From: Nymphaea colorata
Lineage: Eukaryota > Streptophyta > Magnoliopsida > Nymphaeales > Nymphaeaceae
Length of the DNA stretch: 64,000 nt
Assembly (NCBI RefSeq): GCF_008831285.2
Contig: NC_045143.1
Coordinates: 25,443,662-25,507,661, forward strand
Direction of reading: 5' to 3'
The stretch's first letter is position 1. Each line of letters begins with the position of its first letter. The notes below the pieces were generated by a model. The model was not told where the DNA came from. It ran no database searches and worked only from the letters and a program-made list of their open reading frames with translations. Shown piece by piece: positions 1-64,000 of the stretch. Position numbers and translations under genes: made by a program.

Positions 1-513
1 ACGTACGTGTTTTTTTGGTAGTGTTATGCATATCTCTTTCTCTCTCTTAAACTAAGTGAATGATGTTGCTGTGCAATCTTGCAGTTATAACTAACATATA
101 TTAAGTCAGTAATGTTTTTTCGAGTTTTAAATTTACTATTTTAGGAAAAAAATTAACAGCTCTTCCAACCCGCTTTAATAATAGGACAAATACGTCTTCG
201 GATTTCTTTTTCCTTGGCTCTTTGTATTGTCAAAGTGATGAGACTCAAATGTGCATTAGTAGAACTCCGCTGTTTCCATGAAGTCATTAAAGGGGGGCGT
301 TTGGAAAGCTAATATTTTACTGTAGCACTGGAATAAAAGTTAAATGGAACGTTGTTTTTTTTTTTTAAAAAAGAACCGCAACAAAATCGGTACAATAACG
401 CCGTTTTTTTTTTGGGTTATGTATTATCATATCTGCATTTAAAGTTTCAGCCAGTGCAACTTTAATTGTCAACATTTTTCTTCCGCTTCCCAAAGAAAGA
501 ATTGGAGACTCGG
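1..513. other. no gene recognised
   Basis: AT-rich sequence with long T runs (about 113-120, 352-366, 402-412). I see no coding exon, RNA gene or transposon end. Confidence 0.5.
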
Positions 514-636
514 CTACTCCTTCACGAACTCAACCTGCATGTGGCCCGCGTAAGAGACGATAACGATCACGTAGCCATGGAGGATCATCTCCTCCCTCAC
601 CACATCTAGGGGTACGAACAGTAACCTCACGAAATT
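514..636 (-). CDS. possible terminal exon of an unidentified gene
   Basis: Forty codons and a TAG on the minus strand after an in-frame acceptor-like GGTAG|AAT. The peptide contains LLFVPLDVVREEMILHGYV, then IVIVSYAGHMQVEFVKE. Third positions are strikingly G/C (GTG, CTC, TAC, GGC), unlike the AT-rich surroundings, which is what suggests coding. I do not recognise the protein and no upstream exon was found, so this may be chance. Confidence 0.25.
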   Translation of the reverse strand, partial: NFVRLLFVPLDVVREEMILHGYVIVIVSYAGHMQVEFVKE

Positions 637-2854
637 CTACCTCTGCTTATCGGCTACTGAAGAAGAAAAAAGAAGATTGAGAGTTAGGGGTTGGTTCAGG
701 GCTGAGGTTCGGGCCTGAGAGTGGGAGCAACAAAATCTGCTGAGGCAGTGGGAAGATGGAGGCATAGCGAAGCTACCGCAGGAAGGAGGGAAGCGGAAGG
801 ATCGGAGCAGAGGTGGTAAGGAGATGGTGAGGTTTGGAGAAGAGCAGGAAGGACCACTAGTTAACAAACATGTTGCGGGGCACACGCAATGATGGAAACC
901 GGATGGCCACAATCAACATTCCAAAGCATGCGCTAAACGATTTCCATAAGCGGCACCTGCAAACAGGACGCACGCCCTAAGGGGAAAAATTTGGCCATTG
1001 AAAGGTAAGAGATGAAGTGGGCTCCATTTCACTGACTTACTTTTCTTTGGCCTTGGAGTAAATGACCATCCCTATGCCTTTGTTGGTCGGACCAAGCCAA
1101 GTGCTCTTACCCTTTTCATTTGCAGGAAGGACAAGGATTAAAAAAGTGTTTATTAGGATTACACCGAATAGCAAATAATTTCGTCAACTTTAATGAAATA
1201 ATGAGGCATTTACCTGAAATTCAAGTTAATCTAACTCAATACAAAGGAGAATTCAGATATGTAGGATTTGAACATATGACATCGGGTTAACCACAAGGGG
1301 CGTCATATGTGAAGGCAAACCACATGCCCTTTGCAGCACTGTTACTCATCAGTTGCTTTTGATATTCATCCACTTTTTTTTTCCTCATTACTTGACTGAC
1401 TGCAGAAGGCTTGATCTAGCCGGATTTCTATTGAGTTAACAGGCAGGCAGCCAAGGTTAGATCGACGAGGCCCCCAGGCATACCTTTCTCGACCTTTTGG
1501 CCAATATCAAGTGTAGACACCCAAAACATGAGAGATGGAACAAAATCAGGAGACCAGTTGTAGGCCGTCAATAACATGCCGAAAAAGAAGTCTTTTTTTT
1601 TTCCATAATGGGGCAGGGTTCAATGCGAGAAGAGTGACAAGATCCCAACAAATCCATCTCTGTTTTATGAATTCTATGGCCTGATGCCTGCTCCTTCCTA
1701 TAGGAGGAAAGAAGAGAAATGCCCATAACATGAATAAGTAAACTCAAGTTGAAGAATCTATATCAAGTCCTATCCCCGTTATCTACATAACCGTGAGAAA
1801 AAGCTAATCTCCTGCAGGTCTAACTTTCTCCACATCCTTTGCATTCCTTTGCATAGAAGTAAGGGCACTAACGAAGATAAGTTGATAACATGTGTTGCCC
1901 CACAACGCTGACATACTTCACATAAAAGTGAATAATGCACTCGGATTCCAATAACAGAGACATCCGCCACTTGACAATTGCTCCCTGACTCAGTGAGACC
2001 AACCGCTGAGCTGTTGATCACTAGTATGAAACATGGTGTTCGCCCTCCGCCAGTTGGCATTTTAGACTGCCGAGCAGAGCAGAAAGGCTGCCCAGTGTCA
2101 ATTCCCGTGGACATCTCTCCTTGTACAAGTCGATGACCTGCAACGTTTAAGCCCCCGCGCCCACGAGGATCGATTCATATAAACTAAGTAGATGCAATAG
2201 ATTCAAAACTGAGCTAAGAAGGAGAAAAAAAGGGTGCAAAATGAGATGCACACCCAGAACATATTTAATATGCAATATGATGCATGTCTTTAGATTAGAG
2301 AAAATTTGATAATTTTATTTGTAATTTCTAGGAAAAATAGGAAAACGGACAACACAAACCATCTGGAAGCTTAGGCCAAAGGACTAATCTTGGCAACGAA
2401 ACACAGATTCAGTATAAATTCAGGAACCCCACGATCATATGCTCGCAGTATAACAAAATCAAGTTCACAATCGAATACAATTCTGCTCTCTTTCTCTCTC
2501 TCCCTCTCTCTCTGTCTCCACAAATGAAATTACAGGAGCTTGGATAATGCACTCATACAACTCAGGCTCAAACTGCAGTCAAATTAATACATTACGGGCA
2601 GCCTCCATTTTCTATGAACAAAGACCCTTACACAATAATCCCAATCATTCGGTGAAGTTTAGAGAAACAAGAGTAACAGAGTTGATGGGCATACAGATGG
2701 TGCCCAACTTTTCTTTTTTCCAAGCCAAGGAGGAACAGGGGGAAAAAAGGAACACTCTTATCCTAAACCCAGGACCCTCTCCATTTATCTTACACTATTG
2801 TCCTTGAAACAACTTTAATATGGTTAAGTCAAACTAGCCAAATATCCGAATCCG
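637..2854. other. downstream flank of SEC24-like gene, no gene recognised
   Basis: Contains purine-rich sequence at 655-860, a CT-rich tract at 2486-2515 and several short open frames without family resemblance. No transposon ends were found. Confidence 0.4.
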
Positions 2855-2860
2855 TTTATT
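2855..2860 (-). promoter_or_regulatory. candidate poly(A) signal of the SEC24-like gene
   Basis: AATAAA on the minus strand, about 230 nt after the stop codon, a plausible distance for a plant 3' UTR. No transcript evidence is visible, so the cleavage site is a guess. Confidence 0.4.
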
Positions 2861-3087
2861 ACCTTCTCTTTTCTGATAAAGAGCTCTTCTGCACCTGGAT
2901 GTTGGCAACCTCCACCAAATGCATCAAAATTCCATTTCCCAATCTGAGATCCCAGAGACTCAACAGCTGCAGCGTGCAAGAATGGCCTAACACAAAACCT
3001 CTTGAATTGCATTTTCCAGATTGAAACCCCAGTATGTGGAACTTGGATATGGACCAAGGATTTTGATCTAGATCCTAATAAAACAGG

Positions 3088-3194
3088 TCAAGACATTTTG
3101 GTCTGAATTTGCCTATGGATATGCACGAGGAATTCCACATACGACAGGCCTGCTGGGGTCTTGTCTTCCACCATATATGAAAAGAATAGATGCC
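3088..3194 (-). CDS. SEC24: SEC24-like exon 23 (C-terminus and stop)
   Basis: Two bases, 34 codons and [23 protein letters not shown], then [14 protein letters not shown]. The acceptor is ATTCCAG|GGC. The last residues match the end of plant SEC24 closely. Confidence 0.94.
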
Positions 3195-6100
3195 CTGGAA
3201 TACAAGACGAAAGATGATATCGCAGACAAAAATTAGTTTTGGCAACAACCATTAGTTTTCACTTTTGAGATGACATATAACCCCTGGGTGACCAGCGGTT
3301 GGAGACTTGCACTATTACATGTGATTGCAGGTTTCATTATCTGTGGTAGTGAATATTGCAGCGTAAACGTGACCTGATAATGCATGGATTTTTTGATTAC
3401 ATAATCATCATGTGCACATAAGGACAATAATGACATTAAGACAGGTAAAAAACATATCAATGTGTAGTTGTATCATCAAAGTGGTCAAACTAAATGCCAG
3501 TCATGTCCTTTACCACTTACATGATCAAGATCATGCTGCAAACATGTACGAATGACAAAATATACTCAAAACAAAATGCATGATTATTCAGAAAACAGTT
3601 ACAATGATTTTAACAATGGCATTATTGCAGAAACTATACATGAACAATTTAAGTGCAATAAGAATTACTTGCAATCAATTTATAAGCATTTTTTTTTTCA
3701 ACTCAAAATGATGACCAGATAGAAGAATAACAGAAAATTGCTCTGTAGAAAATATGATGATGCGTAAAAACGAGTTCTAAACAATATAGTGGAATTTGAC
3801 TTTAATTCAGGATCTGATATGACTACACAATGGATTTGAGTCGGAATCTGGATTGTCTAGTCACTAGTGACTCAAATCCATTTGGTTAAGAAGCGGATCG
3901 AGATTTTCTCTAGGTCTTTTTACTGTCAGCAGAGTATTATCATGTTCTTCTTTATCTCTCTTATTTTTTAGTTGCTTTATAATAAATCAGTCCCGTTAGA
4001 TACCAAACATGTACGTGTGTGTAGCATGTCCATCCATGGTGCAGTAAAGCCAAGGACAGTGAAAAGAAATGAAAGTTACCAACACAAATTACCTGATGGC
4101 TCTCCTTTTCTGCATAATCTGAATCTGCGGTAAAGAAAAAAACAAAAGCTTTATTCAGAAAACATAAATAAGGTAAAGCCCTGTCAGTTCATAATCAGAT
4201 AACAAGCAAAACTGACTCATGCAATGACATAATGCATGTGACTTGACATCTAATGGAATCAAATGAGCTCATCTAATAGACCAGCACAAATCCAAAATAT
4301 TGCATCAGTTTTAGTACTTTATGACTAGAACAGAGTCAATAGCCCAACTAAGTCAGATGAGCTCCAATTATCTCATGCTTCTGATTTTACTTGGAACTGG
4401 AACAGATCATACCGAAGGTAAGAACATCTCTGGCGTCTTATATAATTCACCACTTCATTTAGCTTCCTTGATAGTTCATTGTCAAACTGCTGTAGCAAAA
4501 ACTGCACATGCCAACAAAGTCACTATAGGCGGCCACATAAAAAATGGTAAAAAAAAAATATTTACTAAAAAAAAAATCCATACGTTAGACAAGCTATTTT
4601 CTCTGTCTGATGTGCCATCATCTTTAAGTAAAATGTATCTATTGCATTTAATTTCCAAAAATAAGGTGCAATGAATTGCAAGCACTTGCTATGATTCAGA
4701 CTAGACATGCAACACAACAGAAAGCTGGATTTTAAAGCCATGGAAGAAAGAGAGATGGAAATCCAAAAAACATAGACAGTCCATGCACTTGATACGACGG
4801 AAAAGTCAAGTCTCTGCATAAAGCATCTGATGTCCAGTAGAAAGTGTATTCAAGTTGTCAAACATTTCCTTCTTCTTCTATCCTAATTTAGCTGTGACAT
4901 GTCCCACACTATAGAATATCTAATGCATGAGATTAAGATCACCCTGCTCCCCCAGTAGAAAAAGTAGCAAACTGGAGACTACTGAGTGCTTCAAAGAGCT
5001 ACATTTAATGTAAACCAAATTTGAGACACGAAGGAGAAATAAACTGTCAAATACTACCTGATTAGAAATGCTATCCACAGATGACACACCAAATAGTTGC
5101 TGTAAAATGTCTGGGTTGACAGAATTCCCAATATATACAAGACAATCCTCGCCATTTTCCAAAAGAAAGATTCCATTGTCAGTTATATGTTCACTTGATA
5201 GTGGTAGAGGAGGAGGCATAAGTGAATCATTTGTTTCCTGCAAGTTAAAAATGTTTACGTCAATTTCATGCATCATTCAGCAACAAGAATGTTTCACTAA
5301 GGATCAATATGGAACCTGATCGATAACTGCCTTCGAAGTGAGAGTATGGATAGGCAGCATTCTAGGATAAACAAGCGGAACTGCAGAAGATGCTGAGAGG
5401 GAGGCAACATGACTGATCCAGTAGGACCGTTCATCTATTCGGCCATCAACGCGCAACCCCACACTTTTTACCAATGCTGAAAAGAGCAAAAAATCTTATA
5501 GGTTACCATCGTTTTCCACTTAACATAAATTACGTTAAATTAGCATTACTTCTGCAATAAAATTTCCAGAAGTGAATTGGACCACAATAAATCATTTTTA
5601 TCCAAGTGCGAACAAAAAAAATATTCAGATTATCCAGTCATTCATGCAGGTTAAATACGACACAGTTAACTCTTATAAGTAGGTGAAAAGTCAAGGCTAC
5701 TAGCTAGATATAGTGAAGAAAATGCTCAGATGAATTGATTTTACGCAATTGATGCATATAGCAGAAAAACCGAGTTGCTCCTCAAAATTCTGAAATAAAT
5801 ACATAAGGATACAAATCAAGAGAAGACCTAAGGATTCAATGCAAAAGAATATGCAAAAGGAGCCTCTGGCTCTGGAAACTGGAATCAAACCAGGCCACCT
5901 TTCTTAATCTGAATCTTACACAACAGACCAAATGCATTTGATTTCCAAATATGAATTTATCTGACAGAAATTATAAAATTCCCCAGGGTATTGCCACAAC
6001 TTTATACACAATCACATAAACTATAACATCAGATAGGACATGCCTTTTGATGAAACAACTCCCAGAAACGTAATTGTACTGTTTTTGCTACATATTCTAT

Positions 6101-9100
6101 GTGAAAAACAAGATGGGCTCACAAGCATTAACATCTTCGGCGTTTGATAATAGATATGGCCAAGTTTATAGGCCTAGGTGTACAAAAATGTGTTTCATAA
6201 CTGCCACCAGGTCCAAAATCAGACGTTTAATAATAGTATTTTCCATTTAGAATTGATTAGAACAAGATAATTCAAAACACTAGAGATCCATAAGCAACGT
6301 AATGCAATAAATGACGATACAGTGAATTATTAGCCAACAACATCAACAAATAAACTAAAGTTACATATGTATAGAGAAGAAGCATGAAGTGCAGCAAGAG
6401 AAAAAAAAAACCTAAAACCTTTCAGGAAGCCAGGAAAAAATGAATTGGAAAGGACTGGGAATTGAACAAGAAATCAATTAATAAGTGAAATAAATTGAAC
6501 CGAAAGCAAATCAGGAAGCAAGTGGGAAGTGAAAAGGAAAGGGGGAAACAAAGCAAAGTAGAGGGAAGAGGAAAAAAAAAACGTCTACAAGGGTAAAGCC
6601 TTGTCATGTGAAATGTGTATTGAAGAATGGTCTATTTATTAACTTTAACTAGCCTAATTGAGCTTAACCCAATAATGAGACTAAATTAAACATATGGTGA
6701 AGTATAATAACTAAAGATTTAAGAGTCAAAACATAAGATCTGCACATAATGGACCCAGCTTGAGATCAACTCAAATGAACATGCTCTAGCTCGGAATGGC
6801 CAAAATCAAGTTTAGCCCAAACAAGCAGTGTTAGAATTATAAACTTGAAGTCATTAGGTGGTCCTTAGCAATATTTAAAAGATAGGAGTTCTCTTTAATC
6901 TTTTTGCCATTTTACATTGATGTTATTTGTAAAACTTTACCACAACTCTAATCTATTTATTATTAAAATTAGGATTAGTTAATGATAACTTTGCTCTCTC
7001 TCAAGGACTGCTAGTTGTAACATGGTATCCGGTGATTTGTAGAGAAGTGTGCAAACTCAGGAAGGCTATAATGGACTCAAGCAGAGTCCTCATGCGTGGT
7101 TCCACAAAATTTTTGAGGTAGTTTCAAAAGTGCGGATTTGAGAGATCCCCACTTGATCACTCTTTATCAAGAAGAATTCCAAATGTATGACTATTTTAGT
7201 AGTCTATGTTGATGATATTATAGTGACATGTGACTCCGATCAAGAAAAGTTGTTCCTTCAAAAATACATTGTAACGAAAGATCTTGATCAACAACGATAT
7301 TTCCTGGGTATAGAGATTGCATGCGGCAGGGAAGATGTTGTCCCAATGAAAGTATGTACTGGATTTGCTGTAGGATACTAGGATGCTATGAACTAAACCT
7401 GCCACTCCGCCTATGATCCACGCATACATATTCATGATAACCACTCAAAATTAGTGGATTCACAATCATACATATCCTTCATTGGCAAGCTCATTTATAT
7501 TACTATGACCAGTGCAGACATTAGCTTTGCAATGTGAAATTTGAGTCAGTTCATGGATAGACCTAGGAAAGTTTATTGTGATGCAACATTAATGGTAGTC
7601 AATTATTTAAAATCATCTCCAAGGAGAGGAATTTTGTTCACAAAAGGCAAGTTCTTGAAAGTGGAAGCCGACAACAATGCAAACTATACAGGCTCAGTCA
7701 AAGACAAAAAGTCTACCATAAGATTATGTATATTTGTGGCTGACCAACTTATATCTTGGAGAAGAAAAACGCAAGGAGTGGTATCTGGATCTAGTGCAAA
7801 ATCTGAGTACATAGCTATGACTCAAATTACGGCTGAAATGTCATGGCTAAAAGCCTAAATCCATGCTGATTAACCTGTATCAGTCCCTCCTCCAATGAAG
7901 ATGTATTGTGATAATAGAGCAGTCACCTACATTGCAAACAATTCAGTTTTCCATGAGAGGACAAAACATCTTAAAGTGGGCTGCCACTACATTCGTTCAA
8001 GGAGGAATGATAGCCACCATCCCGTATCATCTAAAGATCAAGCTGCAGATGTTTTCACCAAAGCTCTTCCTATTGATAATTTCTCTAGATGTTGCGACAA
8101 GCTGAGCATGATTAATATCTATGCTCCAACTTAGAGGAAGTGTTAAAACACTAGGTGGTCCTATGCAATATTTAAAAGATAGGAGTTCTCTTTAATATTT
8201 TTGTTATTTTACATTGATGTTATTTGTAAGACTTTACCGCAGCCCTAATCTCTTTATTATTGAGATTAGGATTATTAATGATAACTTTTTTCTCTCTCAA
8301 GGACTGCGGGTTGTAACACCAAGCATTAAAAAAGAACATTTTTTATTTTAAATTGAAAGGCAACAAGATGATTTGAAGTGACTTTCCACTTTTAAACAGA
8401 CAAAAAAAGAGAAAGAAGACACCAAAATAACTGTTCTGTGCTATACTGTGAAAGATATGGTATATAGAGGTTTTAAACAAGCTTACCCAAATAACCAGCT
8501 TGCCTGGCTTGAGCTAAAGTACTTAAGAGAAACAAGTTTTGTTTTTGACTTGAACTTGACTCATTCAATAAACAAGTCAAGCTCAAGCCGACTCGTCATG
8601 GATCCCTATACACTGACTCCTATGCCACCTGATTCCCTACCATTGTCTATGCTGTTTTTCACAAAATTTAACCATACAAAAGAACATGAAAATTCCAAAT
8701 TAGCAGGATAAAGAAAATATAAAATTGGATACAAAGATCAAATTCCATAAGGTTAGAATAATGGTCTTAAACTTTGCATTATTCAAACCTTTTTCCATTG
8801 AGTAACTAACTGGAACAGCCCAAGAAGCCACCTAGGTGGACCTAGGCATTCAGCCTAGATACCACTACCTACAAAAAACATACCACCCGGGGCACAGGTG
8901 TGCCTCGTGAGTATGAATGCAGAGCAATTTCAAAAACTTGTCTGTCTGACTGTGTCTATGTGTTTGACAAAATAAGATCTAGGGAAACAAACAATATAGT
9001 TGTTAGCTCTATTCATGAGACATAAACTGATAAATAAACCAAATTTGGCACCACACCATGCCCAATCATGTCAACAGCACTGCAACACCCATGTTGTTGT

Positions 9101-12100
9101 GTTGATGTAACATAGTACTTTATATATATATATATATAAAAGAAAGAAAGCAACATAAAGATCACCAGTCGAAGCCAACATTTATATTTTATATTTTCCA
9201 CTCCTGTTCTTAGATGTTATTTTCATGTTCAAAATAGAACAAATGCAGACAAAAATTGTGCTGTTAACTTAATGCAAATAGATAGCCAACTATCCAACTA
9301 GTTACCTTAGTTGGTAGACAGCTAACTAGACTATTGCCATATAGTTCATAGAGCGATGGACCAGTCAATTAACTAGGTCAACTAGTTAGTACTAGTGATC
9401 AAGAAGGGGAGAGGTGAGACTAGGAGATGGAGAAAGGGGTTGCATCGGGAACCCGTCAAGCAAAAGAAAAAGATTGTAGGCTAACAAAAACTGCCCAACC
9501 ACTGCAAAACAGGATGGATCTCCCGATTCCTCTGGATCCAGATGTTAAGGGCTTTGGGAGCCTTCCACCACATATACGTACATTACAAGCCCAAAAATAT
9601 CTGGACAAAGGAAGAGTCATCTACATACAAGTGCACAAACAAACATAAAAGACTAGAAAAGTGGGAATTGATCAGGCTAGAGACCACATTCAGTGAGTCC
9701 AATACAACACAGACAGAAGCAATGTGACACGGGTACGACTAAGTTGCGCAGCCACATGTGTCGGTATGTGGATTTGGCGACAGGGGTATGTGGATACAGC
9801 TGGGTACGGCTGCATTTTAAACATTTAAAATTATATTTTCAAACTTCATTTTTTCTCTAATTTTGATTTTTCCCTTCTTTTATATTTCCCTTCCACTAAG
9901 ATTCTATATATTCCTCCCATTTTCTTCAATTTTGAGATTTTTTTGTGGATTATAAGACTATTAATGTTTTTTTTTTCATTTTATCATTTTTGAGAATATA
10001 AAATTTGCTGTACCGCGTACCCACAATTTTCAAAATTGCCGTGTCCGAAGCCTTACCGCCGTACCCGGATCCATGTGACCTAGGATAGAACTTAGAAGTT
10101 AATATTCCTGTGATTCTTCCTTTTTGTCTCTTTCTCAAATCTTACCTACATTTAAAAAAATAATGCCACCTACTATAAAAGAATATCCACCATTTCGAAA
10201 GGAAAAAGGAACAAAAAAATTATACAAAGCAGCAAAAGAACATTTGAAAAACACCAAGGAAAATATGGAAGTATTACTTCTATGTGAAAGGAAAAGAGCG
10301 CCTTGAAAGAGGATTATCAATGTAAAAAATTGTCATGACACATCAAAAGAAAACATTTGAGTGAAAGCTGACAGGTAGATGATATGAACACCGCCAAGGC
10401 ACACTATTGACTCTTTTTACAAGACACTAAAACAGATACTAGAAGCCTAGGACACTGTACACAGTAATGACTCTCTGGAATATACAGGAAGACAACAGAC
10501 TAAATCAATCGATGAGAAAAAAGAATCACTCAGGCATTACGAGATGTACCTAATGTATACAGAGGCAAAAGCTTAAGTGCTTCAGGTAGAATCAACTGCC
10601 CAGATGATGAAACAGTTGCGCAAAATTTGCGATATGAAGATAGTATATTGATGCAGAGGTTTGTTACTTGGTCCCTGACTTGAACAAGAGGAGTTGTAGG
10701 GATGTCATTTCCAGCTGTAATAGACAAAGCCGAAGCACTTCTTAGACATAGCAGACAGAAGGAAACATAAACATTTAAAAAGAAACAAACAGCAATATTA
10801 GGTACGCATTCATTAGAAATTGGAAGACAAATATCTATACATGCATGTGTGTATCTATGTACACATATCATTCTCATAATATTGTTTATCAAGCAACATT
10901 TCCACTTTCCAGAAGTTTTTCAAAAAGGACATCGTTTTCATCAGGAAAGTGTTGGAAATTCAAAAAATTCAAAATAATAGATATAAAAAGATTCACAAAA
11001 TTATGAGTTTTCTACTAAGTTTCTTCAAAACCTACTGATAAAGTTCAAAATAGTTTTAGTTTTAAAAGAAATAATGAATGGAAAACATATACTTAAAGTA
11101 CATACACAGCAGACTTTTTAAGGAGAAAACATTGTTGATTTTTTTGTAATATTCTGAAATAACTTCACATTCAATTTTTTACAACATTTAGAATCTATCT
11201 ACTATTTAACCAATAGAAAAGCTAGTAGCCTAATACCTAGCACGCTACCCACTTTTCGACCACTTACAGACCCACACTTCATGTCATTAGTTCAAAAGGT
11301 GGTGGCCCCGTAAGCATAGTTGGAACCACGGAACGGAAAACGTATTTCCAGCATTATGCGAAAAGCTTTCTTTTGATTACCTTGCTTCAAGAAACAAGTG
11401 AACTGAGCATCCAAATCAGCAGCACGAAATAGATTACTAAGCACACTTGTACATGGAAGAGATAAGGTAGTGACACGAATTCTTCTCTGTCCATAAACTG
11501 TAGTATACAGAAGGGCACACTGGATGGCAGAAAAACAACAAAAAAGTAAATAACACATAAAATATGCCAACTAACAAAGTGACTGTAAAAATAATTATAT
11601 AATAGATGACATTAGGTACTTAAAATTTGGCGAGTCCACTATGTAAGAACCATAGACATAAATATCGTCATATTTTCAAAAATATCACGGTATTAACAAG
11701 AAAAACATAGCCCAAAACAAATACGACTTTTTGAAAAAATCTGAAAAATATATTCATTGCATTTGTATCACATTTTTTGTGTGTTTTCCCATTTTTCTCG
11801 TGTTTTTTTGAGTTTTTCTTTTTTTTTAAAAGGTTAATTACATCATGGATTCACCTTTAGACTTAAATTAAATGATTTATATCATTCTTATTATCATTGA
11901 GGCATTGTTTTATCATTTTATCTAATTTTTTAAACGCCTATTAGCATTTTTTTCATTTTTCAAAAATTTTCTGATATTTACCTGAAATTTTCCTGAGGAA
12001 AACAATTTGGCTGAAAAATGCCCAAGGAAGACTTCGCTGTTAAAAACCTGAGAATGATGCTTGTGGCTATGCTACGAACAGTACTATCTTTTAGTTACCT

Positions 12101-15100
12101 GAAAGGCACATTCAGCACCATCCTGAAATTTATCATCATGTTTGAACGTGACCATGATAGTTTTATCACAATCAATCTGCAGTACAAATGAAATCAAATT
12201 GAGCAAAATATTTTGGCAAAGCTAAATGACAGAGAACTACGCAACGAAGGATATCTGAGCTGATCTAATTAATTTTATACAGCAAAAAAAAAAAAAAGAA
12301 TTTCCAAGCATGCACGGATAAGTATTACTGGCTTACTGCAAGTCACAAGATGCATGAGGGATTTACAACTGTTGGAAAGATTCAAGCAGGAAATCAATAC
12401 AGGTCTACTGTTACTAAGCAGAAGTGTGGTCCAGAATCGAATGGACTAGTCTTCATTTCAATATTGGTACTTCCCAATTCATCTTAGGCTACATAGGCAA
12501 TTGAGGCATCCTTCATTGCCTTAATTGTCATCTACAAAAGCACCTGAACACTACAATTAAGACAAACTCATTGTTCTGTTATTTTATGTGCTGCACAAAA
12601 ATGGATTTCTGACATTTAAAAGTCTCTCTCTCTCTCTCTTGTCAGGATACTTGTTCACACATTAAAACATTGAACAGAAACAATTTTAATTGACAAATCC
12701 AACCTCAAGGAATAGTTCCACGAAACAAGGGAAAGACAATGCGGTGAATTTGTCAATGGCAATAAAGGCAGGGAAGATCTCTGCAATTGTTTATAAGTAG
12801 GAGATGAATTTGTGGAAAGAACCATTATTACTTTGTTGCATGTTTTGCAACCTAATTACTACTGACCTCGAAGTCCATAATTAAAAAAATACTAAACGGA
12901 ATTTATTGTAATTCCACTAAATTTAAGAAACCTAAAAATCAATGTGAAATTACACAACAAAAGAATTTGATGCATTTTTATGTTGAAGCAACTCGACTTC
13001 TAAAGACAAGCAACAAAAAAGCACAAGTTAAGATGAAGCAGAACACCTGCAAATATACTTCATGAACTTGATCAACTCCCCACATCTTTTTCATCAATAT
13101 ACAAGGTATAGAAAACTTTTTAGCAATGGATGCCTTGCCATGACAAATAAAGTCGTCCAAGAAAACAGCCTACTTTTTACGTAGGTCCATACTAAGCATA
13201 ATGTCAAAAGCGCCAGTATTGTTTCTAAACAAGGTTGCATTATCAAACATTTATTCATTGACATTGTGAAGAGGCAAATGAGTACAAAATGTGATATTTA
13301 GGTTTGAAATCACAATAAAGAACATCAGTCAAGGCTACACATAACATCATAAAATTTCATGGCATTAACTGTGTAGAAACACGAAGATCAAGAACAAAGG
13401 AAAACGATGAACACGATGTAACATGGAAAAACCTTCAGCAAGAGGAAAAAAACCACGGACGAGGAGGAACTGGCGCCCAGTAGCAACCAGACTCTCTCTC
13501 TCTTAAGATTTCATTAACCACTCAAAAATAGGGTTAGAACCCTTAAGTAAGGCCCAACAAGGGCTATACGATGGATCGGGTATGGATCCAGACCCGGTCC
13601 TGAAACCCATCTAACATGTTTCAACACTCCCTCTCAAGTTGGGCATACATATCAAACATGCCCAACTTGGATTCATTTCTCTCGAATGAAGTCGAAGATA
13701 GAGCTTTCGTCAGAACATCAGCAGTTTGGTCTTCAGACTTCATGTAAGGTAAGATTAACTCTTTAGCATCAATCCTTTCACGGATAAAGTGACGGTCAAT
13801 CTCAACATGCTTCGTTCTGTCGTGTAGTACAGGGTTGTTGGCTAAGTTGATTGCAGACTTGTTGTCGTAGTACATCTTCATAGGTCCTTCAATCTCTATT
13901 CCGATATCAGTCAGTAATATTTTCAGCCATAGTAACTCTGACACTCCCATCGCAATGGCTCTACACTTTGCCTCTGCACTAGATCGAGAACACACATCCT
14001 GTCTCTTGCTCCTCCAAATAACAAGGTTTCCTTCCAAGTAGACACAATGTCTAGTATCAGCACAACCTGCCCAGTCTACATCGGAACAGCCCTCGATCTC
14101 TAAAGTCTATTGTTTCACATACAAGAGTCCCTTGCCAGGATTTCTCTTCAAATAGCACAGTATTCTGTCCACAGCCTTCAGGTGTGCATCAGTAGGTGCA
14201 TGCATAAATTGACTTAGTACATTCACTACAAAAGTGATATCTGGTCTTGTAAGGGTAAGATAAATCAACTTTCCAACCAGACGTTGATATCTTCCCTTAG
14301 CTTCTTCACAGAGCAGCTCTCCCTCTCTGAGGCTCAACTTGTGTCCAGCATCAAGTGGGGTAGAAGCAGGTCTGCACCCCAACTTACCAGTCTCCTCCAA
14401 CAAATCTAATGTGTATTTCCTTTGGTTTAGCACAAGGCCAGTTCTAGATGTAGCAATTTCAATACCAAGAAAATACCTCAGTTTGCCAAGATCCTTAAGA
14501 TCAAATTCAGCAGCCAGTAACACTTTTAACTTGATGATCTCCTCCTCATCATCTCTTGTGACAATCATGTCATCCACATAGACAAGTAAAAGAGTGACCC
14601 TGCCCTCCTTTTTCTTCACAAATAGAGTGTGGTCTCCATTCCCTTGATTATACCCATGGCGTTGCATCACTCATCTGAGTCGTTCGAACCATGCTCTGGG
14701 TGATTGCTTGAGGTCATATAAGGCCTTTTTCAGCTTACAACATTTCTCTGGTCCTTCATATCCTGGGGGCATGTGTATGTACACTTCTTCTTCGAGATCA
14801 CCATTGAGGAAAGCATTCCTAACATCGAGTTGGTACATCCTCCACTCCTTCATCACAGCTAGGGACATAACAACTCTAACTATCTTCATTTTCGCAACTG
14901 GAGCAAAAGACTCTAGGTAATCAATCCCATATTTTTTACTAAACCCCTTGGCCACAAGACGAGCTTTGTATCTTTCAACACTCCCATCTGGTTTGTACTT
15001 GATGGTATACAACTATGATACACGGGTACGCCTCCAAAGGAGGCGTACCCTACCGGTACCGGTACGACACCGGTACCGGTACGACACCGGTACCGGTACG

Positions 15101-18100
15101 GGGCTGGGTACGGCTCCGGTACGCGTTGACCGTACCGGGTACGGTCAACGTACCGGAGGCCGTATCTGACCTTTTTCGAACACGGTCAAGTTTGACCGAG
15201 TCCAAATGTCTTATTTTTTTAATGATTATTTCATTTTAAATTTTATATCTATTTTAACGTTTAAAAAAAAACAAAAATCGTAAGGGTTTCGCTCGAAACC
15301 CTTTTCTCGTTCCTCTTTACCTCTCACGAGCCCGATGACGAAGGCAGCGGCAGCGGCGGCGAACGGAGGGCGGAATGGCGACAGTAGCGGCGACCGACGA
15401 CGGCAAACGGTAGGAGGCGACGACAGGCAGACTGTCTTACCTCTCAAGGTATATTTTTTGTCTTTTTGTTTTTATTTTTAAACCATTTCAGTGGCTCCAC
15501 CCCTGCCATCGCTGCCAGCGACGACCGGCGTCGACAGGCAGAATACCCATCGCCGCCAGCAACGACCGGCGATGTGTGTGAGAGAGAGAGAGAGATTCTT
15601 TGTTTTTACATGTTTCGGTAGTCGGTATGGTATGAAGCGTTTGGTGGATTTGTTCATTTATTCTTATTTGGGTTTGATTTGTATGTGCATATGGGTGGGA
15701 GACTTTGATCGATATAGTATCTGGTGTCTGAATATTATGTTTTTGTTGTCGGCTAAAGCTTTCTTTTGTGTTTCATTATTGGAATTTGCTTGTTCAGAGT
15801 TCTTTTCCTTCAACAGATAACTAATTGTCTAACTAGCGGTCACTTTTGTGTGCTGGTAAATCGTGCTTCTTGTTGCTCTGGCATGTGCAGCTGTTACATT
15901 TCAAAACAAGTTTAAAAGCAATAATTTGTATGGGCGAAAAGTCTTCTTTTCATGCAGTGATGCAGCTTTGCTTGTATAGCTTTCACTTGGGTGACTGCAG
16001 CTCTTCCCTAGTTATGGCTGTGAATCTGTCATATATCGTTTTGTGATAGGAATAGGATTCATCTATTTCAAATGATCCCTGTTTTTATTGGTTGTGTTGC
16101 AGCTCATTTGCTAGGTTCTGTTCAGACATAAGTTGTAATGGCTGATAAAGGAAAAGAAATACTGCCTCCTACAGGAAGTGGGAATGTAGAAAGCAGCAGT
16201 GGTAGTGTTAATACTTAATATGTTATTTTGTTTGAAATTTTTTGATATATATATATATATATATATGCCCGTGTGTGTACGGCCGTACCCCCGTACCCAA
16301 ATTTTTTGAAAATGGTCCGTACCCGTACCCGTACCCGCACCCGTACCTATGTGACATAGGTATACACCCACTTGGATCCAACCAAGTGAGCCGCCTCAGG
16401 AATCTTCACAACTTCACATGTCATGTTTCTTCTCAAGGCTTCCATTTCTTTTTTCATAGCATCAACCCACTTGGAATCACTCTGAGCTTCAGCAACGGTC
16501 CTGAGAATCACAGCCAAAGAAAGAGAAGATACAAAACACTTGTAATCCTTGCTAAGTCTAGAATAAGATACAAAATTACCAATTGGGTGTTGAGTACATG
16601 ACCTGACACCCTTCCTCAGGGCAATGGGAAGCTCTTCATTTTCTTTTTCAACCTCATCTTGAGTCTTCAAGGTAGGACTTGGTTCATCCAGGGAAGGAAT
16701 GACATTGGGATTAAAATTAGACCTCGCACCACAAGTCACCTCCTCTGCCCGAGCACCTCGTCTAGAGTAGACCTATCCAAACAAACGAAAGCCTTCCTTC
16801 TCAGTCTCGGTGTTACACCCTTTCTCCTTCTCAGGCATATCAACAACTGTGAGAGGTTCTGAACATCCTTTCCCCCTTTCCCCCTTTCATACTGATAATC
16901 AATTGTGATAGGTTCTTCTTTCTTGTAATCCAAAAAATTTGTAAATTGAATCTATTGACTGTGAGAATACTCTTCCCTAACCACAGACTTCTCTCCCTGA
17001 AGAGGATTCTCACAAAAGGAAGAGGCATGTTCCAAAAAGGTAACATCCCTTGTAACATAAACTCGACTAGTGATAGGATCAAGACATCTATACCCTTTCT
17101 GAGTGGAAGAATACCCAACAAACACACCCTTGATAGACCGGGGGTCAAGTTTCTTAACATTTGGACTGTGATCATGAATAAAACACACAACCAAACACAC
17201 GAGGGGGGAGAAGAAAAGGTTGACGACTTCCCCAAAAGTAAGGAATGAGGAGTCCGACCATTCAACACACGACTTGACATGCGGTTGATGAGGTACGCAC
17301 TAGTAAGAACTACATCACCCCAATAGTGTTTGGGAAGATTTCTCTGAAACAAAAGGGCTCTCGTGACATTAAGGAGCTGGCGGTTCTTTCGCTCAGCCAC
17401 CCCGTTCTGAGGGGGGGTATAACTACATGACGTCTCATGAACAATCCCCCTTTTTCGAAGGAAATCCTCAACTGACTGACACATATACTCACGGGCATTA
17501 TCCGATCGCAAACTTTTAACATTTCCATCATATTGAGTTTGCACAAGAAGAATGAATGTCTCTATGATTTGAGGTACCTCACTGCGATCTTTTAACAAGT
17601 ACACAAAGGTGGTCCTAGAGAAGTCATCAATAAAAGTAATAAAATATTGAAACCCTTGACGGGTATGAATTCCCGAAGGCCCTCACACATCAGAGTGAAC
17701 CAAGGAAAAAGCTTCATTAACACAACTAGTAGAAATAGGGTACGAAGCCCTCACATGTTTGGCAAACTAACATACATCACAAGAAATCAAAGACAAATTC
17801 AGAGTGGAACACAAATCGAGAAACAACTGTTTCAAAATCCCGAAAGGTAAATGCCCAAGGCGTTCATGCCAATACAAAAAGGACTGAAGACAATCTTCTC
17901 TTCTCTTTTCTGTCTTGCTGATCGCTGTCATAAGAGCCGTGGCCATGCGTATGGGAAGACGAGATAAGCCATCAGACGCCAAACCAATCTCAATCCTCTT
18001 CCCTGTCACCAAGTCCTGCAAAACACAACGATTCGCAGAGAAAATGAGTTCACAATTCAGCTCTTTAGTAAGTTTACTAACTGATAAGAGATTTAAAGGA

Positions 18101-21100
18101 AGCTAAGGGACATGTAATGCTCCTCGCACGTGAAATTTGTCCAACAAGGACAGACTCCCTTCTCCGGCCACAGAGGTAGAGGAACCATCTACGAGAGATA
18201 CTCGTTCCCTTCCAGAAGCCAACTTATACTCATGAAACAATTTAGGGTTACCTGTCATGTGGTGAGTAGGACCACTGTCAACAATCCATTCTCCCAAGTA
18301 GGAGTTAACTTTATCCCCTACAATGGCAAGAGCATGATTAGCCTTCGTCTCATCTGATGTCTCGGCCGGATTGACATCGATCCGACCCAAATAGGCCCAC
18401 AGTTCACGAAGCTGTTCAACAGAAATGGAGGCCTTGCCTCCACTAGACTTGGTATCCTCCGACACAGGCGTCTTCCCACTAGAAGATCTCGCCCTGTTAC
18501 CCCTTTTTTCTGGATGAAGATCCCAACAGAAATCCACAGTATGGCGAGTGCATCTACGAAGAGGTTTGGGAGCACTACCCGGACCATGACTAACAAGTGC
18601 AAATCTCTCATTATAAGGTATGTGATCCCTCTTCCCCCCAGGGGTAACAAGTCTTCTCTGTTCTTCAGCCTCAACACAGGAGTAGACATCTTCAATACTG
18701 AAGGATTCTTTAGAGTTAAGAATCCGACTCCTGATATTTTCAAATTCGTTGCTTAGCCCTGCTAAGAACAGGAATATCCGATTCTCCCATTCTTTGGCAA
18801 CGTACTGCATCTGGTCGTCATGACAATGCCAAGTAGCCTCGGAATGGTAGTCAAGATCCTCCCATTTGGATTTTAGAGCTGCATAGAAATCTGCGACCGA
18901 GAGATCCCCTTGCCTGAGAGCACACACATCCTTCATCAGTTGATACACACGAACCTTCCTCTTCTTCTGGCCATACATTTGTTCCAACATGATCCACATA
19001 TCTCTCACAGTCTTCTTACGAAGAATGAGAGATTGAATATCAGACGAGACCGAATTAACAATCCAAGTTTTCACTTGGCTGTCCTCAAGAAACCAAGTAT
19101 CCCAAGCTATACTGTTTGCATCAGGTTCAACCTTACTCTCATTCACATATGCAATACGGCCTCGACCAGCTATTCCCATGGTGATGGCGGCAGTCCACTT
19201 AAGATAATTTTCCTTAGTAAGGCGAATGGTAGTGACCTGAACAGGAATAATGTCAGTTCTATAAGCCACAACTTCATTCGGATCAGTGTTGACGGTCGAC
19301 GAGGAAGAGGCTGCCATAATTGCAGACCTGCCTTACAAAGAGGGCAAAAAGAAATAGTAGCAGCGGCAGAACACGAACAACAAAAGGGAACAAACGGGCC
19401 AAAAAACAAGAACTCCACCACAGCAGAAACAGGGGTTGAACAGAAACAACCTGCCGGGCGAGGCAGCCGATGGCAGCAGCGTTTCCAGGCGATGCAGTCA
19501 AGTGATGGCGGCGGCGACAGTGGCAGCTAGGGCTGGCTCAAAGAGCTCGAGCTCGAGCTCGACTCGAACTCGAGTTGAGCTCCCTAACACAAGCTCGAGC
19601 TCGACTCGATTACAGAAAGTCGAGCTCGAGCTCGACTCGCGTAACTCACTTAACTCGTTTTCTACAGGACAATAACAGCAAAACAGAGCACAGGACAATA
19701 ACAGCAAAACAGAGATGAAAAAAAACAGAGGACAGGACAATAACAGCAAAACAGAGATGAAAAAAATGTAATCAATGTAAAAACAAACACACTAAAATGA
19801 GAACAACGAATTTACTATCAATAACAACAAAATAAAAGCCACTAGAAAACACCACAAGATTCAACACACAAAAGCCAAACTCCTCCATCCACCAGAATAT
19901 GAATTCATTTGGAAGCCACAAAAAAGACCAAAGCTATAAACCAAAAAAAAAAGAGGGAGAAGATAAACCCTAACCGGGAGTCCAGGACAGAGCTCATGCA
20001 TCACCGACCACGCAAGCGAGACCCAAGCGCTTCTTCTATTCTTCAGCATAAAAATCAGACCAAGAGGCTGCTCCGCTGCTGGCTGCCGCGCTTCGCGGCT
20101 TCACCCCTTCGGCCTTCCCCTTCTAGATGGAACATGGAAGACCGAAGGCCGTGGACCTTGGTCCTCTCTCGTGACCTCGTCTCGTCTGATGGTCATGGTC
20201 GACGGAAGAGGGAAGACGATTTCGCGGTCGCGGTCGTGGTCGATGGAAGATGAGAAATCGGGAAGAGAGAGAGACGCCAGAAGAAATTCAAGACGTGAAG
20301 GGAAGATTGGCTTTTGACATTTCGTTTTAACTTTTAACCCTAAACCGGTTTCATGAACCGGTTTGTACGAGTCGAGTCAAGTTTACACGAGTCGAGTTCG
20401 TGCAACTCGAACTCGACTCGTGTAGCGTTTCGAGTTTAATGGGTGAGCTCGAACTCGACTCATTTATAAATGAGTCGAGTTCGAGTCGAGCTTTTCCGGG
20501 CGAGTTTGAGTCGAGCCCGAGTTGGCTCGACTCGTTGTGCAGCCCTAGTGGCAGCGGCAGCAGGAACAGAGGACAGAGTGGCGACGTTAGGTGCTGGTAG
20601 AGGCGACAGCGACGGTCTGGGGCGATGCTCTTCGAAGGGCGAAGAAAAAAAAATCTCAGGCGCAGAAGGTGCACCGTCGGGCACAGTAGCCTTCGCCTGA
20701 GTCCACCAGAACTTCACAGCGGCATGCAGGACAAAAACAGAGAGTCACCGGAACAGAGAGACACCGAAACTCCAGACGGCGACGAGTGCGTCGCAAACTC
20801 CAACAATGTCAACTGCGTCGCTGGAAGAGATGCCGGAACTTCACAGTGTCAGGCAATGTCCAACGTCGGGCAACGAACAGTAACGGCACGTGATTGGAAC
20901 CGTCGGGCGATGGGCAGTGAACAGTACCAGCACGAGTCCTCCTCTCACACGGCCACAACAGAAACAAAACGCGAATCAGTAACGCCGAAACCTTACGGCT
21001 CTGATACCATGTAGAAACACGAAGATCAAGAACAAAGGAATACGATGAACACGATGTAACGTGGAAAAACCCTCAGCAAGAGGAAAAAAACCACGGACGA

Positions 21101-22316
21101 GGAGGAACTGGCGCCCACTAGCAACCACACACTCTCTCTCTTAAGATTTCATTAACCACTCAAAAATAGGGTTACAACCCTTAAGTAAGGCCCAACAAGG
21201 GCTACACGATGGATCGGGTATGGATCCAGACCCGGTCCTGAAACCCATCTAACATGCTTCAACAAACTATACTCCATATAAAGTAAAATCTAAGCATCAA
21301 AAGATTGAAAAAAAAAAGTAGGGGAATTTACTATTATGTTGTTTTCTCTCGCAAATCAAAAAATTGAAAAATTTAGAAAAAAAAGGGCATTTTACTTTTG
21401 TGTTGTTTTCTCTCATAAATAAAATCACAATATTTTTCAAAAGCATAGTTACAAACATCTCAGATACTTTGAAAATTTTGTCATATTTACGGCTGGGGAT
21501 CAAGCCGGGCAAGGGCATGGAAGTCAATCCAAACAGCCGAGATTCGTCGCACCCAGCCTGCCCTGACAAGGTAATGGACCAGGCCCGGGCATTGCAGTCA
21601 GCCCGATGGGGCCTAATAAGTATTTTTCCCCTTTTCTTTTGATTGTTAGTATCAACTTGGTTTGCCACCCTATACACATACACCCCTTTTTATTAAGTGT
21701 TGTTTGGGTGGCCTTCCTCAAACATTTTAGCTACATGACTAAAGTGGTGTGCTGCAATGCACTTAAGTAATTAATAGAAAATAAGTAACTTACACCATGT
21801 GCCCCGTCCAAGGCACAAGCCATAAAGTGCCTCGAAGAAAGTGATAAAGAAAAACTGCAAAAGAACACCAAGTTTGGTCCTGTACGGTTGTTCCACATAT
21901 TTTTGAGGAAAGGGATGAGGGAATGCTGATAAAAAGGAGACTTGCATCAATTTTTTTTCATGTGCCCCTCTAACAAGCCTCTAAAGAAGTTTTTAATAAA
22001 AATTGTGCCACAAGTACTGGGAAGTTTTTTGGCCCAGTACCTGATAGGCCTCAAGACCAGCCCAACCTGATTATCGGCCAGGTAATGGGCTTGACAATGA
22101 CTCAACCGGGCCCAGCGGTCCTTTATGAAAATAGGGCTGACCCAACCCCATGCCTAGCCCTAGTGATATATCAGCTCACTTTGAAACAAACAGGTAATAT
22201 AACCAAAGTATCCCTATACAGCGGTCCTTTATTATTTTTTATATTCTTTCAATTTTTTCAATGCCCAAGATTTTCTCAAAGAAAAAAAAACCTCTTGCTT
22301 AATATCCGTTTCACCA

Positions 22317-22360
<44 letters not shown>

Positions 22361-22565
22361 CTTTCTCCATCCAGGATTGGTGGTGTGTTTAATCATATCC
22401 ACCTGTTGCAATACATAGTGCAGCCGTGATTAGAAGAGTTCAAGATGGTCAGAGCATTTCAGCTCACTCACACACACACACACATATTGTGTTTAATCAT
22501 ATTCACTTGATGCAATGCATCGTGCGTCCGTGATTAGGAGGAGTTCAAGACGGCCAAAGGATTTC

Positions 22566-22602
<37 letters not shown>

Positions 22603-25600
22603 GGAAGACCACAATTTCACTTGCACCTCTATGACATTTGATTGACAAAGTTGTTTATTTATACTTCTAGGATAATCTCACCTCTCACAATCCTTTAAGG
22701 GCTGGAAGCTACTTACCATAAATTTAAGGTTTGCTAAGTAGGTACAAAACATTACGAGTTTGGGCATAGCAATTTTTGGCAGAATATATATATATAGATA
22801 ATCTGCCGTACCCCCATTAAGTTAATAAATAATGCTAAAATCAACATATCAGAAAATGGAAGAAAAACATCACAAGTTAATAAATAATGCATAGAAAAAG
22901 CATAGCTCACAAATTCAGTAGTTTATAACATATAATCCCAATTGTTACAGCCGGCAGCCTTAGAGAGAGAAAACGTACCTTCATTCACTAACCCTAATCT
23001 CCATAATAAAGAGATTAGGGTTGAAGAGAGATTTACAAAGTACATCAACAGAAAATAGAGGAATGTTTAAAGAGACCTCCTAACTATTTAATATTGCAAA
23101 GAACTACCTAGAAACATAAACTCTTTTAATTCAACACTCCCCCTCAAGCTGGAGCATACATATTAATCATGCTCAGCTTGTTACAACATCTAAAATAGTC
23201 ACCAATAGGAAGAGCTTTAGTGAAGACATCTGCAGCTTGATCTTCCGATGATGCATAAATGGTGGTTATGGCTCCTCCTTGAACGAGATCCCGAATGTAA
23301 TGGCAATCCACTTCAACATGTTTAGTTCTCTCATGGAAAACTGGATTATTCGCAATGTATGTGGCTGCTCGATTGTCACAATACATCTTCATGGGAAGCA
23401 GAATCGACACACTTAGGCTAGATAGCATGGATTTAGCCCAAGTCATTTCAGCGGCAGTTTGAGCCATAGCTCTGTATTCAGATTTTGCACTAGATCTTGA
23501 CACCACACCTTACTTTTTGCTTCTCCAGGGTATAAGGTTGCCTCCCACAAATACATAGAATCCTGTGATAGATTTCCTGTCTTCGACTGAGCCAGCATAG
23601 TCAACATCACTATAGGCTTCCACTTCCAGGGTCTTGCCTTTTGTGAACAAAAGTCCTTTGCCAGGAGATGATTTCAGATATTTGACCATCATTAAAACAA
23701 CATCTCAATGAACTTTCCTGGGTCTTTCCATAAATTGACTTAGTTTCCCCATTGCAAAGCTAATGTATGGTCTGATCATAGTAACATAGAGGAGTTTTCC
23801 AATAAGAGACCTGTATGATCGAGAATCGACTAATTCTGATTGGTCATCATGAAGATGTATGCGTGGATTCATAGGTAGATTGGCCAATTTAGCTCCTAGC
23901 ATCCCGATGTCTTGCAATTAATCCAGAACATACTTTCGTTGAGAGAGAACTACACCTTCCCTGTTGCAAGTCACCTATATTCCCAAGAAATATCGTAGTT
24001 GACCAAGATCTTTCGTCACAAAGTGTTTTTGAAGGAACAACTTTGTATCAGAAATTTCTTGATCGGAGTCACCTGTCAGGATAATATCATCAACATAAAC
24101 CACTAGAACGGTCATACCCTTAGAATTCTTCTTGATAAACAGAGAATGATCAAGAGGGGATCTCGCAAAGCCACACTTTGAGACTACCTCAGAGAACTTG
24201 TGAAAACCACGCACGAGGAGTCTGCTTGAGTCCATAAATAGCTTTCTTCAGTTTGCACACTTTTCCACACTCCCCCTGTCGTTCAAACCCTGGTGGTTGT
24301 TGCATATTAAAAGCCTCATCGAGATCACCGTACAAAAAAACATTTTTGACATCAAGCTGATACATGTGTCAGTCATGGTGTACAGCCACAGAGATGATAA
24401 GACGAATGGTCCCCAACCGAGCAACAGGAGAGAAAGTCTCGAAGAAATCAACCCCGTAAGTCTGCATGTAGCCCTTAGCAACCAACCGAGCTTTGTATCT
24501 TTCCATAGAACCATCAGAATTATATTTCACTGTGAATACCCACTTGGAGCCAACAATGTCACAACCAAGAGGAGGATCAACAAGTTCCCAAGTGTCTCGC
24601 TGAACTAATGCATCCATCTCATCTTGCATAGCTTGTCTCCATTGGGTATCTAATAAGGCATGTTGGTGACAAGTAGGAACTGCATGGGCCGCCAGAGCTT
24701 GAATAAACTGTTGCATACTTTTACCAACACCGTCAGTAGAAACAAAATGAGATATAGGATGCAGAGTACATTGTCGCTTGCCTTTGCGAAGAGCAATAGG
24801 TAAGTCTGACAGAGATCAGATGGACTAGGTATACTCACTTTAAATGTACTTACCTCCTGAGAAGCGGTTGGGGAAGGATCATGAGAAGGGTCTTGTCGAC
24901 ATGTGTAGACCAGCGGAGGATCACGAAACTTGGACACTACAACAGGAGAATCCCTAGAAGGAGACTCGTAAGGGAATGACTCCAAAGGAATAGGAGGAAT
25001 AGGTAGTGGGTAAGATGACAATGGCATCTCAGTAGAGGTAGGTGAGGAACTATAATAAGGCTGAGACTCGAAGAATGTCACATCCGCACTGATATACTCC
25101 TTTTGAGTTAAGGGGTCAAAGCATTTGTAACATTTATGATTTCTAGAGTAGCCAATAAAGATACACTTAATGGCTTGGGCACCCAATTTATCACGTGTGG
25201 GTCCAAGTATGTGAACGAAGCATGTGCAACCAAATACTTTGGGAGCTACTTGAAACAAGGATCGTTGTGGGTACACAAGTTTAATGGGAACCTTGTTGTC
25301 AATGGAGGATGAGGGTAAACAGTTGGTCAAGTAATACACAGTGAGGATAGCATCTCTCAAAAAATATGAAGGTAGATTAGTATGAAGCATTAGGGAGCGT
25401 ACCACATTTAAAAGTTGGCGATGTTTTCGCTCAGCTACTCCATTTTGTTGGGAGGTATGGGGACAAGTAAACTGAGGAGAAATGCCATTATCAGAGTAAA
25501 ATTTCATTAAGGTAGATGCCTTGAACTCAAGAACATTATCAGTGCGAACACTTTTAACAAGAATACCAAACTGGGTCTTTATTTCAATAATAAGGTTCTT

Positions 25601-26736
25601 GAGAGTACATATGACCTCAGACCTTTCTTTCAAAGAAAAACCCAAGTGACTCGAGAATAATCATCAACAATAATCAGCAACTCTGCTAGGACCTCACACA
25701 TCAACATGAAGAAGATCAAATAGTCCACAACTAGACGGACTAAGACTCGATGAATAACTGCTACGGGTATGCTTGCCAAGTTGACAGGCCTCACACTGGA
25801 ACGACTCTGGAACTGATAGATGAGGAAGTAGATGACGGAGCTTGGAGACAAATGGATGACCAAGTTTGAGATGCCACTGGAAGGAGGAGGACAATGAAAA
25901 AGTCGAGACAGCTGCAATACCCACAGAATCAGACAGGAAGTAGATGCCCCCTTTCTCATAGCCTCCACCAATTGTCTTCCCAGTTTGTAAGTCCTGAAAT
26001 GAACATACACCAGAGTCAAATGTAAGACGACAATGTAAATCATTAATCAATTGTCCAACTGATAAAAGATTAGTGGGAAACTTAGGAACATATAACACAT
26101 TAGGAATTGTCATAGACTGAGAAATCTTAATATCTCCATAACCCATAATAGGAGACCATCTACCATCTGCAAGTCTCACATGACATGTCTGAGGTAATGA
26201 GTGTAGCACGATAAACATAGAAGGCCTACTACAAAAGTGTCTCGATGCTCCTGAATCAATAATCCAAATAGCACATGTATCATGTGGAGCAGTATCAACG
26301 AACATAGCACTGTCTATCATAACTGTACAGGCCGACGGTTGAGTAGATCTGTGTGCTAAGAACTTCTCATACTCTGACTTGTTGATATTCACAGTCATAG
26401 TCTCAGGATTGGAAGAAGGTAAAAACCCCTCTACTACTGATGAAGCTGCCTGGATAGATCCAATAAGAGACTGTAATGAATTCTTGCCCTGCTTAGATGC
26501 AACACCTTTTCCTAGGGGTATAGCGAAAGGACGATCAAGCTTATCCCAACATTTGTCTTCCAACTTAGGAGCATCTAACTTTACAGTAGAGCCATAAGAA
26601 AAGAGATTGCATGTGTTCTTATGCTCATACTGCGTCTCTGTCTTGCCTTCAGCGGCCATAGTGCACGACTTGACAATGTGATATTAATCTGGTTGCACTA
26701 TGATACAATCAAGAGCATAGCGTGCAGCAATCAACT

Positions 26737-26798
<62 letters not shown>

Positions 26799-29700
26799 CG
26801 CACCAAAAGCAATCCTTAAAAAGAATTTCTATGAACTTGCTGCTCAGTAAATCAGTCCACCAATCACAACAATCAATAAATGAACAAGAATATATGAACT
26901 TCTTGTTCAAAAGAGGCCACCAGGCTTCTACGTATCCACATATGCATATAAAAAAAACTTTGTTGTTCAAATCAGTCCACCAATCACAACAATCAATAAC
27001 TAAACAGGAATATATGAACTTGTTGTTCAAAACAGTCCACCAAGCTTCTACGTATCCACATATGCATATAAAAAAAAAAAACTTTGTTGTTCCAAATCAA
27101 TCCACCAGATTATAAAACAGACATTCAATCTGATAAAAAAAAATATACCCAATGTGCAGCTACTCCACTTGCAGCCACTTTTCCACAGTCATCAAAAAAT
27201 ATGATAAGAATATGGTCCACGTGCATTTAATCTTCCACGAGCCCAGATCTAAACTGAACTTTCCACTGCAACTCCCACACAGTTGCTTACGCTCCACTAC
27301 ATCCACGTTGGGGACCTAATCACAAATACCTCTCACATGTGATTAGGTTCCCCTTTCACATTGCTTCACTATCTTTCGATGAGCAGAGAGAAGAGAGAAA
27401 GGAAGGATAGAGGAAGAGAAGAAGTGGGAGGAGAAGGGGTCGCTGGAAAATCACGACAGCCGCCGGCGGAGAAGGGTGGAGATCGCCGACATGTTACAGC
27501 CGGCAGCCTTAGAGAGAGAAAACGTACCTTCATTCACTAACCCTAATCTCCATAATAAAGAGATTAGGGTTGAAGAGAGATTTACAAAGTACATCAACAG
27601 AAAATAGAGGAATGTTTAAAGAGACCTCCTAACTATTAAATATTGCAAAAAACCACCAAGAAACATAAACTCCTCTAATTCAACACCAATAAACTAAAGT
27701 AAACAACATTGTTTACAATAAAATGATCATTATAATAAAAGTATAGTCGTTGCCTAAAATTTTAGATTGAATCTGACTCAAACCCGATCCAAAATGTACC
27801 CAGTTAGTCTGGTGTGTTTGTGCTTAAAAACTGACGTACCAAAACAACATGCCAACCGTCATGATGTACCATGTATACAAGAGTTTTCAGTTTAGATTGT
27901 TAGACTCATGGAATCTGGGGCATTTCAGAATCTTCTTTCTTCAGAAGAAAGAAGTTATTTGTACATAATTTTGAATTTTTACGCCTAGAATTTTAGACTC
28001 AGTCAGAATGTATACTAACCGCTGGAAGATCAACATCCGTAGGAATTCGCTTGCAGAAGTTCCCAAAGTATTCCTGAACTTGAAGCCCCTATAAGTAATG
28101 AAAATAAGGACTCTCAATATCAAGGAATACTTTATTAACACAAGCTAAAAACAAAAAAAGACAAGAAACGTATGATACAGATGGTACTTACCTGACTGCA
28201 TCTGACTCGCATCACTGCCTCAAAACCTTGGGGTCTCGTGATGTTCCACCGAAGATCATTATATAACTTTGCAGAATCAGATACTGCTGAAAATGGATAA
28301 TAGTAGTAGACCTAAAAGAAAGTGAAAGTTTTCAATGCTTGCCAAATATATGGAAAATTAATATTGTTCAGAAACTTGAAAAATGGCTTCCAATATTTTG
28401 TGGACAGAACAGTGATCAATTGCCACATAAGTGAACCACAAGAAAAGAGCAAAGCACTGGATGACAGTGACATTAAAAAAAAAAACAAACAAACAAACAA
28501 AGAACCAAGCATTTCACCACCAAGCACAGTCCAAAATATCCCTTCATTCACAGAAGGTAAACAAAGTGATTGCTGAGAAGCTGAAACAGCCACAAGTGAC
28601 CAGAGAACACAACATCAACAAACAAATGGGTTGCACAAAATTAGATATGCCACATAGACGTGGTACATTAGGTGCAAGAAAAAAAAGAATTCACTTATCT
28701 CAGGCTCCTACTTTGGTGGATCCCAGCCCACCTTCTAGCTGTTTTAATTTGAGCACCAAAAATATTAGAAACCAAGACAAACAATCTCACAATCTTCCAT
28801 ATGGAACTAAACTTTTCATAGTGAGGTGAGGTGTTAATCTGCCTCCTCAAGGTATATGTGTCCATGCGTGTAGAACTTCAGGTCGGATTTGATAGCAATT
28901 CTAGAATTCCAGTCCACTCCTACACTAGACAGAAGGCTTTTAGTTGGGCGAATTTCAACCTTCCCCCTATCAGCTTCGATTTGAACACCGAAAAGGATAT
29001 AAACCAGAATAACCAATCACTTAATCAACACCCTTATAAGCCCTTGAAGATTTCAATCAATCTTCAATATGAGACTAAACTTCTTATACTGAGAAAGGGT
29101 TAAGAACTAAAACAACCAATCACATAACCTACTCTCCTATAATCCTTTGAATATTTCTCATAATCTTTAATACGAGACTAAACTCCTCAGAGTAGGGTGT
29201 TATAAAGAGAACAAATACATATGCTGCATGCATAGGCGAATATGTAAACTCATGATCTAACAGTTTGAGTAGTTAATATAAATGTTATAAAATCTTTAAA
29301 ATGAACTTTGTATCTCTCTAATAGGCAGATTAATCTGGAATAGGCTTCTCACTGTCATGATACATATGAACTACCCAAAGCTTTTTATTCGTCTGCCTAA
29401 TATTGAGATGCAAGCATCTGCTCTTCAATTTCCTAATACATTATGTTTTGGAAGATATTACATGCCAAAAGAAAGCTACTTATAATGGGCTTTAGCAAGA
29501 AAGACTGCATAAATAAAATGCAAAACTATAAGAACGAACTATTTGAGAGATGTTCATAACAAAGGTGTTCAGAACTCCAAGCATACACACATATTATTAA
29601 ATTTGCTGGCAATTTTCTTAGAATTTTCTTCAACAATACAATTTTTCCAGGAAAAGGACAACATAAATATGAGAAAATATGTTTTCAGAAGTTTCCCAAG

Positions 29701-30909
29701 AAATATATAGAAAGAATTGTAAAATATGAAAAAACCGAAAAAATAGAAACCATATACTTTGAAATTTGAATATATAAAAGAACCTTTTAAAATGTCAAGA
29801 TATCATGATGCTACCATAATATTATTGGGCGACATATTGCGGTAATCTAACAAAAACATCATGATGGTTAGCCAATGCCATTCGCTGACTCTAAAATCTA
29901 GACAATCCTAGAACACTTATGAAAGTTTTAGAGATATTAGGGGCTATGCATCAGATGAAAGAATTTGGTTCCTGTGGAATTTTCATGTCAAAGACGGAAT
30001 GCTTCTGAACATTATTTCCAGCATACCTTAATTTTGGGCATCAATATATAATTTCCATCTAGTGAATATCAGTTTTTAGTGTGATCTTTCAAAACAATAG
30101 CATATTATAATTTTCTTGCAAGTAAGACTCTCTTCTACAAATAAACTAAACAAAAGTACAGAAATAAGAGACGCAACTCTGTGAAATAGGACATCCTTGG
30201 AGAAATGGGAATGAAAGACAATAAAATTGAAATAAGTACTTGTGGCTAGAGAATAAAATACCACAACTTTTTTTCTTCCAAAATTATTCAAATATTGTGC
30301 AAACACACAAGAAGCATAAAAAGATAATTCAACAGACATAGGGTTTCAGCACATAGTTTGTTGATAGGGGCAGGATATACTTACACCGTGAACCTCTAAC
30401 ACTGTTAGCCAAAGTAACAGAGGGTTCATCCAGGGACAGAGGAATGCAAAGGAACACCAGGAAAACGCATAAAAGAAAAAAGCTGAGAAAATCTAACACT
30501 TCAATGGCTTACTGCAAAGACATAAAGAAAGCCGAGATACATTATTGATCACACAAACTAATGAAACTTATCTTCCGTCAAGCCAAAACCAAAGTCTCCA
30601 CCATTTTAAATGTTTAACTTTCAGACAAATATCATTCATGATACTAATAGATGCAAAAATATTGTTACTCAAACCTTGTACATTTCATAAAGTTAACTTG
30701 TTCAATTTTTATATTTCTAACACAAGGAGACAGTGACCATAACGTGAGACTTGATCACACTGCTGAGGACACAAAAACCTATTATTAGCTCCTTCAAACC
30801 GTGCCTGCTTAGGCTTGCAGAAGGTGGTGCTTGTGGAATTTGAACTCTTGACTGTTTTTTCTGACAGCCAAAGCCCATCCCGTTGCACCAAACCACTCAG
30901 GGTCGGTAT

Positions 30910-30940
<31 letters not shown>

Positions 30941-33900
30941 ACGGCCCTTTTGTCTTTTTCTCTCTATGCCAAGAGTAACTACAATTAAGTTAATAAGGAA
31001 AAGGGAGCATAAATGTGCTCATACATGTGCATCATTCTGAATATATATTTTACTCAATTCACAAATAGCAATTTTAGGGTCTTGAACAACCTAGTCCAAT
31101 TGCCATCTTAGCTAAGGCTGAACAACGAGCCGAGCAAATCGAGCTCGGCTTGTTAAAACTTGGCTCGAAATCGAGTTCGAGTCGGCTGTTTTTGCACACG
31201 AGCCGAGCTCAAGCTCGTATTTTGGCTCGTCTTTTTAGTCGAGCCAAGTTCGAGTTCACTGAACTCGAACTTTTAAGCTCGACTCGGCTTGAGCAAAAAT
31301 CGAATACTACTTATTTTGTTTATTCTGTTTTGAGTTTCATTTCTCGACGTGTGTTCTGTCTCCTCACTTTCTTTTTTTTCATCCAAATGGGAGGCCAGCA
31401 CAGTCTCACCGACGACGGGCGATCCGTGAGGCTGCAAATTGCTTCTCCTCTGCTGCAGATCAGCTAATGCCCAAGGTGCTATACTTTCTCCATCTCTCAA
31501 TCTTAAACTCCCAAGGCTTCAGAAAATCCTCATTCAAGTGAGGGTTTTAGAAGTCCTCACTCAACGAGGGTTGAGTGAGTGAGGGTTTCTCCTTGCTACC
31601 TCGCTTGCTTGAGCGAGGGTTTCTGAAACCCTATTGCTCAAGTGAGCGAGGGTTTTTTGAACCCCTTGCTCAAAGGGTTTCTCTTTTTGAAACCCTTAAA
31701 AACCCACACTTGACAAGGGTTGCAAGGGTTTCTTGAACCCCTTTCTCAAAGGGTTTCTCTTTTTGAAACCCTTAAAAACCTACGCTTGACAAAGGTTGAA
31801 CGAGCGAGGGTTTCTTGAAACCACATTGCTCGAGCGGGTGAGGGTTTCAAAGTCTGAGCTTTTCCCATTTCAGAAACCCTCATGGGAGGGAGCGAGAGTT
31901 TCTGTTCATAGAGTCCTCTGGAAATTTTTTTGTATTTATTTTTCTAAACTTAGATTCTTCCCTCTTCCTCTGCAGATCGACCTTCCCCTATCGCCCCTGT
32001 TGCTGTAAACGAGTTTATCGAGCCTTGGACTCGAGCTCGACCTGAACAAGAAGCTGTCATCGACCTTCCCGTCGCCCCTGCTGCTGTAAACGAGTTTATC
32101 GAGCCTTGGACTCGAGCTCGAGCTGAACAAGAAGATGTCGAGTCGAGCTCGAGTTACTTCCATCGAGCCATTATCGAGCTCGAGCCGAGCTCGAGCTCAA
32201 GATTTCATTAGTCGAGCCGAGCTCGAGCTGGTTAAACTCGGGCTCGACTCGGCTCGTGTTCACCCCTAATCTTAGCTTGTCAATGAAAGCAATGTTGTAC
32301 GTATCGTATGATACGGGGCCGTATCGTTTGCAAAATACGATACGATACACCCCCTGTATCGCAAATGGGGGTGTATCATACCTGTATCGTACGATACGTG
32401 CGATACGGGCCCCCGTATCGTACGATACGGTGCGATACGGCTCGTATCGTACGATACGGGCTGATTTCTAAAAAGGAGACTTGAACCCCATTTTTTCGAG
32501 TTTTTTTTATAAAAACCCACCCCTTCCTCATTTCTAATCTATAGATTGTACCGTTTTAGAGGGAAATCATTGATTTCCATTGTGAAATCATCGATTGTCA
32601 CCGTGAAATCATCTATTAAACCATGGATTTGTGCATGGGTGGCTGATTCCCATTGAGAGGAAATGGTTTTTTTTTAAACCATGAAGATAAAGATGAAAAA
32701 GAATGATATTGTTATGAATTTTGATGTCTATGAAGTATGAATGATGAACCGTGAACGTGTAAGTTTATAGCATTTAGCAAAATAATAAGTCTATCATTAT
32801 CTAAAAGACTAAACCATGTTTTCTATGAAGAATTTATTATTTTTAATTTTTTCTGATTTTTTATGAATTTTTTGATTTTTTTTAAAAAAAATTCTGATTT
32901 ATTATTATTATTTTTTTAAAATTTACGATACGGTTACGATACGTTACGATACGGCGTATCTTAAAGCCCGACCGATACGCCTTACGATACGCTTTTTACA
33001 ACATTGAATGAAAGTCTAACACACATACCTGCCCACCAGTAGTTCTGGGAATTACGGACAAGGAGGCAATGTCGACATAGCTTTGGGTTGTGGCAAATAA
33101 GTCTACACAGACCTGAGAGAAGTACAAATACAAGGTTAGAGTCTTAGACACACCATCACAGTGTATTATAGGAAAAATATAGCATTCCTAAATTTACCTG
33201 ATGTTCAGCAAATTCTATTGCCATGGTCTTTAAGGTTTTGTCTGCTGGCTGAAGCAACTTATGGGCCTCCTGCCTCAGAATCAAATCTCGTATATGTTAA
33301 AAGGAATTTCAGGATCATGCTATAAGTTCAACAATAAATATATCTACTTCCCCAATGACTACTACATGAGCGAAGCAGTAACCTGAACACAAACAAACTA
33401 CCAAACTTAAATACCAGGCCATTGACTCAGCTATTTGTGCAAATAGCCAGCTTCAACTTATTCAGCTAATCTCACCCCTCACTCTTGACATGAGGGGACA
33501 AGTCCGACTGATAACTGATACCGAAATATATACAGTATACACATACACACACAAACACTGAAATAGAGAGACGGTGAAGAGTGAAGGTGTGCAGACAGAA
33601 CATTATCCAACAAAGCTGTGATTCTCCAAAAAGGAACAAAAAAGAAGATAAATTGCACACACTCATGGACAAGTTCATGTCCACCAGAAGTTTCAGTACA
33701 CATAAAGGCATGAGTAGGAATAAACTCAAGTTAAGAGGCATGTGCCTGCAAGATGTTGTGATTTAACTATTTAAGTAGGAATTTCTAAACCTTCCAGGAA
33801 TTTTTGTTTTGTGATGTGTTCATATGAACGGAGTATATTAAACCTACTGGCATACCCAAAAGTAGGTCCATGCATGTAGGTGAAGGAAAAGCCTGTCAAA

Positions 33901-36900
33901 GATTGGGTATGCCCATGTCGGACAAGAAAAATTTTCAGAACAGCCAATCAACTTCTATCACAAACTTGAATATGCCCATATGTGGGCAAAGATGAAGCTT
34001 AATGTGTAAAACTAGGCACACTTAACAGGACAAGGCTTTAAAAAATATTAATTTAACCATGTGTAATACTAAAAGATCTCATGCACTATGCAGAATATAT
34101 ATCTGACTCACTGTGAAAAATATCATTTATGGATTTTAAATGGTGAGGTTTTCAGGTGTAATTCGGCAGAGTTGTTTTCTCATGAAAATTTTGGGAAAAT
34201 TTCAAAAAATAAAAAAATAAAATAAAAAAAAACTAAACATAAAATGCAGTAACAAAACATGCAGAAAAAATGCCAAAAACTTTTGGAGTTGTCTTCGCTT
34301 TGTTGTCTTTTTCAAAAAGCCAGGTCCTTTCGCAGTTTTTTTTTTTTTTGGTTGACCTGTTTTTGATGTATAAAACAGGTTTTCCATAAAAGACATGTTT
34401 TCTGTGATAATACTATGAATCAAGAATCAGACATAAAGAATCGAGGCATCAATCATCAATGCCCTGGGAAAAACTTTACCTAGCTGCAGAAGGAGATGCA
34501 ACTATTTCAAATTAGCGAAACAGGAAACAACAAACACAAGGATCATGCTATTTTAAGCAGTCACCAAAAATTAGATGTATTATGCGAGTAGGATGTTAAG
34601 ATCAATATTCTGCTTCAGAATAATTACTTTTTCTCCAGCAGAAACATTTGCTCTTCCTTCGACTTCCCTTGCAGATAGAGATCCAATGCCAACAGATGGC
34701 AGCACTGCAGTAACAAATTCAGAAAGGACAGTTAACAAAAAAACTTTAATGAACTAAAAGTTTGTTTCAGTTCTTATCTTCAAGGCAATAAGCACATCTA
34801 CATATCTGTCCTTACCTTGTGGTATAATAACAGAGGAACAAATGAAGGGTTTTCAACAAGCACTGACCCTAACCTTGGATTCCCCTTTTATATTCCTTTC
34901 TCTAAGAAGAGAGGGAAGTAAGGAAGGGTCACCATGACGAATGCTCCTCCATACTCATAAAAAAGAGAAAGATAAAACACCTCAATTGTGAGAGAGAGAT
35001 GAAGTCCGGTTGAGCCTTCTTCCAACTTTCACATGGCCTTTCTCCTATCCAACAACATGAGGGCGTAGAATCCATGTTTCCCATATGTCACATGGGTGTA
35101 GGTTGAAGGTGTGGAAGCGAGTATAGTGTGGGTGTGGTATTTTCGAAGAGCTAAGTTGCCAAAATGAGAAAGTGGACACAGATTGTTCAAGATCCTAAAA
35201 AACTAACCAGAACTAGTTAATATGAATGTATAACTCAATCAAGCCATTTGACTACATATAAGTAAATGCATACTATGAAGATAAATAAAGAAACATATAT
35301 ATATAAAAGGAATGCACATATGTAACCACAAGTCACGGATCAGTCGGACAGCTGACCAATGACTAGGCTGAGTAATCGACTAGTCCACCAACTAGTTGTT
35401 TGTTTAGAAGACAGGTAACTGACTCAATCAAGTCATTTGACTACAAATAAATAAATGCATACATTTATATGGAATCAAATAAATAAACATATATATCTAT
35501 AGTCTAAACAAAGAATGCACATATATTATAGGTCAGAGTATAGTCCAACGAATGACTAACTACTAGGCTGACTAATTAACTATTCTGCCAACTAGTTGTT
35601 GGTATGAAACACAGGCTGACCCCATCGGCAAAAGGAAGTGCTAGGGGAGGTCGCCAGCAGGGAGGGGGATGTCATCCCCCTCCCGCCCAAATTTTTTTGA
35701 GGGGAGATTGGGGCCAATGACCCCTCCACGCCAGCAGCCTCCCTGCTCCCTCCTTTCACCTGCTGGTTTGCCGCCTGGCTGCCACCCTGCCGTCTAGCAG
35801 GGGCGATGGGAGGCTGCTGGCTAGAAAGAGAGGCATCGTCCTCGCCTCCCGATGCCAGGGAGGTCGGGCACTGCACAAAGCTGTTTTCTTTTTTCTGTTT
35901 TTTACATTTGTGGGCCATCCACATGGATGGCCCACAGCTGCTAAGCAGTAGCTCGACTGAGGGCATGCATGAGAAAGCTCTCTCTCTCTCTCTACCAGCC
36001 AATCTGAAACTTTTTTGAATGATATTCAAGAAAAGAACATTCTAGAAGGATTCATAAAATTAGGAGAACCATTCTTGTTGGACGAAATGATGAAGGAGTA
36101 TCCGGAGACACATATACAAAAGCTTCGTATAGAAGTCCACAAATTGACTCGGGTTTGAGTCATGCTGAGCACGTGAGTAGAGTCAGATGGAATGAGCTGC
36201 TCAAAAATTGTCTCGGAAAATTTGTGCACATATAAAGTATGATATGCATATATTCTTCAACAATAATTTAAAACAATATTTCTATGGCTCAACTAGGATT
36301 GACCAAGCTTTTCCCCTCTTGTTTATTTGGTTCCTCCTGATTTTCAATAAAAGGAAGTTTGGACACCTGGTAACGGATAATTAATTAGAAAGAATATTGC
36401 CTGAATGAAACACCAGTAGTTTTCCTCCTGTTGACTTCATAGCCAAAAATGCACCCTGCATGTACACAGAAAAAAAAATCATTGTACACAGGCATTTTTA
36501 TATGAACCAGAGAACAGCAGCACTAAAGCATGCAGAAAGAACAAGGTAACTGATTTACTCGTCTTGATGAACAAGTGGAATTTCAGAACCATAACTCCAC
36601 TAGAATGCTTTTTGTTTAGCAACTTCGTTAGTATGTTGATCTAGAATGCTTTCACTAACTGAAATGAGCTAGTCACCTTGACAGCCGCACCAAATGCTGA
36701 CTCTGGAACCTTGTTATTCTGGAACATCGTCGGGATGTTATCAAGCAACTGCTCCAAGTGCTGCCGGCACTAAATCATCTCAAAGACGAAGAGCATCAGT
36801 TAAATTTCTACTGAAGTCACAGATAAGACCAAAGAAAACGAATTTTTGCATACTACCAACCTCAGAAAGTTGAACAATCAGATCAGTCTCCAGTGGGGTA

Positions 36901-39900
36901 TAAACATCTTGGACATCAGGAACAATAAGCATCAAAGGCTGCAATAAGATGGGAAGAAGAGAAACTAATGAACAGTTTATTATTATGATGATCCAATCTT
37001 CTGGCCTTAAACTGATGTTACACGCAGAGCATCATGTGGATTTTCCTGTCTTCTAACCTCACAACAGATGTACAGGTCATTGAGCGTTTTAGGAATATAT
37101 TCCAGCAGCAAAATTTCTGGACAGCCAAAAGATAAGTGGAAACAAAACTAAAATACCAATATCCAGAGAAACAAAAAGGTATAGCTACTGTCATTCAGCT
37201 GTTACTGCAACTAGGATATTTATAAGGATGAAAGAATTTTTTTAAGGCATTATCTCCACATCGTTTGATGTACATCCATAAGTAATAGGCATTAAAAATA
37301 TTCACTTTAAATGTGTACTAACCAGTACATTCCATTATTTAGTGATAACCCCCACCAACTTTGAAAAATAAATTACAAAAACAGCTTTTACCTGCTGCAG
37401 ATGCCTCTTAAGATTGTAGAACTGAACAGTTGAATCATATGTTGCAAAACCAACCATGGTCCGAGGACTCTCCTGTAATATGACATTGCAAAAAAAGCCT
37501 TTACACAGAACCCTCACAATGATAGAAGTCTCAACAATGCATAACAACACAATGCCGTAGATATCAAATGAAATGCATTTTGAAAAACAAATAACAGAAC
37601 ATCAACAGAAATGCACAAAGATGCAGTTTTTCTCCTCATTTTTGGAACAATTAAGAGATGGTTTAGAATCAACAATTTAAGGCAAAAAAACAAGTTAAAG
37701 CATGCTGTTAAAGATACAAAAAAGGGGTTTTCTGAAATATTAGGAAGTTAGGGAAGGTCTCTTTAAATGTTTTGTTATTTTTAGTGGACTTCTCTTGTAA
37801 TTTTCCCTAACCCTAATCTCTTAATAGAGATTAGGGTCACGTAATGCATTTTACTTTTTAGCCGCCTCTCTCTCTCTCTCGTAACATGGTATCAGAGCGG
37901 GTGTGGGCGTCGACGGCAGAGTGCGCTTTCCGGTGACCTTCTCCGGCGATCACCATCTTCTCCGGCGACAATCTTTCCGGCGAACAGCCAAGTGAGTTCG
38001 TTCCTTCTTTTTCTTTCGTTCTCTCCCTTGTCACCGCTACTCCTTATTCCCTCTTATCACCCAATAAGGAGACAGTGAGGGAATAGGGGTTGGGCGTGCC
38101 GTGAGAAGGAGGACCTGATCACGCCTATGTGGAAGGCGTGATCAGATCCTCATATTGGTCGTATGAAGAGACTATTGTGGATGCAGCGTGACGTGTGACG
38201 CTGTGGTTTGTGATGATCGTAAATACAGTTTCGGTAAAGTCAAGCTGCGTGAGGTGTTGTGGATGCTTTGTGGAGTCTATGTGCTGCTTATAAATTCAGG
38301 TTTTTGAATATGATCAGATTTTTTCTATAGATCGTGGATACAAATTCAGTAAAGAAAGGCTGCGTGAGGACTGTTGCTGATCCTTAGTACAAGTTTTTTG
38401 TTTGATTTCGTGGATTTCTTTGACACGTGGACAAGAAGTTTTATGAGAACTAGCTGCTGTTATAAGTGGCAGCAGTCTTCAGTCGTTGGGAGCAACAGTC
38501 TTCAGTCGTTGGGAGTTCATTCTTGTTTTTGTCATCGGCTGAACCAGATCTGAAGTGACAGTAATTTCCTAGACCTCTTTCTTTAAACGTTTGCGTCAAT
38601 CTGGTCTTCTTTATTTACTATGGCTGAAAACAGTAAATCTGAAGGGTCTACTGACTACAAGATGGCTGGGAATTCATTCTCTTATGGAACCACGATGAAA
38701 CTTAATGGCTCAAATTATGAAATATGGTCTAGGGTATTCATAATGTCGGTGGCTGGTCATAGGAAGAAATATATTCTTGAGGAGGATGAACCTATTGAGA
38801 AAAAAGGAATATATGCTGCGTGGGATGAAGATAATTATATTGTTATGTCTTGGATTATGAATAGTGTGGAGTCTCATATAGCCCCAACTATTGCATATTA
38901 TACCAAGGCCAAGGATATGTGGTCTTTCTTGAGAAAGACATACTCGCATGCCACTAATGTAATCAAGATCCTACAACTAGAAGAGGAGTTATGCAACATT
39001 CGACAAGGGGATCAGGACCTATCTCAATATTTTGCTACTTTGACTGCTGCATATGAACGGTTAAAGGCTCTTCGCCCACCTTGCCAGCATTGTTATGCAT
39101 CACACGTTGAGATTGGTATGGTGGCAAAGTTTTTATCTGGCCTATCTTCAGAATACTCTGTGGCAAAGTCTCAAATTCTAACAGGCAGTGAACTTCCAGA
39201 TTTAGCAGACACGTATAATAGGCTGAGTCGCTTTGCAGCCACTCTTTCTCAGACTACGCATGACATACCAGTCTCTGCACTTGTGATATCATGAGGACGG
39301 GGCCCTAGTTCTTTTGGAGGCACTAGGGGGCGTGGTACAGGCCGTGGTGCTGGACGTGGCAGATTTCAGTGCTCTTATTGTGGCAAAATTGGTCATCTAG
39401 AGGACCGTTGTTGGGACAAACATCCTCACCTCAGGTCTAATGTTTCCTCTGGACGTGGTGGAGGTAGAATCACCACAAGCAGAGGTCCTTCTTCATCCCA
39501 AGCAAGGCAACAATATCTATGGTTGAGTCTTCTACTGATCCTTCTATATCTATGTCATATTCTCTTAACCTAAGTAAGGATGAATATGATCGTGTTCTTG
39601 CTCAGAGGTCTGGCTCTACATCTACCAATGCTGCTGTTGTAGATTCAGCATTCTCTGTTGGTGCTCCTACTGCTGATCCAGGTATGACATGGATGATAGA
39701 CTCGGGCGCTTCTAGACATTGTTGTAATCAACCACAAAATTTTTCATCATTTGTCAGATTTTCTACACCACAGTATGTTAAGCTGGCTGATGGCAAGTTG
39801 TCCCCTGTTTTGGGTAGCGGTGATATTTATCTTCCACATTTAGGCACTATTACACATGTGCTATATGCACCTCAGTTTCCTGTTAATTTGATATCTGTGA

Positions 39901-42900
39901 AGCAGCTAGCTATCGACTTACAATGTAAAGTCATTTTTGAATCTGACTCTTGTTCTTTTCAGGACTTACCAACTGGGAAGATGATTGGTGGCGGCCATGA
40001 GCGTGAGGGCCTTTATTTTTTGTCAATCCCAGTTGATGTTGCTGCATCTTCAGTCCCTTCCAAGCCTTCTCCCTTCCAATGGCATCTCAGATTGGGTCAT
40101 CCTTCCGTACCAAAACTTCGTCGCATGTTTCCAGACATTCCTGCATCAGAGTCCTTCTTATGTGATGCCTGCCAGTTGGGCAAGCATACACGGAGTAGCT
40201 TTCCTTCGAGTCAGAGTCCATCGAGTCAGAGTCCTTTTGATCTCATTCATGTGGATGTATGGGGTCCTAGTCGGGTTCCTTTTCGATCATGTTTTCGATA
40301 TTATCTTGTTCTAGTTGATGATTTTACTAGAGTCAGTTGGGTTTTCTTGTTAAGGGAAAGATCTGAAGTCATATGTATTCTTCAAAAATTTATCAAGGAA
40401 ATAAAAACTCAGTTTGGATTCATTGTCAAAAATATTCGCACTGATAATGCTCTTGAATTCAAGTCTTCCATTCTACTTCAGTTTTATGCCGACCATGGAA
40501 TTCGACCTCAATATACTTGTCCACATACGTCCCAACAGAATGGTGTAGCCGAACGCAAACATCGGCAACTCCTAAACGTAGCTCGTACCCTCATGTTACA
40601 TTCTCACATGCCTGCCTATTTTTGGGGTGATGCTATCCTTACTGCGTGTTACCTCATTAATAGATTACCCTCTTCCTCCATTCAAGACCGTATTCCAATT
40701 CAAATTCTATATCCAGGGCGTTCATTATTTCATTTACCTCCCAAAGTTTTTGGATGCACTTGCTTTGCACATATCCTAGGCCCGAACAAAAGCAAACTTG
40801 CTGCCCAAGCCATCAAATGTATCTTTATTGGCTATTCAGCTAATCAAAAGGGATACAAATGCTTTGATCCCTTGACCAAGAAAGACATTATCAGTGCGGA
40901 TGTTACCTTCTTTGAGTCTCGTCCTTATTTCCCTCCGTCAAGTCCCTCTTCATCTGAGATGCATGCACCTATACCTCTTCCTATTCCACCAGTGTCACTT
41001 GAGTCATTTCCATCATCTCAACCTAGGTCACATGAACGTTTTCTTGAGCCTCCGTTGGTTTACACTCGTCGTCTAGGTCCCTCTCTCAACCGTCCACCAG
41101 CATCGTCTCAAGAGGTAAGCTCTACTGATAAGACTGACTCAGGTTTAAGTGATGACTATTCTGCAGCAGATCTCCCTATTGCTATTCGCAAGGGCAAGCG
41201 ACAGTGTACCTTACATCCTATATCTAATTCTGTCTCTACTGCTCATCTGAGTACACACTTAGTACAGTTTGATCAAGCTTTATCTAGTCATGTTATCCCG
41301 TCCTCGCACCATCACGCCCTGTTAGATCCACGTTGGCGACAAGCTATGCAGGAGGAAATGGACGCTCTTCTTTCTCGGGAGACTTGGGATTTGGTAGACC
41401 CCCCAACACGCTGTGATGTGGTTGGCTCACGATGGGTATTCACCATCAAGTATCATTCTGATGGGTCAGTTGAAAGGTTCAAGGCCCGTCTTGTCGCAAA
41501 AGGGTATACTCAGACTTATGGTGTTGACTTCTTTGAGACCTTTTCGCCTGTGGCCCGGTTGGGCACTATTCGCTTGATTATCTCTCTTGCTGTCCAACGA
41601 GAGTGGCCTCTTTTTCAATTGGATGTCAAAAATGCCTTTCTGTATGGAGACCTTTCTGAAATTGTTTATATGCAGCAACCACCTGGTTTTGAGCGACAAG
41701 GGGAGTGTTCCAAGGTATGCAAGTTAAAGAAGGCCATTTATGGACTCAAACAGAGTCCCCGTGCATGGTTCCAAAAGCTTACTGAAGTGTTATCTAAGTG
41801 TGGATTTAGCCGATCCCAGCTTGATCACTCATTGTTTATCAAGCGAGGCTCAGCAGGACTTGTGATATTGATTGTCTACGTGGATGATATTGTTCTTACA
41901 GGGGAAAATGATCAAGAGATAGCTCAAACAAAGGAGTTTTTACAGCAACACTTTGTTACGAAAGACCTTGGACAACTTCGTTATTTTCTTGGTATTGAGG
42001 TGGCTCGTAGTAATAAAGGAGTTGTAGTGTCTCAAAGGAAATATGCTCTTGATCTTCTACAGGAAACGGGACTATTGGGGGCTAAACCTGCCACACTTCC
42101 CATGAATCCTCGCATTCATATACATGATGATGACTCAGAGCCGTTTGACTCTAGATCTTACAGATCTCTGATAGGGAAACTGTTATATTTGACTGTCACT
42201 CGTCCCGACATTAGCTTTGCTGTGAATAAGTTGAGCCAATTCATGGAAAAACCACGAAAAGTTCACTGGGATGCAGCTCTAATGATTGTAAGATACTTGA
42301 AATCAGCCCCGGGAAAGGGGCTATGGTTCAAGAAAGGAGAATGTGTTGACATCGAGGCGTATAGTGATGCTGATTATGCTGGATCTGTAGATGATAGGAA
42401 GTCTACTACCGGGTTTTGTGTCTTTGTGGGCGGTAATCTTATTTCCTGGAGGAGCAAGAAGCAGAATGTTGTGGCTCGTTCTAGTGCTGAGTCGGAATAT
42501 AGGGCTATGGCTCAAACTGTGGCTGAAATGTCGTGGGTTAGATCACTACTTGTAGAGTTGGATGTCTCAGTGAATCTCCCAATGAAGATGTATTGTGACA
42601 ACAAGGCAGCTACATATATCGCTAACAATCCTGTCTTCCATGAGCGGACTAAACACATTGAAGTGGATTGCCACTATATTCGGGACTTAGTTCAAGGAGG
42701 AATTGTTAGCACTATTCATGTCTCCTCAGAAGATCAGGCAACAGATATTCTCACTAAAGCTTTTCCCATAGGCGATTTCCTGAGATGTTGTAACAAGCTG
42801 AGCATGATTGATATATATGCTCCAGCTTGAGGGGGAGTGTTAAAGATACAAAAAAGGGGTTTTCTGAAATATTAGGAAGTTAGGGAAGGTCTCTTTAAAT

Positions 42901-45900
42901 GTTTTGTTATTTTTAGTGGACTTCTCTTGTAATTTTCCCTAACCCTAATCTCTTAATAGAGATTAGGGTCACGTAATGCATTTTACTTTTTAGCCGCCTC
43001 TCTCTCTCTCTCTCGTAACACATGCCATAAGACTCATTACCACAAAAATAGTTTCTCGCTTGGACTGAGAGAGACATGAAGATAAAATCATAAAACTAGA
43101 ATGTCAGCTCAAGTGACAGGGACATGAAGCTAAAAAATAGAAAGACGAAGATCCAAGGTAAAGGAAGGAAAGAGAGCCAAGACAGCAAGAGCCTCATACC
43201 CAGTATACTTAAATGGTGGTGTTTATCTGAGAAATCATAACAAATTATAAATGCAACTTTTGCCCTCTATCCTAGCTGTCATAACCAGCTGTGGATCAGC
43301 TCCAAACATGCTAAAATCCTAAAACAACAACCTTATATGCCATTGCCACAAGTAGTCAAATGTCAAAGGCAGTGCAGAGGAGGATATTTCTCCCCTTCAA
43401 TAGACACTGTTTTATTCCCTGCTTAATAAATTTGTACATGAGTGGCTTCTTTGAGGATGCTTGATTCTCGTCCCAATAACACATATAATGCGAACGAAGA
43501 GGAGGATATTTCTCCCCTTTAATAGCCACTCTTTTCTTTTCCCTGCTTAATAAAATTTGCATATGAGTGACCGCTTTGAGGATGTTTGATTCTTGTCCCA
43601 ATAACACATAGAATGAGAACACACGATTCCAACATCCTCATGTGCTCCTCAAGCAGCCATCACACAATTTCCACATCCAGCAATGCTGTTTGCATCAAGT
43701 CGCAGGACGAGAATGGACTCGGCATGATAAGTGTTGACTGATAGCATTCAGTCCTTGGCGTCTCAAGGTAAAACCGAAATGGAGATCGCTAGAATGCTGC
43801 ATTTGCATATTCAAATATCTTCCAAGGTGGATCAACCACTTTCATATCCTTTGCTAATTCAGCCTATATGACTTGCTGTTTCAACATGGAAACCCTTTCA
43901 TATAATTCTTGCAACAATTACCCTTGTCATTGTCACGATAACAACATGGGAACAACTATATTCATAAGAACGCTTTGTGGACTTAGGAGCTTAAACGTAA
44001 ATTTTCTAACATTACTTCTTTGGAAAAGAGAGGAAATTTCTATATCCTAATTTTAAAGTTTAAACTTTAAAGTATTGATTTCTCCCTTATCAGAGACACG
44101 CCCACGAAGTTTCACCAAAGTTAAATATGAAATTCCATAGTTATACTCCACATCATGCAACTTAGGCACGGTGCTTCTGAGTTCAGCCCCTTCCACCATC
44201 TACGTTTTGCAAATATACCTCTCCACAAAAAACAATAATGAAGCCATTTTCCTAGTCACATGTTTGGACCTTTACAAGCTAAACTATCCAATTTAAATGA
44301 CCAGAGACCGGCTGACAAGAAAAACACAATAAATACTAAAAGCAAATGAGAAGGGAAAGATAAAGAACAGTACTGCCATCAAACTATTTATCTGTATATG
44401 GTTTCATCCGCTACTAACATTTACCAATAAAAATGTGCAAACTCTAGAACACAATTTGTAAACAGTTTCAGACTTCATGGTATGCTTGCATCATTGAGAT
44501 ATGATTGTTTTCAGATAACACAAACGTGAAAATTTTCACATTAACACATGATCATTTTCAGTTGACAAGACCAAATTGATATCCAAATGCGTAACGAATT
44601 AGGTTGTTATAGGTTAGTCGAGTGTTATGGCCACACAAACACCAAAATTCATTGCCTAATTGAGGCAGAGAGAGGGAACTAAAGGTTCAATGATGTCTTT
44701 CCCATTAATAAGTTGTCTGAAGTGCAAATATGTTCCTTCCCAAGGGTCAAATTCAAATGTTTACAATGATGACAGTAAAAATATTCAACAAAGAGCTACT
44801 CAATACCAAAAAATAAGTAATTACACATAATGTATGTGCAATAGATTCACATTCCCCATGCATCACTTTTATACCATGTATAAAATTTGGGATCAAATTT
44901 AAAAGTTCTACATATAAATGTACAAAGATCTCCAGTTTTTCGGATCTTTTGAGGTAAACATACTTGTGTTGAGGAAATTGATTTCAATAGTTTCCCAAGT
45001 TTTAGCTTCATCCATCCATCATAATGTAACAAACAACATTCAAGAAAAAAATGAAGCTAACTATTTTTGCAGATATTAACCTTCCCAAATCCATTCTTAA
45101 TAAATGCATTCACAATTTTGATCAAGATAATCGCCCATATTTCTGTCGTCCTAACTCCTTCATTTTATAATTTCAAATATTGAATCCTTAATAGATTTCA
45201 ATAACAAGGGGAGAAAAGGTTTGTACCAACCATTTTTCTGCATATCAGGCCCTCAAGAATCTACTGCTTAGAATCCCAAGTTTGGATGGCATGCATATAA
45301 TAAAAAAGATGATATCTAGGAACCATGTAAGCAAAGTGGATCAACACTTACAGGAAGGTCATTAATGCTTTGAGCCACTGCACTGCAAGCTGCTGCAGTT
45401 GCCCCACTTTGAATGGCATTCATGGAGACATCCACAAGGAAGAAAAAAACAGCAGGCATTGGATCACGAACCTGCAATTTATAGGTTTAAAATGCAGTAG
45501 GTGAACATAAGAGCATAGTTTCTTAATACACAGCTTGAAACCAGAAAACTAAGAAACAGTTACAATATCCAAAACTAACATTTACAATATCCAAAACTAA
45601 CATTTGGATCAGAATTGCTATTTACACATCACCAATCAACAGAGTAGAATGATATCAACTGTACATATAACTTTGTAATTAAATAATACTAAAAAAAGCC
45701 AAAATAAAAAAAAAAAGTTTTTTTGTGTGTTTTTCCTGTTGTCAGAAAAAATGATTTTAATATCTTTATAGATTTCTCTTAACATATTATTAATTATTTT
45801 GAATTTCATCATTTTTTTGTAAAAAACTAGTAGAGAATTCAAATTTCCATATATTTCCATTACTTATTTACATTTTCAAAACTTTTTACCCCGAGAAAAA

Positions 45901-48900
45901 GCTTGTCAATAAAAGCCAAGATCGATATTTATGACACAGCAATCAATATGATGTGCACATTATTGTTAACCAAAAAGGAGAAAAAAGGCCAATAATAGGG
46001 AAATTTGCATAAAAAAATATAAAATCAAGGACAGTAATAAACATCAACAGTGCTGTTGCACTCATCCATTTCAAACTTCAAAGGAATCACAGTAAATGAC
46101 CAACTAAAAACATGCCAGCAACAACCAACATCGCACTCCAACACATAGCTGCTAAATGATGTTGTGCCATATGATTGATTGCAAAAATGTGCTTTACTCA
46201 ACCCCAAACAGCACCACTTTTCAAAAAGGAAAACTAACTGACAAGCAAATAGCAGTGAAAACTTTAGGAATCATCAATTCCTAACCATGTATTCCTTTGA
46301 GGCAACAAATTCAACGGTTCCCCGGCACAATTCAGGCCTTTCATCAGCATCCCGACGCCTACTATCGGGTCCTAAATTGCAGTAATAGTCGCGAGGTGTC
46401 TCATCAGTAAAACCTGCAAACAGGATAGTTATGCATAGTTATTGTAGAGACTACAAAATAGATAGGAAATAAGGAGTAAAACCTTTACAGTTAATCAAAC
46501 GGGCTGAATTAGGAGAGTTTTGAGATGAAACTACAGCTTGACTACAGATTGATAGGAAATGTGTCAATCTTGTCCCCTTTTGGTTCAGCTCCAGAGAGAA
46601 TTACAAGAAAAAAGAGTTTTGTTTAATTTAAATTGATAGAAATAATTATCATGCTCCATTAAGCAGAAATAGACATAACTCAATGGCTCAAGAATGCATT
46701 GAACTTGATGGTGAAAATCAAGTTGCAGTTAGATACAATTAACTATATTTCGATTTCATATACAAAAATGCTCGTACATCTAAATCAGGCAAAAATTAAG
46801 TGCTCAAAGTTAGAGAATTTGATTACCGGTAATGTCTAATTTATACACTGCCAAACATTTACAGTAGTGTAAAAAGGCTATTAAATACATGTTCTTAGTT
46901 ACATGCATTTAATTGTTTAGAGTTTTGTTTCTTTAAAAAATAGTTACCATGTAACGCATATGGAATTTTCAACCATCCGGAAAGGACATAGACAATAATA
47001 TACCTCTTTTCTGACCATGGTCACAATTACAGTCATCAAGCTTCTATTAGCGAGGGTTTTATTGGCATTTTTCAGCAAAGCTGATTTTCTCAAAAAAACT
47101 CAAGAATTCAAAATTTTAAAATGACAAAAACAATAAAAAAATTAATGAAAATCAACAATTTTGTATTATTTATTACAAATATATACACGAATATTCAAAC
47201 TGTTTTTGAAACTTTGATAAAAAAATGCACTAATAATACACTCAAAGAACTTCAGAAAAGGGAAAACATTGTGATGTTATTGCAAGAAATACTTTTTGCT
47301 GATATTTTGACAATATTGGGAGGTTTTCCCTTTAAAATTGGCTTATGATACTTTGACAATCAAAAAGTAGCATTTGCAAAAACATTACTGATCAAGAAAG
47401 AAGGCAGGACGTAAACCACGGTTCATGATATATGGACTCACAATGACAAGATTCCCTCCTACAGAATTAATTGGATGGATCATGACCATAAAACTCAATA
47501 AATAACTTAAGGGTCCGATAAATAACGTTTAGCTATAAATACAAATCACACATCCACAAAATTCTCTTCATGGAGTAGATCCGAAGATTTTCATTTTTTT
47601 TTTTCTTCAGAAACGTATATATCCTGGAAAATTATAATCAAAACACTATTAATAAGATTTATGTAATTGTGTATTGTACACTATTTCATGAGAACAAATA
47701 TCAAGAAAATAATCACCTTTGTAGTAAGGAGCATGCCAAGAATCCTGTCTACGGACTGGGCAGCAGCCTAGACACTTGGGCTGAGGCTATCTATATATAT
47801 ATATAGACACACACACACACACACACTCTCTCTCTCTCTCCAAGTAACATGAGTACGGTTATGATATGGATACAAAGATACGGGAATGGATACAGCGATT
47901 TTAGAAAATTTGGGTACGGGGATACGATAGACTGTATATTTTAAACAAATATATCTATATATATAATCCACAAAAAATTCTAAAAATTAAAGAAAATAAA
48001 AGGAAAAAATAAAATCTTGGTGGAAGGGAAATAAAAAAGGGAAAATCAAAATACATAAAAAAATAATTTTGAAAACTATAGTTTTTTATGTTTCAAAATA
48101 CAGCCATACCCAACCGTACCCACATACCCATGTCGCCGTACCCATGCACAGACACGGGTACGTTGGCAGGTCACACGTACTCGTGTCACTTAGTATATAT
48201 TTTCTATATTTTTTTACTCTAAAAATTTAATTCCATTTATCTTCTCTTCCATGTTTTCCGTTTCCGCTGTGGAATACATCCATGTAATGTCATGTAGGAC
48301 CCACCAAAGCCTTTGTATTAAGGTCTGAAACCTAGGACCACCTAGGGTTTTTAAATACAGAGATAATAAGCTAATAGGCTTATGTTTAGAGTCTTTTGAC
48401 GACATTATGTCCACTAGACCTTCTTTTTCTGTCTTCCTCTTTCATTTTTCCTCCTTTTTTTCCGCTATAGAATAGGACTGTCCAGATGTCATATTGTCAT
48501 GCAGGCTCAAATGAAGCTCATTTATTAGGGTAAATGTGATAAAAAATTAAACAGCCTCAACAACGACAATTTTCAAGTTCATTAGACTATTTTAGCCTCC
48601 TTAACAGTATCATACAACAAAAGTACATGATTAACTATATCCAAATTAGATAATTTTTATTAATTCATAAAATAGTAATGCAAATGTTTTTTTCTTTAGG
48701 AAAACATAATTGTATCAAAAAAGTTGCTGTATATTTATGTTGTTTTTAAAAGTGTAAACTAGAATTAAAATAAATTTGACAGAAAAAATCTCATGAGTAT
48801 TTTGATGCGTGAAATAAATTATATCTGTTTTTAATAATATTGAAAAGCTAGGTGTGTTTCCATTATCTGGTCCTTAGGTCGGTTTTTGAAAATCCATTGT

Positions 48901-51900
48901 CCTATATATGCTATGTGACATGGGTACACCAGTTTTGCCGATGTACCCGTGTCGGTACGTAGGTACGGCGACACGGGCACGGGGTACGGCTGCATTTTAA
49001 AACTTTTAAAATTATATTTTCAAACTTAATTTGTTCTCTAATTTTTTATTTTTCCCTTCTTTTATATTTACCTTCCAATAAGATTATATATTTTCCTCCC
49101 ATTTTTCTTTAATTTTCAGATTTTTGTAGATTATAAGACTATTAATTCTTTTTTTTCATTTATTATTTTTTAGAATATAAAATTTGTGTACCCGCATACC
49201 CACAATTTTCAAAAATGTTGTGTCCGAACCCGAACCGTCGTACCCGCACCCAAGTGACATAGCATATATGTTGTTCTTGAGTTCTTATTGGGAAACAATA
49301 AGGAAGTTTATCTTTCTCAGGAAATTGTAAGAATTCTAAAATTAAAATAAAAAATAATAGAAAGTCTATGAAAACTTGAGTTTTCTACTATGTTTCTCAT
49401 TTAAAAAATCGAAAGATCATTAAATTGTTAAAAGAAATCTCAAAAATTAACATTGTATTTGGATAAATTTTAATGCAAAAGAGATCAATAAAAGCATGTT
49501 ATTTTCATTATGGTGATTTTCCAAAATAATGCAATTTTTTCACATTTTTTCATTCTCCTCATTTTCTCATTTTTGGTGCTTTTTGAAAAAATGCCCACAT
49601 GTATGACAATGCTTCAACCTTATGTCAGTGTCACACACAGAGAATTGAAAATGTTAGAATATCTTGTGTAAGGGAACCGGGTCTGGATATGGACCCGGTC
49701 CCATGGGCACGGGAACCGAGAGTGGCTCGGTACCCTAGGCGAGTTTCCCCCTTATAATCCCACTTAGTGTTGTTTTGTTGATTAAGTGGAATATAATTTT
49801 CTCTCTCCTAGGGTTGCGGTTTTGCCCCTAGGTTAGAGCTTCTCCGTGGTTTTTCACCTCTTCTTGAGGTTTTCCACGTATATCGTGTGTTTCTTCTCTT
49901 TTCCTCTCTTCCGTTGCATATTTCTACATGGTATCAGAGCCACCGTGTATGGGTTTCACTCTGTGATCGTGTGTTTCCATCGTTTCTGCCGCTGCTCGTC
50001 TCCCGCCATCGCCGCCTGTTCCAGTAAAAATACACATTAGTGTCATTTTTGCCCAAAAAATGCGCCTCCGCCGCCGCCGCCGCCAGTTCCAGCGCCGTGG
50101 CCGGCGTCATTTCCGTCGCCTGTTCCAGCGCCGTCGCCTTTCCTGCGTCACTGGCGTCATCGTCGTCGTCGCCGCCGTCATTGCTGCCGCCGCCATCATT
50201 GCCATCACCGCCAGTAATTCTTCCGCCTCCGCAGCCTCTTGTCCGCCGCTGCTCGTCTCTGGATATTGCTTCTCTTTGGTGATTGTGATGGCCGAAGCGA
50301 TGACCCCCAAAATCGATGATGCCCTAGATACGGGCAGCAATAACAAGAGCGAGAACTTGCCTGTTCAAGTCACCTCCATCCGGCTGAACAAGGACAACTA
50401 TCTCTCTTGGTCTGCTGCCCTAGAAATCGGGATAACCAGTCGTGGTCGCCTGCCCTATATTACTGGGGAGAAACCTGCACCTTCAAAAACGGATCCGCGA
50501 TGGGCGACTTGGGCGTTGGAAGATAGTCAGGTGAAAGTGTGGATCATTAGTTCTGTTTCCGCATATATTCAGCCTCTGATCTTGCGTAAATCGACTGCAT
50601 ACGACATGTGGACTGTGCTTGCGCGGATGTATGGCCGTAAGAAAAGAGTATTGCGTACGTACCAAATCAAACGTAGCATCTACTCTCTTAAACAGGGTGA
50701 CTTGTCTGTAGCTTCTTTCTTTGCAGCCCTGAAGACTAAATGGGAGGAACTAGACTACCATGTGAATGATGACTGGCATTGTGGTTCTGATCATGCCCTG
50801 TACTGGGACAAAGAATGGATGGACAGGACTTTTATTTTCCTTGGAGGCTTACGCGATGAATTTGAATCCATTAGGAGCCAAATTCTCAATTGTGACGAGA
50901 TTCCCGGGATTGAGGAGGTGTACGCCTGGGTGGAATCTGAGGAACAACGTTGTCAAGTTATGCATATTGACTCCAGCCATGGGAGTTCCCCCTCAGCGTT
51001 TGTTAGTCGTGCCTCTGGGACTGGACAGCGTTCTGTTCGACGTTGTAGTCATTGTAACAAGTTGGGGCATTCTGTGAATTTTTGTTGGGATATTCATCCT
51101 GAAAAGAGACTTGTTCGTGGTCGCCCTCCTTCTAGTCGGCGGGGTTCTTCTGTTCCTGACTCTAGTCAGGGTAGTTCCTCAACTGTTGAAAAATCAAAAC
51201 TTTCCTCCAATCAAATCAAGGAATTACAAGCTTATATCAGTCGACTGTCTACTACGCAAGAGGAAACTTCCACGTCCGAAGGAGCTAAATTAGCTCAAGC
51301 TCTTGTAGCCACAAGCGATCAAGGTAATCCCTCACTTGGTGATTGGATTGTTGACATTGGAGCTATGCATCATATGACATGGAATCCTAAGTTGTTTCAA
51401 GAATACCAATTGTCCTCAGGGCAGCAACGCGTGTCTATGGCTGACGGGTCTTCTATTGCTGTGGCTGGAAAAGGGAGTTTGTCCTTGTTGAATAAATATC
51501 ATCTTCATAATGCTCTCCATGTTCCCAATATTCATGTGAACTTGTTATCTGTCAGCAGTATTACCAGAGAACTCAATTGTAATCTAATCTTTTTTGCTGA
51601 TCATTGTTCCCTGCAGAACTTGGTGACGAGGAAGAAGATTGGGATTGGTTCGATTATTGATGGACTCTACAGACTGCCCGTGCAAGTTGCGTCTGCCTTG
51701 ATCTCAGCCACTAGTGGACGGTTATCAGGCATGGAAGACAGATCTACCATTATGCGATGGCACGAGCGTCTTGGACATCTCCCTTTCCAGTTGATCAAGA
51801 AGTTGTTTCCAAGGCTTTTTACTTCTGTTTCTATTGACTCTTTCTCATGTGAAGTTTGCCAGTTGGCTAAACATGTCAGGACTTCGTACCCTATTTCTCT

Positions 51901-54900
51901 TAATAAAACTACTCGTCCGTTTGCTTTAGTTCACTCTGATGTTTGGGGTCCTTCGGGAGTACCCACTTGTCGTGGTTTTCATTATTTTATGACTATTATT
52001 GATGACTACTCCCGTTGTACGTTCGTGTACCTGTTGAAAGAACGTAGTGAAGTTCCCATCATTGTCAAAAATTTTGTTGCATTTGTTGAGACTCAATTTC
52101 AGACATCTGTTCAAGCTTTCCGCACCGATAATGCTCGGGAGTATGTCTCCCAATCTATCGATGATTTCTTGAGGAGCAATGGTATTATTCATGAGACATC
52201 CTGTAGTTACACACCTCCTCAAAATGGCGTGGCCGAACGTAAAAATCGCCATTTTTATTAGAAGTCACCCGTGCCATTATGTTCCATAGGCATGTTCCTA
52301 AGCGCTACTGGGGTGATGCTCTTCTCACTAGTGCCCATCTGATTAACCGTATGCCTACTCGTGTGTTGAATGGTCGTTCTCCCTACTCTGTGCTTAGGCC
52401 CACTCATAACTCTTGGCCTCTTACTCCTCGAGTGTTTGGGTGTACTTGCTTTGTTCATGACCATAGTCCAACCCTTAAGAAACTTGATCCTCGGTCCATC
52501 AAAGCTGTCTTCTTGGGGTATTCTCCAACTCAGAAGGGATATAAGTGTCTTGACCCTACTACCTCCAAAATTTATGTCTCTCGGGATGTTACCTTTCATG
52601 AACATGAGGCGTATTTTCATGTGAATCCTCTTCAGGAGGAGTGTATAGGGAAAGGTGTGGAAGAGTATTCCTCAGACCAGCTGGTTCAGTTTATGGATTT
52701 TTTAGAGTACAAGGTCCGCCACAGTGTGACAGAGACAGTCAGAGGTGATAGCGACCGCCCTGTGCAAGGGAACTCTGTGGATGATCAGCCCACAGTCCGT
52801 GATCATCTGTTCGACCAGGTGTACATCAGAAAGAAGACAGATGTGGTTGAAGATGTTGATGTAACCAATCCCAATCCTGTGAGTTCCCCGGATGACCCCA
52901 TTCCAATAGATGAAGAGCTTCTCATAGCCTTGCGCAAGGGAACCAGGTCATGTACTTCTCACCCTATTCAGAGATTTGTCTCTTATGCGAAACTTAGTAA
53001 GAATTACAAATGTTTTATTACATCCTTGTCTAAGTCTGTGATCCCCAGGTGTGTGGAAGATGCCAGAGAGGATCCTAAGTGGCTACAGGCCATGACAGAG
53101 GAGATGAATGCCTTGGCAAAGAACAGCACGTGGGAAGTTGTTGATATCCCCAAGGACACTCATTTAGTTGGTTCCAAGTGGGTGTTTAGTGTGAAGTACA
53201 AACCTGATGGTACTGTGAAAAGGTATAAGGCTCGCCTTGTTGCAAAGAGGTTCAGTCAGAAATATGGTATTGATTATCTTGAAACTTTTGCCCCTGTTGC
53301 CAAACTGAAAACCGTGAGAGTCATCTCAGCACTTGCTGTGCAAAAGAAGTGGAGCATGGACCAGTTTGATGTCAAGAATGCATTCTTGAACGGTCATCTA
53401 GAAGAAGAGGTCTATATGAGCATGCCCCCTGGATATGCCCAAAGCGGAAAATGTTGTCATCTCAAGAAAGCCTTGTATGGACTAAAGCAGTCTCCTAGGG
53501 CTTGGTTTGAAAGACTGAGGATAGTGATGAAGACTAATGGATACAAACAGGGAAATGGTGATCACACCCTATTCATTAAGCAGAGAAATGGTTTGGTGAG
53601 TCTCCTTCTTGTATACGTTGATGATATGATTGTCACAGGTGACGATGAAGAAGAGAAAAAGAAGATGAAGGAGAGGTTAGCTATTGAATTTGATCTGAAA
53701 GATCTGGATAAACTAAGGTACTTTCTGGGGATAGAGATTGCTCGGTCAGAGACAAGGCTTGTTATGAGCCAAAGGAAGTAAACTCTGCATCTCTTAAAGG
53801 AGACAGGTAAACTTGGATGTAGGCCCTTTCTAACTCCAATGGAGTCTGGTACGAAGATAAGCATCAAAACTGGCAACATCCTGGATGAGGAAGGAAAAGG
53901 TCGGTATCAGAGGTTTGATTGGTAAGCTCATCTATCTTACCCTCACTCGCCCTGATATCACCTATGCTGTGAATGAGTGTTGGGGTATCTGAAAAATGAC
54001 CCAGGGAAAGGATTACTGTATACTCAGCAAGACCAACTTAATATTGAAAGATACTCTGACACAGATTGGGCAGGGTGCACTGATACTAAGGGGTCTACCA
54101 TAAAGTACTGCATCTTTCTAGGGGGTAACCTGATTGTATGGAGAAGTAAAAGACAGGAAGTTTGTTCTAGATCCAGTGCTGAGGCTGAATACAGGGCGGT
54201 TGCTATGGAAGTTACAGAAATGCTATGGTTGAAGATCCTTCTAGCAGATATTGGAATTGAAATGGAAGAGAAGATGAAGATGTACTGCGACAACAAATCT
54301 GCCATTAACCTTGCAAATAATCTCGTCCTGCATGACAGAATCAAACACGTGGAGATTAATCGCCACTTCATACGGGAACGCATTGATTCAAAGGAGTTGA
54401 AGATCAAATTGCAGATGTTTTAACCAAAGCCTTATGTACATCTCAATTTGAAAAAAATGTGAGCAAGCTTGGCATGTTTGACATGTATGCCAAGCTTGAG
54501 GGGGAGTGTTAGAATATCTTGTGTAAGGGAACCGGGTCTGGATATGGACCCGGTCCCATGGGCACGGGAACCGAGAGTGGCTCGGTACCCTAGGCGAGTT
54601 TCCCCCTTATAATCCCACTTAGTGTTGTTTTGTTGATTAAGTGGAATATAATTTTCTCTCTCCTAGGGTTGCGGTTTTGCCCCTAGGTTAGAGCTTCTCC
54701 GTGGTTTTTCACCTCTTCTTGAGGTTTTCCACGTATATCGTGTGTTTCTTCTCTTTTCCTCTCTTCCGTTGCATATTTCTACAAAAAAGAATCTGGATGA
54801 ATTAGGGAGCCACATCCAGTAGGACACTACAATAATAGTTGCCAGAACTTACCTCTTAAAAAAAGGGGGAAACCAATAAATTTTCTGAAAGATGTAAAAA

Positions 54901-57900
54901 AGATAAGGATATTACAAAATATTATCAAATGCAAAGTGAATGGGCCCAAACAAGCAACTGATTGGTCAACAACTAGTCAGTGATTCGTTGCCTAAGTTGA
55001 CCAACCTATGTCTGACCTACACCTTTACAATTTGGAGACCAAAGACGCATCCATAGGCTAGCATCCACAGCTGACTGGCAACTAGTCGTTTAACAACATA
55101 TATTGCAGTTTAGAGAGCATTTTGTCATTCTTTATTTAAGCTTCCAGGAACCAGTAACGTGTAAATTGTAAACCATGTCAAACCAAGACCGATCAATATC
55201 CAAACAGAAATCGATTCTTAAAAGGAGAACTTCATTTTTGCAATTTAAGCGTAAAACAATCCTAAAAGAGACACTTCATGCAAATATTGAATTCTTGAAG
55301 AAGTCATTGATATATTTAAGCATAAAAGTGATTCTAAAATAATCATTGATTTTTATGACCTTACTACTAAGTGAAGCATGATATCCTATGTCACATGGGT
55401 GTGGGTGCTGGTGCGGGTGCGAGATGAGGCAAATTCCAAAAAAAAATATTGGATGCAGGTGCGTCGAGGGCATAGACATATATATATATATATATAATAT
55501 GTTATATATAAGTAATTTTATTATTCTATATTTTAAATTTTTTTGTATCAAGATTACCTTAATTTCATACAAGATTCAAAGTTTTATTAAATAAAATAGA
55601 AGGAAGAAAGAGAGCAAAGAGAAAAGGAAAGGGAAATGATAGAAGGAAAAAATGAAAAAAAAAACACAAGACAAGAAAAGAATGGGCCCGACACGGTCGA
55701 ACTGAGTCAGGTGCCATGTCAGGCCACATCCACACCTGAGTCGACTCAGGTGCGCCACCATTTTTGGCGCACCCGTGTGACTTAGATGATATCATACCCA
55801 CTGTAACATGAGACAAATCATTAATAAGAGGAAAACAAACTTAAGCTGGCATAAGTTGGAAGAATAAATTCTTAGCAACTCGATCTTCCAGATACATACC
55901 ACAAAGATTGCAAATAAAGTGTTTCCCATGATCAATGAACTTCATGAAAGGATTGATATAACCCTTACAACGAGAACAGCGAACAGGTCCACCTTCCCCA
56001 AAATCCACAACCTGAGGTGATCCATAATAAAAGCATGTAAAATAACACCACAAATGAACCTATCCAAAGGTTATCCAACTGAAAGTGTGTACTAAAAGTC
56101 TAAAACTAATATTATTGAGTACTGAATAAATGCTTTAAGAAGAACATCCATATCCTTTATTCCTTTTGCATTGCTACATGTAAAAGCCACTCTCTGAAAC
56201 CGAATGCAGATCAGTCCACCTAGTGTCTTTCCCTTAACAATGTGGAATAGCACACGGATCATTTGTTTCCCTTAATGTACAATCGTTAGTACAGTCACAA
56301 GGCCGTCAGGAGCATATCTATGGTCCTTGAAGTAAGGGACATAAAGCTCCAGCTGACTTGATCTTAGTTCTTTGACACAGAGAACCAAGAATGTGATTTT
56401 TTTTAAAATAAAAAAATGCTTATTACTTCCCTCATATGGTCACCCAATCCAGCAACTAACAATCATGAAAAGCTATTATTATTTTGTTGAAATATGAAGG
56501 GTGTAAATTTGCCAGAAGCAGAACTACATGAAAGACGGCTCTTCTGTATACATATCGAAATCAAGCAAAGTTATCATCCAACAACTCAATCCTTTTGGGA
56601 ATTTAAAATGAACTATTAGGTAGTGAAGCAGGGAAAAGAAAACATTCACAATTGGGCATCTCGAGATGTAAGACAAGTCCCTTAAAGAGTACTGAGAAGT
56701 GCAATCAGTAGTCTGCTAGACTGCTTCCAAGCCTAGCTAGATTTCTTTCTTTTCCGCATCTGCATGACCATTTGAAGGAAAGGGAACAGGATTTATGAAC
56801 AAAGACAACAATTCTTACTTTTGTTGGGCAGCATTACACAGGAAATCTGGAAGAAATTAAGCATTCATATGTCTTCATGTCCTAAAAGAACAAAGAATGA
56901 AAGAAGACTTCAAGTGCCAAAGCACAAGAAGGAATGAATAAAAAAAAGGAAGATTAAACCTACCTAAATGACAACCAGTTGGTTTCTAATTTGGGATTAC
57001 ATTCCATTTGGATCACAGAATTGAATTAGCTGAAAAAAATCTTAGTTCAAGCACCGATATTCATATGAGCAGGAATTGGACCACCCACAATCTATCCAGA
57101 TCATCATTCTTCTGTTTGTAACCAGAGATATGGGTCCAGAGTCCAGACCAGTTATGCAGAATAGACCAATCAACTCATAAAGCTAGTTGCCTAGTTGTGC
57201 CCTTGGCCTGCATGACAGAACCAGCTAAACTAAAACAAAATAAGTGACCCGGTCATTTTGCTGAGATATCATACTATTAACTAAAACTTAGTACCCTCAA
57301 CTGTTCAAGATTATATTTAGACTCCCAAGGAAAATGTGATTACTCATTCGATTTTTCTAATTCATACATTGCACATATTAAGAAATTCTGAAACCAGTTA
57401 CTCATTGCAATATATCATGGTAAAATTATAGGTCCAGAAAGCTCTGATCTCATTTGAGGAAAGCCAGATTCAAAAAGAACACCTCAGCATGAAGGTCAAC
57501 AACAGCTGCAGTTCATAATCCACAAGTAAGAAGCAACCATGTTAAAGGTGTTGACCCATGGAACCTATTGTTGGTTAATGTGTCAACGAAGTCAATCAGA
57601 TACACACCCCAGGAAAGGTAGGCATGAAGTACTATGATGGAGCAAGATTGAATATTACTTGGATAGGCTCCTCCAAAGGATGAGGAAATGCTAAAGGTTG
57701 AACTAGCAGAGCCAATGGCATGCTTGATGTTGACAAAAGGTCACTGGTGCAAGGAATCTGGAAACATTTAGATGAAAAACGAACTTCAATAATAGTAAAA
57801 AAGTACAAACTAGGTGAAGAATAAATTCATATCCAAAAGTAATATTTGAACTGGCATAGACAAGTACCTGATTCATGGTACATCTCATGTACCGTGGGCT

Positions 57901-58506
57901 GCAATTCCCTGTATCTCTGGCCACATAGTCACTTGTGGCAGGCTGCAATAGAAGAAATAAGTGTTCAGACATTGCAAGTTGCAACAAGTACAAACAGGAT
58001 AAATCTCATGTTTCCCAGCATTTGTGCAAAAGAGAAAAAATGTGGAGAATAATTCCTCAGACATTTCAACAAGTACAAACTACAAACAAAGCAATATCAT
58101 GTTTTCCAGCATATAAAGTCGCATGCAAGAGAAAAAGATCTGCAAAAGGAAAATGATGATGCAAAAGAGCAGAAAAAGTTACTTCTAAAGATAAAACAAC
58201 AAAATACGAACAAATAAAATGTCATGAAAATACCGGGGGAAGGTTTGCTTGATTGTTCTGACGGGTTTCAAATGTTATCATGGAGGAAGTGGGTAATGGT
58301 CGAGGCATCTGGGTTGGGTCAATTTTAGAAGCCCCTGCCATTGGAGATGCACCAACAGGAGAACCTGCTCGCGTCATGCCCAGTAGTCCAGTTCCTGGTG
58401 GATGACCCATACCAGGTGGCCCAAGAGGAACAGGTTGGTTTGGAGGAGGTGGTGCTCCAGGACTATACATTCGTGGCGTCTGCATACTTCCACCCAAAAC
58501 TGGAAC
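3088..58506 (-). CDS. SEC24: SEC24-like COPII coat protein gene (CEF/SEC24B-C type), 23 exons, 5' incomplete
   Basis: SEC24 is the cargo-binding subunit of the COPII coat that buds vesicles from the ER; it pairs with SEC23 on the cytosolic face. The exons listed separately below join in frame into 828 codons plus TGA. In order they give a proline-rich tail (residues 1-150), a zinc finger with C161, C164, C183 and C186, the trunk (about 230-480, containing [13 protein letters not shown]), the beta-sandwich (about 450-540), the helical domain (about 555-665) and a gelsolin-like domain (about 690-780). The match is to the plant CEF/SEC24B-C class, recalled rather than searched. Those proteins are about 1,050-1,100 residues, so roughly 250 N-terminal proline/glycine-rich residues are missing, probably upstream of 64000. 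All introns are GT-AG except intron 10 (GC-AG). There is no frameshift or stop, so the gene looks functional despite about 53 kb of intron. Confidence 0.95.
4093..4124 (-). CDS. SEC24: SEC24-like exon 22 (32-nt microexon)
   Basis: A 32-nt exon: one base, ten codons [10 protein letters not shown] and one base. It matches the KLCKKGEPSG block of plant SEC24. Only this frame joins exons 21 and 23. The acceptor is CCGCAG|ATT and the donor TCAG|GTAATT. Confidence 0.9.
4413..4501 (-). CDS. SEC24: SEC24-like exon 21
   Basis: Twenty-nine codons plus two bases, [20 protein letters not shown] to RQRCSYL. The arginine after it is split CG|A across intron 21. The acceptor is GTGCAG|TTT and the donor TTCG|GTATGA. 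Confidence 0.93.
5058..5237 (-). CDS. SEC24: SEC24-like exon 20 (gelsolin-like domain)
   Basis: Sixty codons, [20 protein letters not shown] to VDSISNQ. It includes the conserved [16 protein letters not shown] strand of the gelsolin-like fold. The acceptor is TTGCAG|GAA and the donor CAG|GTAGTA. Confidence 0.96.
5316..5476 (-). CDS. SEC24: SEC24-like exon 19
   Basis: Two bases plus 53 codons, [20 protein letters not shown] to TSKAVIDQ, the end of the helical domain. The acceptor is TTTCAG|CATTG and the donor CAG|GTTCCA. Confidence 0.95.
6829..7022 (+). repeat. 5' LTR of Copia remnant 1
   Basis: A 194-bp LTR from TGTTAG to TTGTAACA. It differs from its 178-bp partner by many substitutions and indels. 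Confidence 0.85.
7030..8134 (+). pseudogene. Copia RT/RNase H pseudogene
   Basis: Recognisable blocks in shifting frames: the YGLKQSP-like RT stretch near 7060-7110, [10 protein letters not shown] with the YVDD catalytic motif at about 7195-7225, the [10 protein letters not shown] block near 7290-7315, and RNase H blocks [10 protein letters not shown] (about 7790) and [16 protein letters not shown] (about 7895-7945). Stops and frameshifts separate them. No product is expected. Confidence 0.85.
8141..8318 (+). repeat. 3' LTR of Copia remnant 1
   Basis: A 178-bp LTR, TGTTAA to TTGTAACA, with a worn copy of the family hairpin (CCTAATCTC...GAGATTAGG). Confidence 0.85.
9720..10083 (+). mobile_element. 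hAT-like MITE, CTATGTCAC/GTAC family
   Basis: A 364-bp element with ends CAATGTGACACGGGTAC and, inverted, CTAGGTCACATGG. The flanking 8-mers GACAGAAG and GATAGAAC match at 6 of 8 positions, consistent with a worn duplication. The subterminal zones are dense in GTAC motifs and the core is AT-rich. It aligns along its length with the element at 48911-49262. Confidence 0.75.
10550..10714 (-). CDS. SEC24: SEC24-like exon 18 (helical domain)
   Basis: Two bases, 54 codons and one base: [20 protein letters not shown], then [20 protein letters not shown] to PLYTL. The acceptor is TTACAG|CTG and the donor TTAG|GTACAT. Confidence 0.96.
11381..11519 (-). CDS. SEC24: SEC24-like exon 17 (start of helical domain)
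   Basis: Forty-six codons plus one base, [20 protein letters not shown] to FLKQ. The acceptor is ATCCAG|TGT and the donor CAAG|GTAATC. The next codon is split with exon 18. Confidence 0.96.
12099..12176 (-). CDS. SEC24: SEC24-like exon 16
   Basis: Twenty-six codons, [20 protein letters not shown] to AFQ. The acceptor is CTGCAG|ATT and the donor CAG|GTAACT. It follows the largest intron of the gene. Confidence 0.95.
13372..13626 (-). repeat. 3' LTR of Copia element 2
   Basis: 255 bp, TGTAGAAAC to TTCAACA on the plus strand. A purine tract (CTTGAGAGGGAG, minus strand) follows at 13627-13638 as the polypurine tract. Confidence 0.9.
13621..14106 (-). pseudogene. RNase H end of Copia element 2
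   Basis: [20 protein letters not shown], then [20 protein letters not shown] and [13 protein letters not shown]. The catalytic Asp in YYDN is kept. A stop at about 14107 cuts it from RT. Confidence 0.85.
14107..15012 (-). pseudogene. RT core of Copia element 2
   Basis: [20 protein letters not shown] and [20 protein letters not shown] are in 14671-15012. After a stop between FERLR and MMQRHG the frame continues with [12 protein letters not shown], the YVDD catalytic motif, and [16 protein letters not shown]. Confidence 0.88.
15013..16359 (+). mobile_element. large hAT-like element, CTATGTCAC/GTAC family, nested in Copia element 2
   Basis: 1,347 bp. Ends CTATGATACACGGGTAC and, inverted, CTATGTCACATAGGTAC; duplications GTATACAA (15005-15012) and GTATACAC (16360-16367), 7 of 8 identical and matching the uninterrupted RT sequence. 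The left end is an array of overlapping GGTACC palindromes (about 15045-15160); the right end is repeated CCCGTAC. Unlike the ~350-bp relatives it has a long core: a GC-rich exon-like block (15290-15455) followed by GTATATTT, a second after TTTCAG (15491-15572), and a 26-codon ATG frame (16138-16218). This looks like the 5' part of a once autonomous transposon whose coding body was lost. Confidence 0.85.
16138..16218 (+). pseudogene. 26-codon frame inside the nested hAT-like element
   Basis: ATG followed by [20 protein letters not shown] and GSVNT, then TAA. It sits after a TTGCAG acceptor-like site at about 16102. It may be the truncated N-terminus of the lost transposase; there is no diagnostic domain. 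Confidence 0.3.
16360..16739 (-). pseudogene. Start of RT region, Copia element 2
   Basis: Reads [20 protein letters not shown] and [13 protein letters not shown], then [10 protein letters not shown], where a hAT-like element interrupts it (target duplication at 16360-16367). The remainder of RT resumes at about 15012. Confidence 0.85.
16840..18021 (-). pseudogene. Integrase part of Copia element 2
   Basis: The zinc-binding WHERLGH...CDVC block is at 17767-17900. The first catalytic Asp (HSDV) is followed directly by a TGA at a normally Trp position near 17683-17697. The second Asp (RSDNAREY) and the Glu ([11 protein letters not shown]) are in the 16840-17604 frame. At least one stop and one frameshift make it inactive. 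Confidence 0.82.
18103..19317 (-). pseudogene. Gag-protease part of Copia element 2
   Basis: A 404-codon open frame from the ATG at 19315-19317. The UBN2-like gag region ([38 protein letters not shown]) is followed by a damaged zinc knuckle: [11 protein letters not shown] lacks the second cysteine because about five residues are missing compared with the element at 49652. The protease motif WIVDSG is intact. The frame ends before the integrase. Confidence 0.85.
19528..20547 (+). mobile_element. hAT-like element, CTCGAG palindrome family, nested in Copia element 2 leader
   Basis: 1,020 bp with ends TAGGGCTGGCTCAA and, inverted, TAGGGCTGCACAAC, and perfect 8-bp duplications GTGGCAGC (19520-19527 and 20548-20555). 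Both ends are packed with GAGCTCGAG/CTCGAACTCG palindromes (19540-19640, 20370-20540). The middle has 3-4 copies of a GGACAATAACAGCAAAACAG unit (about 19667-19760) and no transposase. Confidence 0.9.
19667..19757 (+). repeat. short tandem repeat inside the CTCGAG element
   Basis: Three to four copies of an AGGACAATAACAGCAAAACA unit, some spaced by AGATGAAAAAAA. Confidence 0.8.
20997..21009 (-). other. primer-binding site of Copia element 2
   Basis: TGGTATCAGAGCC on the minus strand, complementary to the 3' end of initiator-Met tRNA, touching the 5' LTR. Confidence 0.88.
21010..21264 (-). repeat. 5' LTR of Copia element 2
   Basis: 255 bp, directly adjoining the PBS at 20997-21009. A run of PyCTCTCTC and a GC-rich inverted repeat (GGACCGGGT...ACCCGATCC, sense strand) are inside. 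Confidence 0.9.
21488..22162 (+). mobile_element. probable hAT-like element, GGGCC-rich ends
   Basis: 675 bp with ends TACGGCTGGGGATC and, inverted, TAGGGCTAGGCATGG. Flanking 8-mers GTCATATT and GTGATATA match at 6 of 8. CCGGGC/GGCCC motifs cluster near both ends. The duplication is imperfect, so the boundaries are less certain than for the CTCGAG elements. Confidence 0.55.
22317..22359. repeat. (AT)n microsatellite
   Basis: About 21 uninterrupted AT units. Confidence 0.95.
22384..22567. repeat. diverged direct repeat with (CA)n between
   Basis: Two ~80-bp copies (22384-22462 and 22488-22567), each running TGTGTTTAATCATAT to ATTTCAG, separated by (CA)n and bounded outside by (AT)n tracts. 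Origin unknown. Confidence 0.75.
22568..22599. repeat. (TA)n microsatellite
   Basis: About 15 TA units bounding the direct repeat at 22384-22567. Confidence 0.9.
22943..23136 (-). repeat. 3' LTR of Copia element 3
   Basis: 194 bp. Contains the hairpin CCCTAATCTC (22992-23001), 9-nt loop, GAGATTAGGG (23011-23020). The polypurine tract (CTTGAGGGGGAG, minus strand) abuts it at 23137-23148. Confidence 0.9.
23144..24716 (-). pseudogene. RT/RNase H of Copia element 3
   Basis: RT starts at about 24716 ([40 protein letters not shown]), shifts frame near 24250-24370, and continues with [13 protein letters not shown] (24090-24130). RNase H runs from [20 protein letters not shown] (about 23630) through [10 protein letters not shown] to [20 protein letters not shown] (about 23350). 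Several stops and shifts. Confidence 0.87.
24650..25645 (-). pseudogene. Integrase core of Copia element 3
   Basis: Carries the second and third catalytic positions ([23 protein letters not shown]) and the C-terminal [12 protein letters not shown] and CIFIGYSRN blocks. The first Asp (HVDV) lies in the frame upstream, separated by a frameshift near 25640-25700. Confidence 0.83.
25694..26659 (-). pseudogene. Fused gag-protease-integrase N-part of Copia element 3
   Basis: An open frame of 321 codons. It begins like the gag of the element at 37706 ([11 protein letters not shown]) and then jumps to the end of the zinc knuckle ([12 protein letters not shown]), so about 200 gag residues are removed with the frame kept. 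The protease motif [11 protein letters not shown] and the integrase zinc block ([20 protein letters not shown]) follow. Confidence 0.85.
26737..26797. repeat. (TA)n followed by T tract
   Basis: About 20 TA units, then about 20 T, in the leader of Copia element 3. Confidence 0.9.
26851..27109. repeat. 120-bp tandem repeat in the leader of Copia element 3
   Basis: Two full copies with a period of exactly 120 bp (ATCAGTCCACCAATCACAAC at 26851 and 26971) and a partial third starting near 27095. Each copy includes TACGTATCCACATATGCAT. Confidence 0.88.
27492..27685 (-). repeat. 5' LTR of Copia element 3
   Basis: 194 bp, hairpin arms at 27541-27550 and 27560-27569. The inner edge should meet a PBS but instead meets GTCGGCGATC leader sequence. 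Confidence 0.9.
28020..28088 (-). CDS. SEC24: SEC24-like exon 15
   Basis: Twenty-three codons, [20 protein letters not shown] then LPA, beta-sandwich. The donor GCG|GTTAGT opens the 15.8-kb intron 15. Confidence 0.94.
28192..28311 (-). CDS. SEC24: SEC24-like exon 14 (trunk to beta-sandwich)
   Basis: Forty codons, [20 protein letters not shown] to MRVRCSQ, spanning the trunk to beta-sandwich junction. The acceptor is TTTTAG|GTC and the donor CAG|GTAAGT. Confidence 0.96.
29002..29200. repeat. worn ~104-bp repeat pair
   Basis: Copies 29002-29099 and 29106-29200 share AACCAATCAC, a CCTTATAAGCCCTT-like centre and GAGACTAAACT. A third, more diverged copy ends near 28831. Confidence 0.45.
30912..30940. 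repeat. (AT)n microsatellite
   Basis: About 14 AT units in intron 13. Confidence 0.9.
31657..31814 (+). repeat. 76-bp tandem duplication inside the hAT-like element
   Basis: Copies begin TTGAACCCC at 31657 and 31733; both carry AAAGGGTTTCTCTTTTTGAA. Confidence 0.88.
31976..32138 (+). repeat. ~83-bp tandem duplication inside the hAT-like element
   Basis: Copies begin ATCGACCTTCCC at 31976 and 32059 and end GAACAAGAAG(C/A)TGTC. Confidence 0.88.
32290..33006 (+). mobile_element. hAT-like element, CGTATCG palindrome family, beside the exon 13 donor
   Basis: 717 bp with perfect 10-bp terminal inverted repeats CAATGTTGTA and perfect 8-bp duplications AATGAAAG (32282-32289 and 33007-33014). Dense CGTATCG/CGATACG palindromes occupy 32298-32462 and 32928-32990; the core is AT-rich and non-coding. 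Its right end lies 22 nt from the intron 13 donor. Confidence 0.93.
33029..33112 (-). CDS. SEC24: SEC24-like exon 13
   Basis: Twenty-eight codons, [20 protein letters not shown] to TTGGQ. The donor CAG|GTATGT lies only 22 nt from the edge of a hAT-like transposon (32290-33006), yet the donor consensus is intact. Confidence 0.95.
33198..33269 (-). CDS. SEC24: SEC24-like exon 12
   Basis: Twenty-four codons, [20 protein letters not shown] then AEHQ, conserved trunk helix. The acceptor is GGCAG|GAG and the donor CAG|GTAAAT. Confidence 0.95.
34628..34704 (-). CDS. SEC24: SEC24-like exon 11
   Basis: Two bases plus 25 codons, [20 protein letters not shown] to AGEK. The acceptor is CTGCAG|TGCTG and the donor AAA|GTAATT. 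Confidence 0.94.
34705..36400. other. intron 10 (GC-AG)
   Basis: Holds a 189-bp tandem duplication (35233-35615) and a GC-rich block (35615-35990). Neither has transposon ends I can define. A TATGTCACATGGGTG stretch at 35084-35098 resembles a terminus of the CTATGTCAC family without a partner. Confidence 0.6.
35233..35615. repeat. 189-bp tandem duplication with ACTAGT motifs
   Basis: Copies 35233-35421 and 35422-35615 both run from ACTCAATCAAG to CCAACTAGTTGTT and ACAGG, diverged by substitutions and small indels. Confidence 0.82.
36401..36455 (-). CDS. SEC24: SEC24-like exon 10 (GC splice donor)
   Basis: Eighteen codons plus one base, [18 protein letters not shown]. It must join exon 11 through a split valine codon (G|TG). 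The only donor that keeps this frame is TTCAG|GCAATA, so intron 10 is a GC-AG intron. Confidence 0.9.
36677..36769 (-). CDS. SEC24: SEC24-like exon 9
   Basis: Thirty-one codons, [20 protein letters not shown] to SAFGAAVK. The acceptor is GATTTAG|TGC and the donor AAG|GTGACT. Confidence 0.95.
36861..36938 (-). CDS. SEC24: SEC24-like exon 8
   Basis: Twenty-six codons, [20 protein letters not shown] then IVQLSE, a highly conserved trunk segment. The acceptor is TTGCAG|CCT and the donor GAG|GTTGGT. Confidence 0.95.
37392..37472 (-). CDS. SEC24: SEC24-like exon 7
   Basis: Twenty-seven codons, [20 protein letters not shown] to RHLQQ. The acceptor is ATTACAG|GAG and the donor CAG|GTAAAA. A young Copia element ends its 5' LTR side only 233 bp upstream of the acceptor (37706). 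Confidence 0.94.
37706..37886 (+). repeat. 5' LTR of Copia element 4
   Basis: 181 bp, TGTTAAAG to CGTAACA. Perfect 10-bp hairpin arms CCCTAATCTC (37811-37820) and GAGATTAGGG (37827-37836) with a 6-nt loop. Confidence 0.95.
37887..37898 (+). other. primer-binding site of Copia element 4
   Basis: TGGTATCAGAGC, complementary to initiator-Met tRNA, immediately after the 5' LTR. Confidence 0.92.
38620..39294 (+). pseudogene. Gag of Copia element 4, stopped before the zinc knuckle
   Basis: 224 codons with the gag signatures [40 protein letters not shown] and [17 protein letters not shown]. It stops at TGA 39292-39294 inside a sequence that otherwise continues in frame through a Gly/Arg-rich stretch into a zinc knuckle, C-x2-C-x4-H-x4-C ([14 protein letters not shown]) at 39370-39411. 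The TGA is one C-to-T change from an Arg codon in CpG context, the typical decay of methylated elements. Confidence 0.88.
39519..42830 (+). CDS. Copia Pol polyprotein (protease, integrase, RT, RNase H)
   Basis: 1,103 codons counted from the first ATG; the true start is probably inside gag-pol. Protease DSG is at residues 61-63. The integrase zinc block has H189, H194, C215, C218, and the DDE triad is D246, D309, E345. RT has [20 protein letters not shown] at about 655-674 and the YVDD site at 787-790. RNase H has [10 protein letters not shown] (about 947-956), SSAESEY and MYCDN. It ends 7 bp before the 3' LTR, over the polypurine tract. All catalytic residues I can check are intact, so the enzymes could act if translated, but the gag stop and the one-base offset prevent a normal polyprotein. 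Confidence 0.95.
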   Translation: MVESSTDPSISMSYSLNLSKDEYDRVLAQRSGSTSTNAAVVDSAFSVGAPTADPGMTWMIDSGASRHCCNQPQNFSSFVRFSTPQYVKLADGKLSPVLGSGDIYLPHLGTITHVLYAPQFPVNLISVKQLAIDLQCKVIFESDSCSFQDLPTGKMIGGGHEREGLYFLSIPVDVAASSVPSKPSPFQWHLRLGHPSVPKLRRMFPDIPASESFLCDACQLGKHTRSSFPSSQSPSSQSPFDLIHVDVWGPSRVPFRSCFRYYLVLVDDFTRVSWVFLLRERSEVICILQKFIKEIKTQFGFIVKNIRTDNALEFKSSILLQFYADHGIRPQYTCPHTSQQNGVAERKHRQLLNVARTLMLHSHMPAYFWGDAILTACYLINRLPSSSIQDRIPIQILYPGRSLFHLPPKVFGCTCFAHILGPNKSKLAAQAIKCIFIGYSANQKGYKCFDPLTKKDIISADVTFFESRPYFPPSSPSSSEMHAPIPLPIPPVSLESFPSSQPRSHERFLEPPLVYTRRLGPSLNRPPASSQEVSSTDKTDSGLSDDYSAADLPIAIRKGKRQCTLHPISNSVSTAHLSTHLVQFDQALSSHVIPSSHHHALLDPRWRQAMQEEMDALLSRETWDLVDPPTRCDVVGSRWVFTIKYHSDGSVERFKARLVAKGYTQTYGVDFFETFSPVARLGTIRLIISLAVQREWPLFQLDVKNAFLYGDLSEIVYMQQPPGFERQGECSKVCKLKKAIYGLKQSPRAWFQKLTEVLSKCGFSRSQLDHSLFIKRGSAGLVILIVYVDDIVLTGENDQEIAQTKEFLQQHFVTKDLGQLRYFLGIEVARSNKGVVVSQRKYALDLLQETGLLGAKPATLPMNPRIHIHDDDSEPFDSRSYRSLIGKLLYLTVTRPDISFAVNKLSQFMEKPRKVHWDAALMIVRYLKSAPGKGLWFKKGECVDIEAYSDADYAGSVDDRKSTTGFCVFVGGNLISWRSKKQNVVARSSAESEYRAMAQTVAEMSWVRSLLVELDVSVNLPMKMYCDNKAATYIANNPVFHERTKHIEVDCHYIRDLVQGGIVSTIHVSSEDQATDILTKAFPIGDFLRCCNKLSMIDIYAPA
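42838..43020 (+). repeat. 3' LTR of Copia element 4
   Basis: 183 bp, one CT repeat longer than its partner, otherwise identical. Hairpin arms at 42943-42952 and 42959-42968. Confidence 0.95.
43021..45351. other. intron 6 remainder, no gene
   Basis: AT-rich intron sequence with one 122-bp tandem duplication (43377-43620). No exon or transposon end seen. Confidence 0.6.
43377..43620. repeat. 122-bp tandem duplication in intron 6
   Basis: Copies 43377-43495 and 43499-43620 both run from GAGGAGGATATTTCTCCCCT to CCCAATAACACATA(T/G)AATG.GAAC, diverged by about 10-15%. Confidence 0.88.
45352..45471 (-). CDS. SEC24: SEC24-like exon 6 (start of trunk domain)
   Basis: Forty codons, [20 protein letters not shown] to AQSINDLP. 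This is the first strand and helix of the vWA-like trunk that contacts SEC23 and SAR1. The donor is CCT|GTAAGT. The following intron 6 is 7.9 kb because of a Copia insertion. Confidence 0.96.
46286..46413 (-). CDS. SEC24: SEC24-like exon 5
   Basis: Completes the glycine after the last zinc cysteine, then reads [20 protein letters not shown] to FVASKEYM, linking zinc finger and trunk. The acceptor is TTGCAG|GTTTT and the donor ATG|GTTAGG. Confidence 0.95.
46414..47839. other. intron 4, exon 5-proximal part
   Basis: AT-rich, no exon or element recognised. It ends in an (AT)n, (CA)n and (CT)n cluster at 47790-47840. Confidence 0.5.
47840..48193 (-). mobile_element. hAT-like MITE, CTATGTCAC/GTAC family
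   Basis: 354 bp, in inverse orientation to the copies at 9720 and 48911. Ends CCAAGTAACATGAGTACG and, inverted, CTAAGTGACACGAGTACG. GTAC-rich subterminal zones and the same AT-rich core (CTTCTTTTATATTT-like on the minus strand). No target duplication is recognisable; the left flank is simple (CT)n. Confidence 0.7.
48911..49262 (+). mobile_element. hAT-like MITE, CTATGTCAC/GTAC family
   Basis: 352 bp. Ends CTATGTGACATGGGTAC and, inverted, CTATGTCACTTGGGTGCGGG. Duplications TATATATG (48903-48910) and CATATATG (49263-49270), 7 of 8. Aligns end to end with 9720-10083. Confidence 0.85.
49652..49928 (+). repeat. 5' LTR of Copia element 5
   Basis: 277 bp, TGTTAGAATATC to TTTCTACA. A GC-rich hairpin (ACCGGGTC...GACCCGGT) lies about 25-50 bp from the start. 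Confidence 0.95.
49929..49941 (+). other. primer-binding site of Copia element 5
   Basis: TGGTATCAGAGCC, complementary to initiator-Met tRNA, immediately after the 5' LTR. Confidence 0.92.
50288..52261 (+). pseudogene. Gag-protease-integrase of Copia element 5
   Basis: The frame is open from 50060, but the ATG at 50288 ([14 protein letters not shown]) is the likely start; the upstream Arg/Ala-rich part is leader. Gag ([20 protein letters not shown]), an intact zinc knuckle [14 protein letters not shown], and protease in which the catalytic D-S-G reads D-I-G ([10 protein letters not shown]). The integrase zinc block WHERLGH...CEVCQLAKH and the full triad ([20 protein letters not shown]) follow. 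A two-base gain in a T run at about 52252-52257 shifts the frame to a TAG. Confidence 0.9.
52279..53781 (+). pseudogene. Integrase C-part and RT of Copia element 5
   Basis: 500 codons: [48 protein letters not shown]; then RT with [24 protein letters not shown] (a normally Gly residue reads Arg) and [13 protein letters not shown]. It stops at TAA 53779-53781, at a position that is Tyr in related elements. Confidence 0.9.
53782..54500 (+). pseudogene. RT end and RNase H of Copia element 5
   Basis: Fragments in three frames: [36 protein letters not shown], then a short deletion near 53975. RNase H follows in 53977-54423 ([48 protein letters not shown]). A further loss near 54395 ends the frame early. 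Confidence 0.87.
54507..54783 (+). repeat. 3' LTR of Copia element 5
   Basis: 277 bp, no difference found from the 5' LTR. Confidence 0.95.
54784..55385. other. intron 4 between Copia element 5 and a MITE
   Basis: AT-rich, with scattered CAACTAGT motifs (54970-55090). No exon. Confidence 0.5.
55386..55785 (+). mobile_element. hAT-like MITE, CTATGTCAC family, GGGTG variant
   Basis: 400 bp. Ends CTATGTCACATGGGTG and, inverted, CTAAGTCACACGGGTG, with perfect 8-bp duplications ATGATATC (55378-55385 and 55786-55793). The subterminal repeats are GGGTGCG and GAGTCGACTC rather than GTAC. An (AT)n tract (55479-55497) and a purine-rich core are internal. It ends 114 bp from the exon 4 donor. Confidence 0.92.
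55900..56011 (-). CDS. SEC24: SEC24-like exon 4 (zinc finger)
   Basis: Encodes [20 protein letters not shown] and on to HFICNLC. The C-x2-C-x18-C-x2-C zinc-finger cysteines are all present. It ends in phase 1; exon 5 completes the glycine codon. The donor is TGTG|GTATGT. Intron 4 after it is 9.5 kb and full of transposons. Confidence 0.96.
56012..57658. other. intron 3, no element recognised
   Basis: 1,647 bp of AT-rich intron without exon-like or transposon-like structure. Confidence 0.6.
57659..57757 (-). CDS. SEC24: SEC24-like exon 3
   Basis: Thirty-three codons from [20 protein letters not shown] to EEPIQ, the strand just before the zinc finger. The acceptor is TTCCAG|ATT and the donor CAA|GTAATA, both in phase 0. 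Confidence 0.93.
57868..57942 (-). CDS. SEC24: SEC24-like exon 2
   Basis: Twenty-five codons, [20 protein letters not shown] followed by CTMNQ, a near-invariant block of plant SEC24. The acceptor is TTGCAG|CCT and the donor CAG|GTACTT, both in phase 0. Confidence 0.95.
58234..58506 (-). CDS. SEC24: SEC24-like exon 1 of those seen (proline-rich)
   Basis: Ninety-one codons, phase 0 at both ends, starting [14 protein letters not shown] and ending QNNQANLPP. The segment is rich in Pro and Gly and carries the conserved SKIDP/PRP/FETRQ stretch that precedes the zinc finger in plant SEC24. The acceptor is GCTAG|GTTCC and the donor CCG|GTATTT. This is not the first coding exon, because no initiator fits upstream. 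Confidence 0.9.
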
Positions 58507-59011
58507 CTAGCATTTAAAAAATATATGGTAAAGGAATGAGAAAAAGGATTATGATATTTCATCAAATAATGAAACCAGAACCGGCAATTGAATCCACACA
58601 ATGATAGTTGACATGAAAATAACACTATTTCCGAGATAAATCATGGTGACAGAAGTCACAATCAATAGATATTTACAGCAACTTAAAGAACAAATAGGAA
58701 CATAGAATGAGCGGAAAGATCTTGCAGTTTATTGCAAAAATTTGATCAGAAAAACAAAGATATGAGCATCAATTACACAATAGTTACCCAATAGATAATG
58801 TTGCCTGTGACCTAAACTACAGTATCCACGGCTGAGTTCCTTGCAGGTACATGTCACCTCAGTAATACATAAGTACATGATTGCATCTGTACATGTACAC
58901 ACGTGCACATGTGCACTTATGCATGTATATGTACAGAATTACACTTGACATATCATAGAAGGCTAAGAAAATGTTTTCCCCACTAAGAAAAGCTATTTAG
59001 CTATACTATAA

Positions 59012-59617
59012 TGTTAGGAATTCTTGATCTCTGAGACTCTTTCAAACAAGAGCATAACACCTAGCAGTGTAAAGGTAATCAGTGCACTAAGGCACACAAC
59101 TTTTAATCATAGAAGCAACCAGAACAGTGCACTAAGCCACCAAGAGAAGGCTGATAACACAGCAACAAATAGTTCAATAAAGGCACCAAGTCCTGGAAAA
59201 TCTACTGTCAATACAGTAGCATATGATCCACAACAATGGCACTAAGGCCCCAGTGCACCAACGCACAATATCAAGCAATAAACAGGGCACCAAAGCCCAA
59301 CAATTCATAACAGGGCATCAAAGCCCAACAAGAATCACACAGCTGAATGAAAGAGAATTTCTATTCAAGAATGAAGAAAGGGCTGTGAAACAGCCTCTTT
59401 TAAGAATATGTTACAAGGGGTTTAAATAAGACAGCGAAGAGCTGTTGGAGAACCCAACGGAGTCCAATATCTCTTACAAAGGAATAAAAGACAAAAATGA
59501 AAATAAAATGGATATGAAAGTAAAAAATACAAAAAACATTCTATACATGTATATATCAGACTACATATACGTGTATATAAACCTGAAATATATATGTGTA
59601 CTTTATATATTCTAACA
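59012..59617 (-). mobile_element. solo LTR
   Basis: 606 bp bounded by TGTTAG...CTAACA with a perfect 5-bp duplication TATAA (59007-59011 and 59618-59622). Read on the minus strand it has a TATTTAAA-type box (about 59425) and short internal repeats (GGGCACCAAAGCCCAACAA and a variant, 59286-59332). No internal retrotransposon sequence flanks it, so it is an LTR left after recombination. It is unrelated to the LTRs of elements 1-5. The minus orientation is inferred from the TATA-like box. Confidence 0.8.
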
Positions 59618-59622
59618 TATAA

Positions 59623-62272
59623 ACCTAAGTGTAGTGACTAAACCAGACTACCATTTACTGAAACCCAAAAAGAAACTGAATTGGTCATCGAGTTGCAATG
59701 AGATTAACCTCAGGCTTCATAGAGGCTGACTACACCCAGGCATAAATGATGTATGCACATACATGGGCAAAGCTGAATTTTAATGGTCAAAAGAAAGAGA
59801 ACAAGAGATCAGCTATGATAAAAGAATAAATGACAATTACACAGAACATTTAATAAGATTAATCTATGTAATTTCTTCCTAGTGAAAGTACAAAACTCTC
59901 TACGTAAGAACATTGAGCAGGGAGCATGTACTTCAAATTTTTTATCTTCCTTTACAATCAAGCATGGTAGCAAGCAAGAAATTTGTAACTTGACCAAATA
60001 ATATTTGTTTATTCCAGCAACTTCCTCACCCCTTCAGCAGCGTAAGCTTATTTGTCCATAAAAAGATAACTAACCTAATGAGAACTTTGGAGAACACATG
60101 ACACAAATGGATGTGTTTAGAATTCCAGAACTCCAAATGAGGTTGGGATAATAGTCACAAACATTGATCCTGGTGAGGCTAAGTCTTATGATATGAAGGA
60201 TACCCAATTCTCCTTAAATGATTCTAGGAACTCTTCAGAACCAGTACACAAACAATCATTTTCAGTAAGAAGTCCAAAATTCCGAATGAGGCTGTGTCCA
60301 CAATCACAAACAATGGTCTAAACTGATGCAACATATCAGGACATTGATATTTTTCTAATAGATCTAGTAAAACATGTCAGGAAAGCTTGAAAGTTTAAAA
60401 GACTACGGAAAAAATAAGTAGGGAAAAAATGGAAAAGTTATTTATTAACGAATAGCAAATAAATGAAATTTTCACAATAATATTCTAATAATGTCGAGAT
60501 ACTATAAGAGATACTAAATTTCATGTATTTTCAATATCTTGTGAGATATTAACATTTATGCTTTCTAATATCTCATGATTTACAACTTACAGTTAACATT
60601 ATTATATGAACAACAATAAGACCAACTTGTCTGCGCCAATGCAACACTAGGTTGCTACAGGTGCAAGAAACGACACAAAGGGTTAAGAGACAGACCAGAT
60701 ATAACTGTTACCTTATTTGAGTAATAGGCTATGCTGCTAAACGCATTAGGCAGAGCCTAGGGATTGAGTAAAACATAGAACCTAGGCACTTGTGCCAAAA
60801 CAAATAAAACAAAAATAAAATGCAACATTAGATTTTATATACAGTCACATATATAGACACATCATAATACTCATATATAGTCAATTTTTTTTCGTGAGTC
60901 CTTTTGACATGGGCCCTAACCTATATCCACAAGCTTCAAAGCCCCAGACACCTAGCGACGGCCACCAAGCTCTCCCCAGGTCACGTGCTTGTCAGCTGTT
61001 GGAGAAATTTGTCTGCACATCAAATTTGTGGCCGCATTCACTCTACTCTGAATCAACGTCCTGTGTCAAGCAAGGCCAACAATAACAATGTGCATCTATG
61101 GTGATATGTCCTACTGCCTTGCAGCATGCCATGCGTTGCTCACAAGCTGATCCCATGCACCAATTGCCTCACCTTTGACTTCAGGTCCTGAGTGTCAAAA
61201 GAATCCGTCAATGTTTTCTTGCAGGCACGGCCTCACTCAACCCAGCACAGTTGGGAAGGATAGGATTTCACTCATCCCATCAATAAACCCCATCCCAAAA
61301 ATAGTAATGTTGCAGCAACCATCAGTAACCCCACCCCACCCCCACCTTTCCATTCTGTCTTGGGACATGTGTTGAAGTATCTTTCCATGTGTCTACTGCA
61401 ATGACCCAGAACTGCTGCCACATACCACACAACCCCATCATCCCACTGCTTACCACACATCTTTTGAGCTCCCTCAACCTAAACCAAGGTTTTGGTGTTC
61501 GCTCAGATCAGTAACCCTCTAGGATCATAAGTTCTCAGTCCGAACCTGGATCCACCTAAAACTTGGACTGAGTACCCAAACTTATTTGAATATCCAACCT
61601 GCAAAAACTTAGTTAAGCCAAGTTGGAAGGCAATGACCCTGGCCAAGACAATGTGTCATGGAATGGAGTTCATCAGTTTTTCCTTGGAGGGCCCAAGATC
61701 CTGCTTAAGCAGGTCTACCACTGGTAAGGCCCACATCATCAGGTGTCCCAAGTGAAGTTCAAGGCATTTTGCATAAAAACAGCTAGCTAGGTGAATGACC
61801 AAGCTTGGGGACCAAGCTGCTAAGCAAGCCTTTGACAACATAGCCAGTAGCGTATTGAATCAAAGACATTCAAATGGGGTCATACCGAAGACAAAATTAG
61901 AGTGAATTTTTACATGTAATTAGGTTTAGAGTCTTTAGACATTTAACATCTTCAAATGGAATTATAGAGAAGACAAAAATAGATCTAATTTTTACATGTA
62001 ATTAGGTTAGACATGTAACATCAAGTTCAGTACCAAAACAATTTTTCTCATTGAACTTGACCAAGTGGATTTGGAATCAAATCAAATATTAGACTATAAG
62101 CAATAAAGCAGACCATCAACTTCATAACACAATGGCACATGAACCCTGTTGTATGGAATGCAAAACTGCAAATTACACCCACCAAGCTCAAAAGCATCTA
62201 AACTAATGGCTCTGAACCATGATACCAGAAGCATACATAATCAAATTTTCCTTAAGCTAGAAAACAAATGGT
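59623..62272. other. upstream intron sequence, no gene recognised
   Basis: Probably an intron of the SEC24-like gene. AT-rich to 60890, then a more GC-rich stretch (60900-61830) with short open frames on both strands and no recognisable family. No proline-rich SEC24 exon was found. Confidence 0.45.
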
Positions 62273-62510
62273 CTAAGTCACAAGGATATGCCAAAAATGG
62301 TGACGCACCCGAGTCAACGCGGGTGCGGCCCGACAATACACCCAACTTGGTTTGACCGAGTCGGGTGTGGCTGGCAGCGCCCAACTTTTTTTTTTTTCCT
62401 TTTTCCTCTTCCTTTTTTCCTCTCCCTCTCCTTCCCCCTTTTCCCTTTGCTTCTCTCTCTTTCCCTCTTTCCTCTGGATATGCTTCCCATGATTTATTTA
62501 CCATTTTAGT
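62273..62510 (-). mobile_element. fragment of hAT-like MITE, CTATGTCAC family, GGGTG variant
   Basis: Starts CTAAGTCACAAGGATATGCC and continues with CAAAAATGGTG.CGCACC and GACCG.GTCGGG text. These match the inverted right half of the 55386-55785 element, followed by a T- and TTCC-rich core. The other end was not found, so boundaries and duplication are unknown. Confidence 0.6.
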
Positions 62511-63167
62511 AAATTCAATTACTTTATAGCATGGTATAAGATTTAAATATTTGGTAGCACAAAATCCACAGCCATGAATTCATAGATATGGGGCAATTCA
62601 AATGGTTGATTATGTAGTTTCGCTTGCATAATGCCGTCATAAATTGTGGTGCAGTACGAAAATAGTTAAGCGTGTTAAGCACATGCATCATTGTGCATTT
62701 GGGCAATACAACCAGATTTTGTTTACAGCAGAAAAGTAACGAAAATTAGGCACCCATTATAGAAAGTCCATTCCACTCTTTTCATTTTGCAACTTTGCTA
62801 TCAAATGACAGCTTGAAACATCAGATGGAAAATACTTTTACCCTGAGTAACATGCAAGTCAATTGCAGTAACTGCACCTGCCCACTCAGGTCCAATCAAA
62901 CCCTATAGAATTAAGTTACTAAAAAAAAAGGTTCATCCTTCTAGCTTTAGGGCTCAATTTCTTGCTCCCAAAATCACCAGAAGCTTCATTTTCATAAGTC
63001 CCTTCTCCCTCTCCATCTCTTTTTGTGTTTGGGTTTCCATGACTAACCAGCAACAGCAAGAAGACATCTGGCAGCAACAACCATCCATTTCCATCTCTTT
63101 CTCTCCCTCTCTCTCTATCTCAGTTCCCTCCAATGAATTTGATGAAGACCAATCACCGAGAGGCGAG

Positions 63168-63465
63168 TAAGCCTGGGTACCAGGCCGGGCCGCCACCGTG
63201 TACCCGGTACCCTGCCAGGTCGGGCCTGGGCTCGGGCCGGGAAAACGGGCTATCGGGCCGGGCCCGGGAACCGGTTGTGCAGCCCAGGTCGGCCCGGCCT
63301 GGCCCGTAAATAATTTGTAAAAAATATTTGTTATTATTTTTAAACTTAATAATGTGTATTTTATAATTGAAATATATTTTATATTATTAAAAATAATTAT
63401 TTTATAATTAAAAACAATTTTTTATTATCGGGCCCGGGCCGGGCCGGGCCCGATGCCCACCCCTA
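63168..63465 (+). mobile_element. small hAT-like MITE, GGGCCCGGGCC palindrome family
   Basis: 298 bp. Ends TAAGCCTGGGTACC and, inverted, TAGGGGTGGGCATC, with perfect 8-bp duplications GAGGCGAG (63160-63167 and 63466-63473). GGGCC/CCGGGC runs fill both ends; the middle is AT-rich. Confidence 0.88.
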
Positions 63466-63473
63466 GAGGCGAG

Positions 63474-64000
63474 TAGCAATGACTTTGACAAAAAACCCCT
63501 TCTCTTCTGACAACTAGTGGGTGGTGGTGACACCTCTCTCGCTCTCAATTTCCTCTCCCAAATTTATCGACAACTTCAACCAGCAGCTATCAGCTTCCTC
63601 TATGCCTTTTTTTGGGTGACCATCAGCCCCCTTGTCTCATCACTTCTAGCAATGGCCGGTGGTGAAAGAGTCCTCTTTATGGTGTTTCTCTCCAAGCACC
63701 ATGACCTCACACCTTACAGCTTACGTTAATTATGACTTTCCTGTTTGCTACTGTTATAATCTGTTTTATTGAATTGTTGTCATTTTTTTAGTTTTATTTT
63801 AGACTCTGGTTTAACCTGTCTTAGTGTCTTATAATCTGTTACTAATCTGATGTTGACTTCTTTTATAATACTTTACTTTTATTAATACACTCTGCTTTAT
63901 AAGTATAACCTGTCTTAGTGTCTTAAAATCTGTTTTAATCTGTTCTTATTTTACTTCTAATTTGTGTGCTGTGAACTAGCTTTAGCTGACATATATAATC
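63474..64000. other. window end, no gene recognised
   Basis: A 70-codon open frame (63517-63729, plus strand) has no family resemblance. The tail has repeated CTGTCTTAGTGTCTTA(T/A)AATCTG text near 63815-63840 and 63909-63935. Confidence 0.4.

Follow-up and report, generated by a model that had tools for sequence, protein, structure and literature searches.

A set of hAT-type transposon families with branch-specific end arrays in the Nymphaea colorata genome

Six short elements, A to F, in a 64,000-nucleotide stretch of Nymphaea colorata DNA (the window; C6:25443662-25507661 of the 408-Mb, 783-contig assembly that was searched) are non-autonomous hAT-type transposons, E being hAT-like. They are very probably deletion derivatives and relatives of several hAT branches, each with a BED finger that would read its own word in the element ends. 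The families, hAT elements with branch-specific end arrays, are real and well supported, ordinary in kind and unusually informative as a set. In the window, the elements and their target-site duplications (TSDs) are as follows:

15013..16359, + strand: element C, ends CTATGATACACGGGTAC / CTATGTCACATAGGTAC, GGTACG/GGTACC array, TSD GTATACAA/GTATACAC (7/8)
19528..20547, + strand: element D, ends TAGGGCTGGCTC / TAGGGCTGCACA, TCGAG array, TSD GTGGCAGC (8/8)
31113..32268, + strand: element A, ends TAAGGCTGAACA / TAGGGGTGAACA, TCGAG/CTCGA array at both ends, TSD ATCTTAGC present twice (8/8)
32290..33006, + strand: element B, a MITE, ends CAATGTTGTACGTATCG / CAATGTTGTAAAAAGCG, GTATCG convergent dyads, TSD AATGAAAG (8/8)
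55386..55785, + strand: element E, hAT-like, ends CTATGTCACATGGGTG / CTAAGTCACACGGGTG, GGTGCG repeats, TSD ATGATATC (8/8)
63168..63465, + strand: element F, ends TAAGCCTGGGTA / TAGGGGTGGGCA, GGCCCG/CGGGCC array, TSD GAGGCGAG (8/8)

As the first-pass annotation of this DNA had proposed, all six elements have inverted termini and 8-bp duplications, the latter perfect in five and 7/8 in C. The terminal inverted repeats are short, and their first 10-12 bases are mostly the same at both ends. Element C is inserted in a copia-like pol gene, and its borders are supported because the frame of that gene is open across the site when the flanks are joined with one copy of the duplication. A DNA search of the genome returned 1614 (A), 1447 (B), 1244 (C), 1844 (D), 444 (E) and 372 (F) candidates, of which the best 40 were scored for each element; 8, 20, 9, 8, 11 and 20 copies, respectively, were fetched, a non-random choice by score and the presence of both ends. 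Within this selection, duplications matching at no fewer than seven of eight positions flank 7/8 copies of A, 17/20 of B, 9/9 of C, 4/8 of D, 7/11 of E and 7/20 of F, and the last two figures become 5/9 and 3/16 when duplicates of the window insertion are left out, so that the 8-bp duplication typical of hAT elements is weakest in F. Re-paired flanks reached 7/8 in 0/42 (A), 0/272 (B), 0/72 (C), 0/12 (D), 0/12 (F) and 3/110 (E) cases, two of the three E matches being between L066 and L067, copies of one insertion. A relaxed TSD search of the old D, F and B copies yielded one F copy (L088) at 8/8, which was left uncounted; random placements reached at least 7/8 in 90/1020. Copies without an 8-bp duplication, which the first-pass annotation had named as an outcome that would speak against it, are thus a minority of the selected copies in A, B and C, half in D, 4/9 in E and the majority in F. 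The identification as hAT elements stands, on the 8-bp duplications of the copies and on hAT transposases with matching ends; E, with its TSD and the terminal CTATGTCACA that it has in common with C, may belong here as well, its own enzyme not having been found.

The duplicates mentioned above are L066-L067 (E) and L077-L080 (F), which carry the flanks of the window copies (85-100% identity over 40 bp) and therefore represent a duplicated segment and no separate insertions; flank identity in the five other copies compared is at most 65% over 40 bp. E and F lie 7.8 kb apart in the window (55386-63465), and the same spacing separates an E copy from an F copy on C3 (C3:7439559 and 7447316). About 7 kb beyond the window, C6:25514828-25515996 holds a BED match and a DUF659 match with one stop inside.

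In their two terminal stretches, the window copies contain 27 (A), 18 (B), 19 (C), 28 (D), 5 (E) and 9 (F) motif occurrences, and other copies contain 14-29, 13-23, 9-16, 24-41, 1-7 and 1-6, respectively. First-order Markov resampling, a control distinct from an exact shuffle, gave family-wide means of 2.8, 0.9, 1.4, 4.6, 0.2 and 0.8 in the same order, with maxima of 11, 5, 6, 13, 3 and 3. In A to E, counts at the ends exceed both the inner part and the resampled sequence, and the inner part of F is about as dense as its ends (3.9 per same length). As such, the dense subterminal arrays described by the first-pass annotation are borne out in that they are conserved within families and stand above resampled sequence, but they are weak in E and F, and the F array is also internal; between copies, conservation is clear in A to D and weak in E and F. 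A tally of one-off variants revealed no clear sign of CG decay inside the arrays.

The arrays differ in geometry. GTATCG sites have convergent neighbours at one preferred 8-bp offset, in 54/72 cases at 16 transposase-bearing loci and 70/96 at 20 MITE loci, and about half of their neighbours share an orientation (126/257 and 172/346, respectively). TCGAGC sites are overlapping dyads, with only 27/137 in the same orientation, and TCGAGT sites are more often direct (36/62). The label "palindrome" fits GTATCG and TCGAGC; as the general rule that had been claimed, it fails, since GGCCCG, ATCCGA and GGTACG are mainly direct repeats (same-orientation neighbour pairs 55/101, 75/91 and 51/72) and E has no palindrome array. 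Short direct repeats of this kind, together with array counts that vary between copies and a block of ~31-bp repeats within the array of L006, are what would be expected if the arrays were by-products of slippage or end structure in GC-rich tandem or hairpin DNA, amplified from different seeds and read by nothing specific. We consider this explanation unlikely: the same word occurs in transposase-bearing and non-autonomous elements, and across proteins of 58-77% (GGCCCG) or 58-63% (TCGAG) identity, GTATCG keeps its single preferred convergent offset, and other hATs are known to need subterminal repeats, as set out in the consulted part of PMC10368747. We prefer a specific reader within each branch.

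Transposases were taken from the top-scoring matches of three protein searches, with 150 scored each of 1113 hAT_C, 1131 DUF659 and 488 zf-BED candidates, and from these searches 16 whole loci, 10 DUF659 loci and 18 three-prime parts were fetched. Among the whole loci, GGCCCG arrays are found at L002, L004 and L008, TCGAG at L005, L006 and L009, ATCCGA, a type absent from the window, at L007, and GTATCG at L010-L015; no dense array was seen at L001, L003 and L016. The duplication is 8/8 at L002, L004-L007 and L009-L016 and 7/8 at L008; at L001 and L003, a search for ends flanked by a convincing duplication gave none. These two loci have intact BED-hAT frames that are sister to the ATCCGA branch in the tree, and they are possibly domesticated; L016 contains a DUF659-BED element at 1734-5034, which has the ends CATTGTCACAAAA and the duplication GTTTAAAC. 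The GTATCG array is present at all 10 DUF659 loci, eight of which (L098, L099 and L101-L106) combine a perfect TSD with B-type ends, one end not having been found in L097 and L100. The 18 three-prime hAT_C parts comprise seven with GGCCCG, three with TCGAG and two with ATCCGA, and six in which no array was seen within ~2 kb; L116, L117 and L119 are weak assignments with four GGCCCG sites each, and L117 also has six TCGAG/CTCGA sites. A transposase frame, a TSD of at least 7/8 and an array occur together at L002, L004-L015, L098, L099, L101-L106 and L139.

The hAT C-terminal dimerisation domain (PF05699) was called in L001-L009, L013, L015 and L139, and went uncalled in L010-L012, L014 and L016, which have DUF659 and BED. 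A zf-BED domain was called in L001-L004 and L010-L016 and fell below the cut-off in L005-L007; it went uncalled in L008 and L009, the longest frames of which are without all or part of the finger, and in L057 and L139, where a CxxC...H finger was read by eye. The enzymes are of two kinds known to Pfam, hAT_C with hAT-like RNase-H, and DUF659-type, and the suggestion that the families form an undescribed group is not supported. A literature search by array letters gave no match on plant transposons, and a title search gave none on these plant arrays among the matches listed. The principle is already known, and the useful part is the presence of five matched word-finger pairs in one genome.

The search for autonomous partners succeeded for B, C and D, for which both ends match a transposase-bearing element, reached only the branch level for A and F, and gave none for E. 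Over 80 bp per end, B is 77.5-91.2% identical to the DUF659-BED elements L098, L099, L102-L104 and L106, with the best values for L099 (91.2%) and L103 (89.4%), and L101 and L105 share its terminal bases. The exact end pattern CARTGTTGTACGTATCGTACGATACG occurs 146 times in the genome and its reversed control 0 times. Among the first 100 listed of these 146 B-type ends, a same-strand DUF659 match lies 0.8-2.6 kb inward in 26 cases (150 DUF659 matches scored of 1131 candidates), and opposite-strand or outward matches number 0; by end variant, the linkage is 18/29 for CAATG and 8/71 for CAGTG. At C1:11338183-11339284, two B-type ends lie head to head with a DUF659 match adjoining.

Element C retains 26 codons from the start of the transposase gene of its partner L139, an element at 59-3601 of its locus with the TSD AGTAGAAG present twice, a GGTACG array, ends 83.8% identical to those of C and a 698-aa frame that contains DUF659 and hAT_C; against the C ends, the identity of elements from other branches is at most 64%. 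A longer C copy, L057, has a 155-codon frame with the finger at 1043-1507 and without the catalytic part, and a protein of this kind, with the finger alone, could act as a competitor of the complete transposase. In a protein search with this frame (150 matches scored of 397 candidates), several matches lie directly behind C-type ends, e.g. C7:1861101, C4:1273544, C4:6190311 and C9:7530734. The partner of D is L006 with L037 (759 aa, TSD CATTCAGC, ends 84.5% identical to D), other branches reaching at most 63%. D-like sequences are clustered on C13 and C15 (e.g. C13:16223616 and 16232786), several at ~9.1-9.2-kb steps, as if inside a larger tandem unit.

At the branch level, the ends of A are 77.5% identical to L005 and 76.2% to L006 over 80 bp per end, compared with at most 59% for other branches, and the 3' end TGTTCACCCCTA of L123, an A-type terminal repeat, links A to that locus. 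The ends of F are 76.2% identical to L002 and 67.5% to L004, against at most 54% for other branches. For E, no transposase was found: its ends are 60.0% identical to L139, no better than unrelated pairs, and L140 has an E-like 3' end GGGTGCGGGTACG, a C-type finger, a broken frame and a 3' array of mixed words, its 5' end not having been identified. On C1, two E-type ends have DUF659 elements nearby, but an assignment of E to these was rejected, since those loci carry GTATCG arrays.

The missing enzyme of E, the mere 76-78% over 80 bp per end between F or A and their best partners, and the lack of any transposase stretch in the MITE copies by tblastn (nothing at E 0.01 with 16 transposases, the L139 enzyme not yet among them) would fit an explanation in which the non-autonomous families only resemble the ends of the named transposases and were moved by other, unseen enzymes. 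This seems improbable in view of the close end matches of B with L099 and L103, the linkage of B-type ends to DUF659, the first codons of the partner gene in C and the finger still present in L057. Descent from, or kinship with, the named branches is the preferred reading.

The tree was built from 26 Ac-like C-terminal parts, 19 rows labelled by array and 7 unlabelled, with L124 dropped for its poor match. On the 19 rows, the three array labels can be accommodated with 2 changes, the lowest number possible, compared with a minimum of 5 and a mean of 7.9 in 300 shuffles; without the three weak labels (16 rows), the tree again needs 2 changes, and shuffles give a minimum of 3 and a mean of 7.4. 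Protein identity is 58-77% in the GGCCCG branch, 58-63% between L006 and L005/L009 in the TCGAG branch, and ~35-40% between branches.

The finger varies with the array. In the finger region, phmmer aligned CTSSMKRHKC of L006 with QTSNLCRHKC of Hermes (8edg). The finger of L006 is the only one aligned with Hermes in this way; all others were placed by eye on CxxC...H, the length of which varies between branches. With the conserved His numbered as Hermes 71, the compared positions are 67 and 70. They are H/R at 9/10 GGCCCG loci, the tenth being L119, in which the finger is deleted; L116 is frameshifted but readable, and L117 and L118 have a stop in or beside the finger. The pair is S/R at 5/6 TCGAG loci (L123 is broken), L or R/N at 3/3 ATCCGA loci, and R with H (12), N (1) or Y (1) at 14/16 GTATCG loci, no finger having been found in L097 and L100. 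GGTACG goes with R/A in L057 and L139, and also in L140. Among loci without a dense array, L001 and L003 have H/K and L016 has R/Y, and L112 and L114, where no array was seen, have a TCGAG-type helix. The putative contact residues 67 and 70 are thus alike within an array type and distinct from one type to another, and the proposed check, whether the BED finger changes along with the array, had a positive outcome at the loci examined. The five array types are also five branches, and the agreement between helix and word is partly shared descent.

Nearly all loci with an array have Arg at position 70 or 67, L007 being an exception, and every word contains CG. The same CG would also suit a reading in which the arrays are bound by host proteins or by the DNA methylation machinery instead of the BED finger, with CG words as methylation switches, and the regulation of the maize element Ac by methylation of its ends counts for it. 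As a replacement for the finger, this is very unlikely, since it leaves the joint change of word and transposase branch unexplained; it is compatible with reading by the finger and does not exclude it.

The families are furthermore not independent of one another. A and D have the TCGAG word in common, and C and E share the ends CTATGTCACA, so that neither the claim of a separate array or site for each family nor a treatment of the six elements as six separate systems could be maintained. The exact pattern CTATGTCACANRGGTRCGGGT occurs 695 times in the genome and its reversed control 0 times. A further type, L141, has the CTATGTCACA end and the mixed word GGATACGGGTACGG; at its locus, the starts of two related frames of 670 residues are 2.7 kb from each other (C9:23387470 and 23390202), with the L141 3' end between them. 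C (GGTACG), E (GGTGCG) and L141 (GGATACGGGTACGG) share the terminal repeat yet differ in word, which suggests that the array can change faster than the repeat. This set may represent a change of word by rewriting of the arrays at both ends while the terminal repeat is kept, possibly caught in progress.

These data are best explained by a model in which the N-terminal BED finger of each branch would read one word, namely TCGAG, GGCCCG, ATCCGA, GTATCG or GGTACG, of which many copies lie directly inside the two ends. The array would gather and hold the transposase, which would then cut at the very ends and leave an 8-bp duplication on insertion. Branches would drift to different words through changes in the recognition helix, with the array being rewritten to match. 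The model draws on the ends, duplications, arrays and end-matched transposase-bearing elements, and on the way in which branch, array and finger residues go together. From sequence, we infer binding of the array by the finger, with the word chosen through residues 67 and 70 (Hermes numbering). It is about an even call that this one genome holds a natural set of BED recognition codes, with five branches, five words, distinct residue pairs (H/R, S/R, L or R/N, R/H and R/A), a match of Arg to CG, and both-end rewriting of the array with the terminal repeat kept.

To our knowledge, the joint change of a transposase and its ~20-30 element sites is an open problem, and we know of few BED fingers with a known word. 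With five finger-word pairs in one genome, and close relatives in each branch, both questions come down to simple binding tests, and the set allows one to ask how a BED finger chooses its DNA word. For annotators, the array word together with the first ten bases provides a key that predicts the branch of the moving transposase.

Ac/Ds of maize and Tag1 of Arabidopsis are hAT elements with repeated subterminal words, like the elements described here; the Ac word, AAACGG, differs from all words of the present set, a comparison at the level of the word. Published work places BED domains in host transcription factors and in immune receptors of plants as well. In its consulted part, PMC10368747 cites end requirements beyond the terminal inverted repeat for Tag1, and it describes the BED domain of Hermes (housefly) as binding subterminal repeats with base contacts via Q64, S66, N67 and R70, two domains binding cooperatively on a quasi-palindrome. 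The CGGBP-type hAT domains covered by the consulted text of PMC8097297 resemble the present set in that different BED-bearing hATs have different words, often CGG or CGC, that match their own subterminal regions, as is the case for all four hAT proteins that yielded a motif; they differ in being mostly domesticated animal proteins, and no plant branches with matched arrays appear in that text. Hermes offers the closer likeness in sequence: L002 and L006 match Hermes chains (L010 had no match in the PDB at E up to 1), the TSxxxRH finger core of Hermes recurs in the TCGAG and GGCCCG branches, and, as far as the source describes them, its ends likewise hold many short subterminal sites, some in inverted pairs. 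Unlike Hermes, with its word AAGT, the elements of Nymphaea colorata use words that contain CG, and A, B and D carry 13-41 sites in their two 200-bp ends.
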